This document shows positions 1 to 42,086 of a stretch of DNA of 42,086 nt, in pieces. The stretch comes from Sedimenticola sp. (lineage in GTDB: Bacteria; Pseudomonadota; Gammaproteobacteria; Chromatiales; Chromatiaceae). Every line of letters begins with the position of its first letter. Position 1 is the first letter of the stretch. The stretch is from assembly GCA_026196795.1 (NCBI GenBank), contig JAPHUE010000064.1, positions 1 to 42,086 of the forward strand, written 5' to 3'. Under the pieces are notes generated by a model. The model was not told the DNA's origin, searched no databases, and worked only from the letters and a program-made list of their open reading frames with translations. The position numbers and the translations under genes were made by a program.

Positions 1-24
1 AATTGTAGCACACAGCTCACACTG

Positions 25-984
25 TTAATCCAAGGTGAGGTCGCCCTCAATGATTTTCAAGGCCTGCTGCAAGATATCCCCGGCATCTTCATCGAGCCAG
101 TGAACCCCCGGGTACGATCGCAGCCAGGTAAATTGGCGCTTTGCTAGCTGTCGTGTAGCGATTATTCCCCGCTCGATCATCTCTTGTTTACTTAATTCAC
201 CCTTAACATACTGAATCATCTGACGATAACCGACAGAGCGCATGGATGGTGTTTGCGGCGAAAGATCCTCCCGTTCCAGCAACTGCCTGACTTCTGCCTC
301 AAATCCCTGCTGTACCATTATCTCAAAACGCTTGGCAATTCGTTCATGCAGCACGGCCCGGTCGTTTGGTGCTCTAGCCAGTTTAATCGGCTGATAGGGT
401 AACTGATAATCCCCAGCCTGCTGCTGTAGCTTTGACATGGGTTGACCTGTGATTCGGTAAACTTCTAACGCGCGCTGTATCCGCTGCGGGTCGTTTTGAT
501 GAATTCGAGCCCCCGACTCTGGATCAACCTCGGAAAGTTGTTGATGCATCTGCTCCCATCCGACCTGATTCGCCTCCTGCTCAAGCTGGCTACGGACATC
601 GGGATTAGCCTCTGGGAGGGTTGAAAGACCGAACTCAAGCGCCCTGAAATAGAGCATGGTTCCCCCAACTAACAACGGCAGGCGTCCCGCTGCCGTTATT
701 TCCGCCATCTCCCTAAGGGCATCCTCACTGAATCTGGCTGCTGAATACGCCTCACCCGGATCACAGATATCGATAAGCCGATGGGGTGCTAATGCCAATT
801 CCGCCGCATCAGGTTTGGCCGTACCAATATCCATACCACGATAGACCAAAGCGGAATCAACACTGATAATGTCACAAGGCAATTTTTGCACCAGATCGAT
901 GGCTAAAGCTGTCTTTCCAGATGCTGTGGGGCCCATCAGGAAGATTGCTGGCGGCAGCGATTTCATTTCCTGCATCTCAGCCAT
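25..984 (-). CDS. miaA: tRNA dimethylallyltransferase MiaA
   Basis: MiaA transfers a dimethylallyl group from DMAPP to N6 of adenosine 37 in tRNAs that read codons starting with U; this is the first step towards ms2i6A. The 319-residue protein has the P-loop GPTASGKT at residues 18-25, followed by the family-typical [16 protein letters not shown] segment, and has the usual family length. Its ATG (982-984) overlaps the mutL stop codon by one base in a TAATG arrangement, so the two are probably translationally coupled. The order nnr-tsaE-amidase-mutL-miaA is the E. coli order, where hfq follows; hfq would lie just left of the window, which I cannot see. Identification is secure. Confidence 0.97.
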
Positions 985-2783
985 TACTGCCCCCGCAGGA
1001 AAAGCTTGTCCAACGAACTCAAATCAAGTTGGATCCAAGTCGGTCGACCATGATTGCATTGATCACTGCGATCCGTGCGCTCCATATCGCGTAACAATCC
1101 ATTCATCTCTTCCATGGTCAGACGCCTGTTGGCACGCACTGACCCATGACAAGCCATTGTGGCAAGCACTTCATTGATATCATTCCGAATACGCTCACTG
1201 GTTCCATGTACAACAATATCCGACAGCATATCCCGGAGTAATTTTTCAGCATCCGTACCATGCAATAAAACGGGTATTGCTCTGACCACCAGCGTTTCCG
1301 AGCCGAGTCGATCAACCTCCATTCCCAGCTCCTCAAATAGCACCTGGTGCTCAATGGCAAGATCGGCCTCTCGCGCACTGACTGCAACTGAAAGTGGGAC
1401 TAACAGCGGCTGTGAACTTATCCTTCCATGCTCAAACCCCTGTTTAAAGCGTTCGTATGTAATCCGTTCATGGGCAGCGTGCATATCTACCAGAATAAGA
1501 CCTGCTTCATTCTCTGCCAAAATATAGATGCCTTTTAACTGGGCAAGCGCATAGCCGAGTGGCGGTATTTGCGGTTCTGTGCCCTCCACTAACGCCTCTT
1601 TCTCTTCAGTCAACTCAACAGGTCGCTGGATATCAAAGCTGGACTGATAATCAGCCTGTCGCTCCTTTACATGCAGACCCAGCGGACGCTGGTGTGCCAT
1701 CACTTCAGGCTTTGGTTCTGACGGCAAAGACTCACCTTCAACCAAGCGTATCTCTCCGGTGCTCTTATCAATCTCCTGACCGGGTTTTGTCTCCGCCAAC
1801 ATATGGTGAAGGGTTCGATAAATAAAACCATGCACCATTCGGCTATCCCGGAAACGCACTTCATGTTTAGCGGGATGGACATTAACATCCACAAGCATCG
1901 GATCGAGATCCAGATAGAGCACATAGGCTGGATGCCTGCCATGAAACAGTACATCCTGAAAGGCCTGCCGCACGGCATGTGCGACCAGCTTATCGCGAAC
2001 CATTCGGCCATTAACGTAGAAATATTGCATATCCGCCTGGCTGCGGGAAAACACAGGCCGGGCGATCCAACCACGCAATGAAAGATCCGCTTGCTCCCGC
2101 TCAAGGTGAATAACCTGCTCAACAAATGAAGAGCCAAGCAAACCAGACAGTCTGCGCTCCTGCTCCATCGGACGTCCTGCTAACGGTAGCGAAAAGACCT
2201 CCTTACGGTTATGTGAGAGGCTGAACGAGACATCAAATCGCCCCAAGGCCAATCGCTTTAACTGTGTTTCAATATGCCCGAACTCCGTCTTCTCAGTACG
2301 CATGAATTTTCGACGCGCCGGGGTATTATAGAAAAGGTCTCGCACCTCTATCGTCGTACCCTGAGGGTGTGCATCAGGCACCGGGGGCGTAATCTGATCT
2401 CCACCATCTCCGGTTATCGACCAGCCGGCACTCTCACCTGCGGCACGCGTGGCAATAGAGAGCCTGGAAACAGAGGAGATACTCGGCAGCGCTTCGCCTC
2501 GAAAACCCATGCTATTTACCCGCTCTAACTCTTCCAGACTGGATATTTTACTGGTGGCATGACGTGACAATGCGAGCGCCAGATCATCCGGATGTATGCC
2601 AGAACCGTTATCCCGCACACGAATCAGCTTGCCACCGCCCTGCTCAATATCAACTTCAATACGAGTCGCACCCGCATCCAGACTGTTCTCGACCAACTCC
2701 TTGATAACCGATGCGGGGCGTTCAACCACCTCGCCCGCTGCGATCTGATTAATTAATTGGGGAGAAAGTGCTTGTATTCGCAT
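984..2783 (-). CDS. mutL: DNA mismatch repair protein MutL
   Basis: MutL is the dimeric ATPase that links mismatch recognition by MutS to strand incision. The N-terminal GHKL ATPase shows [26 protein letters not shown] and GFRGEAL motifs. The C-terminal half carries [12 protein letters not shown] (near residue 433), which fits the endonuclease motif DQHA(X)2E(X)4E with Met for Gln, plus ACHGSVRAN and CNHGRPT. This is the arrangement of nicking MutL proteins (as in Pseudomonas) and not of the MutH-dependent E. coli form. I chose the ATG at 2783 (599 residues), with AGGTG upstream; a GTG at 2795 would add four residues (MWSG). It sits between amiC and miaA. Confidence 0.97.
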
Positions 2784-2870
2784 GCCGGACCACACCTGTC
2801 AGTAGAGTACCGATGGCTAATCGGATCAATTTACTATTATTCAGCTAGAAGGGTTTCGATTAAAGCTGGG

Positions 2871-2876
2871 ATTATA
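2871..2876 (-). promoter_or_regulatory. possible -10 box for mutL-miaA
   Basis: A perfect TATAAT on the minus strand lies about 90 bases upstream of the chosen mutL start. It sits in the loop of a short hairpin (CTGGG/CCCAG). No good -35 hexamer is found at 16-18 bases, so this is a weak call. The 133-base gap between amiC and mutL otherwise shows nothing distinctive. Confidence 0.25.
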
Positions 2877-2928
2877 CCCAGTAATCAGGCCAGATGGAGA
2901 TCGTGTACGGAGGGAAGTGAAATCGCAA

Positions 2929-4230
2929 TCAGGTGCCAGGAATGACCAGAACCTGACCAATCCGGATTATGTCACTCGATATACCATTAGCCGACTTGAG
3001 GCTCGCCAGACTGATATCATAGTGGTCAGCTATGCCACCCAAAGTATCACCTCTGGAAATGGTGTGTCTGCGGGATTTCAAACTGGCCATCAAGGTGCCG
3101 GGTGGTGGGCTGTTGCGGAAATAGCCACGTAACCCATCCAGGATAGCGCGAGCAACTTTATCCTGATGGCGAGGATTAAGCAGTTTACGCTCCTCTTCAG
3201 GATTCGAAATAAAGGCAGTCTCTACCAATATTGATGGAACATCCGGGGATTTTAGTACTGCAAAACCGGCCTGCTGTACGGTCCGTTTATGGGTTCTGCC
3301 AACCGTTTTTAGCTTCCCAAGCACTTTATTTGCAACATCATGACTCGCCTGCCGCGTGCCCGTCTGGGAGAGATCAAGCAGTACAGATGCCAGTACATCA
3401 TCCTTGTCTTCCAGCTTCACACCACCGATCAAATCCGCGCTGTTCTCACTCTCTGCCAACCAGCGCGCAGCCTCACTGGAAGCACCTCGATTTGACAAGG
3501 TATAGACAGAAGAACCCCTGGCTCGTGGATCTCGGAAAGAATCTGCATGAATCGAAACAAACAGATCAGCACGATGTGAGCGCGCGAGATCCATCCGTTT
3601 ACGCAGGCCCAAATAGTAGTCACCATCCCGGATCATGACCGATTTCATACCACGCTCTTTTGCGATCATGGCCGAAAGCTTGCGTGCTATGGAGAGTACA
3701 ACATGCTTTTCATAGGTACCCCGCCGACCCTTTGCACCAGGATCCTCTCCGCCGTGCCCGGCATCAATAGCAATCACCACATCACGTAACTCACGTTGAG
3801 CGGTCTGCCTGACTGTTTTCTGTTTCTTTGTACTGACGCCCTGAACTGCATCTCCATACAAATCAACAACTAATCGATGCCCATACTGGCTGTTGGGTTT
3901 CAACACAAAGCTCTTGGGGCTGGTGTGTGTACCTAGATCAAGCACTACACGAAGACTACCGTCTTTGCGCTGGGCACTGCGCAATCGTTTTATTAACGGG
4001 TTATTTTCAGCCTCAGGTAGCTTGCCTGTCAGTTTGGCATTCTGAATATCTATGACTAGACGATCAGGCTGTTTCAGAGTGAAAATATTATGGTTTACCG
4101 GGCTACTGGTATCAAAAACCAGCCGGGTATGGTCTGGCGCTGCCCAGATACGAAGATTATCAACGACGACTTGCCCTGCAAACAGCTGAGAGCTGAGCAA
4201 TAGCAAAAGAATTATCGCAAATTTCCTCAT
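2929..4230 (-). CDS. amiC: N-acetylmuramoyl-L-alanine amidase, AmiC type with LysM
   Basis: This is a periplasmic zinc amidase that cuts the bond between muramic acid and the stem peptide to split septal peptidoglycan at division. The 433 residues read as a Sec signal peptide (about 1-18, ending LFA), an AMIN domain (about 20-120) that targets septal wall, an Amidase_3 catalytic domain (about 150-375) opening with the zinc-binding IDAGHGGEDPGAKG motif and containing SIHADSF and the catalytic ETAF region, and a C-terminal LysM domain (about 386-431, HTISRGDTLGGIADHY). The LysM tail resembles AmiB. The gene lies between tsaE and mutL, the usual place. AmiB and AmiC naming is interchangeable here. 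Confidence 0.94.
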   Translation of the reverse strand: MRKFAIILLLLLSSQLFAGQVVVDNLRIWAAPDHTRLVFDTSSPVNHNIFTLKQPDRLVIDIQNAKLTGKLPEAENNPLIKRLRSAQRKDGSLRVVLDLGTHTSPKSFVLKPNSQYGHRLVVDLYGDAVQGVSTKKQKTVRQTAQRELRDVVIAIDAGHGGEDPGAKGRRGTYEKHVVLSIARKLSAMIAKERGMKSVMIRDGDYYLGLRKRMDLARSHRADLFVSIHADSFRDPRARGSSVYTLSNRGASSEAARWLAESENSADLIGGVKLEDKDDVLASVLLDLSQTGTRQASHDVANKVLGKLKTVGRTHKRTVQQAGFAVLKSPDVPSILVETAFISNPEEERKLLNPRHQDKVARAILDGLRGYFRNSPPPGTLMASLKSRRHTISRGDTLGGIADHYDISLASLKSANGISSDIIRIGQVLVIPGT

Positions 4231-4337
4231 ATTTCCGTGCCGTTCAGAACAAATTAAGCCGCTTTATGCCAATAAAAGATAGCATGTGATTTTAATAATT
4301 TCCAGTAATATCGGCTAGATAGCGGCTTATTTTATCT

Positions 4338-4826
4338 TTAATCATTAAGATTTTGGCCTAACTCAGACTGCAGCGCTGCCAGCACACTGTTTCCATGAGC
4401 TGATTTGGCTTCAATTTTTAACTCACGCCCCTTTTCCTCATAGTGAATTGATACCAGAATGTCCGGTATCGGCAGGGCATCTGCGCCCTGCTCTGGCCAC
4501 TCAACCAACAGAACCGCCTCTTCCTCCAGCAAGTCTCTGAGCCCCAGATATTCCAGTTCATCGGGATCAGCCAAGCGGTAGAGATCCAGGTGATAGTAGC
4601 GTTTACCTGCAATTTCATAGGGTTCAATCAGCGTATAGGTCGGGCTTTTGACGGCCCCGGTATGACCCATTCCTCGGAGAAACCCCCTTGCCAAAGTTGT
4701 CTTTCCTGCCCCTAAATCACCTTTAAGATAAACCAGACAGTTTTTTGTGCAGGCCCGGGCCAGCGCCCGTCCAATAGCTTCCTGCGCCGCCTCGTTTTCT
4801 GGATGCAACATCATCATGAACGGCAC
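4338..4826 (-). CDS. tsaE: tRNA threonylcarbamoyladenosine biosynthesis ATPase TsaE
   Basis: TsaE is the small P-loop ATPase that supports TsaB-TsaD in making t6A37 on ANN-decoding tRNAs. The 162-residue protein shows the Walker A motif GDLGAGKT (residues 36-43), the SPTYTLIEPY segment, HLDLYRL and VEWPEQG, all typical of the YjeE family. It overlaps the end of nnr by 13 bases, so the pair is surely co-transcribed. The N-terminus MPFMMML offers several Met codons, and the true start could be up to five codons later. The 107-base gap to amiC holds no clear terminator. Confidence 0.95.
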   Translation of the reverse strand: MPFMMMLHPENEAAQEAIGRALARACTKNCLVYLKGDLGAGKTTLARGFLRGMGHTGAVKSPTYTLIEPYEIAGKRYYHLDLYRLADPDELEYLGLRDLLEEEAVLLVEWPEQGADALPIPDILVSIHYEEKGRELKIEAKSAHGNSVLAALQSELGQNLND

Positions 4827-6319
4827 TCCGGATTTATTAGTTGCCGCAGATAGGGCAAGAGATCGAGTGGCAACATCCCCCTTTCCCCCATACAGGCCGC
4901 CAGATCACCCGCTTTGCCATGCAAACAAGGCCCCATACGGGCTGCACGCTGAACCGTTTCACCCTGGACGATAAGCGATCCAATAATGCCAGCCAGGATG
5001 TCACCCATTCCACCCACCGCCATTCCCGGATTACCTTCATCACAGAGATCCACAATGCCAGCTTGTCCGTCACAAATTAATGTCCCCGCACCCTTTAGAA
5101 CGACTACGCCCCCATAGCGCTGCTGTAGTGTCGTCACGCTATGAAAACGGTCATTTTGCACTGTGGCTGTATCCTCTTCCAGCAACCTTGCGGCCTCACC
5201 GGGATGAGGCGTCAGCACCCAGTTATCTCGTGCTTGAGGCTCCATCGACAGCAAGTTGAGGGCATCCGCATCCATGACCAACGGCAAGGGGGACTCCAGG
5301 ACTTTACGCAGCATCTCCAATCCCCATTTCGACTGCCCCAAACCGGGACCAATCACCACCGCATCCGCACGCGCCAACAGGTGTGACAGAGCCTCTGGCG
5401 TTTCCACGCCGTGGCACATCAACTCCGGCCTACTACTGGCAATTAACGCGGCATGTGCCGCCCTTGTAGCAATGGTGACAAGACCGGCCCCGGTGCGTGC
5501 AGCAGACTGGCCAGCCATACTGATTGCTCCCAGCATCCCCAGATCACCACCTACCAGCAGCAGATGTCCTGACTGACCTTTGTGTTGGGTGCGCGAACGA
5601 GGTTTGAGTTGCTTTGCATAGGCACTCCACTGCAACCGCCGGGTATGACTTAAAACAGCGTCATAGACTGCATAAGGGACAGCCAGACTATCGAAGGCGA
5701 TATCACCGCAGCATGCGGGCCCCTCTCCCGTAAACATACCGCGTTTAAGACCGATAAACGTCATTGTCATATCAGCCATAATGGCACAGCCCATTATTTG
5801 CCCGGTGTCGGAATTGAGACCTGACGGGATATCCAAAGAAAATACCGGGGCCTTATGGCGATTGGCTGCATCCAGTGCTTCAGCCCAAGCGCCGGTTACC
5901 TCACGCTCAAGACCTGTTCCCAACACAGCATCAATGATCAAATCGACATCGTTATCAAGTTGAACAAAAGGCGTAATCAGGCCACCCACTTTCAAATAAC
6001 CAGTGGCCTGAACCTCAGCATCGCCGGATAGTCTCTCTTGAGAGCCCAGCAGTATGAGCTGTACATCCAAACCGGCTTCAAGCGCCAATCGGGCAACAAC
6101 AAAACCATCACCGCCATTATTTCCTGTACCACAGAGCAACAGAATTTTTTGTACATCAGGCCAACGCTGTCGCATTAGGTTGAATGCAGCGCCCCCGGCA
6201 CGTTCCATCAAGGTAGAACCCGGTATATGGAAATCATCTATAGCAATCTTGTCCAGGAGCCGAACCTGCTCCGCAAGATAAAGGCTATCAGGTAGAAACG
6301 AACGTTCAGTCATCATCAT
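4814..6319 (-). CDS. nnr: bifunctional NAD(P)H-hydrate epimerase / ADP-dependent dehydratase
   Basis: Nnr repairs damaged NADHX and NADPHX. The N-terminal YjeF_N domain (about 1-215) epimerises the hydrates; its GTGNNGGDGFVVAR signature is visible. The C-terminal YjeF_C domain (about 230-495) is a ribokinase-like dehydratase with GHLLLVGGDLGMLGA, TPHPGEAARLL, LKGAGT and GNPGMAVGGMGDILAG motifs. At 501 residues it has the normal length of the fused bacterial form. It is divergent from queG across 113 bases and overlaps tsaE downstream, as in E. coli. Confidence 0.96.
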   Translation of the reverse strand: MMMTERSFLPDSLYLAEQVRLLDKIAIDDFHIPGSTLMERAGGAAFNLMRQRWPDVQKILLLCGTGNNGGDGFVVARLALEAGLDVQLILLGSQERLSGDAEVQATGYLKVGGLITPFVQLDNDVDLIIDAVLGTGLEREVTGAWAEALDAANRHKAPVFSLDIPSGLNSDTGQIMGCAIMADMTMTFIGLKRGMFTGEGPACCGDIAFDSLAVPYAVYDAVLSHTRRLQWSAYAKQLKPRSRTQHKGQSGHLLLVGGDLGMLGAISMAGQSAARTGAGLVTIATRAAHAALIASSRPELMCHGVETPEALSHLLARADAVVIGPGLGQSKWGLEMLRKVLESPLPLVMDADALNLLSMEPQARDNWVLTPHPGEAARLLEEDTATVQNDRFHSVTTLQQRYGGVVVLKGAGTLICDGQAGIVDLCDEGNPGMAVGGMGDILAGIIGSLIVQGETVQRAARMGPCLHGKAGDLAACMGERGMLPLDLLPYLRQLINPECRS

Positions 6320-6432
6320 TCCAACTCGGGTTTCGGATCATTTTTGCCCATCATTGTAGGGCAATTCAGCGGGTTTTGTCCCATTAAGGCGCTGCTATTC
6401 TACAGGGGTTTAATGCTAACATCGCTGCCATC

Positions 6433-7497
6433 ATGACCCTTAAGACTGCTACAGATTATCAAGCACTGGCCAGACAGATCAGGCAATGGGGAACCGAGCT
6501 TGGTTTTCAGCAAGTAGGTATCGCTGATACTGACCTGACCCTTGCCGAACAACATCTGCATCAATGGCTTGATCAAGGCATGCACGGCAACATGAATTAC
6601 ATGTCCCAACATGGCTTAAAAAGGTCACGACCGGAAGAGTTGGTTCCAGGTACCTTGCGCATTATTTCTGTACGCATGGATTATCTGCCACCCGATGATC
6701 AGCCAGAAGAGATATTAAGGAATTCCGATCTTGCGTTCATTTCCCGGTATGCACTGGGGCGTGATTACCACAAATTGATGCGAAATCGTTTACAGAAACT
6801 CGCCAAGCAAATTGAAGCGGAAGTAGGCACATTTGGCTATCGTGCCTTTGTTGATTCTGCCCCCGTACTTGAGCGGGCCCTGGCCGAAAAAGCCGGGTTA
6901 GGCTGGACTGGTAAGCACAGCAATATTGTCAATCGGAAAGCGGGTTCGTGGTTTTTTCTGGGCGAACTCTATACAACCCTTCCCTTACCCATCGACCAGG
7001 CAGAGTCTGATCATTGTGGCCGGTGTACTGACTGTATCGATATCTGCCCGACTCAGGCCATCATTGCCCCCTATAAGGTGGATGCCCGTCGCTGTATCTC
7101 CTACCTGACCATAGAACTGGACGGCTCGATCCCTGAACCACTTCGACCATTAATGGGAAACCGCATTTTCGGTTGTGATGACTGCCTCATGGCCTGCCCC
7201 TGGAACCGATTTGCAACACCCGCTGCGGGCGAAGAGTTTTTACCCCGGCATGGGCTCGACAGTGCCAGCCTCTGCGAGCTGTTTGCCTGGGACGAAGCCA
7301 CCTTCCTGAAACGGTTTGAGGGCTCACCTATCAGACGCATGGGTCATGAACGCTGGTTGCGCAATATTGCGATTGCCCTCGGCAACGCCTGCCATTCTGA
7401 CGCCACTATTACAGCACTCAAAAGTCGCCAACAACACAGCTCAGAGGTTGTACGCGAGCATGTGAACTGGGCCTTAGCCAAACTTGAATCGTCTTGA
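6433..7497 (+). CDS. queG: epoxyqueuosine reductase QueG
   Basis: QueG carries out the last step of queuosine synthesis, reducing epoxyqueuosine in tRNA with a cobalamin cofactor and two 4Fe-4S clusters. The 354-residue protein shows FVDSAPVLER with the likely catalytic Asp at 141, a first ferredoxin motif CGRCTDCIDICP (Cys 195, 198, 201, 205) and a second group at Cys 221, 248, 251 and 255 (GCDDCLMACPW). The C-terminus is the usual helical HEAT-like repeat. It is divergent from nnr, the same relation as yjeS and yjeF in E. coli. Confidence 0.97.
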   Translation: MTLKTATDYQALARQIRQWGTELGFQQVGIADTDLTLAEQHLHQWLDQGMHGNMNYMSQHGLKRSRPEELVPGTLRIISVRMDYLPPDDQPEEILRNSDLAFISRYALGRDYHKLMRNRLQKLAKQIEAEVGTFGYRAFVDSAPVLERALAEKAGLGWTGKHSNIVNRKAGSWFFLGELYTTLPLPIDQAESDHCGRCTDCIDICPTQAIIAPYKVDARRCISYLTIELDGSIPEPLRPLMGNRIFGCDDCLMACPWNRFATPAAGEEFLPRHGLDSASLCELFAWDEATFLKRFEGSPIRRMGHERWLRNIAIALGNACHSDATITALKSRQQHSSEVVREHVNWALAKLESS

Positions 7498-7596
7498 CAA
7501 ATCACTTTTAACCCCACTTGTTTAGTGTGAATTATGAACTACTATTAGGATATACATGAAGCCATCACTGATTAATGGAGGGGAAGGAGTGTCATA

Positions 7597-8211
7597 ATGG
7601 AAGTTAGTTTTTCCAGTGCAGCCTATACGCCTCTGGCCCAACCTGCAGAAACAGCCAAGCAGGAAAAGACAAAGGAAGAGAGCACACGCCCTGCAGTGAC
7701 TGCCACTGAAAAAAAAGAAGCCCTGAAGGACAACAACAGCAAGGAGTCCCAGGAGCTCAGGTCTCTACAGGCAAGAGACAGGGAGGTGCGTGCCCACGAG
7801 CAGGCCCATCTCTCGGTAGCAGGACGATACGCCACCAGCGGGGTCAATCTGGAATACCAGCGCGGCCCGGACGGTCAGCTCTATGCAGTCGGTGGAGATG
7901 TCAAGATTGATACCAGCGTTGTGCCAGGTGATCCCAAGGCAACTGAAGAGAAAGCGGAGACTATTCGACGCGCCGCACTCGCCCCTGCGAACCCGTCTTC
8001 ACAAGACAGAAAAGTGGCTGCACAGGCCAGCAGCATAGCTCAGGAAGCCCGTGCTGAACTGTTCGAACAAAACATGGAGCTAAAAAGGGCACAATTGGAA
8101 GAACGCAGCCAATCAGGCGACGACGGTCGCAGTCAACTCAATGAGCGCTTAGAACGGAGTGGCGCCACACCCAGCCCTGCACCAGTCGAGCAGATTGATA
8201 CCTATATTTAA
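7597..8211 (+). CDS. SprA-related putative metalloprotease
   Basis: This matches the SprA-related (PF12118-type) family, which carries a zinc-protease motif but has no firm function. In its 204 residues the first 60 are low-complexity, polar and probably disordered. The conserved core follows: RAHEQAHLSVAGRYA with HExxH at residues 67-71, then LYAVGGDVKIDTS, then a helical stretch with DRKVAAQASSIAQEARAEL. There is no signal peptide or membrane segment, so a cytoplasmic site is likely. The start has a strong ribosome binding site (GGAGGGGAAGGAG). It converges with orn across six bases. Proteolysis is inferred from the motif only. Confidence 0.85.
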   Translation: MEVSFSSAAYTPLAQPAETAKQEKTKEESTRPAVTATEKKEALKDNNSKESQELRSLQARDREVRAHEQAHLSVAGRYATSGVNLEYQRGPDGQLYAVGGDVKIDTSVVPGDPKATEEKAETIRRAALAPANPSSQDRKVAAQASSIAQEARAELFEQNMELKRAQLEERSQSGDDGRSQLNERLERSGATPSPAPVEQIDTYI

Positions 8212-8217
8212 CCGTTA

Positions 8218-8787
8218 TCAATCTTCATTACTGACCGGAACTTCCGGAATTCTTAAAAAGTGTGTTCTGTAATATTGAAGCTCAATAATTGAGTCTTTAA
8301 TATCATCCATCGCCAAGTGTTTACCCTGCTTGACCAGTCCACCTGCCAGTGAAGGCGCCCAGCGATTCATCAACTCCTTGAGCGTGCTGACATCAAGATT
8401 ACGATAGTGGAAATAGTCTTCCAGCTCGGGCATCGAACGGGCCAGAAACCGCCTATCCTGACAGATACTGTTACCACAAATGGGCGATGCCCCTTTAGGA
8501 ACATACTTGGAGAGAAAATCCAGTGTTTGCCGTTCCGCATCGGCTTCACTGAACTTACTGATTCGTACGCGCTCAGTCAGTCCCGATTTTGCATGTTGGT
8601 TGGTATTCCACTCATCCATTGCGCTCATTACTTCATCCGACTGGTGTATTGCGATAACCGGTCCTTCCGCAAGGATATTCAGATGTACATCTGTAACAAT
8701 AGTGGCAATCTCGATAATACGGTCATTCTGGGTATCCAACCCGGTCATCTCAAGGTCTATCCAGATCAAATTGGTTGAATCCTGCAC
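8218..8787 (-). CDS. orn: oligoribonuclease Orn
   Basis: Orn is the DEDDh 3'-5' exonuclease that degrades diribonucleotides to mononucleotides, including pGpG from c-di-GMP breakdown. The 189 residues contain [10 protein letters not shown] (first Asp/Glu pair), [21 protein letters not shown], and a C-terminal [10 protein letters not shown] segment with the His/Asp pair. Its length is normal. Because it clears pGpG it indirectly supports c-di-GMP signalling, which other genes in this window appear to read. In E. coli orn is also close to rsgA and queG. Confidence 0.97.
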
Positions 8788-8878
8788 CGTCTCTACTCCC
8801 GTTCCAGTTACTTGCCCAGTTAAACGCTAAGCGCACTGCATTCTAGCAGAAGCGATCCTATGTCTGTATCCTTACGCC

Positions 8879-10153
8879 ATGCATCTATTTACTGAAATAT
8901 TCTTGCTCACCCTGACATTGGGCGTTATCACACAGTTCTGGCTGATGTGGCGACAGCAGCAGCATGTCGCGAATAATCGCCAGACCGTCCCCAGCGCATT
9001 CGCAGACAAGGTTACAATTGACGAACACAAAAAAGCAGCCGATTACACCTTGGCCAAGCTCTCAATTGGACGAATAGACCTGGTCATCGGCACCACTCTG
9101 CTGCTCTTGTGGACGCTTGGGGGAGGCATTGAGCTTCTCCAACATCAGTGGCAGCAATTTGATCTCCCCCCTGTCTGGGAAGGTATTGGCCTGATCTACA
9201 GTATGTCGCTGATCTCAGGAGTGATTGGGCTGCCCCTTGCCATCTGGAGTACCTTTGTACTTGAAGAGCGGTTTGGCTTTAATAGAACGACACCCGGACA
9301 ATACGTTAAAGATATGCTTTTACAGCTATTGCTCGGGGTCATTATCGGGACACCCCTGCTGTGGGTGATTCTGTGGCTAATGGAGCAGGCAGGTGAAAAT
9401 TGGTGGCTCTATGCCTGGGCAGTCTGGATGGGCTTTATGCTTCTGATGATGTGGATCTACCCTACCCTGATTGCTCCACTCTTTAACAAGTTCACGCCGC
9501 TTGAAGAAGGCGCGCTGAAAGAACGTATACAGGGTCTGCTTGAGCGCTGTGGATTTGCCAGCAAAGGCATATTTATCATGGATGGATCAAAACGCTCTGG
9601 CCACGGTAACGCCTATTTCACCGGCTTTGGCAAAAATAAACGCATTGTCTTCTATGACACACTAGCTGAAAGCCTTGATGGAGATGAGATGGAAGCCGTC
9701 CTGGCCCATGAACTGGGACACTTTAAAAGACGGCATATTCTTAAACACCTTCTTCTGTCGACGTTCATGACCTTGGTAGGTTTTGCACTGCTGGGCTGGC
9801 TAACCGGTCAGGCCTGGTTTTACCAGGCGTTAGGCGTAACCGGGCAGACAAATGCACTGGCATTGCTACTCTTCATGTTGGCACTTCCGGTCTTTACCCA
9901 ATTTCTTCAGCCATTAATGGCCATCATGTCCCGTAAGCACGAATTTGAAGCCGACGATTTTGCCGTACAGCAGGCCGGCGCTGAACCGATGATCACCGCG
10001 TTGGTCAAACTCTATAGAGAAAATGCCAATACCCTGACACCGGACCCGCTCTACTCGGCTTTTCATGATAGCCACCCGCCTGCGCCTGTACGTGTTGCGC
10101 ATCTTTCCACTAAAATTGGAACTGTATCCACCCAGGGAGAAGCTACTGCATGA
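8879..10153 (+). CDS. M48 family membrane metalloprotease (Ste24-like)
   Basis: This is an integral membrane zinc protease of the CAAX prenyl protease 1 / Ste24 branch of family M48. The 424 residues begin with a hydrophobic segment (about 4-22) and continue with helices near 66-84, 103-126, 147-168 and 178-197, the catalytic AVLAHELGHFKRRH with HExxH at 277-281, two further helices, and the EFEADDFA motif that supplies the third zinc ligand. In bacteria this type is thought to act in membrane protein quality control, though its substrate here is unknown. Its end overlaps the next gene by four bases (ATGA), and rsgA follows, so the three form an operon. Confidence 0.93.
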   Translation: MHLFTEIFLLTLTLGVITQFWLMWRQQQHVANNRQTVPSAFADKVTIDEHKKAADYTLAKLSIGRIDLVIGTTLLLLWTLGGGIELLQHQWQQFDLPPVWEGIGLIYSMSLISGVIGLPLAIWSTFVLEERFGFNRTTPGQYVKDMLLQLLLGVIIGTPLLWVILWLMEQAGENWWLYAWAVWMGFMLLMMWIYPTLIAPLFNKFTPLEEGALKERIQGLLERCGFASKGIFIMDGSKRSGHGNAYFTGFGKNKRIVFYDTLAESLDGDEMEAVLAHELGHFKRRHILKHLLLSTFMTLVGFALLGWLTGQAWFYQALGVTGQTNALALLLFMLALPVFTQFLQPLMAIMSRKHEFEADDFAVQQAGAEPMITALVKLYRENANTLTPDPLYSAFHDSHPPAPVRVAHLSTKIGTVSTQGEATA

Positions 10154-10434
10154 AACTATTCTATCTGAAGCCCGTCTTTTTCAGCTTGGTAATGCTTACG
10201 GCAACCCAGGCAAATGCCTTTGACATCGAAGCAGGCAAACAGCAACACGCCGATAATTGCACTTCGTGTCACGGCAGTGAGGTCTACAGCCGAAGCGACC
10301 GCAGAGTAACCAGCCGTAAAGGTTTATCCACCCAGGTACAACGTTGTCAGTTGGCTCTTAACTTGAACTGGTTCGACGAAGATGTCGAAAACACCGCTGA
10401 ACACCTAAACATTGAGTTCTACAAGTTCAAGTAA
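10150..10434 (+). CDS. small periplasmic c-type cytochrome
   Basis: A 94-residue protein with a Sec signal peptide (about 1-23, cleavage after ANA) and one haem-binding motif CTSCH at residues 37-41. The rest is a short domain ending in WFDEDVENTAEHLNIEFYKF, which resembles the C-terminal helix of small class I cytochromes. No Met follows the haem motif, so the usual Met axial ligand is missing; Cys66 or His85 are the only obvious alternatives. Its start overlaps the M48 protease stop, and rsgA follows after 21 bases. Its redox partner is unknown. Confidence 0.85.
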   Translation: MKLFYLKPVFFSLVMLTATQANAFDIEAGKQQHADNCTSCHGSEVYSRSDRRVTSRKGLSTQVQRCQLALNLNWFDEDVENTAEHLNIEFYKFK

Positions 10435-10455
10435 TCGAAGAGCAGTATATACCGC

Positions 10456-11463
10456 ATGGCTAAACGCAGACTGACCGAACGACAACGTGAACGTATCAGC
10501 GCGATACAGGATCGACGCAGAAATAAACTCGATCAGCAGGCGGACCAGGCCCTCTCGGAAGCGAGTGAACACACGCCCCGTGAAGGCCGGGTCATCACCC
10601 GCCATGGTCAGAACCTGGTTATTACCGACGGTTCAGAACACTACACCCATTGCCTTTCAAGACAAAACATTGGCCAGGTTGTGTGCGGTGATCGCGTGGT
10701 CTGGCAATCTACTGCTGATGGGCAGGGTGTCGTCACGGCGGTCATGCCCCGTGACACGGCGCTGATACGGCCCAACTTCAGCGGCGAAGCGCGCGCCCTG
10801 GCCGCGAATATTTCCCAGATTGTGGTTGTGCTGGCACCTGAGCCACTGCCCAGTCAGTATTTGGTGGATCAGTATCTGGTTGCCGCCGAACAGATCGGTG
10901 TCACCACGATTATTGCATTGAACAAACGGGATCTAATGGATACCGCTGCCCTCAAGGCATTCGAGCAGCAGTTTGGTCATTACGAGAAAATCGGTTATCC
11001 CGTGATCGAAATCAGTGCCAAATTTGAACATGGGTTAGACCCATTGATCGAGCGACTGAATCATCAGACCAGTATCCTGGTGGGACAATCAGGCGTCGGC
11101 AAGTCTTCGCTGATAATGGCACTGTTACCCGATATTGAAATACAGATTGGCCGCCTGTCTGAAGCATCCGGACTGGGTTGTCACACCACGTCTGCCACGA
11201 CACTTTATGATCTACCCTCCGGTGGGCATCTGATTGATTCCCCCGGCGTAAGAAGTTTCCGGTTGGGCGCCTTAACGCCAGACTCGGTGGCCCAGGGTTT
11301 CATCGAGTTTGGGGCCTACCTGGGGCACTGTAAGTTCAGTAACTGTAGTCATCAGAAGGAACCGGGATGTGCGTTGAAGGAAGCCGTTGAGGAGGGAAAG
11401 ATCCACCCCCAACGACTTACCAACTTCCTGCACATGGTCCAGGGGCTCAGCTCGACCCATTAA
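10456..11463 (+). CDS. rsgA: ribosome small subunit-dependent GTPase RsgA
   Basis: RsgA is a circularly permuted GTPase that checks late maturation of the 30S subunit. The 335 residues show an N-terminal basic tail, an OB-fold (about 40-110), the permuted G domain with NKRD (156-159) before the P-loop GQSGVGKS (210-217), DSPGVRSF, and a C-terminal zinc finger (HCKFSNCSH...GC). Length and order of motifs are typical. It is the last gene of the M48-cytochrome-rsgA operon and converges with gor across 16 bases with no evident terminator. Confidence 0.97.
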   Translation: MAKRRLTERQRERISAIQDRRRNKLDQQADQALSEASEHTPREGRVITRHGQNLVITDGSEHYTHCLSRQNIGQVVCGDRVVWQSTADGQGVVTAVMPRDTALIRPNFSGEARALAANISQIVVVLAPEPLPSQYLVDQYLVAAEQIGVTTIIALNKRDLMDTAALKAFEQQFGHYEKIGYPVIEISAKFEHGLDPLIERLNHQTSILVGQSGVGKSSLIMALLPDIEIQIGRLSEASGLGCHTTSATTLYDLPSGGHLIDSPGVRSFRLGALTPDSVAQGFIEFGAYLGHCKFSNCSHQKEPGCALKEAVEEGKIHPQRLTNFLHMVQGLSSTH

Positions 11464-11479
11464 TTTTTAATAGTAGCCG

Positions 11480-12829
11480 CTAGCGCATCGTTACCAGCTC
11501 TTCCGAACCGGTAGGATGAATCGCAATAGTGTCATCGAAATCCTTTTTCGTTGCCCCCATGCGAATGGCAACAGCAAATCCCTGCAGCATCTCATCCGCA
11601 CCAAAACCGATGATATGACAACCCACGATTTTCTCTTGCGCTCCGACACAAACCAGCTTCATCGCCACCTTGGTCTGATGTTCTGTAAAGGCGTGGTACA
11701 TGGGCGTGAAGCGTGACTGATAGACTTTAACCGCCTCCCCATGGCTCTCTCGGGCCTCGTCTTCGGTCAACCCCACGGTTGCAATCGGCGGATGAGAAAA
11801 GACCACACTGGGAACCAGACTATAGTCGAGTCGTCTATCCAGCATGCCGCCAAACAGACGATCGGAAAGACGACGGGCAGCGGCGATGGCAACCGGCGTC
11901 AACTGCGGTGCATCCGTCACATCGCCCAGGGCATAAACACCGGACACAGAGGTGTTCTGAAACTCGTCTACCTTGATATAACCCTGCGCATCCATGGAAA
12001 TCGCTGTGCGATCGAGCCCAAGATCGGCGGACAGTGGCTGTCTCCCTATGGCCCAGATCAATTGATCAAAACCGGTTTGTATCTGCCCACCGGCACAGGT
12101 CAGTGTGAGCGTGCCATCATCCGCCCGTTCAATGCGTTCTATCTGCGAGGATGAGATGATATTGACGCCATCACTCAACATCTCTTCCATCAGGCTCTCA
12201 CGCAACATGGGATCAAATTTACGCAACAGGTGCTCACCACGCAGGAACATGGTCACATCAGTACCCACCGCATTGAGCATACCGGCAAGCTCCACCGCGA
12301 TGTATCCACTCCCAACCACTGCGACACGTCTGGGCTGCTCATTCAATGCAAAAAAACCGTCTGAGGTAATACCCAGTGCAGCGCCCTCTATTTCAGGAAC
12401 GACAGGATAGGAGCCAGGCGCTATGACGATATGGTTCGCCTTATACTGTTCACCATTCACCTCCAAGGTGTGATCATCAACAAACCGGGCATAGCCCTGA
12501 ATCTCATCGATATTGGAATCACGCAAATAGGTGTGATACCAATCATTAATATTGGTGACATACTGATTACGCTGCGTTATCAGCTTCCCCCAGTCAAAAC
12601 CTTCCTGTTTCACACTAAAGCCATAGGCCGGTGCATCATTCAACATGTGGGCAACTGATGCCCCATACCACATGATTTTTTTTGGCACACAACCAAGATT
12701 GACACAGGTGCCACCCAGTTTTCCGGCCTCAATGACGGCACTTCTAGCGCCGTATTTTGCAGCCCTCTCAGCAGCTGACAGCCCACCGCTTCCCCCGCCA
12801 ATGGCTATCAAATCATACTCTTTGGTCAT
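11480..12829 (-). CDS. gor: glutathione-disulfide reductase
   Basis: This flavoprotein reduces GSSG to GSH with NADPH and maintains cytosolic thiol balance. The 449 residues begin with the FAD-binding GGGSGG motif, followed by the redox-active disulfide in [13 protein letters not shown], the NAD(P)-binding [13 protein letters not shown], the second FAD motif [10 protein letters not shown], and the C-terminal catalytic HPTGSEE. The CVNLGC form and the length of about 450 fit GorA better than dihydrolipoyl dehydrogenase or mercuric reductase. It is divergent from the DUF2333 gene across 100 bases. Confidence 0.95.
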
Positions 12830-12876
12830 AACAACGCTCCTTCAAATATGGGATACTCTGCTTGGATTTAGGCCTA

Positions 12877-12905
12877 TTGTCCCAATATGACAGGCTATGG
12901 GACAA
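12877..12905. promoter_or_regulatory. inverted repeat in the gor / DUF2333 divergent region
   Basis: TTGTCCCA (12877-12884) and TGGGACAA (12898-12905) form perfect 8-base arms around 13 bases. CTTTTTAT follows on the plus strand, so it could act as a terminator-like hairpin in the DUF2333 leader or as an operator shared by the divergent genes. I cannot tell which. Confidence 0.35.
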
Positions 12906-12929
12906 CTTTTTATTAGGGAACTATAACAA

Positions 12930-13997
12930 GTGAACAATTATCTGACTGCCTTGGGCTCAAAGCTAACTCGCCTTTTCAGAGAGTTAGTACGACTCTATCA
13001 CCCGCAGACCATCCGTGAAAAAGGTTGGATCTGGGCAAGTGGTCTCCTGTTGTTCACACTGATCGTGGTCATGTATGGCTTTAGTGTCTACTGGAGCCAG
13101 GAGCCCGATCCGTTTGATATCAAGACAAATACCGAGCAACAACTCGCAGGTTCGAAGATGGTAGTGGGAACCCACACCACCGCATCATTGATTCGTGTCA
13201 TGGAGACACTGCTGGAGAAACCCGGGGGCTACCTCAGCAATGACGTTATGCCGCCCAGCCTTTTTCTGGATAACATTCCCAACTGGGAATTCGGCGCACT
13301 GGTACAGTCCCGTGACTTGGCCCGCGCACTTCGAAATGACATCAGTCGATCCCAGTCACAGTCAACTGAAAATAAAAATCTGGCTACTACCGAGCCTCAA
13401 TTCAATTTCAGTAATGACTCCTGGTTATTGCCATCTACGGAAGGTGAATATCGTGTAGGGCTCAAGGCTCTGCGTACTTACCTGCATGACCTGACCCAAA
13501 GCAGTGATCAAAATACCCAGTTTTATGCCCGCGCAGACAATCTGAAGGTCTGGCTGGCCATTGTTGAAAAACGCCTTGGCAGTCTGTCACAACGACTGAG
13601 TGCCAGTGTTGGACAGGAGCGCATCAATACAGATCTCTCCGGCGACCCGGAAGCCGCACAATCCACCAATGCTGCCGCCCAGGTTGAAGTACACACGCCC
13701 TGGCTGGAGATTGATGATGTCTTTTACGAGGCCAGAGGTTCAACTTGGGCGCTGATCCACTTCCTGCAGGCCGTTGAAATAGATTTCCGAGATATACTGG
13801 TAAAGAAAAATGCCCTGATCAGCCTGCGCCAGATCGTTCGTGAACTGGAAGCGACTCAACAGAGCGTAATGAGTCCCATGGTTCTCAATGGCGGTGGTTT
13901 CGGTATTGTGACCAACTACTCTCTGGTTATGGCATCGTACATATCACGGGCCAATGCCGCAGTTATCGACTTGCGTAATCTGTTAAGTGAAGGGTAA
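12930..13997 (+). CDS. DUF2333 family membrane-anchored protein
   Basis: A 355-residue protein of the DUF2333 family, whose function is not known. It starts at GTG 12930, with AGGGAA about ten bases upstream. A short basic cytoplasmic N-terminus is followed by one transmembrane helix (about 34-54) and a large domain of about 300 residues that would be periplasmic. That domain is mostly helical in look and contains WLLPSTEGEYRVGLKALRTYL and WLEIDDVFYEARGSTWALIHFL, conserved-looking family segments. There is no catalytic motif I recognise. It stands alone between gor (divergent) and the XRE gene (128 bases downstream). Confidence 0.85.
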   Translation: MNNYLTALGSKLTRLFRELVRLYHPQTIREKGWIWASGLLLFTLIVVMYGFSVYWSQEPDPFDIKTNTEQQLAGSKMVVGTHTTASLIRVMETLLEKPGGYLSNDVMPPSLFLDNIPNWEFGALVQSRDLARALRNDISRSQSQSTENKNLATTEPQFNFSNDSWLLPSTEGEYRVGLKALRTYLHDLTQSSDQNTQFYARADNLKVWLAIVEKRLGSLSQRLSASVGQERINTDLSGDPEAAQSTNAAAQVEVHTPWLEIDDVFYEARGSTWALIHFLQAVEIDFRDILVKKNALISLRQIVRELEATQQSVMSPMVLNGGGFGIVTNYSLVMASYISRANAAVIDLRNLLSEG

Positions 13998-14125
13998 TTA
14001 ACTCTCATTATTTTTTACAGACAATACAATTAAGTTAAACACCCTGTCAGGTAGTTGTCACCCTGCTGTCGTGGCCTGTATGACGGGATCACGAAATACT
14101 GCGCACTGTAGCGAAGGTAGCCTCA

Positions 14126-14605
14126 ATGTCAGATCAAGAAAACGAAAACTGGTTAAAGCAGAAACGATTGGAGCGGGCATGGTCACAGGAGCAATTGGCC
14201 GATATCAGCGGCTTAAGCACCCGAACCATACAACGGGTGGAGCAAGGGGGAACAGCCTCCCTGGAGACACTCAAGTCCATCGCCTCAGCTTTTGATACTG
14301 ACGTTTCACTACTGCAGAGCCGTGCAGAGAATGCCGCACCGCTTGTAGAGGCCACATCAACCCTAGCAGTGGAGCAAGAATCTATGTCAGCCTCAGATAA
14401 CCGAGAAAACAGAATTGCAAAATTTCATCGCCACCTGATTATCTATCTTGTCGTCAATCCCGGTCTGTTTTTGATCGATATTATGACCAGTAGCGACTCA
14501 CTCTGGTTCTACTATCCCCTATTTTTCTGGGGTATAGCCATTGCTATAAAAGGTTTTCTGGCCTATGGCTTACCCGACCGAGGGAAAAAAGGGTTGGTAC
14601 ATTAA
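14126..14605 (+). CDS. XRE-family regulator fused to a 2TM membrane domain
   Basis: A 159-residue protein with an N-terminal Cro/C1-type helix-turn-helix (about 10-64, LERAWSQEQLADISGLSTRTIQRVE), a polar linker, and a C-terminal 2TM domain with helices near 103-120 and 127-146, consistent with the PF13239 module. A DNA-binding domain tethered to the membrane could sense envelope state or hold its target at the membrane; that is inference. The start is preceded by AAGG. A strong terminator follows at 14634-14673, so it is probably a single-gene unit. Confidence 0.85.
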   Translation: MSDQENENWLKQKRLERAWSQEQLADISGLSTRTIQRVEQGGTASLETLKSIASAFDTDVSLLQSRAENAAPLVEATSTLAVEQESMSASDNRENRIAKFHRHLIIYLVVNPGLFLIDIMTSSDSLWFYYPLFFWGIAIAIKGFLAYGLPDRGKKGLVH

Positions 14606-14633
14606 CCGAAGGCTTTAACTATTCCTGACGTGA

Positions 14634-14673
14634 AACCATCTAAACACTGAGAGGCGTTTAGATGGTTCTTTTT
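14634..14673 (+). terminator. rho-independent terminator of the XRE-2TM gene
   Basis: A perfect 12-base stem (AACCATCTAAAC at 14634-14645 with GTTTAGATGGTT at 14656-14667), a 10-base loop, then CTTTTT. It ends plus-strand transcription just before the convergent mshG gene. The other strand lacks a T-run, so it is probably not bidirectional. Confidence 0.85.
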
Positions 14674-14682
14674 ATCAGTCTG

Positions 14683-15903
14683 TTAATTGTGTACGGCTGA
14701 TGAGAGATCCCACATCGGTAGAAATACCCCAAGGGCCAATACCAGTACCATTCCACCAATAATCACGATTATGATGGGCTCAATGGCGTCTGAGAGTCGT
14801 GCCAGGTCATACCTCACTTCGCGTTCATAATGCTCGGCCGTCTCCAGCAACAGATCATCAACTGCGCCGGTCTCTTCACCAATGGCAATCATCTGCAGTA
14901 CCATCGAGGTAAACATCCCGGTTGCCGCCGCTGTTCGAGCAATTGAATCACCACTCTCAATGCCATCCCGCATACTCAGTACACGTTCACTCACAAAGGC
15001 ATTATTGACTACACCAGAGATGACTGTAAGCGCCTGAACCAGGGGAACACCGGAACGCATGGCCAGTGCTAATGACCGGGCAAACCTTCCCAGGATAGCC
15101 TTTTTCAGAATCTTCCCTATCAGGGGTATCTGCAGAATCATGCGGGACCAGATATAACCACCACCCTCACTCATAATCCAGAATCGTAATCCAAGTAATC
15201 CGCCGAGTATTCCAGATAACAGGTAAGGCCACCAATTCAGGGTAAAACTGGAGAGACCCAAAAGAATCTGCGTAGCCATCGGCAGCTCAGCATCAAATCG
15301 GGCGAAGGCATCGGCAAACGCCGGAATGACGAAGATATTAATAATCACCAGCGCCACAACAATGGCAAGAATAACCGTCAGGGGATAACGTGTGGCACTT
15401 TTTATGCGATTCCGGGTCTCTTTCTCCAGCTCAAGATAGCCGGCCAACTGCAGGAAGGTCTCATCCAGTCTACCGGTACTCTCTCCAACCTTGATCAGAC
15501 TGATAAAGAGTGGCGAGAAGATATTCGGGTAACGCGCCAGTGCCATGTGCAGTTCACGGCCTGATTGAATATCGTCCGACACCCCTTTTAACGCGGAGGC
15601 CAGTGTCGGATTCGACGTGGTATCAATCAGGCTTCCCAAACTGCGTAGAATAGGCACACCGGCCTTCTGCAAGGTATAGAGCTGACGACAAAGTAACACC
15701 AGCTCATCCAAATTGACACCAGGCTTAAACCAACCGAGCTTAATCTCTTTGCTGGCACCACGACGTTCAACCGGGACAATATCGATTGGCGTCAGGTTGG
15801 ATCTAAATAACTGCTCGGCAATGGATTCTGCCGTTTCACCCTCAAGGGTGCCCGTCATGGACTCGCCACGACGATTTCGCGCTTTATATTCAAAGGCACG
15901 CAT
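14683..15903 (-). CDS. mshG: MSHA biogenesis platform protein MshG (GspF/PilC family)
   Basis: The inner-membrane platform protein on which the pilus ATPase acts to extrude pilin. The 406 residues have two T2SSF repeats (about 70-195 and 270-395), each followed by membrane helices, with hydrophobic segments near 172-192, 220-240 and 375-400. Motifs such as LYTLQKAGVPILRSLGSL and LALAMRSGVPLVQAL are typical of GspF. It is the last gene of the nine-gene operon. In Vibrio and Shewanella mshF and the pilin genes come next; here the operon stops and a convergent gene follows. Confidence 0.93.
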   Translation of the reverse strand: MRAFEYKARNRRGESMTGTLEGETAESIAEQLFRSNLTPIDIVPVERRGASKEIKLGWFKPGVNLDELVLLCRQLYTLQKAGVPILRSLGSLIDTTSNPTLASALKGVSDDIQSGRELHMALARYPNIFSPLFISLIKVGESTGRLDETFLQLAGYLELEKETRNRIKSATRYPLTVILAIVVALVIINIFVIPAFADAFARFDAELPMATQILLGLSSFTLNWWPYLLSGILGGLLGLRFWIMSEGGGYIWSRMILQIPLIGKILKKAILGRFARSLALAMRSGVPLVQALTVISGVVNNAFVSERVLSMRDGIESGDSIARTAAATGMFTSMVLQMIAIGEETGAVDDLLLETAEHYEREVRYDLARLSDAIEPIIIVIIGGMVLVLALGVFLPMWDLSSAVHN

Positions 15904-15934
15904 TAGATTACCTCAGCCGTCAATCCTGAACTCA

Positions 15935-17674
15935 TCAGGAGACCTCCACATCACCCGCAATTCGAATCGCCTCACTCAGTGAAGTCGTACCTTCAGCGGC
16001 ATAACGCAGGCCCGATTTCCACAGGGGCACGAAATACCGGCTTGCCAGTGCAAGTTCACCAAACGATTCATGATCATCCTTTCGAAGTGCGGCAGCCATT
16101 TCACCGTTCAATTCAAGCATCTCATAAATACCGACCCGCCCCCGATAACCGGATTGTCCACAGCGATTACACCCTTTACCGATACGCAGGCCACTCAAAT
16201 CAAAACCATGATCTATGCCATCCAGCCAGGCTTGCTGTATCTCATCCGGCGTGTGCGGTTCTGCACAGTGACTGCAGATACGACGTACCAGGCGCTGGGC
16301 CACAATAGCCGATAATGATGAGGCCATCAGATAACCAGGCGCACCCATATCCAGCAGCCGACTGACGGTTGCGATGGCACTGTTGGTATGCAAGGTAGAG
16401 AGTACAAAGTGACCAGTAATGGCGGCTCGCAAACCAATCTGTGCCGTCTCCAGGTCACGCATCTCTCCCACCAGCAATATATCCGGATCTTGACGCATGG
16501 CGGTTCGCAGAACCCGTGAAAAACTCAGGCCAATCTGATCATGCACCTGTACCTGATTGACCCGAGGTAAACGATACTCTACCGGATCCTCTACGGTGAT
16601 AATCTTCTTTTCTGCGACATTCAGTTCACTCAGTGCAGAATAGAGCGTGGTAGTTTTACCACTGCCTGTTGGGCCCGTGACCAACACCATGCCATGGGGC
16701 TTGGCTATCAGCATACGCAGACGCTTCAGCATCTCATCTTCTATTCCCAGATCACCAAGACTCAGAATTCCGGAACTCTGATCCAGCAGACGCATAACGA
16801 CAGCCTCACCATGCTGGACCGGCATAGTTGAAAGACGAACATCAATGGTGTGGTTTTTTACCTTGATCTGGAAACGACCATCTTGAGGCAGGCGTTTTTC
16901 TGAAATATCCAGACTGGAAAGCAGCTTCAAGCGCTGCACCAGCGCCGGTGCAATGCGCCGCTCATTCATCACCTGCTCATGTAACACGCCATCTATACGC
17001 TGCCTGATCCGCAGCACTTCTTCATCTGGCTCTATATGGATATCGGAGGCCTTAGCCTGCAGCGCATCTTCAAACAGGGTCTGTAAAAGCCGGATTACCG
17101 GGGCATCTCCGGCCTCAACGGTCTGCATCAACTGCCCCAGATCGAAGTCACCCTGAGTCAGATCCTCATGCAGCTCACCCGCCAGTGAAGTCAGCTCTTC
17201 AGAACGGCGATACATCCTGTCCAAAGCGTCCAGAAGATCACTCTCTCGTACAACCGCCTGTCGAATCCGCTTTTTAAGCGCACGCCCCAGCTCATCATAG
17301 GCAAAAATATCGGTTGGATCGGCCATACCGACAAGAACATCTTTCTCCCTGACTTCTAGTACAATCACACGATAGCGGCGCGCAATGGTTTCCGATAACG
17401 CTTTGACAATATCAGGCTTTAGCGGAAAGCTGGTGAGATCGATATATGGAATTTGTAACTGTTGTGAAAGAAAGTCCAACAGTCGCTGCTCATCAATAAA
17501 GCCGAGTTCAATCAGCGTATGACCTAGCTTATGACCTGAGCGTTTCTGTTCGGTTAATGCGGCCTGTAGCTGTCCTTCCGAGATAACCCGGTTTTCAACC
17601 AGTAGATCACCAATCCTTATCCTTTTGCGGCTTTTAGTAGACTCATTACCACCCGTGCCTGATATTTCAACCAT
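15935..17674 (-). CDS. mshE: MSHA pilus extension ATPase MshE with MshEN c-di-GMP domain
   Basis: A hexameric secretion ATPase powering pilus assembly. The 579 residues start with two consecutive 24-residue MshEN motifs: residues 20-43 (RIGDLL...AALTEQ) and 49-72 (KLGHTL...DFLSQQ), the signature that binds cyclic-di-GMP in Vibrio MshE. In the first motif the usual central Gly is Asn28. The ATPase core has Walker A GPTGSGKT (334-341), the Asp box ITVEDPVEY, Walker B DILLVGEMRD (398-407), the His box STLHTN, and a zinc site with Cys467, 470, 502 and 505. It lies four bases after mshN. Second-messenger control of pilus extension is a strong inference from family knowledge. Confidence 0.95.
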   Translation of the reverse strand: MVEISGTGGNESTKSRKRIRIGDLLVENRVISEGQLQAALTEQKRSGHKLGHTLIELGFIDEQRLLDFLSQQLQIPYIDLTSFPLKPDIVKALSETIARRYRVIVLEVREKDVLVGMADPTDIFAYDELGRALKKRIRQAVVRESDLLDALDRMYRRSEELTSLAGELHEDLTQGDFDLGQLMQTVEAGDAPVIRLLQTLFEDALQAKASDIHIEPDEEVLRIRQRIDGVLHEQVMNERRIAPALVQRLKLLSSLDISEKRLPQDGRFQIKVKNHTIDVRLSTMPVQHGEAVVMRLLDQSSGILSLGDLGIEDEMLKRLRMLIAKPHGMVLVTGPTGSGKTTTLYSALSELNVAEKKIITVEDPVEYRLPRVNQVQVHDQIGLSFSRVLRTAMRQDPDILLVGEMRDLETAQIGLRAAITGHFVLSTLHTNSAIATVSRLLDMGAPGYLMASSLSAIVAQRLVRRICSHCAEPHTPDEIQQAWLDGIDHGFDLSGLRIGKGCNRCGQSGYRGRVGIYEMLELNGEMAAALRKDDHESFGELALASRYFVPLWKSGLRYAAEGTTSLSEAIRIAGDVEVS

Positions 17675-17678
17675 ACCC

Positions 17679-19004
17679 TTATCGCTCCGCCGATAATGAC
17701 ATCACCCGCTGACGGGCATATTCTGTGACTTCATCAGGCAACGCATTCAAATTCAGTGCCTGCCTGTACAATTTTAACGCCTCTTCCTGTTCGCCATTTG
17801 CATCCAGTGATATGGCCAGACCAGCTATAGCGCGGGCATTATTCGACTGCTGAGCAACAAGCCGACGATAAATCTGAACAGCAGCAGAGAACCGACCGGC
17901 CTGCTGATAGAGCGAGCCCAGCATGGCCAGTAAATCCACATCACTACCGGATATAGGCAGCTGTTGCTCAAGTAAGCCGATTGCCTTGTTCTGCTCTCCA
18001 CTCTCAATAAACGCTCGACTGAGCAATAAAGCAAAAGGCACATATCCCGGTGCGATTTGCATACCTTCTGTAAGCAGCGAGAAAAAACGCTCTCGCTCAC
18101 CGGTATTCAATGACAGCATAGCTAATAATCGACGTGCCTCATGATTATCTCTATCCAGCGACAAGACGTGTAGTAAAGACGCTTCTGCGTCAGCGAGTCG
18201 TCCCTCATTGAGATGTAATAAAGCAGCCTCATACATCTCGTCTGCTGATGCCTTTACCTGTGCCGCCGGTACCTTTTTAAACTGAATCTGCGGCTTCATG
18301 GGAGGTGATTCAATCACAGATCGTGTTTTCTGGGTAACGGGTACAGCGACAACTTGTTCAGGTTCAGGCTTAACCCATGGAGATGTGATTGCTACTTTTT
18401 TATCTTCAGCCGAGTCTCTTTTTTTGTATTCAAGGGAGGATAGATCACCCAGTGATTTAGCTAACAACTGTTCTGCCGGCTGATCTCTGTCAGTCAGTTG
18501 CGTGCTGTCTTTAATGGGAGCGGCTGGTAAACGCTGTTCCAGAAGCGGTTTTGACTCAGGTTCATCAGTTACCTGCACGGTCTCAGTTTGTTGCTTTACC
18601 TGCTCTGCCTGCTCAACCATCACAACAGCTTTGTCCTCAGTAGTTTGCTTCTGAATAGTCACCGGCTTAGCCGGGTCTGCTGGGATCGTGTTTGTGATCT
18701 CCTGTTCGGGTAATGTCGTTTGCATTGGCGTGGCTTCAAAACCAACACTTGAAGTCGGCGTATCTGCTGGAACAGGGGCAGAAACCGGATCAAGTAACGA
18801 AGAGAAAAAGGGAGCCATCTGTGGTTGCAGATAAATTAGTGGCACTATGAGCACAACAATCAAAACCATCCAGACAATTACGCGACTGTGCTTTTTTCCC
18901 TTTGCACGCCCGGGTACTGGTTGCGGTGTTTTGATGACCCGCGGCGTCTCGTCAGCCCCTTCTCGCTGATCCAGGTCACGCAGCATCTGATTTATAAGAC
19001 TCAT
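17679..19004 (-). CDS. mshN: MSHA biogenesis TPR protein MshN
   Basis: A 441-residue protein that starts with MSLINQMLRDLDQR, the N-terminal signature shared by MshN and GspB-like proteins. One transmembrane helix follows (about 42-60), then a long polar Pro/Glu/Gln-rich periplasmic region (about 65-270) and several tetratricopeptide repeats (about 275-435). The layout suggests an inner-membrane protein whose periplasmic TPR domain contacts the secretin or peptidoglycan; the exact role of MshN is not established. Its start overlaps the mshM stop by four bases. Confidence 0.9.
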   Translation of the reverse strand: MSLINQMLRDLDQREGADETPRVIKTPQPVPGRAKGKKHSRVIVWMVLIVVLIVPLIYLQPQMAPFFSSLLDPVSAPVPADTPTSSVGFEATPMQTTLPEQEITNTIPADPAKPVTIQKQTTEDKAVVMVEQAEQVKQQTETVQVTDEPESKPLLEQRLPAAPIKDSTQLTDRDQPAEQLLAKSLGDLSSLEYKKRDSAEDKKVAITSPWVKPEPEQVVAVPVTQKTRSVIESPPMKPQIQFKKVPAAQVKASADEMYEAALLHLNEGRLADAEASLLHVLSLDRDNHEARRLLAMLSLNTGERERFFSLLTEGMQIAPGYVPFALLLSRAFIESGEQNKAIGLLEQQLPISGSDVDLLAMLGSLYQQAGRFSAAVQIYRRLVAQQSNNARAIAGLAISLDANGEQEEALKLYRQALNLNALPDEVTEYARQRVMSLSAER

Positions 19005-19894
19005 GAACCACCCCGCAGTACGGTTGTGGTATCACGCCTAAATAGGGTATGCCAGATTCGGGCAAATCTACCGGGACGCACAAAAGCATCTTCTGTGTCG
19101 TCGATGGCTCGCTTGAGATGGCTTTTGTCTATGCTTGGTTTTCCTTCACCATAAGCGGCCAACATCGCCTTGTGGGCCAGTATATTGATCAACCGGGGTA
19201 TGCCACGGCTACCACGACACAGCCAATCCAGTGCTTTTTCTTCAAACAGGTTTTCTCCCGGGTAACCGGCCACGCGCAGCCGATGATAGAGGTAACCCTC
19301 GCAACCTTCCCGTGTGAGGGGATGGATCGTATGTGAAAAAGTGATGCGCTGTTTCAACTGTCTAACTGAAGGACGGTTCAAATGATCATCCAGTTCCGGC
19401 TGACCAAACAGCACCACTTGCAGAAGTTTACTTTTTTCCGTTTCCAGATTGGTGAGCAGGCGAATGGCCTCAAGCGTCTCTTCGGGCAGGGCTTGTGCCT
19501 CATCCAGCAAAAGAATCACCTGTCGCCCCGAAGCCTTCAGTGCAATCAGCTTCTTATTGATCAATTGCAAGGCCCGATGCCCGCCAATATTCATGGGATA
19601 ATCCACACCCAACTCTTCTGCCAGACAGTAGCGGAGTGCAGAGGGCGTGAGATAGGGATTAGGGATATAGGCCGTCACCATTCCTTCATCAGAAAGAAGG
19701 TTCAGCAGCTTACGACAAATTAGAGTTTTACCTGTTCCTACTTCACCGGTTATTTTTAAAAAGCCCTCCCCCATGCGCAAGGCCACCAGGAGCACATTCA
19801 GTGCTTCCTGGTGATCAGCATATGAGAAGAAGTAATCCGTATCTGGTGTCAGACTAAAGGGGGGTTCTCTGAGTCCGAAGTGGGATTCGTACAT
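19001..19894 (-). CDS. mshM: MSHA biogenesis AAA ATPase MshM (ExeA family)
   Basis: A 297-residue AAA ATPase of the ExeA/GspA type, proposed to help place the secretin through the cell wall. It opens with MYESHFGLREPPFSLTPD, a family hallmark. Walker A is GEVGTGKT (residues 50-57), Walker B is LLLDEAQ with Asp131-Glu132, and the C-terminal helical lid contains SRGIPRLINILAHKAML. Unlike longer ExeA proteins it ends without a peptidoglycan-binding domain. It starts three bases after mshL and overlaps mshN by four. Confidence 0.93.
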   Translation of the reverse strand: MYESHFGLREPPFSLTPDTDYFFSYADHQEALNVLLVALRMGEGFLKITGEVGTGKTLICRKLLNLLSDEGMVTAYIPNPYLTPSALRYCLAEELGVDYPMNIGGHRALQLINKKLIALKASGRQVILLLDEAQALPEETLEAIRLLTNLETEKSKLLQVVLFGQPELDDHLNRPSVRQLKQRITFSHTIHPLTREGCEGYLYHRLRVAGYPGENLFEEKALDWLCRGSRGIPRLINILAHKAMLAAYGEGKPSIDKSHLKRAIDDTEDAFVRPGRFARIWHTLFRRDTTTVLRGGS

Positions 19895-19897
19895 AGC

Positions 19898-21649
19898 TCA
19901 CTCAGTTTTTTCACCGAGATTACCAAATACGTCAGGCTGGCTGCCGTAGTGGAAACCCTTGTCTAGCCTTTGGATACGCGATGCTGTATCCGAGACTCTG
20001 GAACGCCAAGTCTCAGCACTTTCCACAACGGTGGGTCTCAACACGATAACAAGCTCGCTCTTTTTCGCGGACTGGCGAGTATGACGGAAGAGTGAGCCGA
20101 CAAACGGCAGATCACCCAATAGCGGTGTAGAAGCAACCTCCTCACCCCGGGTATCCTGCATTAAGCCACCAATGACGACCAGCTGCCCACTCTGGGCATA
20201 CACCAGACTATCAGACTCTCTCACCGTACTTTTTGCCAACGGAAGATTCTGCGTCTCATTACCCACCTGGATTACCTTCTGTTGGTCCGTCACCTGACTT
20301 ACCGAAGGATGAATATGCAGGGTCACGCGACCAAATCGATCAATCTGTGGAGTGACATCCAGAGCAATACCAGAGAAAAACGGTGTCAGCGTAATATCGG
20401 GGGTTGTTGTGGTTGAGGTGCCAGTAGTAGTGGTACTGGAGACATCGGTGACAAAGAACTCATCACTGCCCACCTTGATAACTGCTTTCTGATTATTAAG
20501 TGTTGAGATACGTGGGCTGGAGAGTACCTGAACATTACCCTGGGATTCCAACAGCTCAATGAAGGCCATAAAACTACCGGTATTCAGCGCAGCACCAAAC
20601 AACCCGCCAAAGGCGGAAAAACTGGTGAAACTGACAGGCGAGGTCTCTGTTGGTGAACTGATCCCACCATCAAGTAATTCAACACCGGCTGATCCAGGAT
20701 TCTTGAACATGGTGGAACCGGAGCCGGTCTGTCCCATGCTGAAACTGTTGCCATCAACGGTCATCATCTTGGCCCAGTTGATGCCTGCCTGGAAGCCATC
20801 ATTCAGTTCAACCTCGATCACCTTGGCTTCAAGAATCACCTGACGATGCATCGCCTCATCCGTGGTCTCCAGAAAGGCCTCTACCTCTCGTAACTCATGA
20901 GGCATCGCACGTACCACTACAATGCCGGATTGTGGAGATACCACGACCGAGCGATCCGTTCCAGTACCGACAATTGACTGTAGGGCCGTAGAGAGTTCAG
21001 TCCAGAAATCTGCGTCTGAGGTGGTATTTATCTCACTTCCGGATGTGACGCCAGAGGCATCGCCACTATCATCACTGCTCTCTTCGCTATCGCCAGAACT
21101 GGAGACCTGGCCTGAACTGACCCGTGTCTGAGAACTGCCCGAGCGCTTCATGTTGAGGTAGTTGACCTGAAATATACGCGACTGAAGTCTTGCAGGTAAT
21201 ACATGAAAGCCGTTTCTGACGCTCTGATATTCATAGCCATAGACGTCACGTAATACATCCATCACATCTGGAATCGTGACCTGTTTCAAGCTCAGCGATA
21301 GCGCTCCCTCGACTTGTGGGTGTACCACCATATTATAGGGGGTACCTTCTACCAGACCCATCAAGAAGGCTCTAACGGGCACTTCGTTAACATTCACATC
21401 AAAACGGACAACCGTTGTGCGCTTGCTGGCTCTTGGCAGTTGCATATTTGCCGGTGGCAATAAGGCCGCACTCACAGCGGGGGGTGGAGTAGCCCTGGTT
21501 TTTTCAGTTTGCTTCGGTGGTGTTTTAAGCTGTTCCTGAATAGTAGCCATGGTGCCACCATCTTTTGGCGCCATACTCTGACAGCCGACCAGCAGTATCA
21601 GCGTCAGTGATGCCAAAGACGATCGAATCACACAACGAGTCAGGTTCAT
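19898..21649 (-). CDS. mshL: MSHA outer-membrane secretin MshL
   Basis: The outer-membrane pore through which the pilus passes. The 583 residues carry a lipoprotein signal peptide with a lipobox LVGC (Cys23), an STN/N0-like domain (about 80-155), a Ser/Asp/Gly-rich insert (about 170-212), an N1-like domain (about 225-280) and the secretin barrel (about 365-560) with SSPRISTLNNQKAVIKVG, LDVTPQID, SGQLVVIGGLMQD and the lip motif PLLGDLPFVGSLF. Its start overlaps the mshK stop by four bases. Identification as a pilus (MSHA type) secretin rests on domain order and the gene neighbourhood. Confidence 0.95.
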   Translation of the reverse strand: MNLTRCVIRSSLASLTLILLVGCQSMAPKDGGTMATIQEQLKTPPKQTEKTRATPPPAVSAALLPPANMQLPRASKRTTVVRFDVNVNEVPVRAFLMGLVEGTPYNMVVHPQVEGALSLSLKQVTIPDVMDVLRDVYGYEYQSVRNGFHVLPARLQSRIFQVNYLNMKRSGSSQTRVSSGQVSSSGDSEESSDDSGDASGVTSGSEINTTSDADFWTELSTALQSIVGTGTDRSVVVSPQSGIVVVRAMPHELREVEAFLETTDEAMHRQVILEAKVIEVELNDGFQAGINWAKMMTVDGNSFSMGQTGSGSTMFKNPGSAGVELLDGGISSPTETSPVSFTSFSAFGGLFGAALNTGSFMAFIELLESQGNVQVLSSPRISTLNNQKAVIKVGSDEFFVTDVSSTTTTGTSTTTTPDITLTPFFSGIALDVTPQIDRFGRVTLHIHPSVSQVTDQQKVIQVGNETQNLPLAKSTVRESDSLVYAQSGQLVVIGGLMQDTRGEEVASTPLLGDLPFVGSLFRHTRQSAKKSELVIVLRPTVVESAETWRSRVSDTASRIQRLDKGFHYGSQPDVFGNLGEKTE

Positions 21650-22020
21650 TTTCCCCCTCCGGATAAAGCCTTTGCCGGTGCTTTTACGGATATCGGCAAT
21701 AATTCAATTTTAATACGATCCCCTTGTAGTTCGAATTCCACTGCATGAGGTTCAATTGTGACTAGCTGAGCACCGTCAATCTGCTCACCGACATAGACAC
21801 GACGATTATTAATCACCGCGCTATTCCCTCCGGGCCCGACAAATATACCTGAAAGCCGCAAGGTATTCCCGTCCAATGCATTACCCATTGTTTCTTCAAG
21901 CTGACCATTGATCGCCGATAGATAACCATAAGGCTCCATTGGGTCCCTTAACTCACCAGCCTGGGCTGATATAGAGAGCAAAAAAAGCGGTAGAAAACAT
22001 TTACTGGAGAGCCTAAACAC
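21646..22020 (-). CDS. mshK: MSHA biogenesis protein MshK (PilP/GspC-like)
   Basis: A 124-residue exported protein with a signal peptide (about 1-21) followed by RDPMEPYGYL, a PilP/GspC-like opening, and a small beta domain (NTLRLSGIFVGPGGNSAVINNRRVYVG) typical of proteins that couple the inner-membrane complex to the secretin. Its start overlaps mshJ by eight bases and its end overlaps mshL by four. Sequence conservation in this family is low, so the name rests partly on position between mshJ and mshL. Confidence 0.82.
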   Translation of the reverse strand: MFRLSSKCFLPLFLLSISAQAGELRDPMEPYGYLSAINGQLEETMGNALDGNTLRLSGIFVGPGGNSAVINNRRVYVGEQIDGAQLVTIEPHAVEFELQGDRIKIELLPISVKAPAKALSGGGK

Positions 22021-22714
22021 CTATCCATCCCTCCGATAAACTCAAGGTATGCAACTGCAGTCTGACCCGGGTAACGGGATACTCCTTTACACTGACATCG
22101 ATGCCATCCCAGAAAAACTGCCAGGGTAACGCCTCCAGTGACTGCAGATAACGTAGAACTGAGAGATAGTCGCCTTCGAATTCAACAACAAAACCATGGC
22201 GGAAGATGTTCTGCTTTTCTGTTTCCGCAACCTTATCTTCAACCCCTTCTCTAGCGTTGGCATCGATCTTTTTGGTCTGCGCCAACGGCTCAGTTTTTAA
22301 TGTTTTTAGTTGGATGAGATGTAAATTATCCGAACTCAGTAGAATCTGTTCCAGCAGCCTTGCCATCTCTTGCGGCTCAATCAATGCATCAGCGGTATCC
22401 TTGATGTGCCCCTCCATCTGGGCGATCACCTGTTTGATCTGCTCAATCTCCTTCCGTATAGAGACATTCGGGTCACTCTCCGCCACACTGACCAGATTCT
22501 TCAGTTTTGTATTCAGTTCACTATTTTGCTCGGTGAGTTGATCAAGATCCCCTCTGATTCGCACCTGAAGTGCAGACTCCTTATCCCATAGAAGGTTAAG
22601 CCAACCACCACCGATCAGCGACAACAGCAACACCAGAATCATCAGGCGTTCTCTCAGGCTTAGCGCCTCAAAACGACCCGCAATCAAAGCATACTTCTCT
22701 TCCAGGAGATTCAT
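22013..22714 (-). CDS. mshJ: MSHA biogenesis protein MshJ (PilO-like)
   Basis: A 233-residue bitopic inner-membrane protein: a short cytoplasmic N-terminus (LSLRERLMIL), one transmembrane helix (about 24-43), a coiled coil (about 48-110, rich in Glu, Gln and Leu) and a periplasmic PilO-like ferredoxin fold ending with EFEGDYLSVLRYLQSLEALPWQFFWDG. PilO-like proteins pair with PilN-like partners to form the alignment complex; the preceding gene encodes that partner and overlaps by four bases. Confidence 0.88.
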   Translation of the reverse strand: MNLLEEKYALIAGRFEALSLRERLMILVLLLSLIGGGWLNLLWDKESALQVRIRGDLDQLTEQNSELNTKLKNLVSVAESDPNVSIRKEIEQIKQVIAQMEGHIKDTADALIEPQEMARLLEQILLSSDNLHLIQLKTLKTEPLAQTKKIDANAREGVEDKVAETEKQNIFRHGFVVEFEGDYLSVLRYLQSLEALPWQFFWDGIDVSVKEYPVTRVRLQLHTLSLSEGWIGV

Positions 22715-23322
22715 TGCTCTTTGCTCCTGACGGCTGTCATCAGACTGAACGCCAACTGGCTTTCATTATCTTCCTGACGTACTAAATCAACTACCTGAAA
22801 ATGCTTGCCAGTAAAAGCAGGGGCATCCTGAAGATTCTTAAGCAACAGAGGTACCCATTCGGGTTTCAGTGTTTTTCCCTTGAGCGTTAAATGGGCACCC
22901 GCTTCAGAGATGGTAATTTGTGTAAACCAGAGTTCAGTCAGAGATTGGCGCGCCAATCCATCAAAGTACCCGGAGAATCCCTGTTTGTTGGCAGCAATAC
23001 GCGTCTGGAGGGTATTCAACATTGCAAAACCGGTCTTACGCTTCTCGACCAGTTGATTCAATTCACTTTCGAGCAGTTTATTGACTTGAGGTACAGGCAA
23101 TTTTTCAGCCATGCTGGAAACATCCATCTCCAGAGATTCATACCGAGCCTGAGCATTCAGGTAATCCTGTTTGAGTTTTTCTGTATTCCACTTACTGAAT
23201 CCATAAGTGGCAGCCATCCCTAAAACAGTGACTCCCAAGATAATCAGCAAGACATTAAAAGAGAATGCCGTCGTCTGCTTCTTGAAGATGGGTTGAAAAA
23301 GATTTATCTGCTGTTTGCGCAT
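22711..23322 (-). CDS. PilN-like MSHA assembly protein (MshI2 type)
   Basis: A 203-residue protein beginning MRKQQINLFQP, close to the N-terminal INLLP-type motif by which PilN proteins bind PilM. One transmembrane helix (about 20-44), a coiled coil (about 48-100) and a small periplasmic domain follow. It lies three bases after the PilM-like gene and overlaps mshJ. In some MSHA loci PilM- and PilN-like parts are called MshI and MshI2; I leave the symbol blank because naming varies. Confidence 0.85.
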   Translation of the reverse strand: MRKQQINLFQPIFKKQTTAFSFNVLLIILGVTVLGMAATYGFSKWNTEKLKQDYLNAQARYESLEMDVSSMAEKLPVPQVNKLLESELNQLVEKRKTGFAMLNTLQTRIAANKQGFSGYFDGLARQSLTELWFTQITISEAGAHLTLKGKTLKPEWVPLLLKNLQDAPAFTGKHFQVVDLVRQEDNESQLAFSLMTAVRSKEQ

Positions 23323-23325
23323 ACC

Positions 23326-24252
23326 CTAGTCACTCCTCAGGGCAGCGCCAATGGCAGGAAGACAGCGATAGAGTGTCAAGGGGTCTATCGATTCTACCCC
23401 ATGAAGTATTCCGTTAAGGTCTAACAGGTTTACTTTCGCCATCAAATTTTCATCGGCATACTCTCTCAGACGCTCTCTTCTAGATTCCGGGGCAATAATA
23501 GAGATACTGGGGACCGCTCCCATGCCAAACTGACTTTCGTGGTAATCAAGCGAGCGCTGTAACTCCAGAACCAGGGAATCAAGCTGCTCGTCGAGCCCGA
23601 AACCACCCTGCTCCTCCAGATCACTTCCGCTGAACTCTATGCGACGATTGAGAAACAGGGTATCACCCTGAACAATCTCAATCATGCCATAACGGGGGGG
23701 CAGAAAAAGCAGGGCCTGAAATTGGCTCGGGTCGCCCGATAAGGCAAGCACATTACGTAGCGTTAACTCGGTAATATCGATCGCATCAATCTCTAGACCC
23801 ATATCCTCCATCTGATCGACATACTGTTGAATCAAGCTCTGCTTGACTACCACCACGTACATCATACGCGGCCCGGTTTTACGCTGGGATTGAGGTAGAT
23901 CGAAAATATCAAGAACGGCATCATCAATATGAAAATCCAACAGATCCTTGATACGCCAGCGTATGGCACTTTTCAGCTCTTCGTGTTCCACCTCGGGTTT
24001 TTCAACCTGAAACAGTGAATAAGAACCTGGTGCCAACACCGCAACAGCAGGAATACCACGCATTCCCTTGGATTTAACGGCATCACTCAGCAAATCCACA
24101 AGATCGGCAGAGGATTCACCTTCAAAAAAAGCGCAGGAATCAATGCGGTACTGATTATCCGCACAATCAATTGAGACCAAAGAGAGCCCGTCAGCATGGA
24201 AACCCAGACCAACTCGTAGACTGCTTTGCACCCGCTTTTTCAGCTTATACAT
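23326..24252 (-). CDS. mshI: MSHA biogenesis protein MshI (PilM-like)
   Basis: A 308-residue cytoplasmic actin-fold protein of the PilM type, which recruits the PilN-like partner to the inner face of the membrane. It shows RVGLGFHADGLSLVSID at the start, the VEKPEVEHEELKSAIRWRIKDLLDF segment typical of PilM-like proteins, and FLNRRIEFSG. Parts of the nucleotide site seem reduced compared with PilM. It is the first gene of the MSHA operon, 141 bases after the sensor kinase gene, and that gap contains a 9-base hairpin (24270-24289). Confidence 0.85.
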   Translation of the reverse strand: MYKLKKRVQSSLRVGLGFHADGLSLVSIDCADNQYRIDSCAFFEGESSADLVDLLSDAVKSKGMRGIPAVAVLAPGSYSLFQVEKPEVEHEELKSAIRWRIKDLLDFHIDDAVLDIFDLPQSQRKTGPRMMYVVVVKQSLIQQYVDQMEDMGLEIDAIDITELTLRNVLALSGDPSQFQALLFLPPRYGMIEIVQGDTLFLNRRIEFSGSDLEEQGGFGLDEQLDSLVLELQRSLDYHESQFGMGAVPSISIIAPESRRERLREYADENLMAKVNLLDLNGILHGVESIDPLTLYRCLPAIGAALRSD

Positions 24253-24269
24253 TAAAACGTTCTTCCCAA

Positions 24270-24289
24270 CTTCAGAGCCAGCTCTGAAG
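24270..24289. repeat. inverted repeat in the mshI leader
   Basis: CTTCAGAGC and GCTCTGAAG face each other with two bases between them, 18 bases upstream of mshI. No T-run follows on the minus strand, so it does not look like a terminator. It may be an RNA hairpin in the MSHA leader or an operator. Confidence 0.35.
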
Positions 24290-24393
24290 AAACTCTTATT
24301 TTAGTATGCGTACAATCCGATATAACGACTGAAAAATCAATGACTTTAGGATTTATTTTATAATTTTAGATCAACTTTGACAGCGTGCATCTA

Positions 24394-25746
24394 TTACTTC
24401 ATCGAGATCGAGATCAGTGCCCCCCCTAAAGCCGACTCGCCAATTTCCAACTTCCCACCATATAGTTGAACAATATCATTGGCTACCGAGAGTCCGATGC
24501 CCTGTCCAGGCAGCTGCTGATCTGCCCGCTCTCCCCTTTGCAAAACACGCCTTCTGACCAAGTGATCAACACCAGGTCCATCATCAGCAATGCAGAGCGA
24601 AAAGCCAGTCCCCCTGTCACCCAAATCATCGACCGAAATCAGATAGACCTGAATCTCGGCTGAAGCATATTTATAGGCGTTCTCAAGGATGTTCCCTACA
24701 CACTCCATCAGATCTCCCGGGTCACCTGAGAATAGTGCGTCCGCTTCTACTGAACAGGTACAACTTAGCCCTTTATCTCTGTAGACCTTGTTCAGCGTAT
24801 TGATCAGCCGGTCAATTATCGGACGTATAGGCGTGGATTGTGCGAAGGTTGATCGTCCTGCTGCGGCGGCTGATTTTAGTTGATACTGGATAATCTCATT
24901 CATTCTCGGTACCTGCTCCCCGATTGCCTCCTGCAACATGGAGATATCATCCCCTTCTGCGGCACCCTGCAGTACCGCCAAGGGTGTCTTCAGGCTGTGG
25001 GCCAGATCACCCAGACTGTGTCGATAACGATCCCGACTGGCATTATTGTGGTTAATCAATGAGTTAATCCCTTGCGTCAACTTCCTTAACTCTTTTGGGT
25101 ACTGCCCACTAAGACACTCCTGTTCACCGGTTTCAATCATACCAAGGTCATCCGCCACTTCACGCAAGGGCTTCATACCCCAGCGCAATACCGCGCCTTG
25201 AACAAGCAATAGAATGATCGCTGCACCACCTAACCAGAGCAGGATAGTCTGCCTGAATACGGCAATCCTCTTGTGATGTGCCAAGGCACTTTCTGACACC
25301 GAGAAAAGATAGGCGATCTCCTGCCCTGCATCGTCTTCCCAGATCAATGAATAGCGCAGCATAAAGAAAGGCGGGGCTGACCCGAGGTACTCAAACAGTG
25401 GCACACCAGCTACCGGCTGTGCCGCTCCAGGGGCCGGTAATGCGCGTCCAATACTGGAGGGGGATTGCCATAGATAGCGCCCCTTCTCCCCAACCACCTG
25501 AACGTAGAGTCCTGAATCGGGACTGGCCAACCGGGGGTCTGGCAAGTTTTCCGGCAACCGCATTCGGCCCTGAGAATCGGTTTTCGCGGCACCTAGCAAG
25601 GCATAGACCTGCCCCATTAATTGGGTTTCAAGGGTACTCTCCGCAGAATCACGAAAAGCCTTGTCCAGCGCAATCGCGCCCAACCCGAGGAACAGAACCA
25701 GCACAATGGATACCGCAAATAATAGTCGACGTTGTATTGATAGCAT
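24394..25746 (-). CDS. PhoQ-like sensor histidine kinase
   Basis: A 450-residue two-component sensor. Transmembrane helix 1 (about 8-27) and helix 2 (about 166-186) enclose a periplasmic sensor of about 135 residues. A HAMP-like linker and DHp domain follow, with LGDLAHSLKTPLAVLQG (phospho-acceptor His250). The HATPase domain shows the N box NILENAYKYA, the G1 box IADDGPGVD and GQGIGLSVANDI. The H-box form and architecture resemble PhoQ-type kinases of gammaproteobacteria. Start and regulator stop share one base, so they are coupled. The signal is unknown; cations or envelope stress are possible by analogy only. Confidence 0.9.
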   Translation of the reverse strand: MLSIQRRLLFAVSIVLVLFLGLGAIALDKAFRDSAESTLETQLMGQVYALLGAAKTDSQGRMRLPENLPDPRLASPDSGLYVQVVGEKGRYLWQSPSSIGRALPAPGAAQPVAGVPLFEYLGSAPPFFMLRYSLIWEDDAGQEIAYLFSVSESALAHHKRIAVFRQTILLWLGGAAIILLLVQGAVLRWGMKPLREVADDLGMIETGEQECLSGQYPKELRKLTQGINSLINHNNASRDRYRHSLGDLAHSLKTPLAVLQGAAEGDDISMLQEAIGEQVPRMNEIIQYQLKSAAAAGRSTFAQSTPIRPIIDRLINTLNKVYRDKGLSCTCSVEADALFSGDPGDLMECVGNILENAYKYASAEIQVYLISVDDLGDRGTGFSLCIADDGPGVDHLVRRRVLQRGERADQQLPGQGIGLSVANDIVQLYGGKLEIGESALGGALISISMK

Positions 25747-26429
25747 CAGGCAGGAGGCTGTTGCTGGCTAAAGCGATAGCCGCGACCGCGTAGTGTTTCG
25801 ATCGGTTTAAGTTCACCTTCGGGATCAAATTTACGCCTGAGACGACGAACAAAGACCTCAAGCACATTCGAATCCCGATCAAAATCCTGATCATAGATAT
25901 GTTCAGTCAGTTCACTCTTAGAGATGACCTTTCCTGCGTGCAGCATCAAGTACTCAAGCACCTTATACTCATAGGCCGTTAATTGAACCTCCTGGCCTTT
26001 CAGCGTCGCCTCCTGCCGGGCTGTATTGATGGCAATCGGTCCCCAGGATATTTGGGGTGAAGCAAAACCGGCCGAACGCCTTAATAGTGCATTCAGGCGT
26101 GCCAGTAACTCCTCCATATTGAAGGGCTTGACCAGATAGTCATCCCCACCGACCTCCAATCCTTCCACCTTATCCTGCCAGTTATCCCGTGCCGTCAGAA
26201 TCAAAATGGGGAAAGTGACCTGCTTCAACCGAAGTGCTTTGATCAGTTCAATACCTGAAAGCTTTGGCAAGCCAAGATCAATCACGGCCACATCAAAAGG
26301 GTACTCCTCTCCCAGATAGAGCCCCTCTTCTCCATCAGCGGCCATATCAACCGAATACCCCTCACTCACCAGACGCTGTTTCAGCTGGCTCCGGAGGCTG
26401 GGTTCATCTTCTACCACCAAGACACGCAT
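25746..26429 (-). CDS. PhoP-like OmpR-family response regulator
   Basis: A 227-residue regulator with a receiver domain (1-120: acidic pocket VEDEP, phospho-acceptor Asp51 in VIDLGLPKLSG, Lys102 in YLVKPFN) and a winged-helix OmpR/PhoB DNA-binding domain (about 125-222, VFVRRLRRKFD...ETLRGRGYRFS). It is closest in look to PhoP/QseB-type regulators. It follows the PepSY-like gene by 12 bases and is coupled to the kinase. Targets are unknown; the neighbouring periplasmic genes and the downstream MSHA operon are candidates. Confidence 0.93.
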   Translation of the reverse strand: MRVLVVEDEPSLRSQLKQRLVSEGYSVDMAADGEEGLYLGEEYPFDVAVIDLGLPKLSGIELIKALRLKQVTFPILILTARDNWQDKVEGLEVGGDDYLVKPFNMEELLARLNALLRRSAGFASPQISWGPIAINTARQEATLKGQEVQLTAYEYKVLEYLMLHAGKVISKSELTEHIYDQDFDRDSNVLEVFVRRLRRKFDPEGELKPIETLRGRGYRFSQQQPPA

Positions 26430-26441
26430 GATGACTCCCTA

Positions 26442-26771
26442 TCAACGTCTACGTTTGGATGGCAGTTCCTGACCAGAACCGGGATCTATTCTGTAACGTC
26501 GAACCTTGCCTTTGTCCGTAATGATCCTGACACGATGTTCCTGAGCCCCTTCGTTCTCCCATGTTTCAGCGTGTAACACGCGGCCACCGGTCTGTTTGCG
26601 GATTCGTTCGACGGTACTATCAAGATCGACGCCAGAAGGTGAATTACGCCCATTCTGATTATATGACTGACCCTCTTGAGAACGGTACTTTTGGGCAACT
26701 GCTGGCAAGCTGAAAAACAACCCACACAGCAGCAGCACCGTAATAATCCGTTGCAGCATATTCAAAGCCAT
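26442..26771 (-). CDS. PepSY-domain-like periplasmic protein
   Basis: A 109-residue exported protein: signal peptide (about 1-26, cleavage near AVA), a polar stretch, then a PepSY-like unit (DSTVERIRKQTGGRVLHAETWENEG...HRVRIITDKGKVRRYRIDPGSG). Such small PepSY proteins are often encoded just upstream of PhoPQ-type systems and may modulate the kinase in the periplasm; that role is inference. It has an AGGAGA ribosome binding site and is probably the first gene of the regulator operon. Confidence 0.85.
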   Translation of the reverse strand: MALNMLQRIITVLLLCGLFFSLPAVAQKYRSQEGQSYNQNGRNSPSGVDLDSTVERIRKQTGGRVLHAETWENEGAQEHRVRIITDKGKVRRYRIDPGSGQELPSKRRR

Positions 26772-26807
26772 ATAATCTTTCTCCTGGGGCCTTGGTGTAA
26801 CCCACCC

Positions 26808-27350
26808 TTAGTCATACTCCCGGTAGTCATAACCGGAACCACCTGTTGGAGCTACAGAGACCCGGACATTAATGTATTTACCTGGGTCATGACTCGTTTT
26901 GGTATGAAAAACCTGTCCGTTATATTTATATTTTACACGATAACCTACCAGCTCTTCATGTTCTCTGAAGTTATCCACGGATTCGCAGCGTCGCTCAGAG
27001 GTCACATAACTCCGACTTGGTTTCTTTCCGAGATCATTACCAACCGATGCACCCAGCAAGACGCCTGCCACAGTCATGGCATCTTTGCCTTTTCCCTTGC
27101 CAAACTGGTTACCCACTACACCACCTACAATGGCACCAGCGATAGAGGGTGTATAAGATTCACTTCGGGATTCACCACGATGGCGTACCCGCTCATTCCA
27201 GCAACGCTCTTCAGGCTGGTTAATCCGAACTGTTTCATATAACGGTTTGCTATGAATAACACGCGCCTTGTCATAAAAGCTGTTATCTGCCATTGATACA
27301 GCAGAGGTCGCGCTCAATGTGGCGGCTAATAACAGAGTGCTCTTTTTCAT
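26808..27350 (-). CDS. glycine-zipper 2TM domain envelope protein
   Basis: A 180-residue exported protein with a signal peptide (about 1-21) and a glycine-zipper segment (about 69-108, IAGAIVGGVVGNQFG and VAGVLLGASVGNDLG). There is no lipobox Cys, so unlike SlyB it is not a clear lipoprotein. Cys50 and a Cys near residue 117 might form a disulfide. The C-terminal part (YRVKYKYNGQVFHTKTSHDPGKYINVRV) is typical of the family of SlyB/UmoD-like envelope proteins. AAGGAA precedes the start. It lies 36 bases before the PepSY-like gene. Confidence 0.85.
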   Translation of the reverse strand: MKKSTLLLAATLSATSAVSMADNSFYDKARVIHSKPLYETVRINQPEERCWNERVRHRGESRSESYTPSIAGAIVGGVVGNQFGKGKGKDAMTVAGVLLGASVGNDLGKKPSRSYVTSERRCESVDNFREHEELVGYRVKYKYNGQVFHTKTSHDPGKYINVRVSVAPTGGSGYDYREYD

Positions 27351-27449
27351 GATTGTTTCCTTTTTATCAGCGGGTTAGGAGACTATTCCCCTACCGTTGG
27401 CTATAGATTAGCGCCCCTTTCCTTAACCAAAGCTGAACAAAGAATTGAG

Positions 27450-27478
27450 TTGACATTATTTAGAGTGCAGCATAAGTT
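27450..27478 (+). promoter_or_regulatory. promoter of the marR-RND operon
   Basis: A perfect -35 TTGACA (27450-27455), a 17-base spacer, and a -10 TAAGTT (27473-27478, three of six). The predicted start of transcription near 27485 leaves a leader of about 22 bases before the marR ATG. The -10 overlaps a palindrome. Confidence 0.6.
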
Positions 27479-27490
27479 GTCACGACAACT
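27475..27490. promoter_or_regulatory. palindromic operator, probably for the MarR regulator
   Basis: AGTTGTC-AC-GACAACT is a perfect 16-base palindrome covering the -10 box and start of transcription. Its size and place fit a MarR dimer binding site and would allow the regulator to repress its own operon. Confidence 0.65.
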
Positions 27491-27507
27491 ATTTTCAGTG
27501 ATTACTT

Positions 27508-27933
27508 ATGGCCTATACCCTTAGAGATGGTCCGGGTTTTTACCTGTTACGTACCGCTGCACAGTTCAAACACTGCTTTGCCAAAACCTTACTGCCATAC
27601 CAGATTACGCCGGTTCAATTTGCCGTATTGGGACTTCTCTGGGAAAGCGATGGACTGACACAGCATGCAATAGCCGAGCGGCTCGGAAAGGACCGTCCCA
27701 ATGTCACACGCATTCTTGAAAAAATTGAAGCCAAGGCACTAATCACCCGCCAACGAGCCCCGAATGATCGCAGGGCAACACAAGTGTTTTTATCAAAACG
27801 TGGTAAAGCGTTAAGGCCCGAATTGGAAAACCTGGCTGTTACGTTTCGCATGAGTGCATACGAAGGTTTAACTGAAGATGAACAGACACAATTAAGCCAG
27901 CTCCTGACAAAGCTAATGGAAAACCTGCAATGA
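27508..27933 (+). CDS. MarR-family transcriptional regulator
   Basis: A 141-residue winged-helix repressor. The core reads ITPVQFAVLGLLWES, then the helix-turn-helix LTQHAIAERLGKDRPNVTRILEKIE, then the wing RAPNDRRATQVFLSKRG, and finally dimerisation helices. It overlaps the adaptor gene by four bases (ATGA), and a palindrome sits on its promoter. The simplest reading is that it represses the efflux operon and releases DNA when a small ligand binds; the ligand is unknown. Confidence 0.93.
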   Translation: MAYTLRDGPGFYLLRTAAQFKHCFAKTLLPYQITPVQFAVLGLLWESDGLTQHAIAERLGKDRPNVTRILEKIEAKALITRQRAPNDRRATQVFLSKRGKALRPELENLAVTFRMSAYEGLTEDEQTQLSQLLTKLMENLQ

Positions 27934-28994
27934 AACAGATAACAGCCATACTCTGCCTGGCACTCTCAGGTTACGGGGTAGGTTTCGGCCAGCCACTCTT
28001 CGCAGCAGAACAACCACCCGCCCGCGTGGTAGTCGAAGCGGTCTCAGAGAAAGTAATCGCGACCCGTAGTAATCTGACCGGGGTAGTTGACTTCGACCGA
28101 ATATCAGCCGTCTCAGGCGAGACGTCTGGACGTGTCATTGAACAACATGCCGTAGAGGGGGCTTTAATCAAATCAGGCCAGACCTTACTCGTGCTGAACA
28201 GTGACCTGATACTCAAAGATATGGATATCAAGCAGAAACAGCGCGCCCAGGTATCAGCCGATATCGAAAAACTGAACCGCACGCTGAAACGCCTTGAAAG
28301 CCTGCTCGCGACGAACTCAGCCAGCCGCCAAGCCTATGATGATGCGCGGTTTGATCATCGGTCATTACAAAAGAAACGTGAAGTCCTTGATGAAGAGATG
28401 GCCAGATTACAGCTGCAGCTCAATATGAGTACTGTGACAGCACCCTTTGATGGGGTAGTACTGGAAAAACTAAAAGAGCGCGGTGAGTGGATTGACCCCG
28501 GTTCCGCTATCTGCAAACTGGCCTCTACCAATGATCTGGTTATCAGGGTTTCAATTTCGGAAAACCTGGCACGCTATCAAACTGTAGATTTAGCGGTTCC
28601 TGTCACTATACCGGCACTTGATTTGAAGCTTACCGGCAAAATCCTGGGTTTAATGCCGGTAGCTAATCTGCGTAGTAAAAGTCTCACACTGAAGATCAGC
28701 ATCCCCTACCAGACCGGCATGGCACAGAACATGTCTGCCACCGTTGAGATCCCTACCAGCACCCCAACAACATTGCGCATGCTCCCCCGGGATGCCCTGG
28801 TAAATTTCAAAGGTAAGGATTTTGTTTATACCGTCAAGGATGGAAAGGCAAAAATGCTTCCCATATCTATCGTAGTACGCCGTGGTGACATGCTAGGCGT
28901 TCAAGACCCATCCATTGCGGCCGGCATGCGCGTTGTGACCGATGGCAATGACCGTCTCCGTCCCGACCAAGCTGTACAGATTATAGAGAAATAA
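27930..28994 (+). CDS. RND efflux periplasmic adaptor subunit
   Basis: A 354-residue membrane-fusion protein of the HlyD/AcrA class, joining an RND pump to an outer-membrane channel. It has an N-terminal signal peptide (about 1-26), a barrel-sandwich half (SGETSGRVIEQHAVEGALIKSGQTLLVL), an alpha-helical hairpin (about 95-160), the second lipoyl half (TVTAPFDGVVLEKLKERGEWIDPG), a beta-barrel and a membrane-proximal domain. No lipobox Cys follows the signal, so it is probably anchored by its partner. It overlaps marR and precedes the permease by ten bases. Confidence 0.93.
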   Translation: MKQITAILCLALSGYGVGFGQPLFAAEQPPARVVVEAVSEKVIATRSNLTGVVDFDRISAVSGETSGRVIEQHAVEGALIKSGQTLLVLNSDLILKDMDIKQKQRAQVSADIEKLNRTLKRLESLLATNSASRQAYDDARFDHRSLQKKREVLDEEMARLQLQLNMSTVTAPFDGVVLEKLKERGEWIDPGSAICKLASTNDLVIRVSISENLARYQTVDLAVPVTIPALDLKLTGKILGLMPVANLRSKSLTLKISIPYQTGMAQNMSATVEIPTSTPTTLRMLPRDALVNFKGKDFVYTVKDGKAKMLPISIVVRRGDMLGVQDPSIAAGMRVVTDGNDRLRPDQAVQIIEK

Positions 28995-29004
28995 CGGACT
29001 ACTG

Positions 29005-32000
29005 ATGGATATCGTAAAACAGTCGATCGACCAGCCCGTCTCCACCTTTGCCGTGGTGATACTCGTAATCCTGTTTGGTCTGATTGGTCTTAATCGCCTT
29101 CCCGTTCAGCTCACACCTGATGTAGAAGCACCCAAAATCAGTGTCCGAACGACCTGGCCCGGTGCAAGCCCCTATGAGATTGAAAAAGAGATTATTGAGA
29201 AGCAGGAAGAGGTCCTCAAGAGTGCGCCCGGGCTGGCCATTCTTGAGAGTTCCAGCTTTAACGACTATGGAACAATTAGCCTGACATTCAAGGTGGGTAG
29301 CAACCTGAATGATGCCATGGTACAGGTTTCCAACAAACTTAATGAGGTTACAGAGTACCCGGAGAACGCATTAAAACCGGTTGCCAGTACATCAAGTGAG
29401 GAGAACTCACCGGTTATCTGGATGATGTTAAAAACCAAATCAGGTGACCCGTCTCGCATCACTACATTCAAAACATTTTTTGATAATGAAGTCAGGCATC
29501 TACTGGAGCGAGTACCAGGAGTTGGCTCGCTGTTTCTCTTTGGCGGCAGTAACAAACGTCTGGAGATCAATGTAGACCCTCAACGTTTAGCGGCACACCA
29601 AATCACACTTGGACAAGTGATTAATCGTGTTCAGAGTGCCAATAGCAACACATCGGCTGGGGTACTTGGCTTATCGAAACGTAATTACCGTATTCGTACA
29701 ACCAGTCAATTTCAAACGCCTGATGAAGTTGGTGAAACACTGTTGATCGATGACGGCCTTAATCGGGTCAAGCTCCAGGAGTTGGCAGAGACACGTTTTG
29801 GTTATGCCGCCAATCCGCCTGCGGTACTCCATAATGGACAGCCCATGATTGTAGTGGGTGTCAGGAAAGAGGCAGGAGCCAATGTCCTCGAGCTCACTAA
29901 ACAGATGCGTCTGGTGGTTGATGAGCTGAATGAAACCCTGCTGGATGAAAATGGTCTGTTTTTCGATTGGGTCTATGATCAGGCCCCCTATATCAACACG
30001 GCCATCGATACGGTAAAGACCAATCTCATGATTGGCGGTGTGTTGGCAATTGTGGTGTTGCTGCTATTTCTTCGCTCAACAAGCGCCACACTCACTGTAG
30101 CAATCGCTATTCCAATTTCCGTTATGGGTACCTTCTTTTTCATGTACCTGTTCGATCGAAATATCAACGTAATGAGTCTGGCTGGCATCACATTCGCAGT
30201 GGGCATGCTGGTGGATAATTCGATTGTTGTACTGGAAAATATTGATCGCCATCGGCGTATGGGAAAAAGTGCCTTCCAGGCTTCCTATGATGGCACACAA
30301 GAGGTCTGGGGAGCCGTGCTGGCATCAACCCTGACAACCGTTGCTGTCTTCTTGCCCGTCCTGTTTATTGAAGAGGAAGCGGGACAGCTCTTCCGTGATA
30401 TCGCCATTGCTATCACTGCCTCAATCACCATCAGTCTTTTTGTCTCAATATCGGTTATTCCTGCCGTCACGAATAAGTTTTACGGTATGACAAAGCGCCC
30501 GGTAGATGAACAGATCGCAACAAGGGATAACGGAAACCTATTTGTTCGAAGCTTGATGTTTCTATCAAGTCTCACACTAAAAAACAGCTTCTCCCGACTA
30601 CTGACGGTAGCCCTGTTCACCACGCTCTCATTATTTGCTGTGATCGCCCTGATCCCCAAGGCGGAGTATCTACCGCAGGGCAATCGCAACCTGATCTTGA
30701 ATATTCTGGTGCCTCCACCCGGTTACTCTGAACAGAAACGCGAGGAGATTGGTGAATATATTCACTCAGAACTCGCACCCTATCTGGCTGAAGATGGCAA
30801 AGACGGCATTCCCCAGATCAGCAACATCTTTTATGTGGCATCAGACGCTGTGACGCTTTTCGGTGGGACCAGTGTGCATGTCGAGAGAGCACGGGAGATG
30901 ATGCCCCTGTTCACCCGCGTCATGAATGCCATACCCGGGATGTTTGGTGTCAGCATACAGCGCGGCATCTTTGAGACCGGTATTGGCCAGGGTCGTAGCG
31001 TGGATGTGAATGTCTCTGGCATTGAGACTGAACAGATAGTCGCCGCCGCCCGGTCACTTTTTGGCGCTATAAAACAGGCCATTCCTGACGCCCAGGTACG
31101 ACCGGTGCCTTCACTGGAGATCAGTTATCCCGAGGCTAATATCATCCCCGACCGATCCAGTGTACTGGCCAATGGACTAACGGAACGAGAACTTGGCATC
31201 TATATCGACATACTGATGGATGGAAGAAAAATCGGTGAGTACAAACCCGATGGTAAAAAAGTGATGGATCTCGTGGTAAAAAGTGGACAAGGCACTGAAA
31301 ACACGCCAGAAGATCTGCTGCAAAGGACTATAGCCAATCGCTTTGGTGAGTTGGTCAGAATCGGCGACATGGCCTCTATCAGCTATGCACAGGGGATGAC
31401 CCAGGTGGATCACCTGGAACGCAAGCGAAATATTCGCCTGCAAGTTACTCCACCTGACACCATGCCGCTGCAGCTGGCCATGGAGACCATCTCTGACCAG
31501 TTAGTACCCAAGCTGCAGCAAGATAAAAAACTGTCAGGGGTAAAAGTCTCTGTAGGTGGAAATGCAGACAAACTCACTGAGACCCGCATTGCGTTGCAGT
31601 GGAATCTTCTGATGGCCGTTGTGATCACTTACCTGTTGATGTCAGCCCTGTTTGGTCACTATCTCTACCCGCTGATTATTCTCTTTTCCGTACCCCTGGC
31701 TGCAGCCGGTGGCTTTATCGGCCTTAAACTGGTTGACACCTTTATTGCGCCACAACCGTTCGATATTCTGGTCATGCTGGGTTTCATTATCCTGGTCGGC
31801 ACAGTGGTCAATAATGCAATCTTAATTGTTCACCAAACCCTTAATAATCTTCGCAATGAGGGCCAGGAAGGACTGGATGCCATCACTCACGCCGTACGTA
31901 CCCGAATCCGTCCCATCTTCATGAGTACCACCACCAGCCTGTTTGGTCTCTTGCCACTGGTATTGGCTCAGGGCTCTGGAACAGAACTCTATCGAGGCCT

Positions 32001-32115
32001 TGGCAGTGTAATTTTAGGTGGACTGGCACTCTCTACACTCCTCACACTGTTTGTAATTCCCGCGCTTCTGGCCTTTCTGATCAAAATCAGGGTCAATCAG
32101 CCCGATCAAGCATAA
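29005..32115 (+). CDS. RND efflux transporter permease
   Basis: A 1036-residue inner-membrane proton-driven pump with the 12-helix RND layout: helix 1 (about 13-30), a large porter loop (about 35-335), helices 2-6 (about 338-490), helix 7 (about 535-555), a second porter loop (about 560-860) and helices 8-12. In helix 4 the proton-relay pair of AcrB (DD) reads DN in GMLVDNSIVVLENI; in helix 10 the AcrB Lys position reads Asn (VGTVVNNAILIVHQ). This pattern resembles SwrC-like HAE-1 pumps. There is no outer-membrane channel gene next to it, so it probably uses a TolC encoded elsewhere. Substrate cannot be told. Confidence 0.94.
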   Translation: MDIVKQSIDQPVSTFAVVILVILFGLIGLNRLPVQLTPDVEAPKISVRTTWPGASPYEIEKEIIEKQEEVLKSAPGLAILESSSFNDYGTISLTFKVGSNLNDAMVQVSNKLNEVTEYPENALKPVASTSSEENSPVIWMMLKTKSGDPSRITTFKTFFDNEVRHLLERVPGVGSLFLFGGSNKRLEINVDPQRLAAHQITLGQVINRVQSANSNTSAGVLGLSKRNYRIRTTSQFQTPDEVGETLLIDDGLNRVKLQELAETRFGYAANPPAVLHNGQPMIVVGVRKEAGANVLELTKQMRLVVDELNETLLDENGLFFDWVYDQAPYINTAIDTVKTNLMIGGVLAIVVLLLFLRSTSATLTVAIAIPISVMGTFFFMYLFDRNINVMSLAGITFAVGMLVDNSIVVLENIDRHRRMGKSAFQASYDGTQEVWGAVLASTLTTVAVFLPVLFIEEEAGQLFRDIAIAITASITISLFVSISVIPAVTNKFYGMTKRPVDEQIATRDNGNLFVRSLMFLSSLTLKNSFSRLLTVALFTTLSLFAVIALIPKAEYLPQGNRNLILNILVPPPGYSEQKREEIGEYIHSELAPYLAEDGKDGIPQISNIFYVASDAVTLFGGTSVHVERAREMMPLFTRVMNAIPGMFGVSIQRGIFETGIGQGRSVDVNVSGIETEQIVAAARSLFGAIKQAIPDAQVRPVPSLEISYPEANIIPDRSSVLANGLTERELGIYIDILMDGRKIGEYKPDGKKVMDLVVKSGQGTENTPEDLLQRTIANRFGELVRIGDMASISYAQGMTQVDHLERKRNIRLQVTPPDTMPLQLAMETISDQLVPKLQQDKKLSGVKVSVGGNADKLTETRIALQWNLLMAVVITYLLMSALFGHYLYPLIILFSVPLAAAGGFIGLKLVDTFIAPQPFDILVMLGFIILVGTVVNNAILIVHQTLNNLRNEGQEGLDAITHAVRTRIRPIFMSTTTSLFGLLPLVLAQGSGTELYRGLGSVILGGLALSTLLTLFVIPALLAFLIKIRVNQPDQA

Positions 32116-32293
32116 CAACCGCCTCCACGATTAAATTATAATTATTTAGTCCATTAATTCTCTTTTATTGCTCAATTAGGTCTTTTAACCCACCCGGAAT
32201 AGTAAAATAAGTCTCATTTAATACCAACCTTGCCATCCTCAGGGAATGCAGGTAAAGATGGACATTGAAAGTCATCACTAAAGCACTCAAATA

Positions 32294-32328
32294 ACTGGCC
32301 GATAACCATAACTAGACCAGCGGCCAGT
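32294..32328. repeat. inverted repeat in the DUF1631 leader
   Basis: ACTGGCCG (32294-32301) and CGGCCAGT (32321-32328) are perfect 8-base arms around 19 bases, ending about 26 bases before the DUF1631 start. It could be an operator or a leader hairpin. The rest of the 239-base gap is AT-rich and shows no clear promoter. Confidence 0.3.
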
Positions 32329-32354
32329 AAACAAAAGAGTCAAGGAAGCAGCAT

Positions 32355-34715
32355 ATGGAAGAGTTGTCCACTAAAACAACGGCCACTCAGCCTCAAAAGA
32401 AAAACACGAAACTCCTGAGCGAATGCAAGGATATGGTGCTGGTTTATCTCACCACCCAGCTCAATGAGTTGTTTGAGCAGGTCGAACCCGTTTTTCTGGA
32501 TTTTGCCAAGAAAGCAGAAACCAACGCCTCTCAAGTCAAATTTTTCGACTCAATCAACCATATCCTCTCTCTTCGCGACGTGATTGAGCATGATTTCAGA
32601 GAAGGTATCGAAAAAGGTTTTGATGAGTTTAATCAGGGTAAGCATATCACCTACCCGAACACACCCATGGATGATGCCGGGGAAGTGGAACTCGAGATGG
32701 TGGATAACGATGAGCTTGAAGAGCACCTCGCTATTCAGAGCATGATCTCGAAAGTCCAAAATAACTGCTACCAGGAGCTGTTTGCACTAGGCAAACGCAT
32801 GGCCGTCCTGCGTGGTGGAAAAAAACTGGCCGAGGATGATATACCGGCTTGCCCTGCACACACCGCGATTTCCTTTCAAAAAGCGGCAGAAGCACTGGAT
32901 GTCGACAAACAGATACTGTTGATATTCTACTTTCTGTTTGGAAAATTCGTACTGGGTGACGCAGCGACCATTTACAAGAGCCTTAATGACAGACTCATTG
33001 AAGAAGGCATCTTTCCCAACCTGAAGCTAAGCTCCATCAGGCCGCCCAGTAACGCAGACAACCCAGCCGTACCAAATAATCCTCTTGAGGATTCACTAGA
33101 CGGCACCACCGAAGGGCAAGGGCAGCCTCAGCACTATCAACAAAGTGCTCCACAACAGAGTGCCAGAGCCCCTGGTCAAAGCGGAGCAGCGTCCAGACAA
33201 GGCACCATGGCCCTTGGTGAAGAGTTGTTTAACTCCATTCATGACCTGTTGACAGCTCGCCGAGCAGCAGACCCCAACTACAGTAATCATCCCGAATTTG
33301 CCCCTGGGGGTAACACAACGCAGCTTAAGAGCGCACCCGCCATTGTCCAGGTGATTGATCATATACAGCCGCAAGTCCAGGCTGATTATCTGCCCGACCC
33401 TGACAGTGACGAGGGTATACCCCAGTCAATCGAGCTGGATACCAACCTGATTCAGAATGTTCGTCGAACACTTGAGTCGGAACGTACAAAACTGCTGGGA
33501 GAGTTGGATAAAGACACCGTACCGGCTGCTGACCTGGATACCATTGAACTGGTTGGCATGTTATTCGAACAGGTTTTGAATGAAGAGGGTCTAGCCAACA
33601 TAGCTAAGGCATTGATCAGCCATCTGCATACCCCTTATCTTAAAGTGGCAATCCTGGATCGTCGCTTCATGACCGATGAAGAACATATTGCACGACGACT
33701 GTTAAACCTGATGGTCGACTCAGGGAAGCGCTGGATCGATGAAGAGGATTTGCGCCGCGGTTCCTACTACCCGACGCAAGAGATTGTTAAGGCGATCTTG
33801 TCAGAGTTTAAGAATGAACTCTCAATATTTGATGAGATGTTCTATAAACTTAAAGAACAGATTGACGAACTTGAGAGCCGCGCAAAAATCCTGGAAGAGC
33901 GAAATCAGGAAGCAGCCAAGGGTCGTGAGCGACTTGAAACAGCCAGACAGACTGCAAAGGATCTTATAAAAGAGCGCACAAAAGGTCGGAGCCTGCATCC
34001 AGTCCTTGATCGCTTCCTCTACCATGCCTGGCAAGACCGCATGATTTTGATGCTGCTGCGAGATCCTGATGTTGAAAAGAGCAAGGAGTGGAGCTCAGCA
34101 CTGGCTGTTATTGACAGTCTGGCGCGAGTAATGGAAGCAAAACGCAATCCCAAGATAAAAGAGTGGTTGACCAACAACCATAAAAACCTGACTCAGCACA
34201 TCAAGGCAGGGCTGACCTCACTCGGAAACTATCACCACCCAGATAGTCATGCCCTTTTCAAACTATTGGATACCGTATTAAAAGAGCAACCCGTTGAGCC
34301 ATTGGAAAGCGAACAGAAACAAACACCCATCGAAGTATCTGAACCTATTATCAAGCCCGTGGCCACTTCCGAAAAAAGTGCAGAACCAGTAAAACCTGAA
34401 ATATCAGATGAAGAACTGGAGATGCAGCAGGTACTTCGTAAAGTAAAATTTGGCACCTGGTTTGAACTTACAGATGAAAACAACAAATTACGACGCTTAA
34501 AACTCTCCTGGTTCAGCCCAATTACACACAAATATATGTTTGTGGATCGATTTGGCATCCAGGCATACATCACACCATCTGAAGAGCTTGCGAAGCAGAT
34601 ATGTGAAGGCAAGGCCAGTATCATCAAGCCAAGCGGCATTCCATTTGTCAGCAAGGCGCTTAAAACTATACATACTATCTTACAGAAAACAGTGGGTATG
34701 CATCCTGCTACCTAG
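32355..34715 (+). CDS. DUF1631 family protein
   Basis: A 786-residue cytoplasmic protein of the DUF1631 family, found in beta- and gammaproteobacteria and without an established function. The N-terminal half is helical, interrupted by a Gln/Ser/Pro-rich linker (about 235-290). The central part (about 360-650) contains SHLHTPYLKVAILDRRFM, ARRLLNLMVDSGKRWIDEEDLRRG and a coiled coil (about 495-545). The C-terminus (about 690-760) has FGTWFELTDENNKLRRLKLSW and FVDRFGIQAY, which look like a PilZ/YcgR-like beta domain; this similarity is my inference. AAGGA precedes the start. A true PilZ gene follows after 19 bases, which strengthens the link to c-di-GMP. Confidence 0.88.
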   Translation: MEELSTKTTATQPQKKNTKLLSECKDMVLVYLTTQLNELFEQVEPVFLDFAKKAETNASQVKFFDSINHILSLRDVIEHDFREGIEKGFDEFNQGKHITYPNTPMDDAGEVELEMVDNDELEEHLAIQSMISKVQNNCYQELFALGKRMAVLRGGKKLAEDDIPACPAHTAISFQKAAEALDVDKQILLIFYFLFGKFVLGDAATIYKSLNDRLIEEGIFPNLKLSSIRPPSNADNPAVPNNPLEDSLDGTTEGQGQPQHYQQSAPQQSARAPGQSGAASRQGTMALGEELFNSIHDLLTARRAADPNYSNHPEFAPGGNTTQLKSAPAIVQVIDHIQPQVQADYLPDPDSDEGIPQSIELDTNLIQNVRRTLESERTKLLGELDKDTVPAADLDTIELVGMLFEQVLNEEGLANIAKALISHLHTPYLKVAILDRRFMTDEEHIARRLLNLMVDSGKRWIDEEDLRRGSYYPTQEIVKAILSEFKNELSIFDEMFYKLKEQIDELESRAKILEERNQEAAKGRERLETARQTAKDLIKERTKGRSLHPVLDRFLYHAWQDRMILMLLRDPDVEKSKEWSSALAVIDSLARVMEAKRNPKIKEWLTNNHKNLTQHIKAGLTSLGNYHHPDSHALFKLLDTVLKEQPVEPLESEQKQTPIEVSEPIIKPVATSEKSAEPVKPEISDEELEMQQVLRKVKFGTWFELTDENNKLRRLKLSWFSPITHKYMFVDRFGIQAYITPSEELAKQICEGKASIIKPSGIPFVSKALKTIHTILQKTVGMHPAT

Positions 34716-34734
34716 TACACCAAGGAACAACGTA

Positions 34735-35073
34735 ATGTCTGATAAAAGATCCCAACCACGTAAAATCTGCGATGCACGCATTGATATCATAAACGCAGAT
34801 ACCGATCAGGTAATTGGCAGTTTAGTCAATATCTCCAACAGTGGTTTCATGATGATCACCAACCAGTCATTACCAGAGAATTATGTCTTTCAGTTCAAGA
34901 TAGCATTTGAAATAGAGAAAGATGATACACAGGTTGTTCAAGTGGGCGCAGAAAGTCTCTGGATTCAGGAAGTAGAGGGCTCAGAGCAATGCTGGATAGG
35001 ATTCCATATAATCGATATTTCAGATTCAGACCAAAAACTTATCGATTCATTAATTGGAAACTGGAAAGAGTAA
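34735..35073 (+). CDS. stand-alone PilZ domain protein
   Basis: A 112-residue single-domain PilZ protein, a cyclic-di-GMP receptor. Both ligand motifs are present: RxxxR as RSQPR (residues 5-9) and NxSxxG as NISNSG (residues 32-37). I chose the ATG at 34735 because AAGGA lies ten bases before it and because the RxxxR motif normally lies at the very N-terminus; the open frame extends 195 bases further up into DUF1631, but that part is out-of-frame coding sequence of the neighbour. Its effector target is unknown; DUF1631 is the obvious candidate partner. Confidence 0.88.
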   Translation: MSDKRSQPRKICDARIDIINADTDQVIGSLVNISNSGFMMITNQSLPENYVFQFKIAFEIEKDDTQVVQVGAESLWIQEVEGSEQCWIGFHIIDISDSDQKLIDSLIGNWKE

Positions 35074-35097
35074 CAACCTTTGAGAAAAGGCTAACCT

Positions 35098-35733
35098 TTA
35101 ATTAAGCGATGCATAACGCCCTGCCGCCTCATGCTCCTTAAAGAATGCGAGCACACGAGTCACATAGGCCTGTGTTTCAGGATAAGGCGGTATCGTGTTC
35201 CCATATTTCTTAACGGCATTTTCACCCGCATTATAGGCTGCCAATGCCAATCTCAGATCATTCTTGAACATCGCCAATAGATCACGCAGATAGGTGGCCC
35301 CACCCGCCAAATTGGATTTTGGATCCCAGCTATCATAGACCCCGTAACGTTCAGCCGTACCCGGCATCAGTTGCATCAAACCTCTGGCACCCGTGCGTGA
35401 GCGCGCACGGGGATCATAGGCGGATTCCGCTTCAACAACCGCATGTAATAGCGCAGGTTTTAGACGTACTTTGCGCGCTATTTCACTAATGAGTGGCGTA
35501 TAACGAAGTCGGTTGCGTTTCAACGATGAGGTATCAATTCTGGATCCGGAGGCACGCTGCTGGATAGGACCTGAACGCCAGAGCAGATGATATCCGCTCC
35601 CTTTCATGGGACGATCAGTAAAATGAAGCTTGCCTTGCCGATCTTCATACTTATAAATTTCGGCATTGGCAGAAGAAGCCCCCATCAAGAGCATTCCACC
35701 AAGCACTAATAGACTGCATGTCGACTTAATCAC
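35098..35733 (-). CDS. lytic transglycosylase with DUF4124 and SLT domains
   Basis: An exported murein-cleaving enzyme of about 211 residues. After a signal peptide (IKSTCSLLVLGGMLLMG...ANA) comes a DUF4124-like segment (EIYKYEDRQGKLHFTDRP) and an SLT domain of the Slt70 type with catalytic Glu in VVEAESAYDPRA, GARGLMQLMPGTAE and AAYNAGENAVKKYG. I prefer the GTG at 35733, since it gives a normal signal peptide and has GAGGAAGAG upstream; a GTG at 35757 would add eight residues with acidic charge. It converges with the PilZ gene across about 24 bases. Confidence 0.92.
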   Translation of the reverse strand: MIKSTCSLLVLGGMLLMGASSANAEIYKYEDRQGKLHFTDRPMKGSGYHLLWRSGPIQQRASGSRIDTSSLKRNRLRYTPLISEIARKVRLKPALLHAVVEAESAYDPRARSRTGARGLMQLMPGTAERYGVYDSWDPKSNLAGGATYLRDLLAMFKNDLRLALAAYNAGENAVKKYGNTIPPYPETQAYVTRVLAFFKEHEAAGRYASLN

Positions 35734-35971
35734 GCGCAACAGCTCTTCCTCAAACACCGGCCTAACGACAGGTAAAATTGCAATAATAACTGTAACATTA
35801 ATAAGTTATAACCAATCATAGCGTGCTTTTTACCGGCAGGACAATATTCCCGCTGATTCTCATACGAAAAAACAACCGGATTCTCTGACTGATACACTCT
35901 TATCAATTTTACCGTGCAGAATCCACAGAAATTAGCAATTGTCATGAGACCGGATCATAAACCCTATTTTT

Positions 35972-35987
35972 TGTGATCATCAACACA
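35972..35987. promoter_or_regulatory. possible CRP-like binding site
   Basis: TGTGA-TCATCA-ACACA matches the CRP consensus TGTGA-N6-TCACA except for one base. It is isolated and about 250 bases from either gene start, so it may serve an unannotated transcript or be chance. Confidence 0.25.
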
Positions 35988-36021
35988 ACCCCTGTTGGCA
36001 CTCTCATCCACTATGGATCTC

Positions 36022-36086
36022 GATGGTTGATGACAACGGCCACCCTCCCGCAAGATTCCTACCCGGGCCGTTGTCATTAATCCATC
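36022..36086. ncRNA. candidate structured RNA or REP-like element
   Basis: ATGACAACGGCC (36030-36041) pairs perfectly with GGCCGTTGTCAT (36066-36077) around 24 bases, and outer arms GATGG (36022-36026) and CCATC (36082-36086) extend the stem past a small internal loop. Two short hairpins precede it: CAAC/GTTG at 35986-35997 and ATCCA/TGGAT at 36006-36018. No T-run follows, so it is not a standard terminator. It matches no RNA family that I can name. Confidence 0.35.
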
Positions 36087-36185
36087 CCTACAACCCGGTT
36101 TGCTTTTCTCAGGTGAAGCATCGGCCGTCTTTCACAGAACTTGAATCCCTCCCCCTGGTAAATTTTTGATTCCGCCCTTCTAATC

Positions 36186-36191
36186 TATAAT
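36186..36191 (+). promoter_or_regulatory. -10 box of the GNAT-DUF7931-secretin-like genes
   Basis: A perfect TATAAT 44 bases before the GNAT start. The -35 region at 16-17 bases (TTTTGA/TTTTTG) is poor, and a TTGATT lies at 14 bases. A plausible but unproven promoter. Confidence 0.4.
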
Positions 36192-36235
36192 ACTTAACTA
36201 CAATAAAATCCAAACCACCAAGATATGAGACGACG

Positions 36236-36667
36236 ATGCCCAAGGAGAGATTCACAATTACGACCGTAGAGTGGGAAACACATAAACCCGCACTCAGGGA
36301 GATTAGAGAGTCTGTTTTTATAGTTGAGCAGCAAGTCCCAAAGCAACTCGAGTGGGATGACAAGGACGAGACATCACTTCATGTCATCGCAACGGACACG
36401 ACTGGCAAGGGCATTGGTACAGGACGTATCACCAGTGAAGGGCAGATAGGACGCATGGCTGTAGTGTGTGAATGGCGGAACACAGGGGTGGGTAGCGCAC
36501 TACTTCAGAGGCTTATTGAACTAGCGAGTCAACAAAAAATACGGCCCTTATTCCTGAACGCACAAAAAAAGGCCATCCCATTTTACCAACAACATGGCTT
36601 TGACTGTATTGGCGACGAATTTATGGAAGCCGGTATACCTCACCACCGCATGGAGCAGAAAAGCTAG
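36236..36667 (+). CDS. GNAT family N-acetyltransferase
   Basis: A 143-residue acetyl-CoA-dependent transferase of the GNAT fold. Visible parts are REIRESVFIVEQQVPKQLEWD (substrate side, as in YjcF/ElaA-like members), GRITSEGQIGRMAVVCEWRNTGVGSALLQRLIELA with the acetyl-CoA pyrophosphate loop (R/Q-x-x-G-x-G/A as RNTGVG), and FYQQHGF near the end. Substrate is unknown. It is the first of three plus-strand genes spaced by 24 and 18 bases. Confidence 0.9.
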   Translation: MPKERFTITTVEWETHKPALREIRESVFIVEQQVPKQLEWDDKDETSLHVIATDTTGKGIGTGRITSEGQIGRMAVVCEWRNTGVGSALLQRLIELASQQKIRPLFLNAQKKAIPFYQQHGFDCIGDEFMEAGIPHHRMEQKS

Positions 36668-36691
36668 CCGTGCTACTTTTCGACTACTCAA

Positions 36692-37219
36692 ATGAAAGAT
36701 AATCTCAACATTATGCTGACTGAACAACACCTCGGAGAAGAGAGCGAGAGACTGATCCTTGAAGGGCGTAAAGCGTTTCAACAAGCCAGTGAACTAATGG
36801 CAAAGCAGGCAACACAACGCATCGATATATTCACCTATGACCTTGATAAGCCGCTGTATGATCAAATAACGTTTATCGAGGCCATTAAATCACTCGCATT
36901 ACACCAGCGTGGTATCAGCATCAGGATATTGCTGCAAAATAATCAGCGGGTGCAAAACGAAGGTCATCGGCTGCTTGAACTGGCGCGGCGATTAACCAGC
37001 AAAATTGCGATTAAGCGACCACATGAAGATTACATTGATCATGCTGAAAATTTCATGATTGTTGACAATACAGGCTATATCAGAAGAAAAGCAGCCGATC
37101 GCTATGAGGGTGAAGCGAACTTCTGCGATCGGCTTGGCTCTAAGTTATTATCCGAATTTTTCACTGACGTATGGGAACGAAGTGAACCTGAAAGCACACT
37201 TCGCAGACTCTATATTTAG
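36692..37219 (+). CDS. DUF7931-type protein, degenerate phospholipase-D-like
   Basis: A 175-residue cytoplasmic protein that appears to be a DUF7931 member; function unknown. The pattern is reminiscent of one half of a phospholipase D fold: QRIDIFTYDLDKPLYD (first strand region), ISIRILLQNN, then HAENFMIVD (residues 117-125) where an HxKxxxxD motif would stand, and GEANFCDRLGS. The Lys is Glu and the spacing is one residue longer, so enzymatic activity is unlikely. No clear Shine-Dalgarno precedes the ATG; an ATG eight codons later is possible. It lies between the GNAT and secretin-like genes. Confidence 0.75.
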   Translation: MKDNLNIMLTEQHLGEESERLILEGRKAFQQASELMAKQATQRIDIFTYDLDKPLYDQITFIEAIKSLALHQRGISIRILLQNNQRVQNEGHRLLELARRLTSKIAIKRPHEDYIDHAENFMIVDNTGYIRRKAADRYEGEANFCDRLGSKLLSEFFTDVWERSEPESTLRRLYI

Positions 37220-37237
37220 TCTTAAAGAGGTACTTTA

Positions 37238-38062
37238 ATGCCCCGGCTCCCACTTGCTCTATTTTTACTGCTATGCTGCAGCACGCTATATGCTGATTAC
37301 CCTCTGGAGATAATACAACTCAAGAGTCGGGCTACTGATGAGATCATCCCCATAATCAAGCCATTTATTGACAAAGATGGCTCCATTGCCGGCATGAATG
37401 ATCAGCTGATTATTCGTACTTCCCCAACCAATCTGGCAGAAATAAAAAAAGTCCTGCAACAACTGGATCATCCACCCAGAAGCCTGATGATATTGGTTCG
37501 TCAATCAGCCGGAGGAGGAACCGCGCAACGCAGATCACAAGCAGACATTAATCTCATGATAGGCAAACACGCCAAGGTAGGTGTGGGCAATCCTACTAAT
37601 AACAGCAGTATCCAATACAGAATCAGAGATGCGAGAACCAGCAGTGACCTGGATGCCACCCATCGTATCCAGGTATTAGAAGGCTACCCTGCCTTCATAA
37701 CTACCGGTCAATCTGTACCTGTCCCAGAACAGACAACCATAGTTAATAACAATACCGTTCACCAACAGATTACAACGCGTTATAAAAATGTAACCAGTGG
37801 ATTCTATGTTGTGCCACGACTAAATGGTGATCGAGTCACACTCGAAATCAGCCCCCGGCTAAATCGGCCAGGTTCTCAGCAAGGCCGCTACGATATTCAG
37901 CAGGCTGATACTATGGTCGCGGGCAGGCTGGGTGAATGGATCCGCATAGGGGGCGTTAATCAGCAGCAGCGGCTAGATACAAATGGCCTGTTGCGTGAAT
38001 CCAGAACCTCCAATCGTGATAACCGTACGATTGAACTACTGGTTCAGGAAGTGAAGCATTAG
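37238..38062 (+). CDS. miniature secretin-like protein (NolW/secretin domain)
   Basis: A 274-residue exported protein with a signal peptide (about 1-19), an N1/NolW-like domain (about 20-90, VEIIQ-like strand LEIIQLKSRATDEIIPIIKPFI and LIIRTSPTNLAEIKKVLQQLD), a basic Gly/Gln-rich linker, and a shortened secretin homology region (about 140-245): RIQVLEGYPAFITTGQSVPVP, GFYVVPRLNGDRVTLEISPRL and GEWIRIGGV. The PLLGDIP-type lip motif that ends normal secretins is absent, as is N0. AGAGG precedes the start. It may be a secretin-derived outer-membrane or periplasmic protein; whether it forms a pore is unknown. Confidence 0.82.
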   Translation: MPRLPLALFLLLCCSTLYADYPLEIIQLKSRATDEIIPIIKPFIDKDGSIAGMNDQLIIRTSPTNLAEIKKVLQQLDHPPRSLMILVRQSAGGGTAQRRSQADINLMIGKHAKVGVGNPTNNSSIQYRIRDARTSSDLDATHRIQVLEGYPAFITTGQSVPVPEQTTIVNNNTVHQQITTRYKNVTSGFYVVPRLNGDRVTLEISPRLNRPGSQQGRYDIQQADTMVAGRLGEWIRIGGVNQQQRLDTNGLLRESRTSNRDNRTIELLVQEVKH

Positions 38063-38211
38063 GTCGAATCGACGAGCACGGCCGAAGAGAAACAGCACCA
38101 AGATTCATATCAAATAGTGAACATCACTTCATACCAAAGATATTTATTCCCTATTATTTCAACTACCCCCTCTTTTGCTCCCTAATCGAGAAGTTATTCA
38201 CAATTTTTTTC

Positions 38212-38239
38212 TTGCATAAAATATTTTCTATATTATAAT
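38212..38239 (+). promoter_or_regulatory. promoter of the thioredoxin-like gene
   Basis: TTGCAT (38212-38217), a 16-base spacer and a perfect TATAAT (38234-38239). Transcription would start near 38246, which rules out a useful leader for a TTG start at 38249 and supports the GTG at 38273. Confidence 0.6.
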
Positions 38240-38249
38240 TTTATAATAT
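38230..38249. promoter_or_regulatory. 20-base AT-rich palindrome over the -10 box
   Basis: ATATTATAA-TT-TTATAATAT is a perfect palindrome with 9-base arms that covers the -10 hexamer and the predicted transcription start. It is placed like a repressor operator, but AT-only palindromes can arise by chance. Confidence 0.4.
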
Positions 38250-38272
38250 TGCAGTTTAGGATATCCCTGGTA

Positions 38273-38779
38273 GTGAAGAAGTTTAGTCGTACCCTGCTCA
38301 TAGTTGCCCTATTTTCCATCCCTTTTATTGCCCATGCCGCCTCGCTCGGTTTTCCGGTAGTTAATGATTGGTCATTAGAAGCGACCTCCGCCATGGAAGC
38401 ACAAAAACCTATTATGGTGGTATTCAGTTCAGATAGTTGCCAATACTGTGACAATCTCACCGAGCAGGTTCTTCGACCACTCATAAACAACGGTAATTTA
38501 AACCACCGGGTACATCTGCGTGAATATAAGACAAATCGTGGTGGAAAAGTCCGCGATTTCGATGGTGAACCAATACGTAGCCGAATATTTGTCACCCGTT
38601 ATCAGATTTTCGCTACACCCACGGTTCTCTTTCTCGCCCCTAATGGAGAGATCATAGGAAAGCCTATTGTTGGGTTTAACAGTGCGGAGAGTTACCGCCC
38701 GCTACTGGATGAAGCGATCAGTAAAGCTGCCGCATATCACTCCTATCGCTCTCCAGCAATTGTTACTCGAGTGCAATGA
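38273..38779 (+). CDS. periplasmic thioredoxin-like protein
   Basis: A 168-residue exported thioredoxin-fold protein. After the signal peptide (KKFSRTLLIVALFSIPFIAHA) it has KPIMVVFSSDSCQYCDNL with active-site CQYC (Cys56, Cys59 from this start), and the cis-Pro region FATPTVLFLAPNGEIIG. The insert between them (about 45 residues) is basic. It resembles SoxW/DsbD-gamma-like thiol reductases, but assignment to sulfur oxidation is not supported by neighbours. I chose GTG 38273, with AGGA 11 bases upstream; the frame opens at TTG 38249. It is followed by a Sel1 gene. Confidence 0.85.
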   Translation: MKKFSRTLLIVALFSIPFIAHAASLGFPVVNDWSLEATSAMEAQKPIMVVFSSDSCQYCDNLTEQVLRPLINNGNLNHRVHLREYKTNRGGKVRDFDGEPIRSRIFVTRYQIFATPTVLFLAPNGEIIGKPIVGFNSAESYRPLLDEAISKAAAYHSYRSPAIVTRVQ

Positions 38780-38868
38780 AGAACGATTGGACATACCCAG
38801 AGCATAAAACTTCAATCAAGGGCCTGATTAGACTAAAATGGCAGCTTAATTTAACTAAAGTTGATCCC

Positions 38869-39228
38869 ATGAAAAAAGCCTGCCGTAAATATATTCTTAT
38901 CGCCGTTCTAGCAACGCTGTTCTCTGCCCCGTTACTAGCGGATCTTGAAGCCGGCTTGACTGCCTATGCACAAGGCAACCATGCCGAGGCATTTAAGCAA
39001 TATCAACTCGCTGCAAATTCTGGCAACCCGGACGCCTTTGGAAAACTGGGCGGCATGTACCTCTATGGACTTGGCACAGAAAAAAACTACCCTGATGCCT
39101 ATTACTGGTTCGGAATGGCGCAACAGTCCGGGGATAAATATGCAGAAAAGTTCAAACTCACAGCTTCATCCATGATGAGTATGGAGCAGGTAAAGCAGGT
39201 TGAAGAGAGACTTGCAGCAGATAAATAG
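38869..39228 (+). CDS. Sel1-repeat exported protein
   Basis: A 119-residue protein with a signal peptide (MKKACRKYILIAVLATLFSAPLLA) and one to two Sel1-like TPR repeats (about 40-100: EAFKQYQLAANSGNPDAFGKLGGMYLYGLG and DAYYWFGMAQQSGD). Such proteins usually act as periplasmic scaffolds; no partner can be named. The frame is open from 38776, but the ATG at 38869 directly starts a classical signal peptide, so I use it, although its ribosome binding site is weak. A terminator follows at 39281. Confidence 0.8.
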   Translation: MKKACRKYILIAVLATLFSAPLLADLEAGLTAYAQGNHAEAFKQYQLAANSGNPDAFGKLGGMYLYGLGTEKNYPDAYYWFGMAQQSGDKYAEKFKLTASSMMSMEQVKQVEERLAADK

Positions 39229-39280
39229 CACCTTGCCGGGATAACTGAATTATCCCAAAGAACGGTACGAGATCAGGAAT

Positions 39281-39312
39281 AAAATGGGCGGCCAAGTGGC
39301 CGCCCATTTTTT
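39281..39312. terminator. bidirectional terminator between the Sel1 gene and metY
   Basis: A perfect 13-base stem (39281-39293 with 39298-39310; core GGGCGGCC/GGCCGCCC) with a four-base AAGT loop, A-run on the left and T-run on the right. It serves both convergent genes. Confidence 0.93.
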
Positions 39313-40586
39313 TAGCGTGAGGCGTCCAGCGCCTGCTGAAGATCAGCAATAATATCGTCAATATGCTCAATACCAATCGACAACCTGACCAGGTCCTCAC
39401 TAACACCAGCCCGCACCATCTCTTCTGGATTAAGCTGACGATGGGTAGTCGTTGCGGGATGGCAAGCCAGGGTTTTGGCATCGCCTATATTCACCAGCCT
39501 TACAGCCAGCTTCAACGCATCAATAAAGCGTGCACCCGCATCTTTACCACCTGTGATACCAAATGAGAGGATACTTGATGCCCTCCCCCCCATGTACTTA
39601 TCAACCAGTGGCTTGTCGGGACTGCCTTCAAGACCGGCATAGCGCACCCACTCCACCTGGGGATGCGACTGCAGATAATTTGCTACGGCAATCGCATTCT
39701 CACAATGCCGATCCATCCTGACTGGCAGCGTCTCCAGCCCCTGTAAAACAAGGAAACTGTTAAAAGGTGAGATCGCCGCACCCATATTACGTAGAGGCAC
39801 CACCCGTGCACGGCCGATAAAGGCCGCCGGACCTAATGCCTCGGTATATACCACACCATGATAAGAGACATCCGGTGTATTCAAACGAACAAACCGCTCG
39901 GCATGATCGGCCCAGGGGAATTTCCCTGAATCGACAATAATACCGCCAATAGTTGTGCCATGACCGCCCATGTATTTGGTCAAGGCATGCACCACAATAT
40001 CGGCGCCATGTTCAAACGGACGACAGAGATAAGGGGAAGGAACCGTGTTATCAACAACCAGCGGTACACCATGGGCATGAGCCACATCTGCCAGTGCGCC
40101 AATATCCACGACATTACCGGCAGGATTACCGATCGACTCACAGAATACCATCTTGGTTCGATCGTCGATCAGGGCCGCCATCCCTTCCGGGTCTTTCGGA
40201 TCAGCGAAACGCGCTGTGATCCCTAATTGCGGCAGGGTGTGGGCAAACAGATTATACGTTCCACCGTACAAGGTGGTCGTGGTAACAATGTTATCCCCGG
40301 CCTCACAGAGGGTAAAAACCGTATTGGTAATTGCCGACATGCCTGAAGCCAGTGCCAGGGCACCGATACCACCTTCCATAGCTGCCACACGCTTTTCAAG
40401 CACGTCAGTTGTCGGGTTCATAATCCGGGTATAGATATTACCCTGGACTTTCAGATCAAACAGATCCGCACCATGCTGGGTGTCATCAAAGGCATACGAG
40501 GTGGTCTGATAAATAGGTACAGCAACCGCTTTAGTAGTCGGGTCCGGCTCGTAGCCGCCATGTATTGCCACTGTTTCGATCTTCAT
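39312..40586 (-). CDS. metY: O-acetylhomoserine sulfhydrylase (aminocarboxypropyltransferase)
   Basis: A PLP enzyme that joins O-acetylhomoserine and sulfide to make homocysteine, so it assimilates sulfide directly. The 424 residues show SYAFDDTQHGADLF, GNIYTRIMNPTTDVLEKRVAAMEGG, LVVDNTVPSPYLCRPFEHGAD, the PLP lysine in HALTKYMGGHG, and the C-terminal LSIGIEHIDDIIADLQQAL. I start at ATG 40586, eight bases after a perfect GGAGGAG, not at the upstream codon at 40622. It lies downstream of sat on the same strand, and a hairpin terminator separates them. Confidence 0.95.
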   Translation of the reverse strand: MKIETVAIHGGYEPDPTTKAVAVPIYQTTSYAFDDTQHGADLFDLKVQGNIYTRIMNPTTDVLEKRVAAMEGGIGALALASGMSAITNTVFTLCEAGDNIVTTTTLYGGTYNLFAHTLPQLGITARFADPKDPEGMAALIDDRTKMVFCESIGNPAGNVVDIGALADVAHAHGVPLVVDNTVPSPYLCRPFEHGADIVVHALTKYMGGHGTTIGGIIVDSGKFPWADHAERFVRLNTPDVSYHGVVYTEALGPAAFIGRARVVPLRNMGAAISPFNSFLVLQGLETLPVRMDRHCENAIAVANYLQSHPQVEWVRYAGLEGSPDKPLVDKYMGGRASSILSFGITGGKDAGARFIDALKLAVRLVNIGDAKTLACHPATTTHRQLNPEEMVRAGVSEDLVRLSIGIEHIDDIIADLQQALDASR

Positions 40587-40862
40587 TAATGAACTCCTCC
40601 GGATTATTATTCGGCATCCCAAACGGGAAAACGATAAGCATCTTACCTGCTTATGTAATGATCTGTCGAATACCGATAAGTCCTACCTGCACCTTCAGAT
40701 TATCGCGAAAAATCAGTAAAAATGACTCCGTATTTGCATTACATGGAGAGAGAAATCGCCAGAAGTTCGCACAACAAAAGGCCGGCTGACTAACGGAATG
40801 AAGAACTAATTTGGACGGATGGTAAATAAACGGAGTAGATCTATTGCGGGAAGCAGAGAGAG
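40587..40862 (-). other. metY leader region
   Basis: About 275 non-coding bases between the sat terminator and metY. On the minus strand it holds a hairpin ATAAGCA/TGCTTAT (40634-40654) about 50 bases before metY and a strong GGAGGAG. I looked for SAM-I and SAM-II riboswitch landmarks and saw none. No confident promoter hexamers were found. Confidence 0.45.
40634..40654. repeat. inverted repeat in the metY leader
   Basis: ATAAGCA (40634-40640) and TGCTTAT (40648-40654), perfect 7-base arms around seven bases. It may be an operator or a leader hairpin for metY. Confidence 0.35.
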
Positions 40863-40894
40863 AACCCCTCTGATGCAACTGCATCAGAGGGGTT
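40863..40894 (-). terminator. terminator after sat
   Basis: A perfect 14-base stem (AACCCCTCTGATGC with GCATCAGAGGGGTT) and a four-base loop, starting eight bases after the sat stop codon. The downstream tract on the minus strand is only moderately T-rich (TTCTCTCTCT). Confidence 0.8.
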
Positions 40895-40901
40895 TACCCA
40901 A

Positions 40902-42086
40902 TCAGTTAAGTGATTGGTAATAGGCCATCAGAATCTCGGCCACTTCAGGACGTGAGAACTCTGGAGGCGGTGCCATACCCTGACCCAGCATTTCACGTAC
41001 TTTAGTACCAGAAAGCAGTACAAAGTCCTCTTTGCTGTGATCCGGTGCATCACGCATCATGACCACCCGATTCAACTTCTTAGAGTAGGCGGTATGGTCG
41101 GCTTTGAAGATCTCGATGGCCAAGGCATCCATAGGTACCTCGTCAAAAATAGTCTGGGCATCAAACGCACCGTAATAATCACCCACACCAGCGTGATCAC
41201 GACCAATGATGAAGTGGGTCGCACCCATGTTCTGACGGAAGTAAGCATGCAGTACCGCTTCACGTGGACCGGCATAGAGCATGTCAAAACCATACCCGGT
41301 GATGCTAACCGTATTGGGTGGGAAATAGAGCTCAGCCATCTTGCGAATGGCGGCATCACGAACAGGGGCTGGAATGTCGCCTGGCTTCAGTTTACCCAAC
41401 AGCATGTGGATAACCACGCCGTCGGCTTTAACCGCATCCATTGCCATCTTACACAGCTCTTCATGGGCACGGTGCATTGGATTTCTGGTCTGGAAGGCGA
41501 CGATAGTTTTCCATCCACGCTCCTGAATCTCATTCCGAATCTCTACCGCAGTACGGAAAGTATCAGGGAAATCACTCTGGAAATAGCTGAAGTTCAGTAC
41601 CTGAATCGGACCTGAAATGGCGGTACGGCCCTGGCTATTGAAGGCCGCCACACCGGGATGCTCAGGATCATCAGTGCCATAGACCTTACTGGTCATAACA
41701 GCCATCTGCTCATCCGTTACCTGTTCAGTAGCAGTGATATCCATAACCGCCAACACAGGATTACCTTCTACGTTGGGATCACGTAAGGCAACACGTTTTG
41801 CCCCTTGAAGAGCATCAACACTTTCCAGCAGACAGAGCACAGGCACAGGGAAGAAGCTGCCGTCAGACATCTTCATGTTTTCAGCACAGCCCATGGCATC
41901 CCCAACGGTCATAAAACCTTTAAGAGGATTGAAATAACCAGCGCCCAGCATGACCGCATTACCTGCGGCCTGAGAACTGATGATGACAGAAGGTAATGAT
42001 TCAGCCTCATGCATCAGCGCATGATGTTTATCAGTGTCATAGACAAAAAGAGGCTGAAGGGTATCGGATCCGACAGGCTTGATCAT
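40902..42086 (-). CDS. sat: sulfate adenylyltransferase (dissimilatory type)
   Basis: ATP sulfurylase interconverts APS plus pyrophosphate and ATP plus sulfate. In sulfur oxidisers it runs towards ATP, the last step of sulfite oxidation through APS. The 394 residues have the homo-oligomeric Sat type layout: an N-terminal PUA-like domain (MIKPVGSDTLQPLFVYD start), the catalytic FQTRNPMHRAHE with HxxH, GRDHAGVGDYYG, and the C-terminal LSGTKVREMLGQG. There is no APS kinase domain. The ATG occupies the last three bases of the window, matching the N-terminus expected for the family, so it is probably complete. The apr genes, if present, would lie outside. Confidence 0.94.
   Translation of the reverse strand: MIKPVGSDTLQPLFVYDTDKHHALMHEAESLPSVIISSQAAGNAVMLGAGYFNPLKGFMTVGDAMGCAENMKMSDGSFFPVPVLCLLESVDALQGAKRVALRDPNVEGNPVLAVMDITATEQVTDEQMAVMTSKVYGTDDPEHPGVAAFNSQGRTAISGPIQVLNFSYFQSDFPDTFRTAVEIRNEIQERGWKTIVAFQTRNPMHRAHEELCKMAMDAVKADGVVIHMLLGKLKPGDIPAPVRDAAIRKMAELYFPPNTVSITGYGFDMLYAGPREAVLHAYFRQNMGATHFIIGRDHAGVGDYYGAFDAQTIFDEVPMDALAIEIFKADHTAYSKKLNRVVMMRDAPDHSKEDFVLLSGTKVREMLGQGMAPPPEFSRPEVAEILMAYYQSLN

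What the first reader, a model, noticed from the sequence alone, without database searches (positions are those of the whole stretch)
37238..38062. Miniature secretin without the lip motif, outside any secretion operon
The protein has a signal peptide, one N1/NolW-like domain and a shortened secretin homology region (TTGQSVPVP, GFYVVPRLNGDRVTLEI, WIRIGGV) in only 274 residues. It lacks N0 and the PLLGDIP-type segment kept by MshL in the same window. It is encoded after a GNAT enzyme and a degenerate PLD-like protein. A reduced secretin could form a small pore, cap another secretin such as MshL, or have lost pore function.
Basis: partly seen in the sequence, partly recalled or inferred. Interest (0 to 1): 0.55.

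Follow-up and report, generated by a model that had tools for sequence, protein, structure and literature searches.

The report
Widespread short secretin lacking membrane rim
A small exported protein has the core of the ring-shaped channels that bacteria use to push pili and proteins through their outer membrane but lacks the part that anchors them there, and it is a conserved family of its own rather than a broken copy, with an untested role.

Summary
ORF 37238-38062 (+) encodes 274 aa: signal peptide, one N1-type domain, then a secretin core without the PLLGDIP lip. It is neither truncated nor degenerate. Of 90 distinct complete relatives none has the lip motif; the loop there is 24 aa in 83 of 90 and mostly hydrophilic, against 36 aa with a hydrophobic patch in the 7 ordinary secretins compared. 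An AlphaFold2 model (mean pLDDT 64) matches solved secretins over its length. I count the family in 83 of 276 Gammaproteobacteria genomes. It usually follows a housekeeping locus: DUF7931 upstream in 52 of 62 loci, purB in 40. In two genomes, however, a PilT/PilU pilus ATPase follows it directly. Presence does not track GspD and weakly tracks PilQ; in four carriers PilQ is the only other secretin found. The missing part is what published structures describe as the membrane rim, so I infer a periplasmic secretin-fold protein, probably ring-forming and serving the type IVa pilus, rather than an independent pore. Function is untested. The paper searches made found no description of the family.

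The parts
37238..38062 (+). mini-secretin gene, 274 aa
   Evidence: length and core conserved in 90 distinct members
37224..37230 (+). AAAGAGG, Shine-Dalgarno-like, 7 nt before the ATG
   Evidence: sequence
37238..37294 (+). signal peptide, residues 1-19, likely cleavage A19/D20
   Evidence: by eye: hydrophobic N-terminus; A19 at least 90% conserved and ADYP the consensus in 24 relatives; no signal-peptide program run
37307..37480 (+). N1-type secretin N domain, residues 24-81
   Evidence: Pfam Secretin_N 26.7 bits, under cut-off 28.2; model residues 1-61 vs XcpQ N-domain structure 4ec5, Z 11.6, rmsd 1.1 A, 61 aligned
37514..37651 (+). variable linker, residues 93-138, low-confidence in the model
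   Evidence: pLDDT < 50, mean column entropy 2.95
37652..37957 (+). secretin core with gate hairpin, residues 139-240, ending in the family signature GEWIxIGG (W234)
   Evidence: Pfam Secretin 35.9 bits; W234 98% conserved; whole-model matches to pIV, PilQ, GspD, InvG
37958..38029 (+). short hydrophilic loop, residues 241-264, at the place of the beta-lip and amphipathic helical loop
   Evidence: 24 aa here and in 83 of 90 members (range 20-26), 36 aa in 7 ordinary secretins
38030..38053 (+). last core strand IELLVQEV, residues 265-272
   Evidence: alignment; V269 88% conserved
36692..37219 (+). DUF7931, PLD fold without HKD lysine; the most constant neighbour
   Evidence: Pfam PF25559 143.4 bits; fold; next upstream on the same strand in 62 of 85 places (gap between matches 6-524 nt) and in 52 of 62 loci
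36236..36667 (+). GNAT acetyltransferase
   Evidence: Pfam PF13673 72.1 bits; same order in 24 of 62 loci

Best explanation
It is an exported protein of a distinct secretin family that has lost the element by which secretins enter the outer membrane. Shown here by computation: N1-type domain plus secretin core with gate hairpin; constant loss of the lip; conservation across Gammaproteobacteria; usual locus beside DUF7931. Inferred: the signal peptide takes it to the periplasm; the conserved core strands let copies associate edge to edge into a ring or partial ring as in known secretins; without the hydrophobic rim the ring stays periplasmic. Most speculative: the ring works with the type IVa pilus channel, for example helping PilQ assemble or guiding or sealing the pilus below the gate.
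For: Fold: whole-length matches to solved secretins; the first unrelated match is at E 0.14. Lip: 0 of 90 members carry the motif; loop 24 aa in 83 of 90 vs 36 aa in 7 of 7 ordinary secretins; highest 12-residue hydropathy -0.59 at the median vs 1.16-1.66. PMC6532946 (passages read) says the beta-lip and the amphipathic helical loop form the only clearly hydrophobic rim and that the helical loop is in all secretin structures then known. In this family that position is the second most variable of ten regions (entropy 3.11; gate loop 3.12), the core segments 1.57-1.98. Selection: dN/dS 0.21 in the one usable pair. Partner: PilQ over its cut-off in 78 of 83 carriers vs 154 of 193 non-carriers (p 0.002); 3 of the 5 low carriers have PilQ pieces. 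GspD 54 of 83 vs 128 of 193, no association. In carriers G059, G157, G255 and G256 the Secretin model finds only PilQ besides, at most, the mini-secretin. In 2 genomes (L041, L046) a PilT/PilU type IVa pilus ATPase is the next gene on the same strand, 59 and 95 nt on.
Against: No direct evidence of a ring, of periplasmic location or of a PilQ contact. PilQ is so common that the association is weak, and shared ancestry and genome reduction are uncorrected. G092 and G321 carry the gene (G092 only a partial match) without a recognised PilQ. Many PilQ genomes lack it, so it cannot be essential for pili. The PilT/PilU neighbour was seen in only 2 genomes. In 14 of 90 members the loop is mildly hydrophobic (maximum 0.97). 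The core model is only moderately confident (mean pLDDT 63.8, pTM 0.53) and its full-length superpositions have rmsd of about 5-9 A. A probable Pseudomonas relative, PA2633, stands in the OuterMembrane block of one proteomics table, a class assigned by prediction.
Confidence: 0.46

Rival explanations
1. It is a small independent outer-membrane pore: the core strands form a barrel with a gate and the short hairpin tips still touch the membrane.
For: Core and gate hairpin are kept; the phage f1 secretin pIV is the top structural match and its PHROG family the only PHROG match (2.5e-12). PA2633 is in the OuterMembrane block of a surface-shaving proteome table (PMC8959810).
Against: The rim described as the membrane-embedded part is missing in all 90 members and its place is mostly hydrophilic. 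The proteome's localisations merge predictions and 75% of its proteins are cytoplasmic.
Confidence: 0.2
2. It is a monomeric or dimeric periplasmic binding or scaffold protein that has lost ring formation and uses the N1-type domain and core for another partner, perhaps in envelope maintenance.
For: No fixed machine partner; housekeeping locus in most cases; low confidence in and around the core; independence from GspD.
Against: The positions conserved are those of the secretin core (G149, G157, P161, G188, F189, G232, W234, G238), hard to explain if the core no longer assembles.
Confidence: 0.24
3. It is a dedicated cap or modulator of MshL.
For: MshL lies about 16 kb away in this window.
Against: Carriers G059, G157, G255 and G256 have no MshL by a Secretin model that does find MshL in the window genome; no MshL-like ORF in the other 62 loci.
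Confidence: 0.03
4. It is a truncated or decaying secretin gene without function.
For: Short length, no lip.
Against: 90 distinct members of mature length 220-286 aa, median 255; all 8 other same-genus genomes searched keep it; dN/dS about 0.2.
Confidence: 0.02

Closest known systems
Type IV pilus secretin PilQ and type II secretin GspD (TIGR02515, TIGR02517)
   Same: N1-type domain, secretin core with gate hairpin, GG-containing outer-wall strand, last core strand
   Different: No N0, single N domain, no beta-lip or amphipathic helical loop, loop 12 residues shorter, GEW instead of GET/GQL/GQM/GQV, not in a machine operon in most loci; scores 33.2 and 38.8 bits against cut-offs 284 and 351
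MSHA secretin MshL (same window, 19898-21649 minus)
   Same: Secretin core
   Different: Keeps TPLLGDLPFVGSLF and a 36-aa loop, different N domain (Secretin_N_2), 583 aa, in the MSHA cluster
Filamentous phage secretin pIV (7ofh; PHROG 1012)
   Same: Best structural match and the only PHROG match; both are short
   Different: No tblastn match in 50,697 phage records; that pIV is an outer-membrane pore rests on the PDB title
Mitochondrial GspD of jakobids and relatives (PMC8134430, passages read)
   Same: A reduced secretin
   Different: Reduced the other way: by the authors' model it keeps the amphipathic helical loop, and it lacks the N domains
P. aeruginosa PA2633 (Q9I0K5), 'Secretin_N domain-containing protein' (PMC8959810)
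   Same: Probable member by gene order: relative L154 is flanked by purB-RoxA-GNAT-DUF7931 and isocitrate lyase; PMC12203948 (passage) places PA2633 next to aceA; the rest of the PAO1 order is recalled

Membership tests
Secretin domain superfamily (PF00263) | Score over the curated cut-off | tested here: met
   35.9 vs 27.5 bits
Secretin domain superfamily (PF00263) | Secretin fold | tested here: met
   39 PDB matches at E <= 0.001, by their titles secretins or secretion complexes; VIA-align Z about 8-10.8 over most of the model; model confidence moderate
Secretin short N domain (PF03958) | Score over the curated cut-off | tested here: inconclusive
   window protein 26.7 vs 28.2 bits; relative L154 49.1 bits, over it
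Outer-membrane secretin channel (PilQ/GspD/MshL/InvG kind) | Beta-lip and amphipathic helical loop, the membrane-embedded rim | tested here: not met
   0 of 90 members with the motif; loop 20-26 aa vs 36 aa; mostly hydrophilic; role of the rim from PMC6532946 passages
Outer-membrane secretin channel (PilQ/GspD/MshL/InvG kind) | Ring of about 12-15 copies in the outer membrane | not testable with these tools
   No multimer prediction or bench work
Outer-membrane secretin channel (PilQ/GspD/MshL/InvG kind) | Encoded with its secretion or pilus machine | tested here: inconclusive
   61 of 62 loci (10-19 kb) show no secretion ATPase, platform or full secretin ORF by homology to five queries; but a PilT/PilU ATPase follows the gene in 2 genomes, L041 and L046
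Type IV pilus secretin PilQ (TIGR02515) | Score over 284.35 bits | tested here: not met
   33.2 bits
Type II secretin GspD (TIGR02517) | Score over 351.35 bits | tested here: not met
   38.8 bits

The most novel reading that the evidence does not exclude
A widespread family in which the secretin fold has been freed from the outer membrane: a soluble periplasmic secretin ring that serves the type IVa pilus machine as a second, inner ring under PilQ, usually kept in a housekeeping locus and overlooked because it is annotated only by its domains.
Probability: 0.28. Interest if true: 0.72.

Novelty: new variant of a known kind. Interest (0 to 1): 0.52.

Why it matters
The secretins compared here are known as outer-membrane channels. 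A conserved family that keeps the core and gate but has lost the membrane rim would show which parts of the fold suffice for assembly, and would add an unrecognised envelope component to about 30% of the sampled Gammaproteobacteria (83 of 276), probably including Pseudomonas. It also gives a natural lip-deletion series for asking what the amphipathic helical loop does.

Tried and rejected
Truncation or pseudogene: rejected, see rivals. Phage or plasmid origin: no relative by tblastn in 50,697 phage records or 72,556 plasmid records; the viral contig scan gave 14 pattern matches and no relative. Type II secretion partner: rejected for lack of association. MshL cap: see rivals. A fusion suggested by a 1234-residue open frame in L044: rejected as an accidental stop-free frame; the mini-secretin starts at its own Met near the end. 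Promoters and terminators around the genes: 5 promoter-like sites against 5.2 expected, 0 terminators, nothing usable. dN/dS was unusable for most pairs because synonymous sites are saturated. A first neighbour clustering (50 loci) gave unnamed clusters and was replaced. Literature: no paper holds DUF7931; searches on short, truncated, orphan or NolW-like secretins (listings only seen), 'Secretin_N domain-containing protein', PA2630-PA2633, Q9I0K5, and secretin with purB/roxA/ycfD (listing only) gave no description of the family. Of the 5 papers naming PA2633 I read passages in four (one section part) and not PMC7527494; in two of them the term is PA2633.1, an sRNA, and the third uses PA2633 as a flanking gene. 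The library holds only open-licence PMC papers.

Searches mended this: a PilT/PilU ATPase follows the gene in two genomes, and four carriers show PilQ as the only other secretin. For these facts I raised the best explanation from 0.42 to 0.46 and the novel case from 0.25 to 0.28, and lowered the monomer rival from 0.27 to 0.24.

Rows dropped before counting: I counted 85 places in 83 genomes, leaving out second pieces of the same reading frame, matches inside frames of about 590 aa or more (ordinary secretins), the partial match G292:C2 (219-aa frame), the second piece G104:C352, and everything weaker than 2.2e-11; one search's list was cut ('more matches are not listed'). Several places counted are partial matches, some at contig ends (for example G092, G141, G174). 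In one search, 4 of the 36 matching genomes (G013, G014, G031, G089) are weak matches inside 662-699-aa frames, so about 32 of 93 are of this family. In one search only members with HMM start <= 30, end >= 265 and a stop codon were kept; two members lack the GEW-like pattern, and the maximum of 186 residues after it is a pattern artefact. The model used there was built from 24 lipless members, which favours such members. The 62 loci are 40 of the 85 places, 6 from the hits, and 16 of the 23 named loci; with one or two queries per gene the neighbour counts are lower bounds. L041, with the second PilT/PilU neighbour, is not among the 62; it came up when all 159 held loci (140 with a model match, many of them the same genomes) were scanned. 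The counts 54 of 83 (GspD) and 78 of 83 (PilQ) were read by me from the best E-values at the estimated cut-off; G145, G252 and G287 are borderline and counted as having GspD.

Full report
WHAT IS THERE. The window is contig G000:C46 of a genome whose nearest named relatives are Sedimenticola. ORF 37238-38062 (+) encodes 274 aa, 18 nt after the stop of the DUF7931 gene and with AAAGAGG 7 nt before its ATG. Pfam finds the Secretin domain at residues 140-248 (35.9 bits, cut-off 27.5) and Secretin_N at 24-81 (26.7 bits, just under its cut-off of 28.2). The N-terminus is a signal peptide by eye (no predictor was run); A19 is at least 90% conserved and ADYP is the consensus boundary in 24 aligned relatives.

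IT IS A FAMILY. All 8 other same-genus genomes searched carry it at 58-79% identity. In a sample of 276 Gammaproteobacteria genomes I counted 85 places in 83 genomes, some of them partial matches. In 199 genomes across the phylum 18 matched at E <= 1e-12, 4 of them outside the class. Ninety distinct complete members have mature lengths of 220-286 aa, median 255. In Sedimenticola the one pair with low synonymous divergence has dN/dS 0.21. The gene is not a truncation.

THE MISSING PART. In the 7 ordinary secretins compared (4 PilQ, 2 GspD, the window's MshL) the loop between the GG[LIV] strand end and the last core strand is 36 aa each time and holds the PLLGDIP-type segment. In the 90 members the loop is 20-26 aa, 24 in 83 of them, the motif is found in none, and the best 12-residue hydropathy is -0.59 at the median against 1.16-1.66. 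Fourteen of 90 members rise above zero and the highest reaches 0.97, so a few are less polar. Column entropy at this place is 3.11, against 1.57-1.98 in the core segments; of ten regions only the gate loop, 3.12, varies more. [quoted passage not shown] The family lacks that element. It has instead an almost invariant tryptophan (W234, 98%) in GEWIxIGG, where the 7 ordinary secretins show GET, GQL, GQM or GQV.

FOLD. AlphaFold2 on 24 sequences gave mean pLDDT 63.8 and pTM 0.53: the N1-type part is near 90, residues 73-119 of the mature protein and several hairpin tips are below 50. Foldseek's 39 matches at E <= 0.001 are by their titles secretins or secretion complexes; the best is phage pIV (7.7e-9), and the first unrelated match is at 0.14. 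VIA-align gives XcpQ N-domain structures at Z 11.6 (rmsd 1.1 A, 61 aligned) and whole-length alignments to InvG, GspD, pIV and PilQ at Z about 8-10.8 with rmsd about 5-9 A. So the fold is secretin-like, but the exact geometry of the core is not established.

SURROUNDINGS. DUF7931 is the next match upstream on the same strand in 62 of 85 places (6-524 nt between the matched stretches). DUF7931 occurs in 116 of the 276 genomes, and 71 of the 83 carriers have it (Fisher p 1.4e-22, not corrected for relatedness). In 62 loci examined more closely DUF7931 is upstream in 52, purB in 40, GNAT in 24, RoxA in 17, and the full order purB-RoxA-GNAT-DUF7931-mini-secretin in 10; Pfam confirmed these identities in L154 only. 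Nine of the 62 loci show none of these neighbours; in L159 the gene follows trmD. Searching the 62 loci with a secretion ATPase, a platform protein, MshL, PilQ and GspD found another ORF in one, L046: 95 nt after the mini-secretin lies a PilT/PilU-family type IVa pilus ATPase (444 bits, cut-off 319). A scan of all 159 held loci found the same neighbour in one more genome, L041, 59 nt on (438 bits). Neither of these two loci has DUF7931 upstream.

PARTNERS. PilQ is over its cut-off in 78 of 83 carriers and 154 of 193 non-carriers (p 0.002). Of the five carriers below it, G292 and G224 have PilQ pieces on two contigs each and G201 one piece; G092 and G321 show none. GspD: 54 of 83 against 128 of 193, no association. 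In carriers G059, G157, G255 and G256 the Secretin model finds one full-length secretin, at the PilQ place, and otherwise at most the mini-secretin; the same search finds PilQ, MshL and the mini-secretin in the window genome. If there is a partner machine, it is the type IVa pilus. PilQ is so common that the association itself is weak evidence, and relatedness and genome reduction are uncorrected.

A LEAD IN PSEUDOMONAS. In L154 the order is mnmA, purB, RoxA, GNAT, DUF7931, mini-secretin, isocitrate lyase, PhoX, then nuoA and nuoB. PMC12203948 (passage) places an sRNA between aceA and PA2633 of P. aeruginosa PAO1; by recall the PAO1 order around PA2629-PA2638 fits as well, so PA2633 is probably the relative. 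PMC8959810 (section 14, part 1 read) lists PA2633 as 'Secretin_N domain-containing protein' in the block that begins with OuterMembrane, abundance ratio 0.01 in multidrug-resistant against wild-type strains. The localisation there merges predictions, so the table shows only that the protein is made. Its sequence was not compared.

READING. Published structures put the membrane contact of secretins in the lip and amphipathic loop. A protein that is exported, keeps the core and gate, and lacks that rim, with the rest under purifying selection, is best explained as a periplasmic secretin-fold ring or adaptor. Serving the type IVa pilus is the likeliest job, on thin evidence. An independent pore (about 0.2) and a non-assembling periplasmic protein (about 0.24) remain open.

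NOVELTY. The fold is known; the family is annotated at domain level. The ten paper searches made found no description of it (one search looked for structural background only). I file it as a secretin-domain protein, not as an outer-membrane secretin channel, because the rim was tested and not met.

Noticed in passing
window 36692-37219: DUF7931 is a confident PLD-fold protein (pLDDT 90) closest to TrmBL2 and Zucchini but without the HKD lysine; it is wider spread (116 of 276 genomes) than the mini-secretin. Function unknown.
   Followed up: partly
L046 8361-9551, L041 8876-10078: A PilT/PilU-family pilus ATPase gene directly follows the mini-secretin in these two genomes, which lack DUF7931 upstream.
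   Followed up: partly
window 38249-39228: A thioredoxin-like protein and a Sel1-repeat protein follow the mini-secretin and recur there in several Sedimenticola loci.
   Followed up: no
window 14683-21649: MSHA-type pilus genes, minus strand: T2SSF, MshE-like ATPase, TPR protein and MshL.
   Followed up: partly
window 27930-34715: HlyD/RND efflux pair followed by a DUF1631 protein.
   Followed up: no
G091 contig 1 (L027, L128, L141): Both pilQ and the mini-secretin appear frameshifted in this single-contig genome; assembly indels are likely, joint decay not excluded.
   Followed up: no
G321 and G140: Two mini-secretin matches each; G321 shows no recognised PilQ.
   Followed up: no
L158, L159: Members outside the class lack DUF7931 nearby; in L159 the gene follows trmD.
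   Followed up: no
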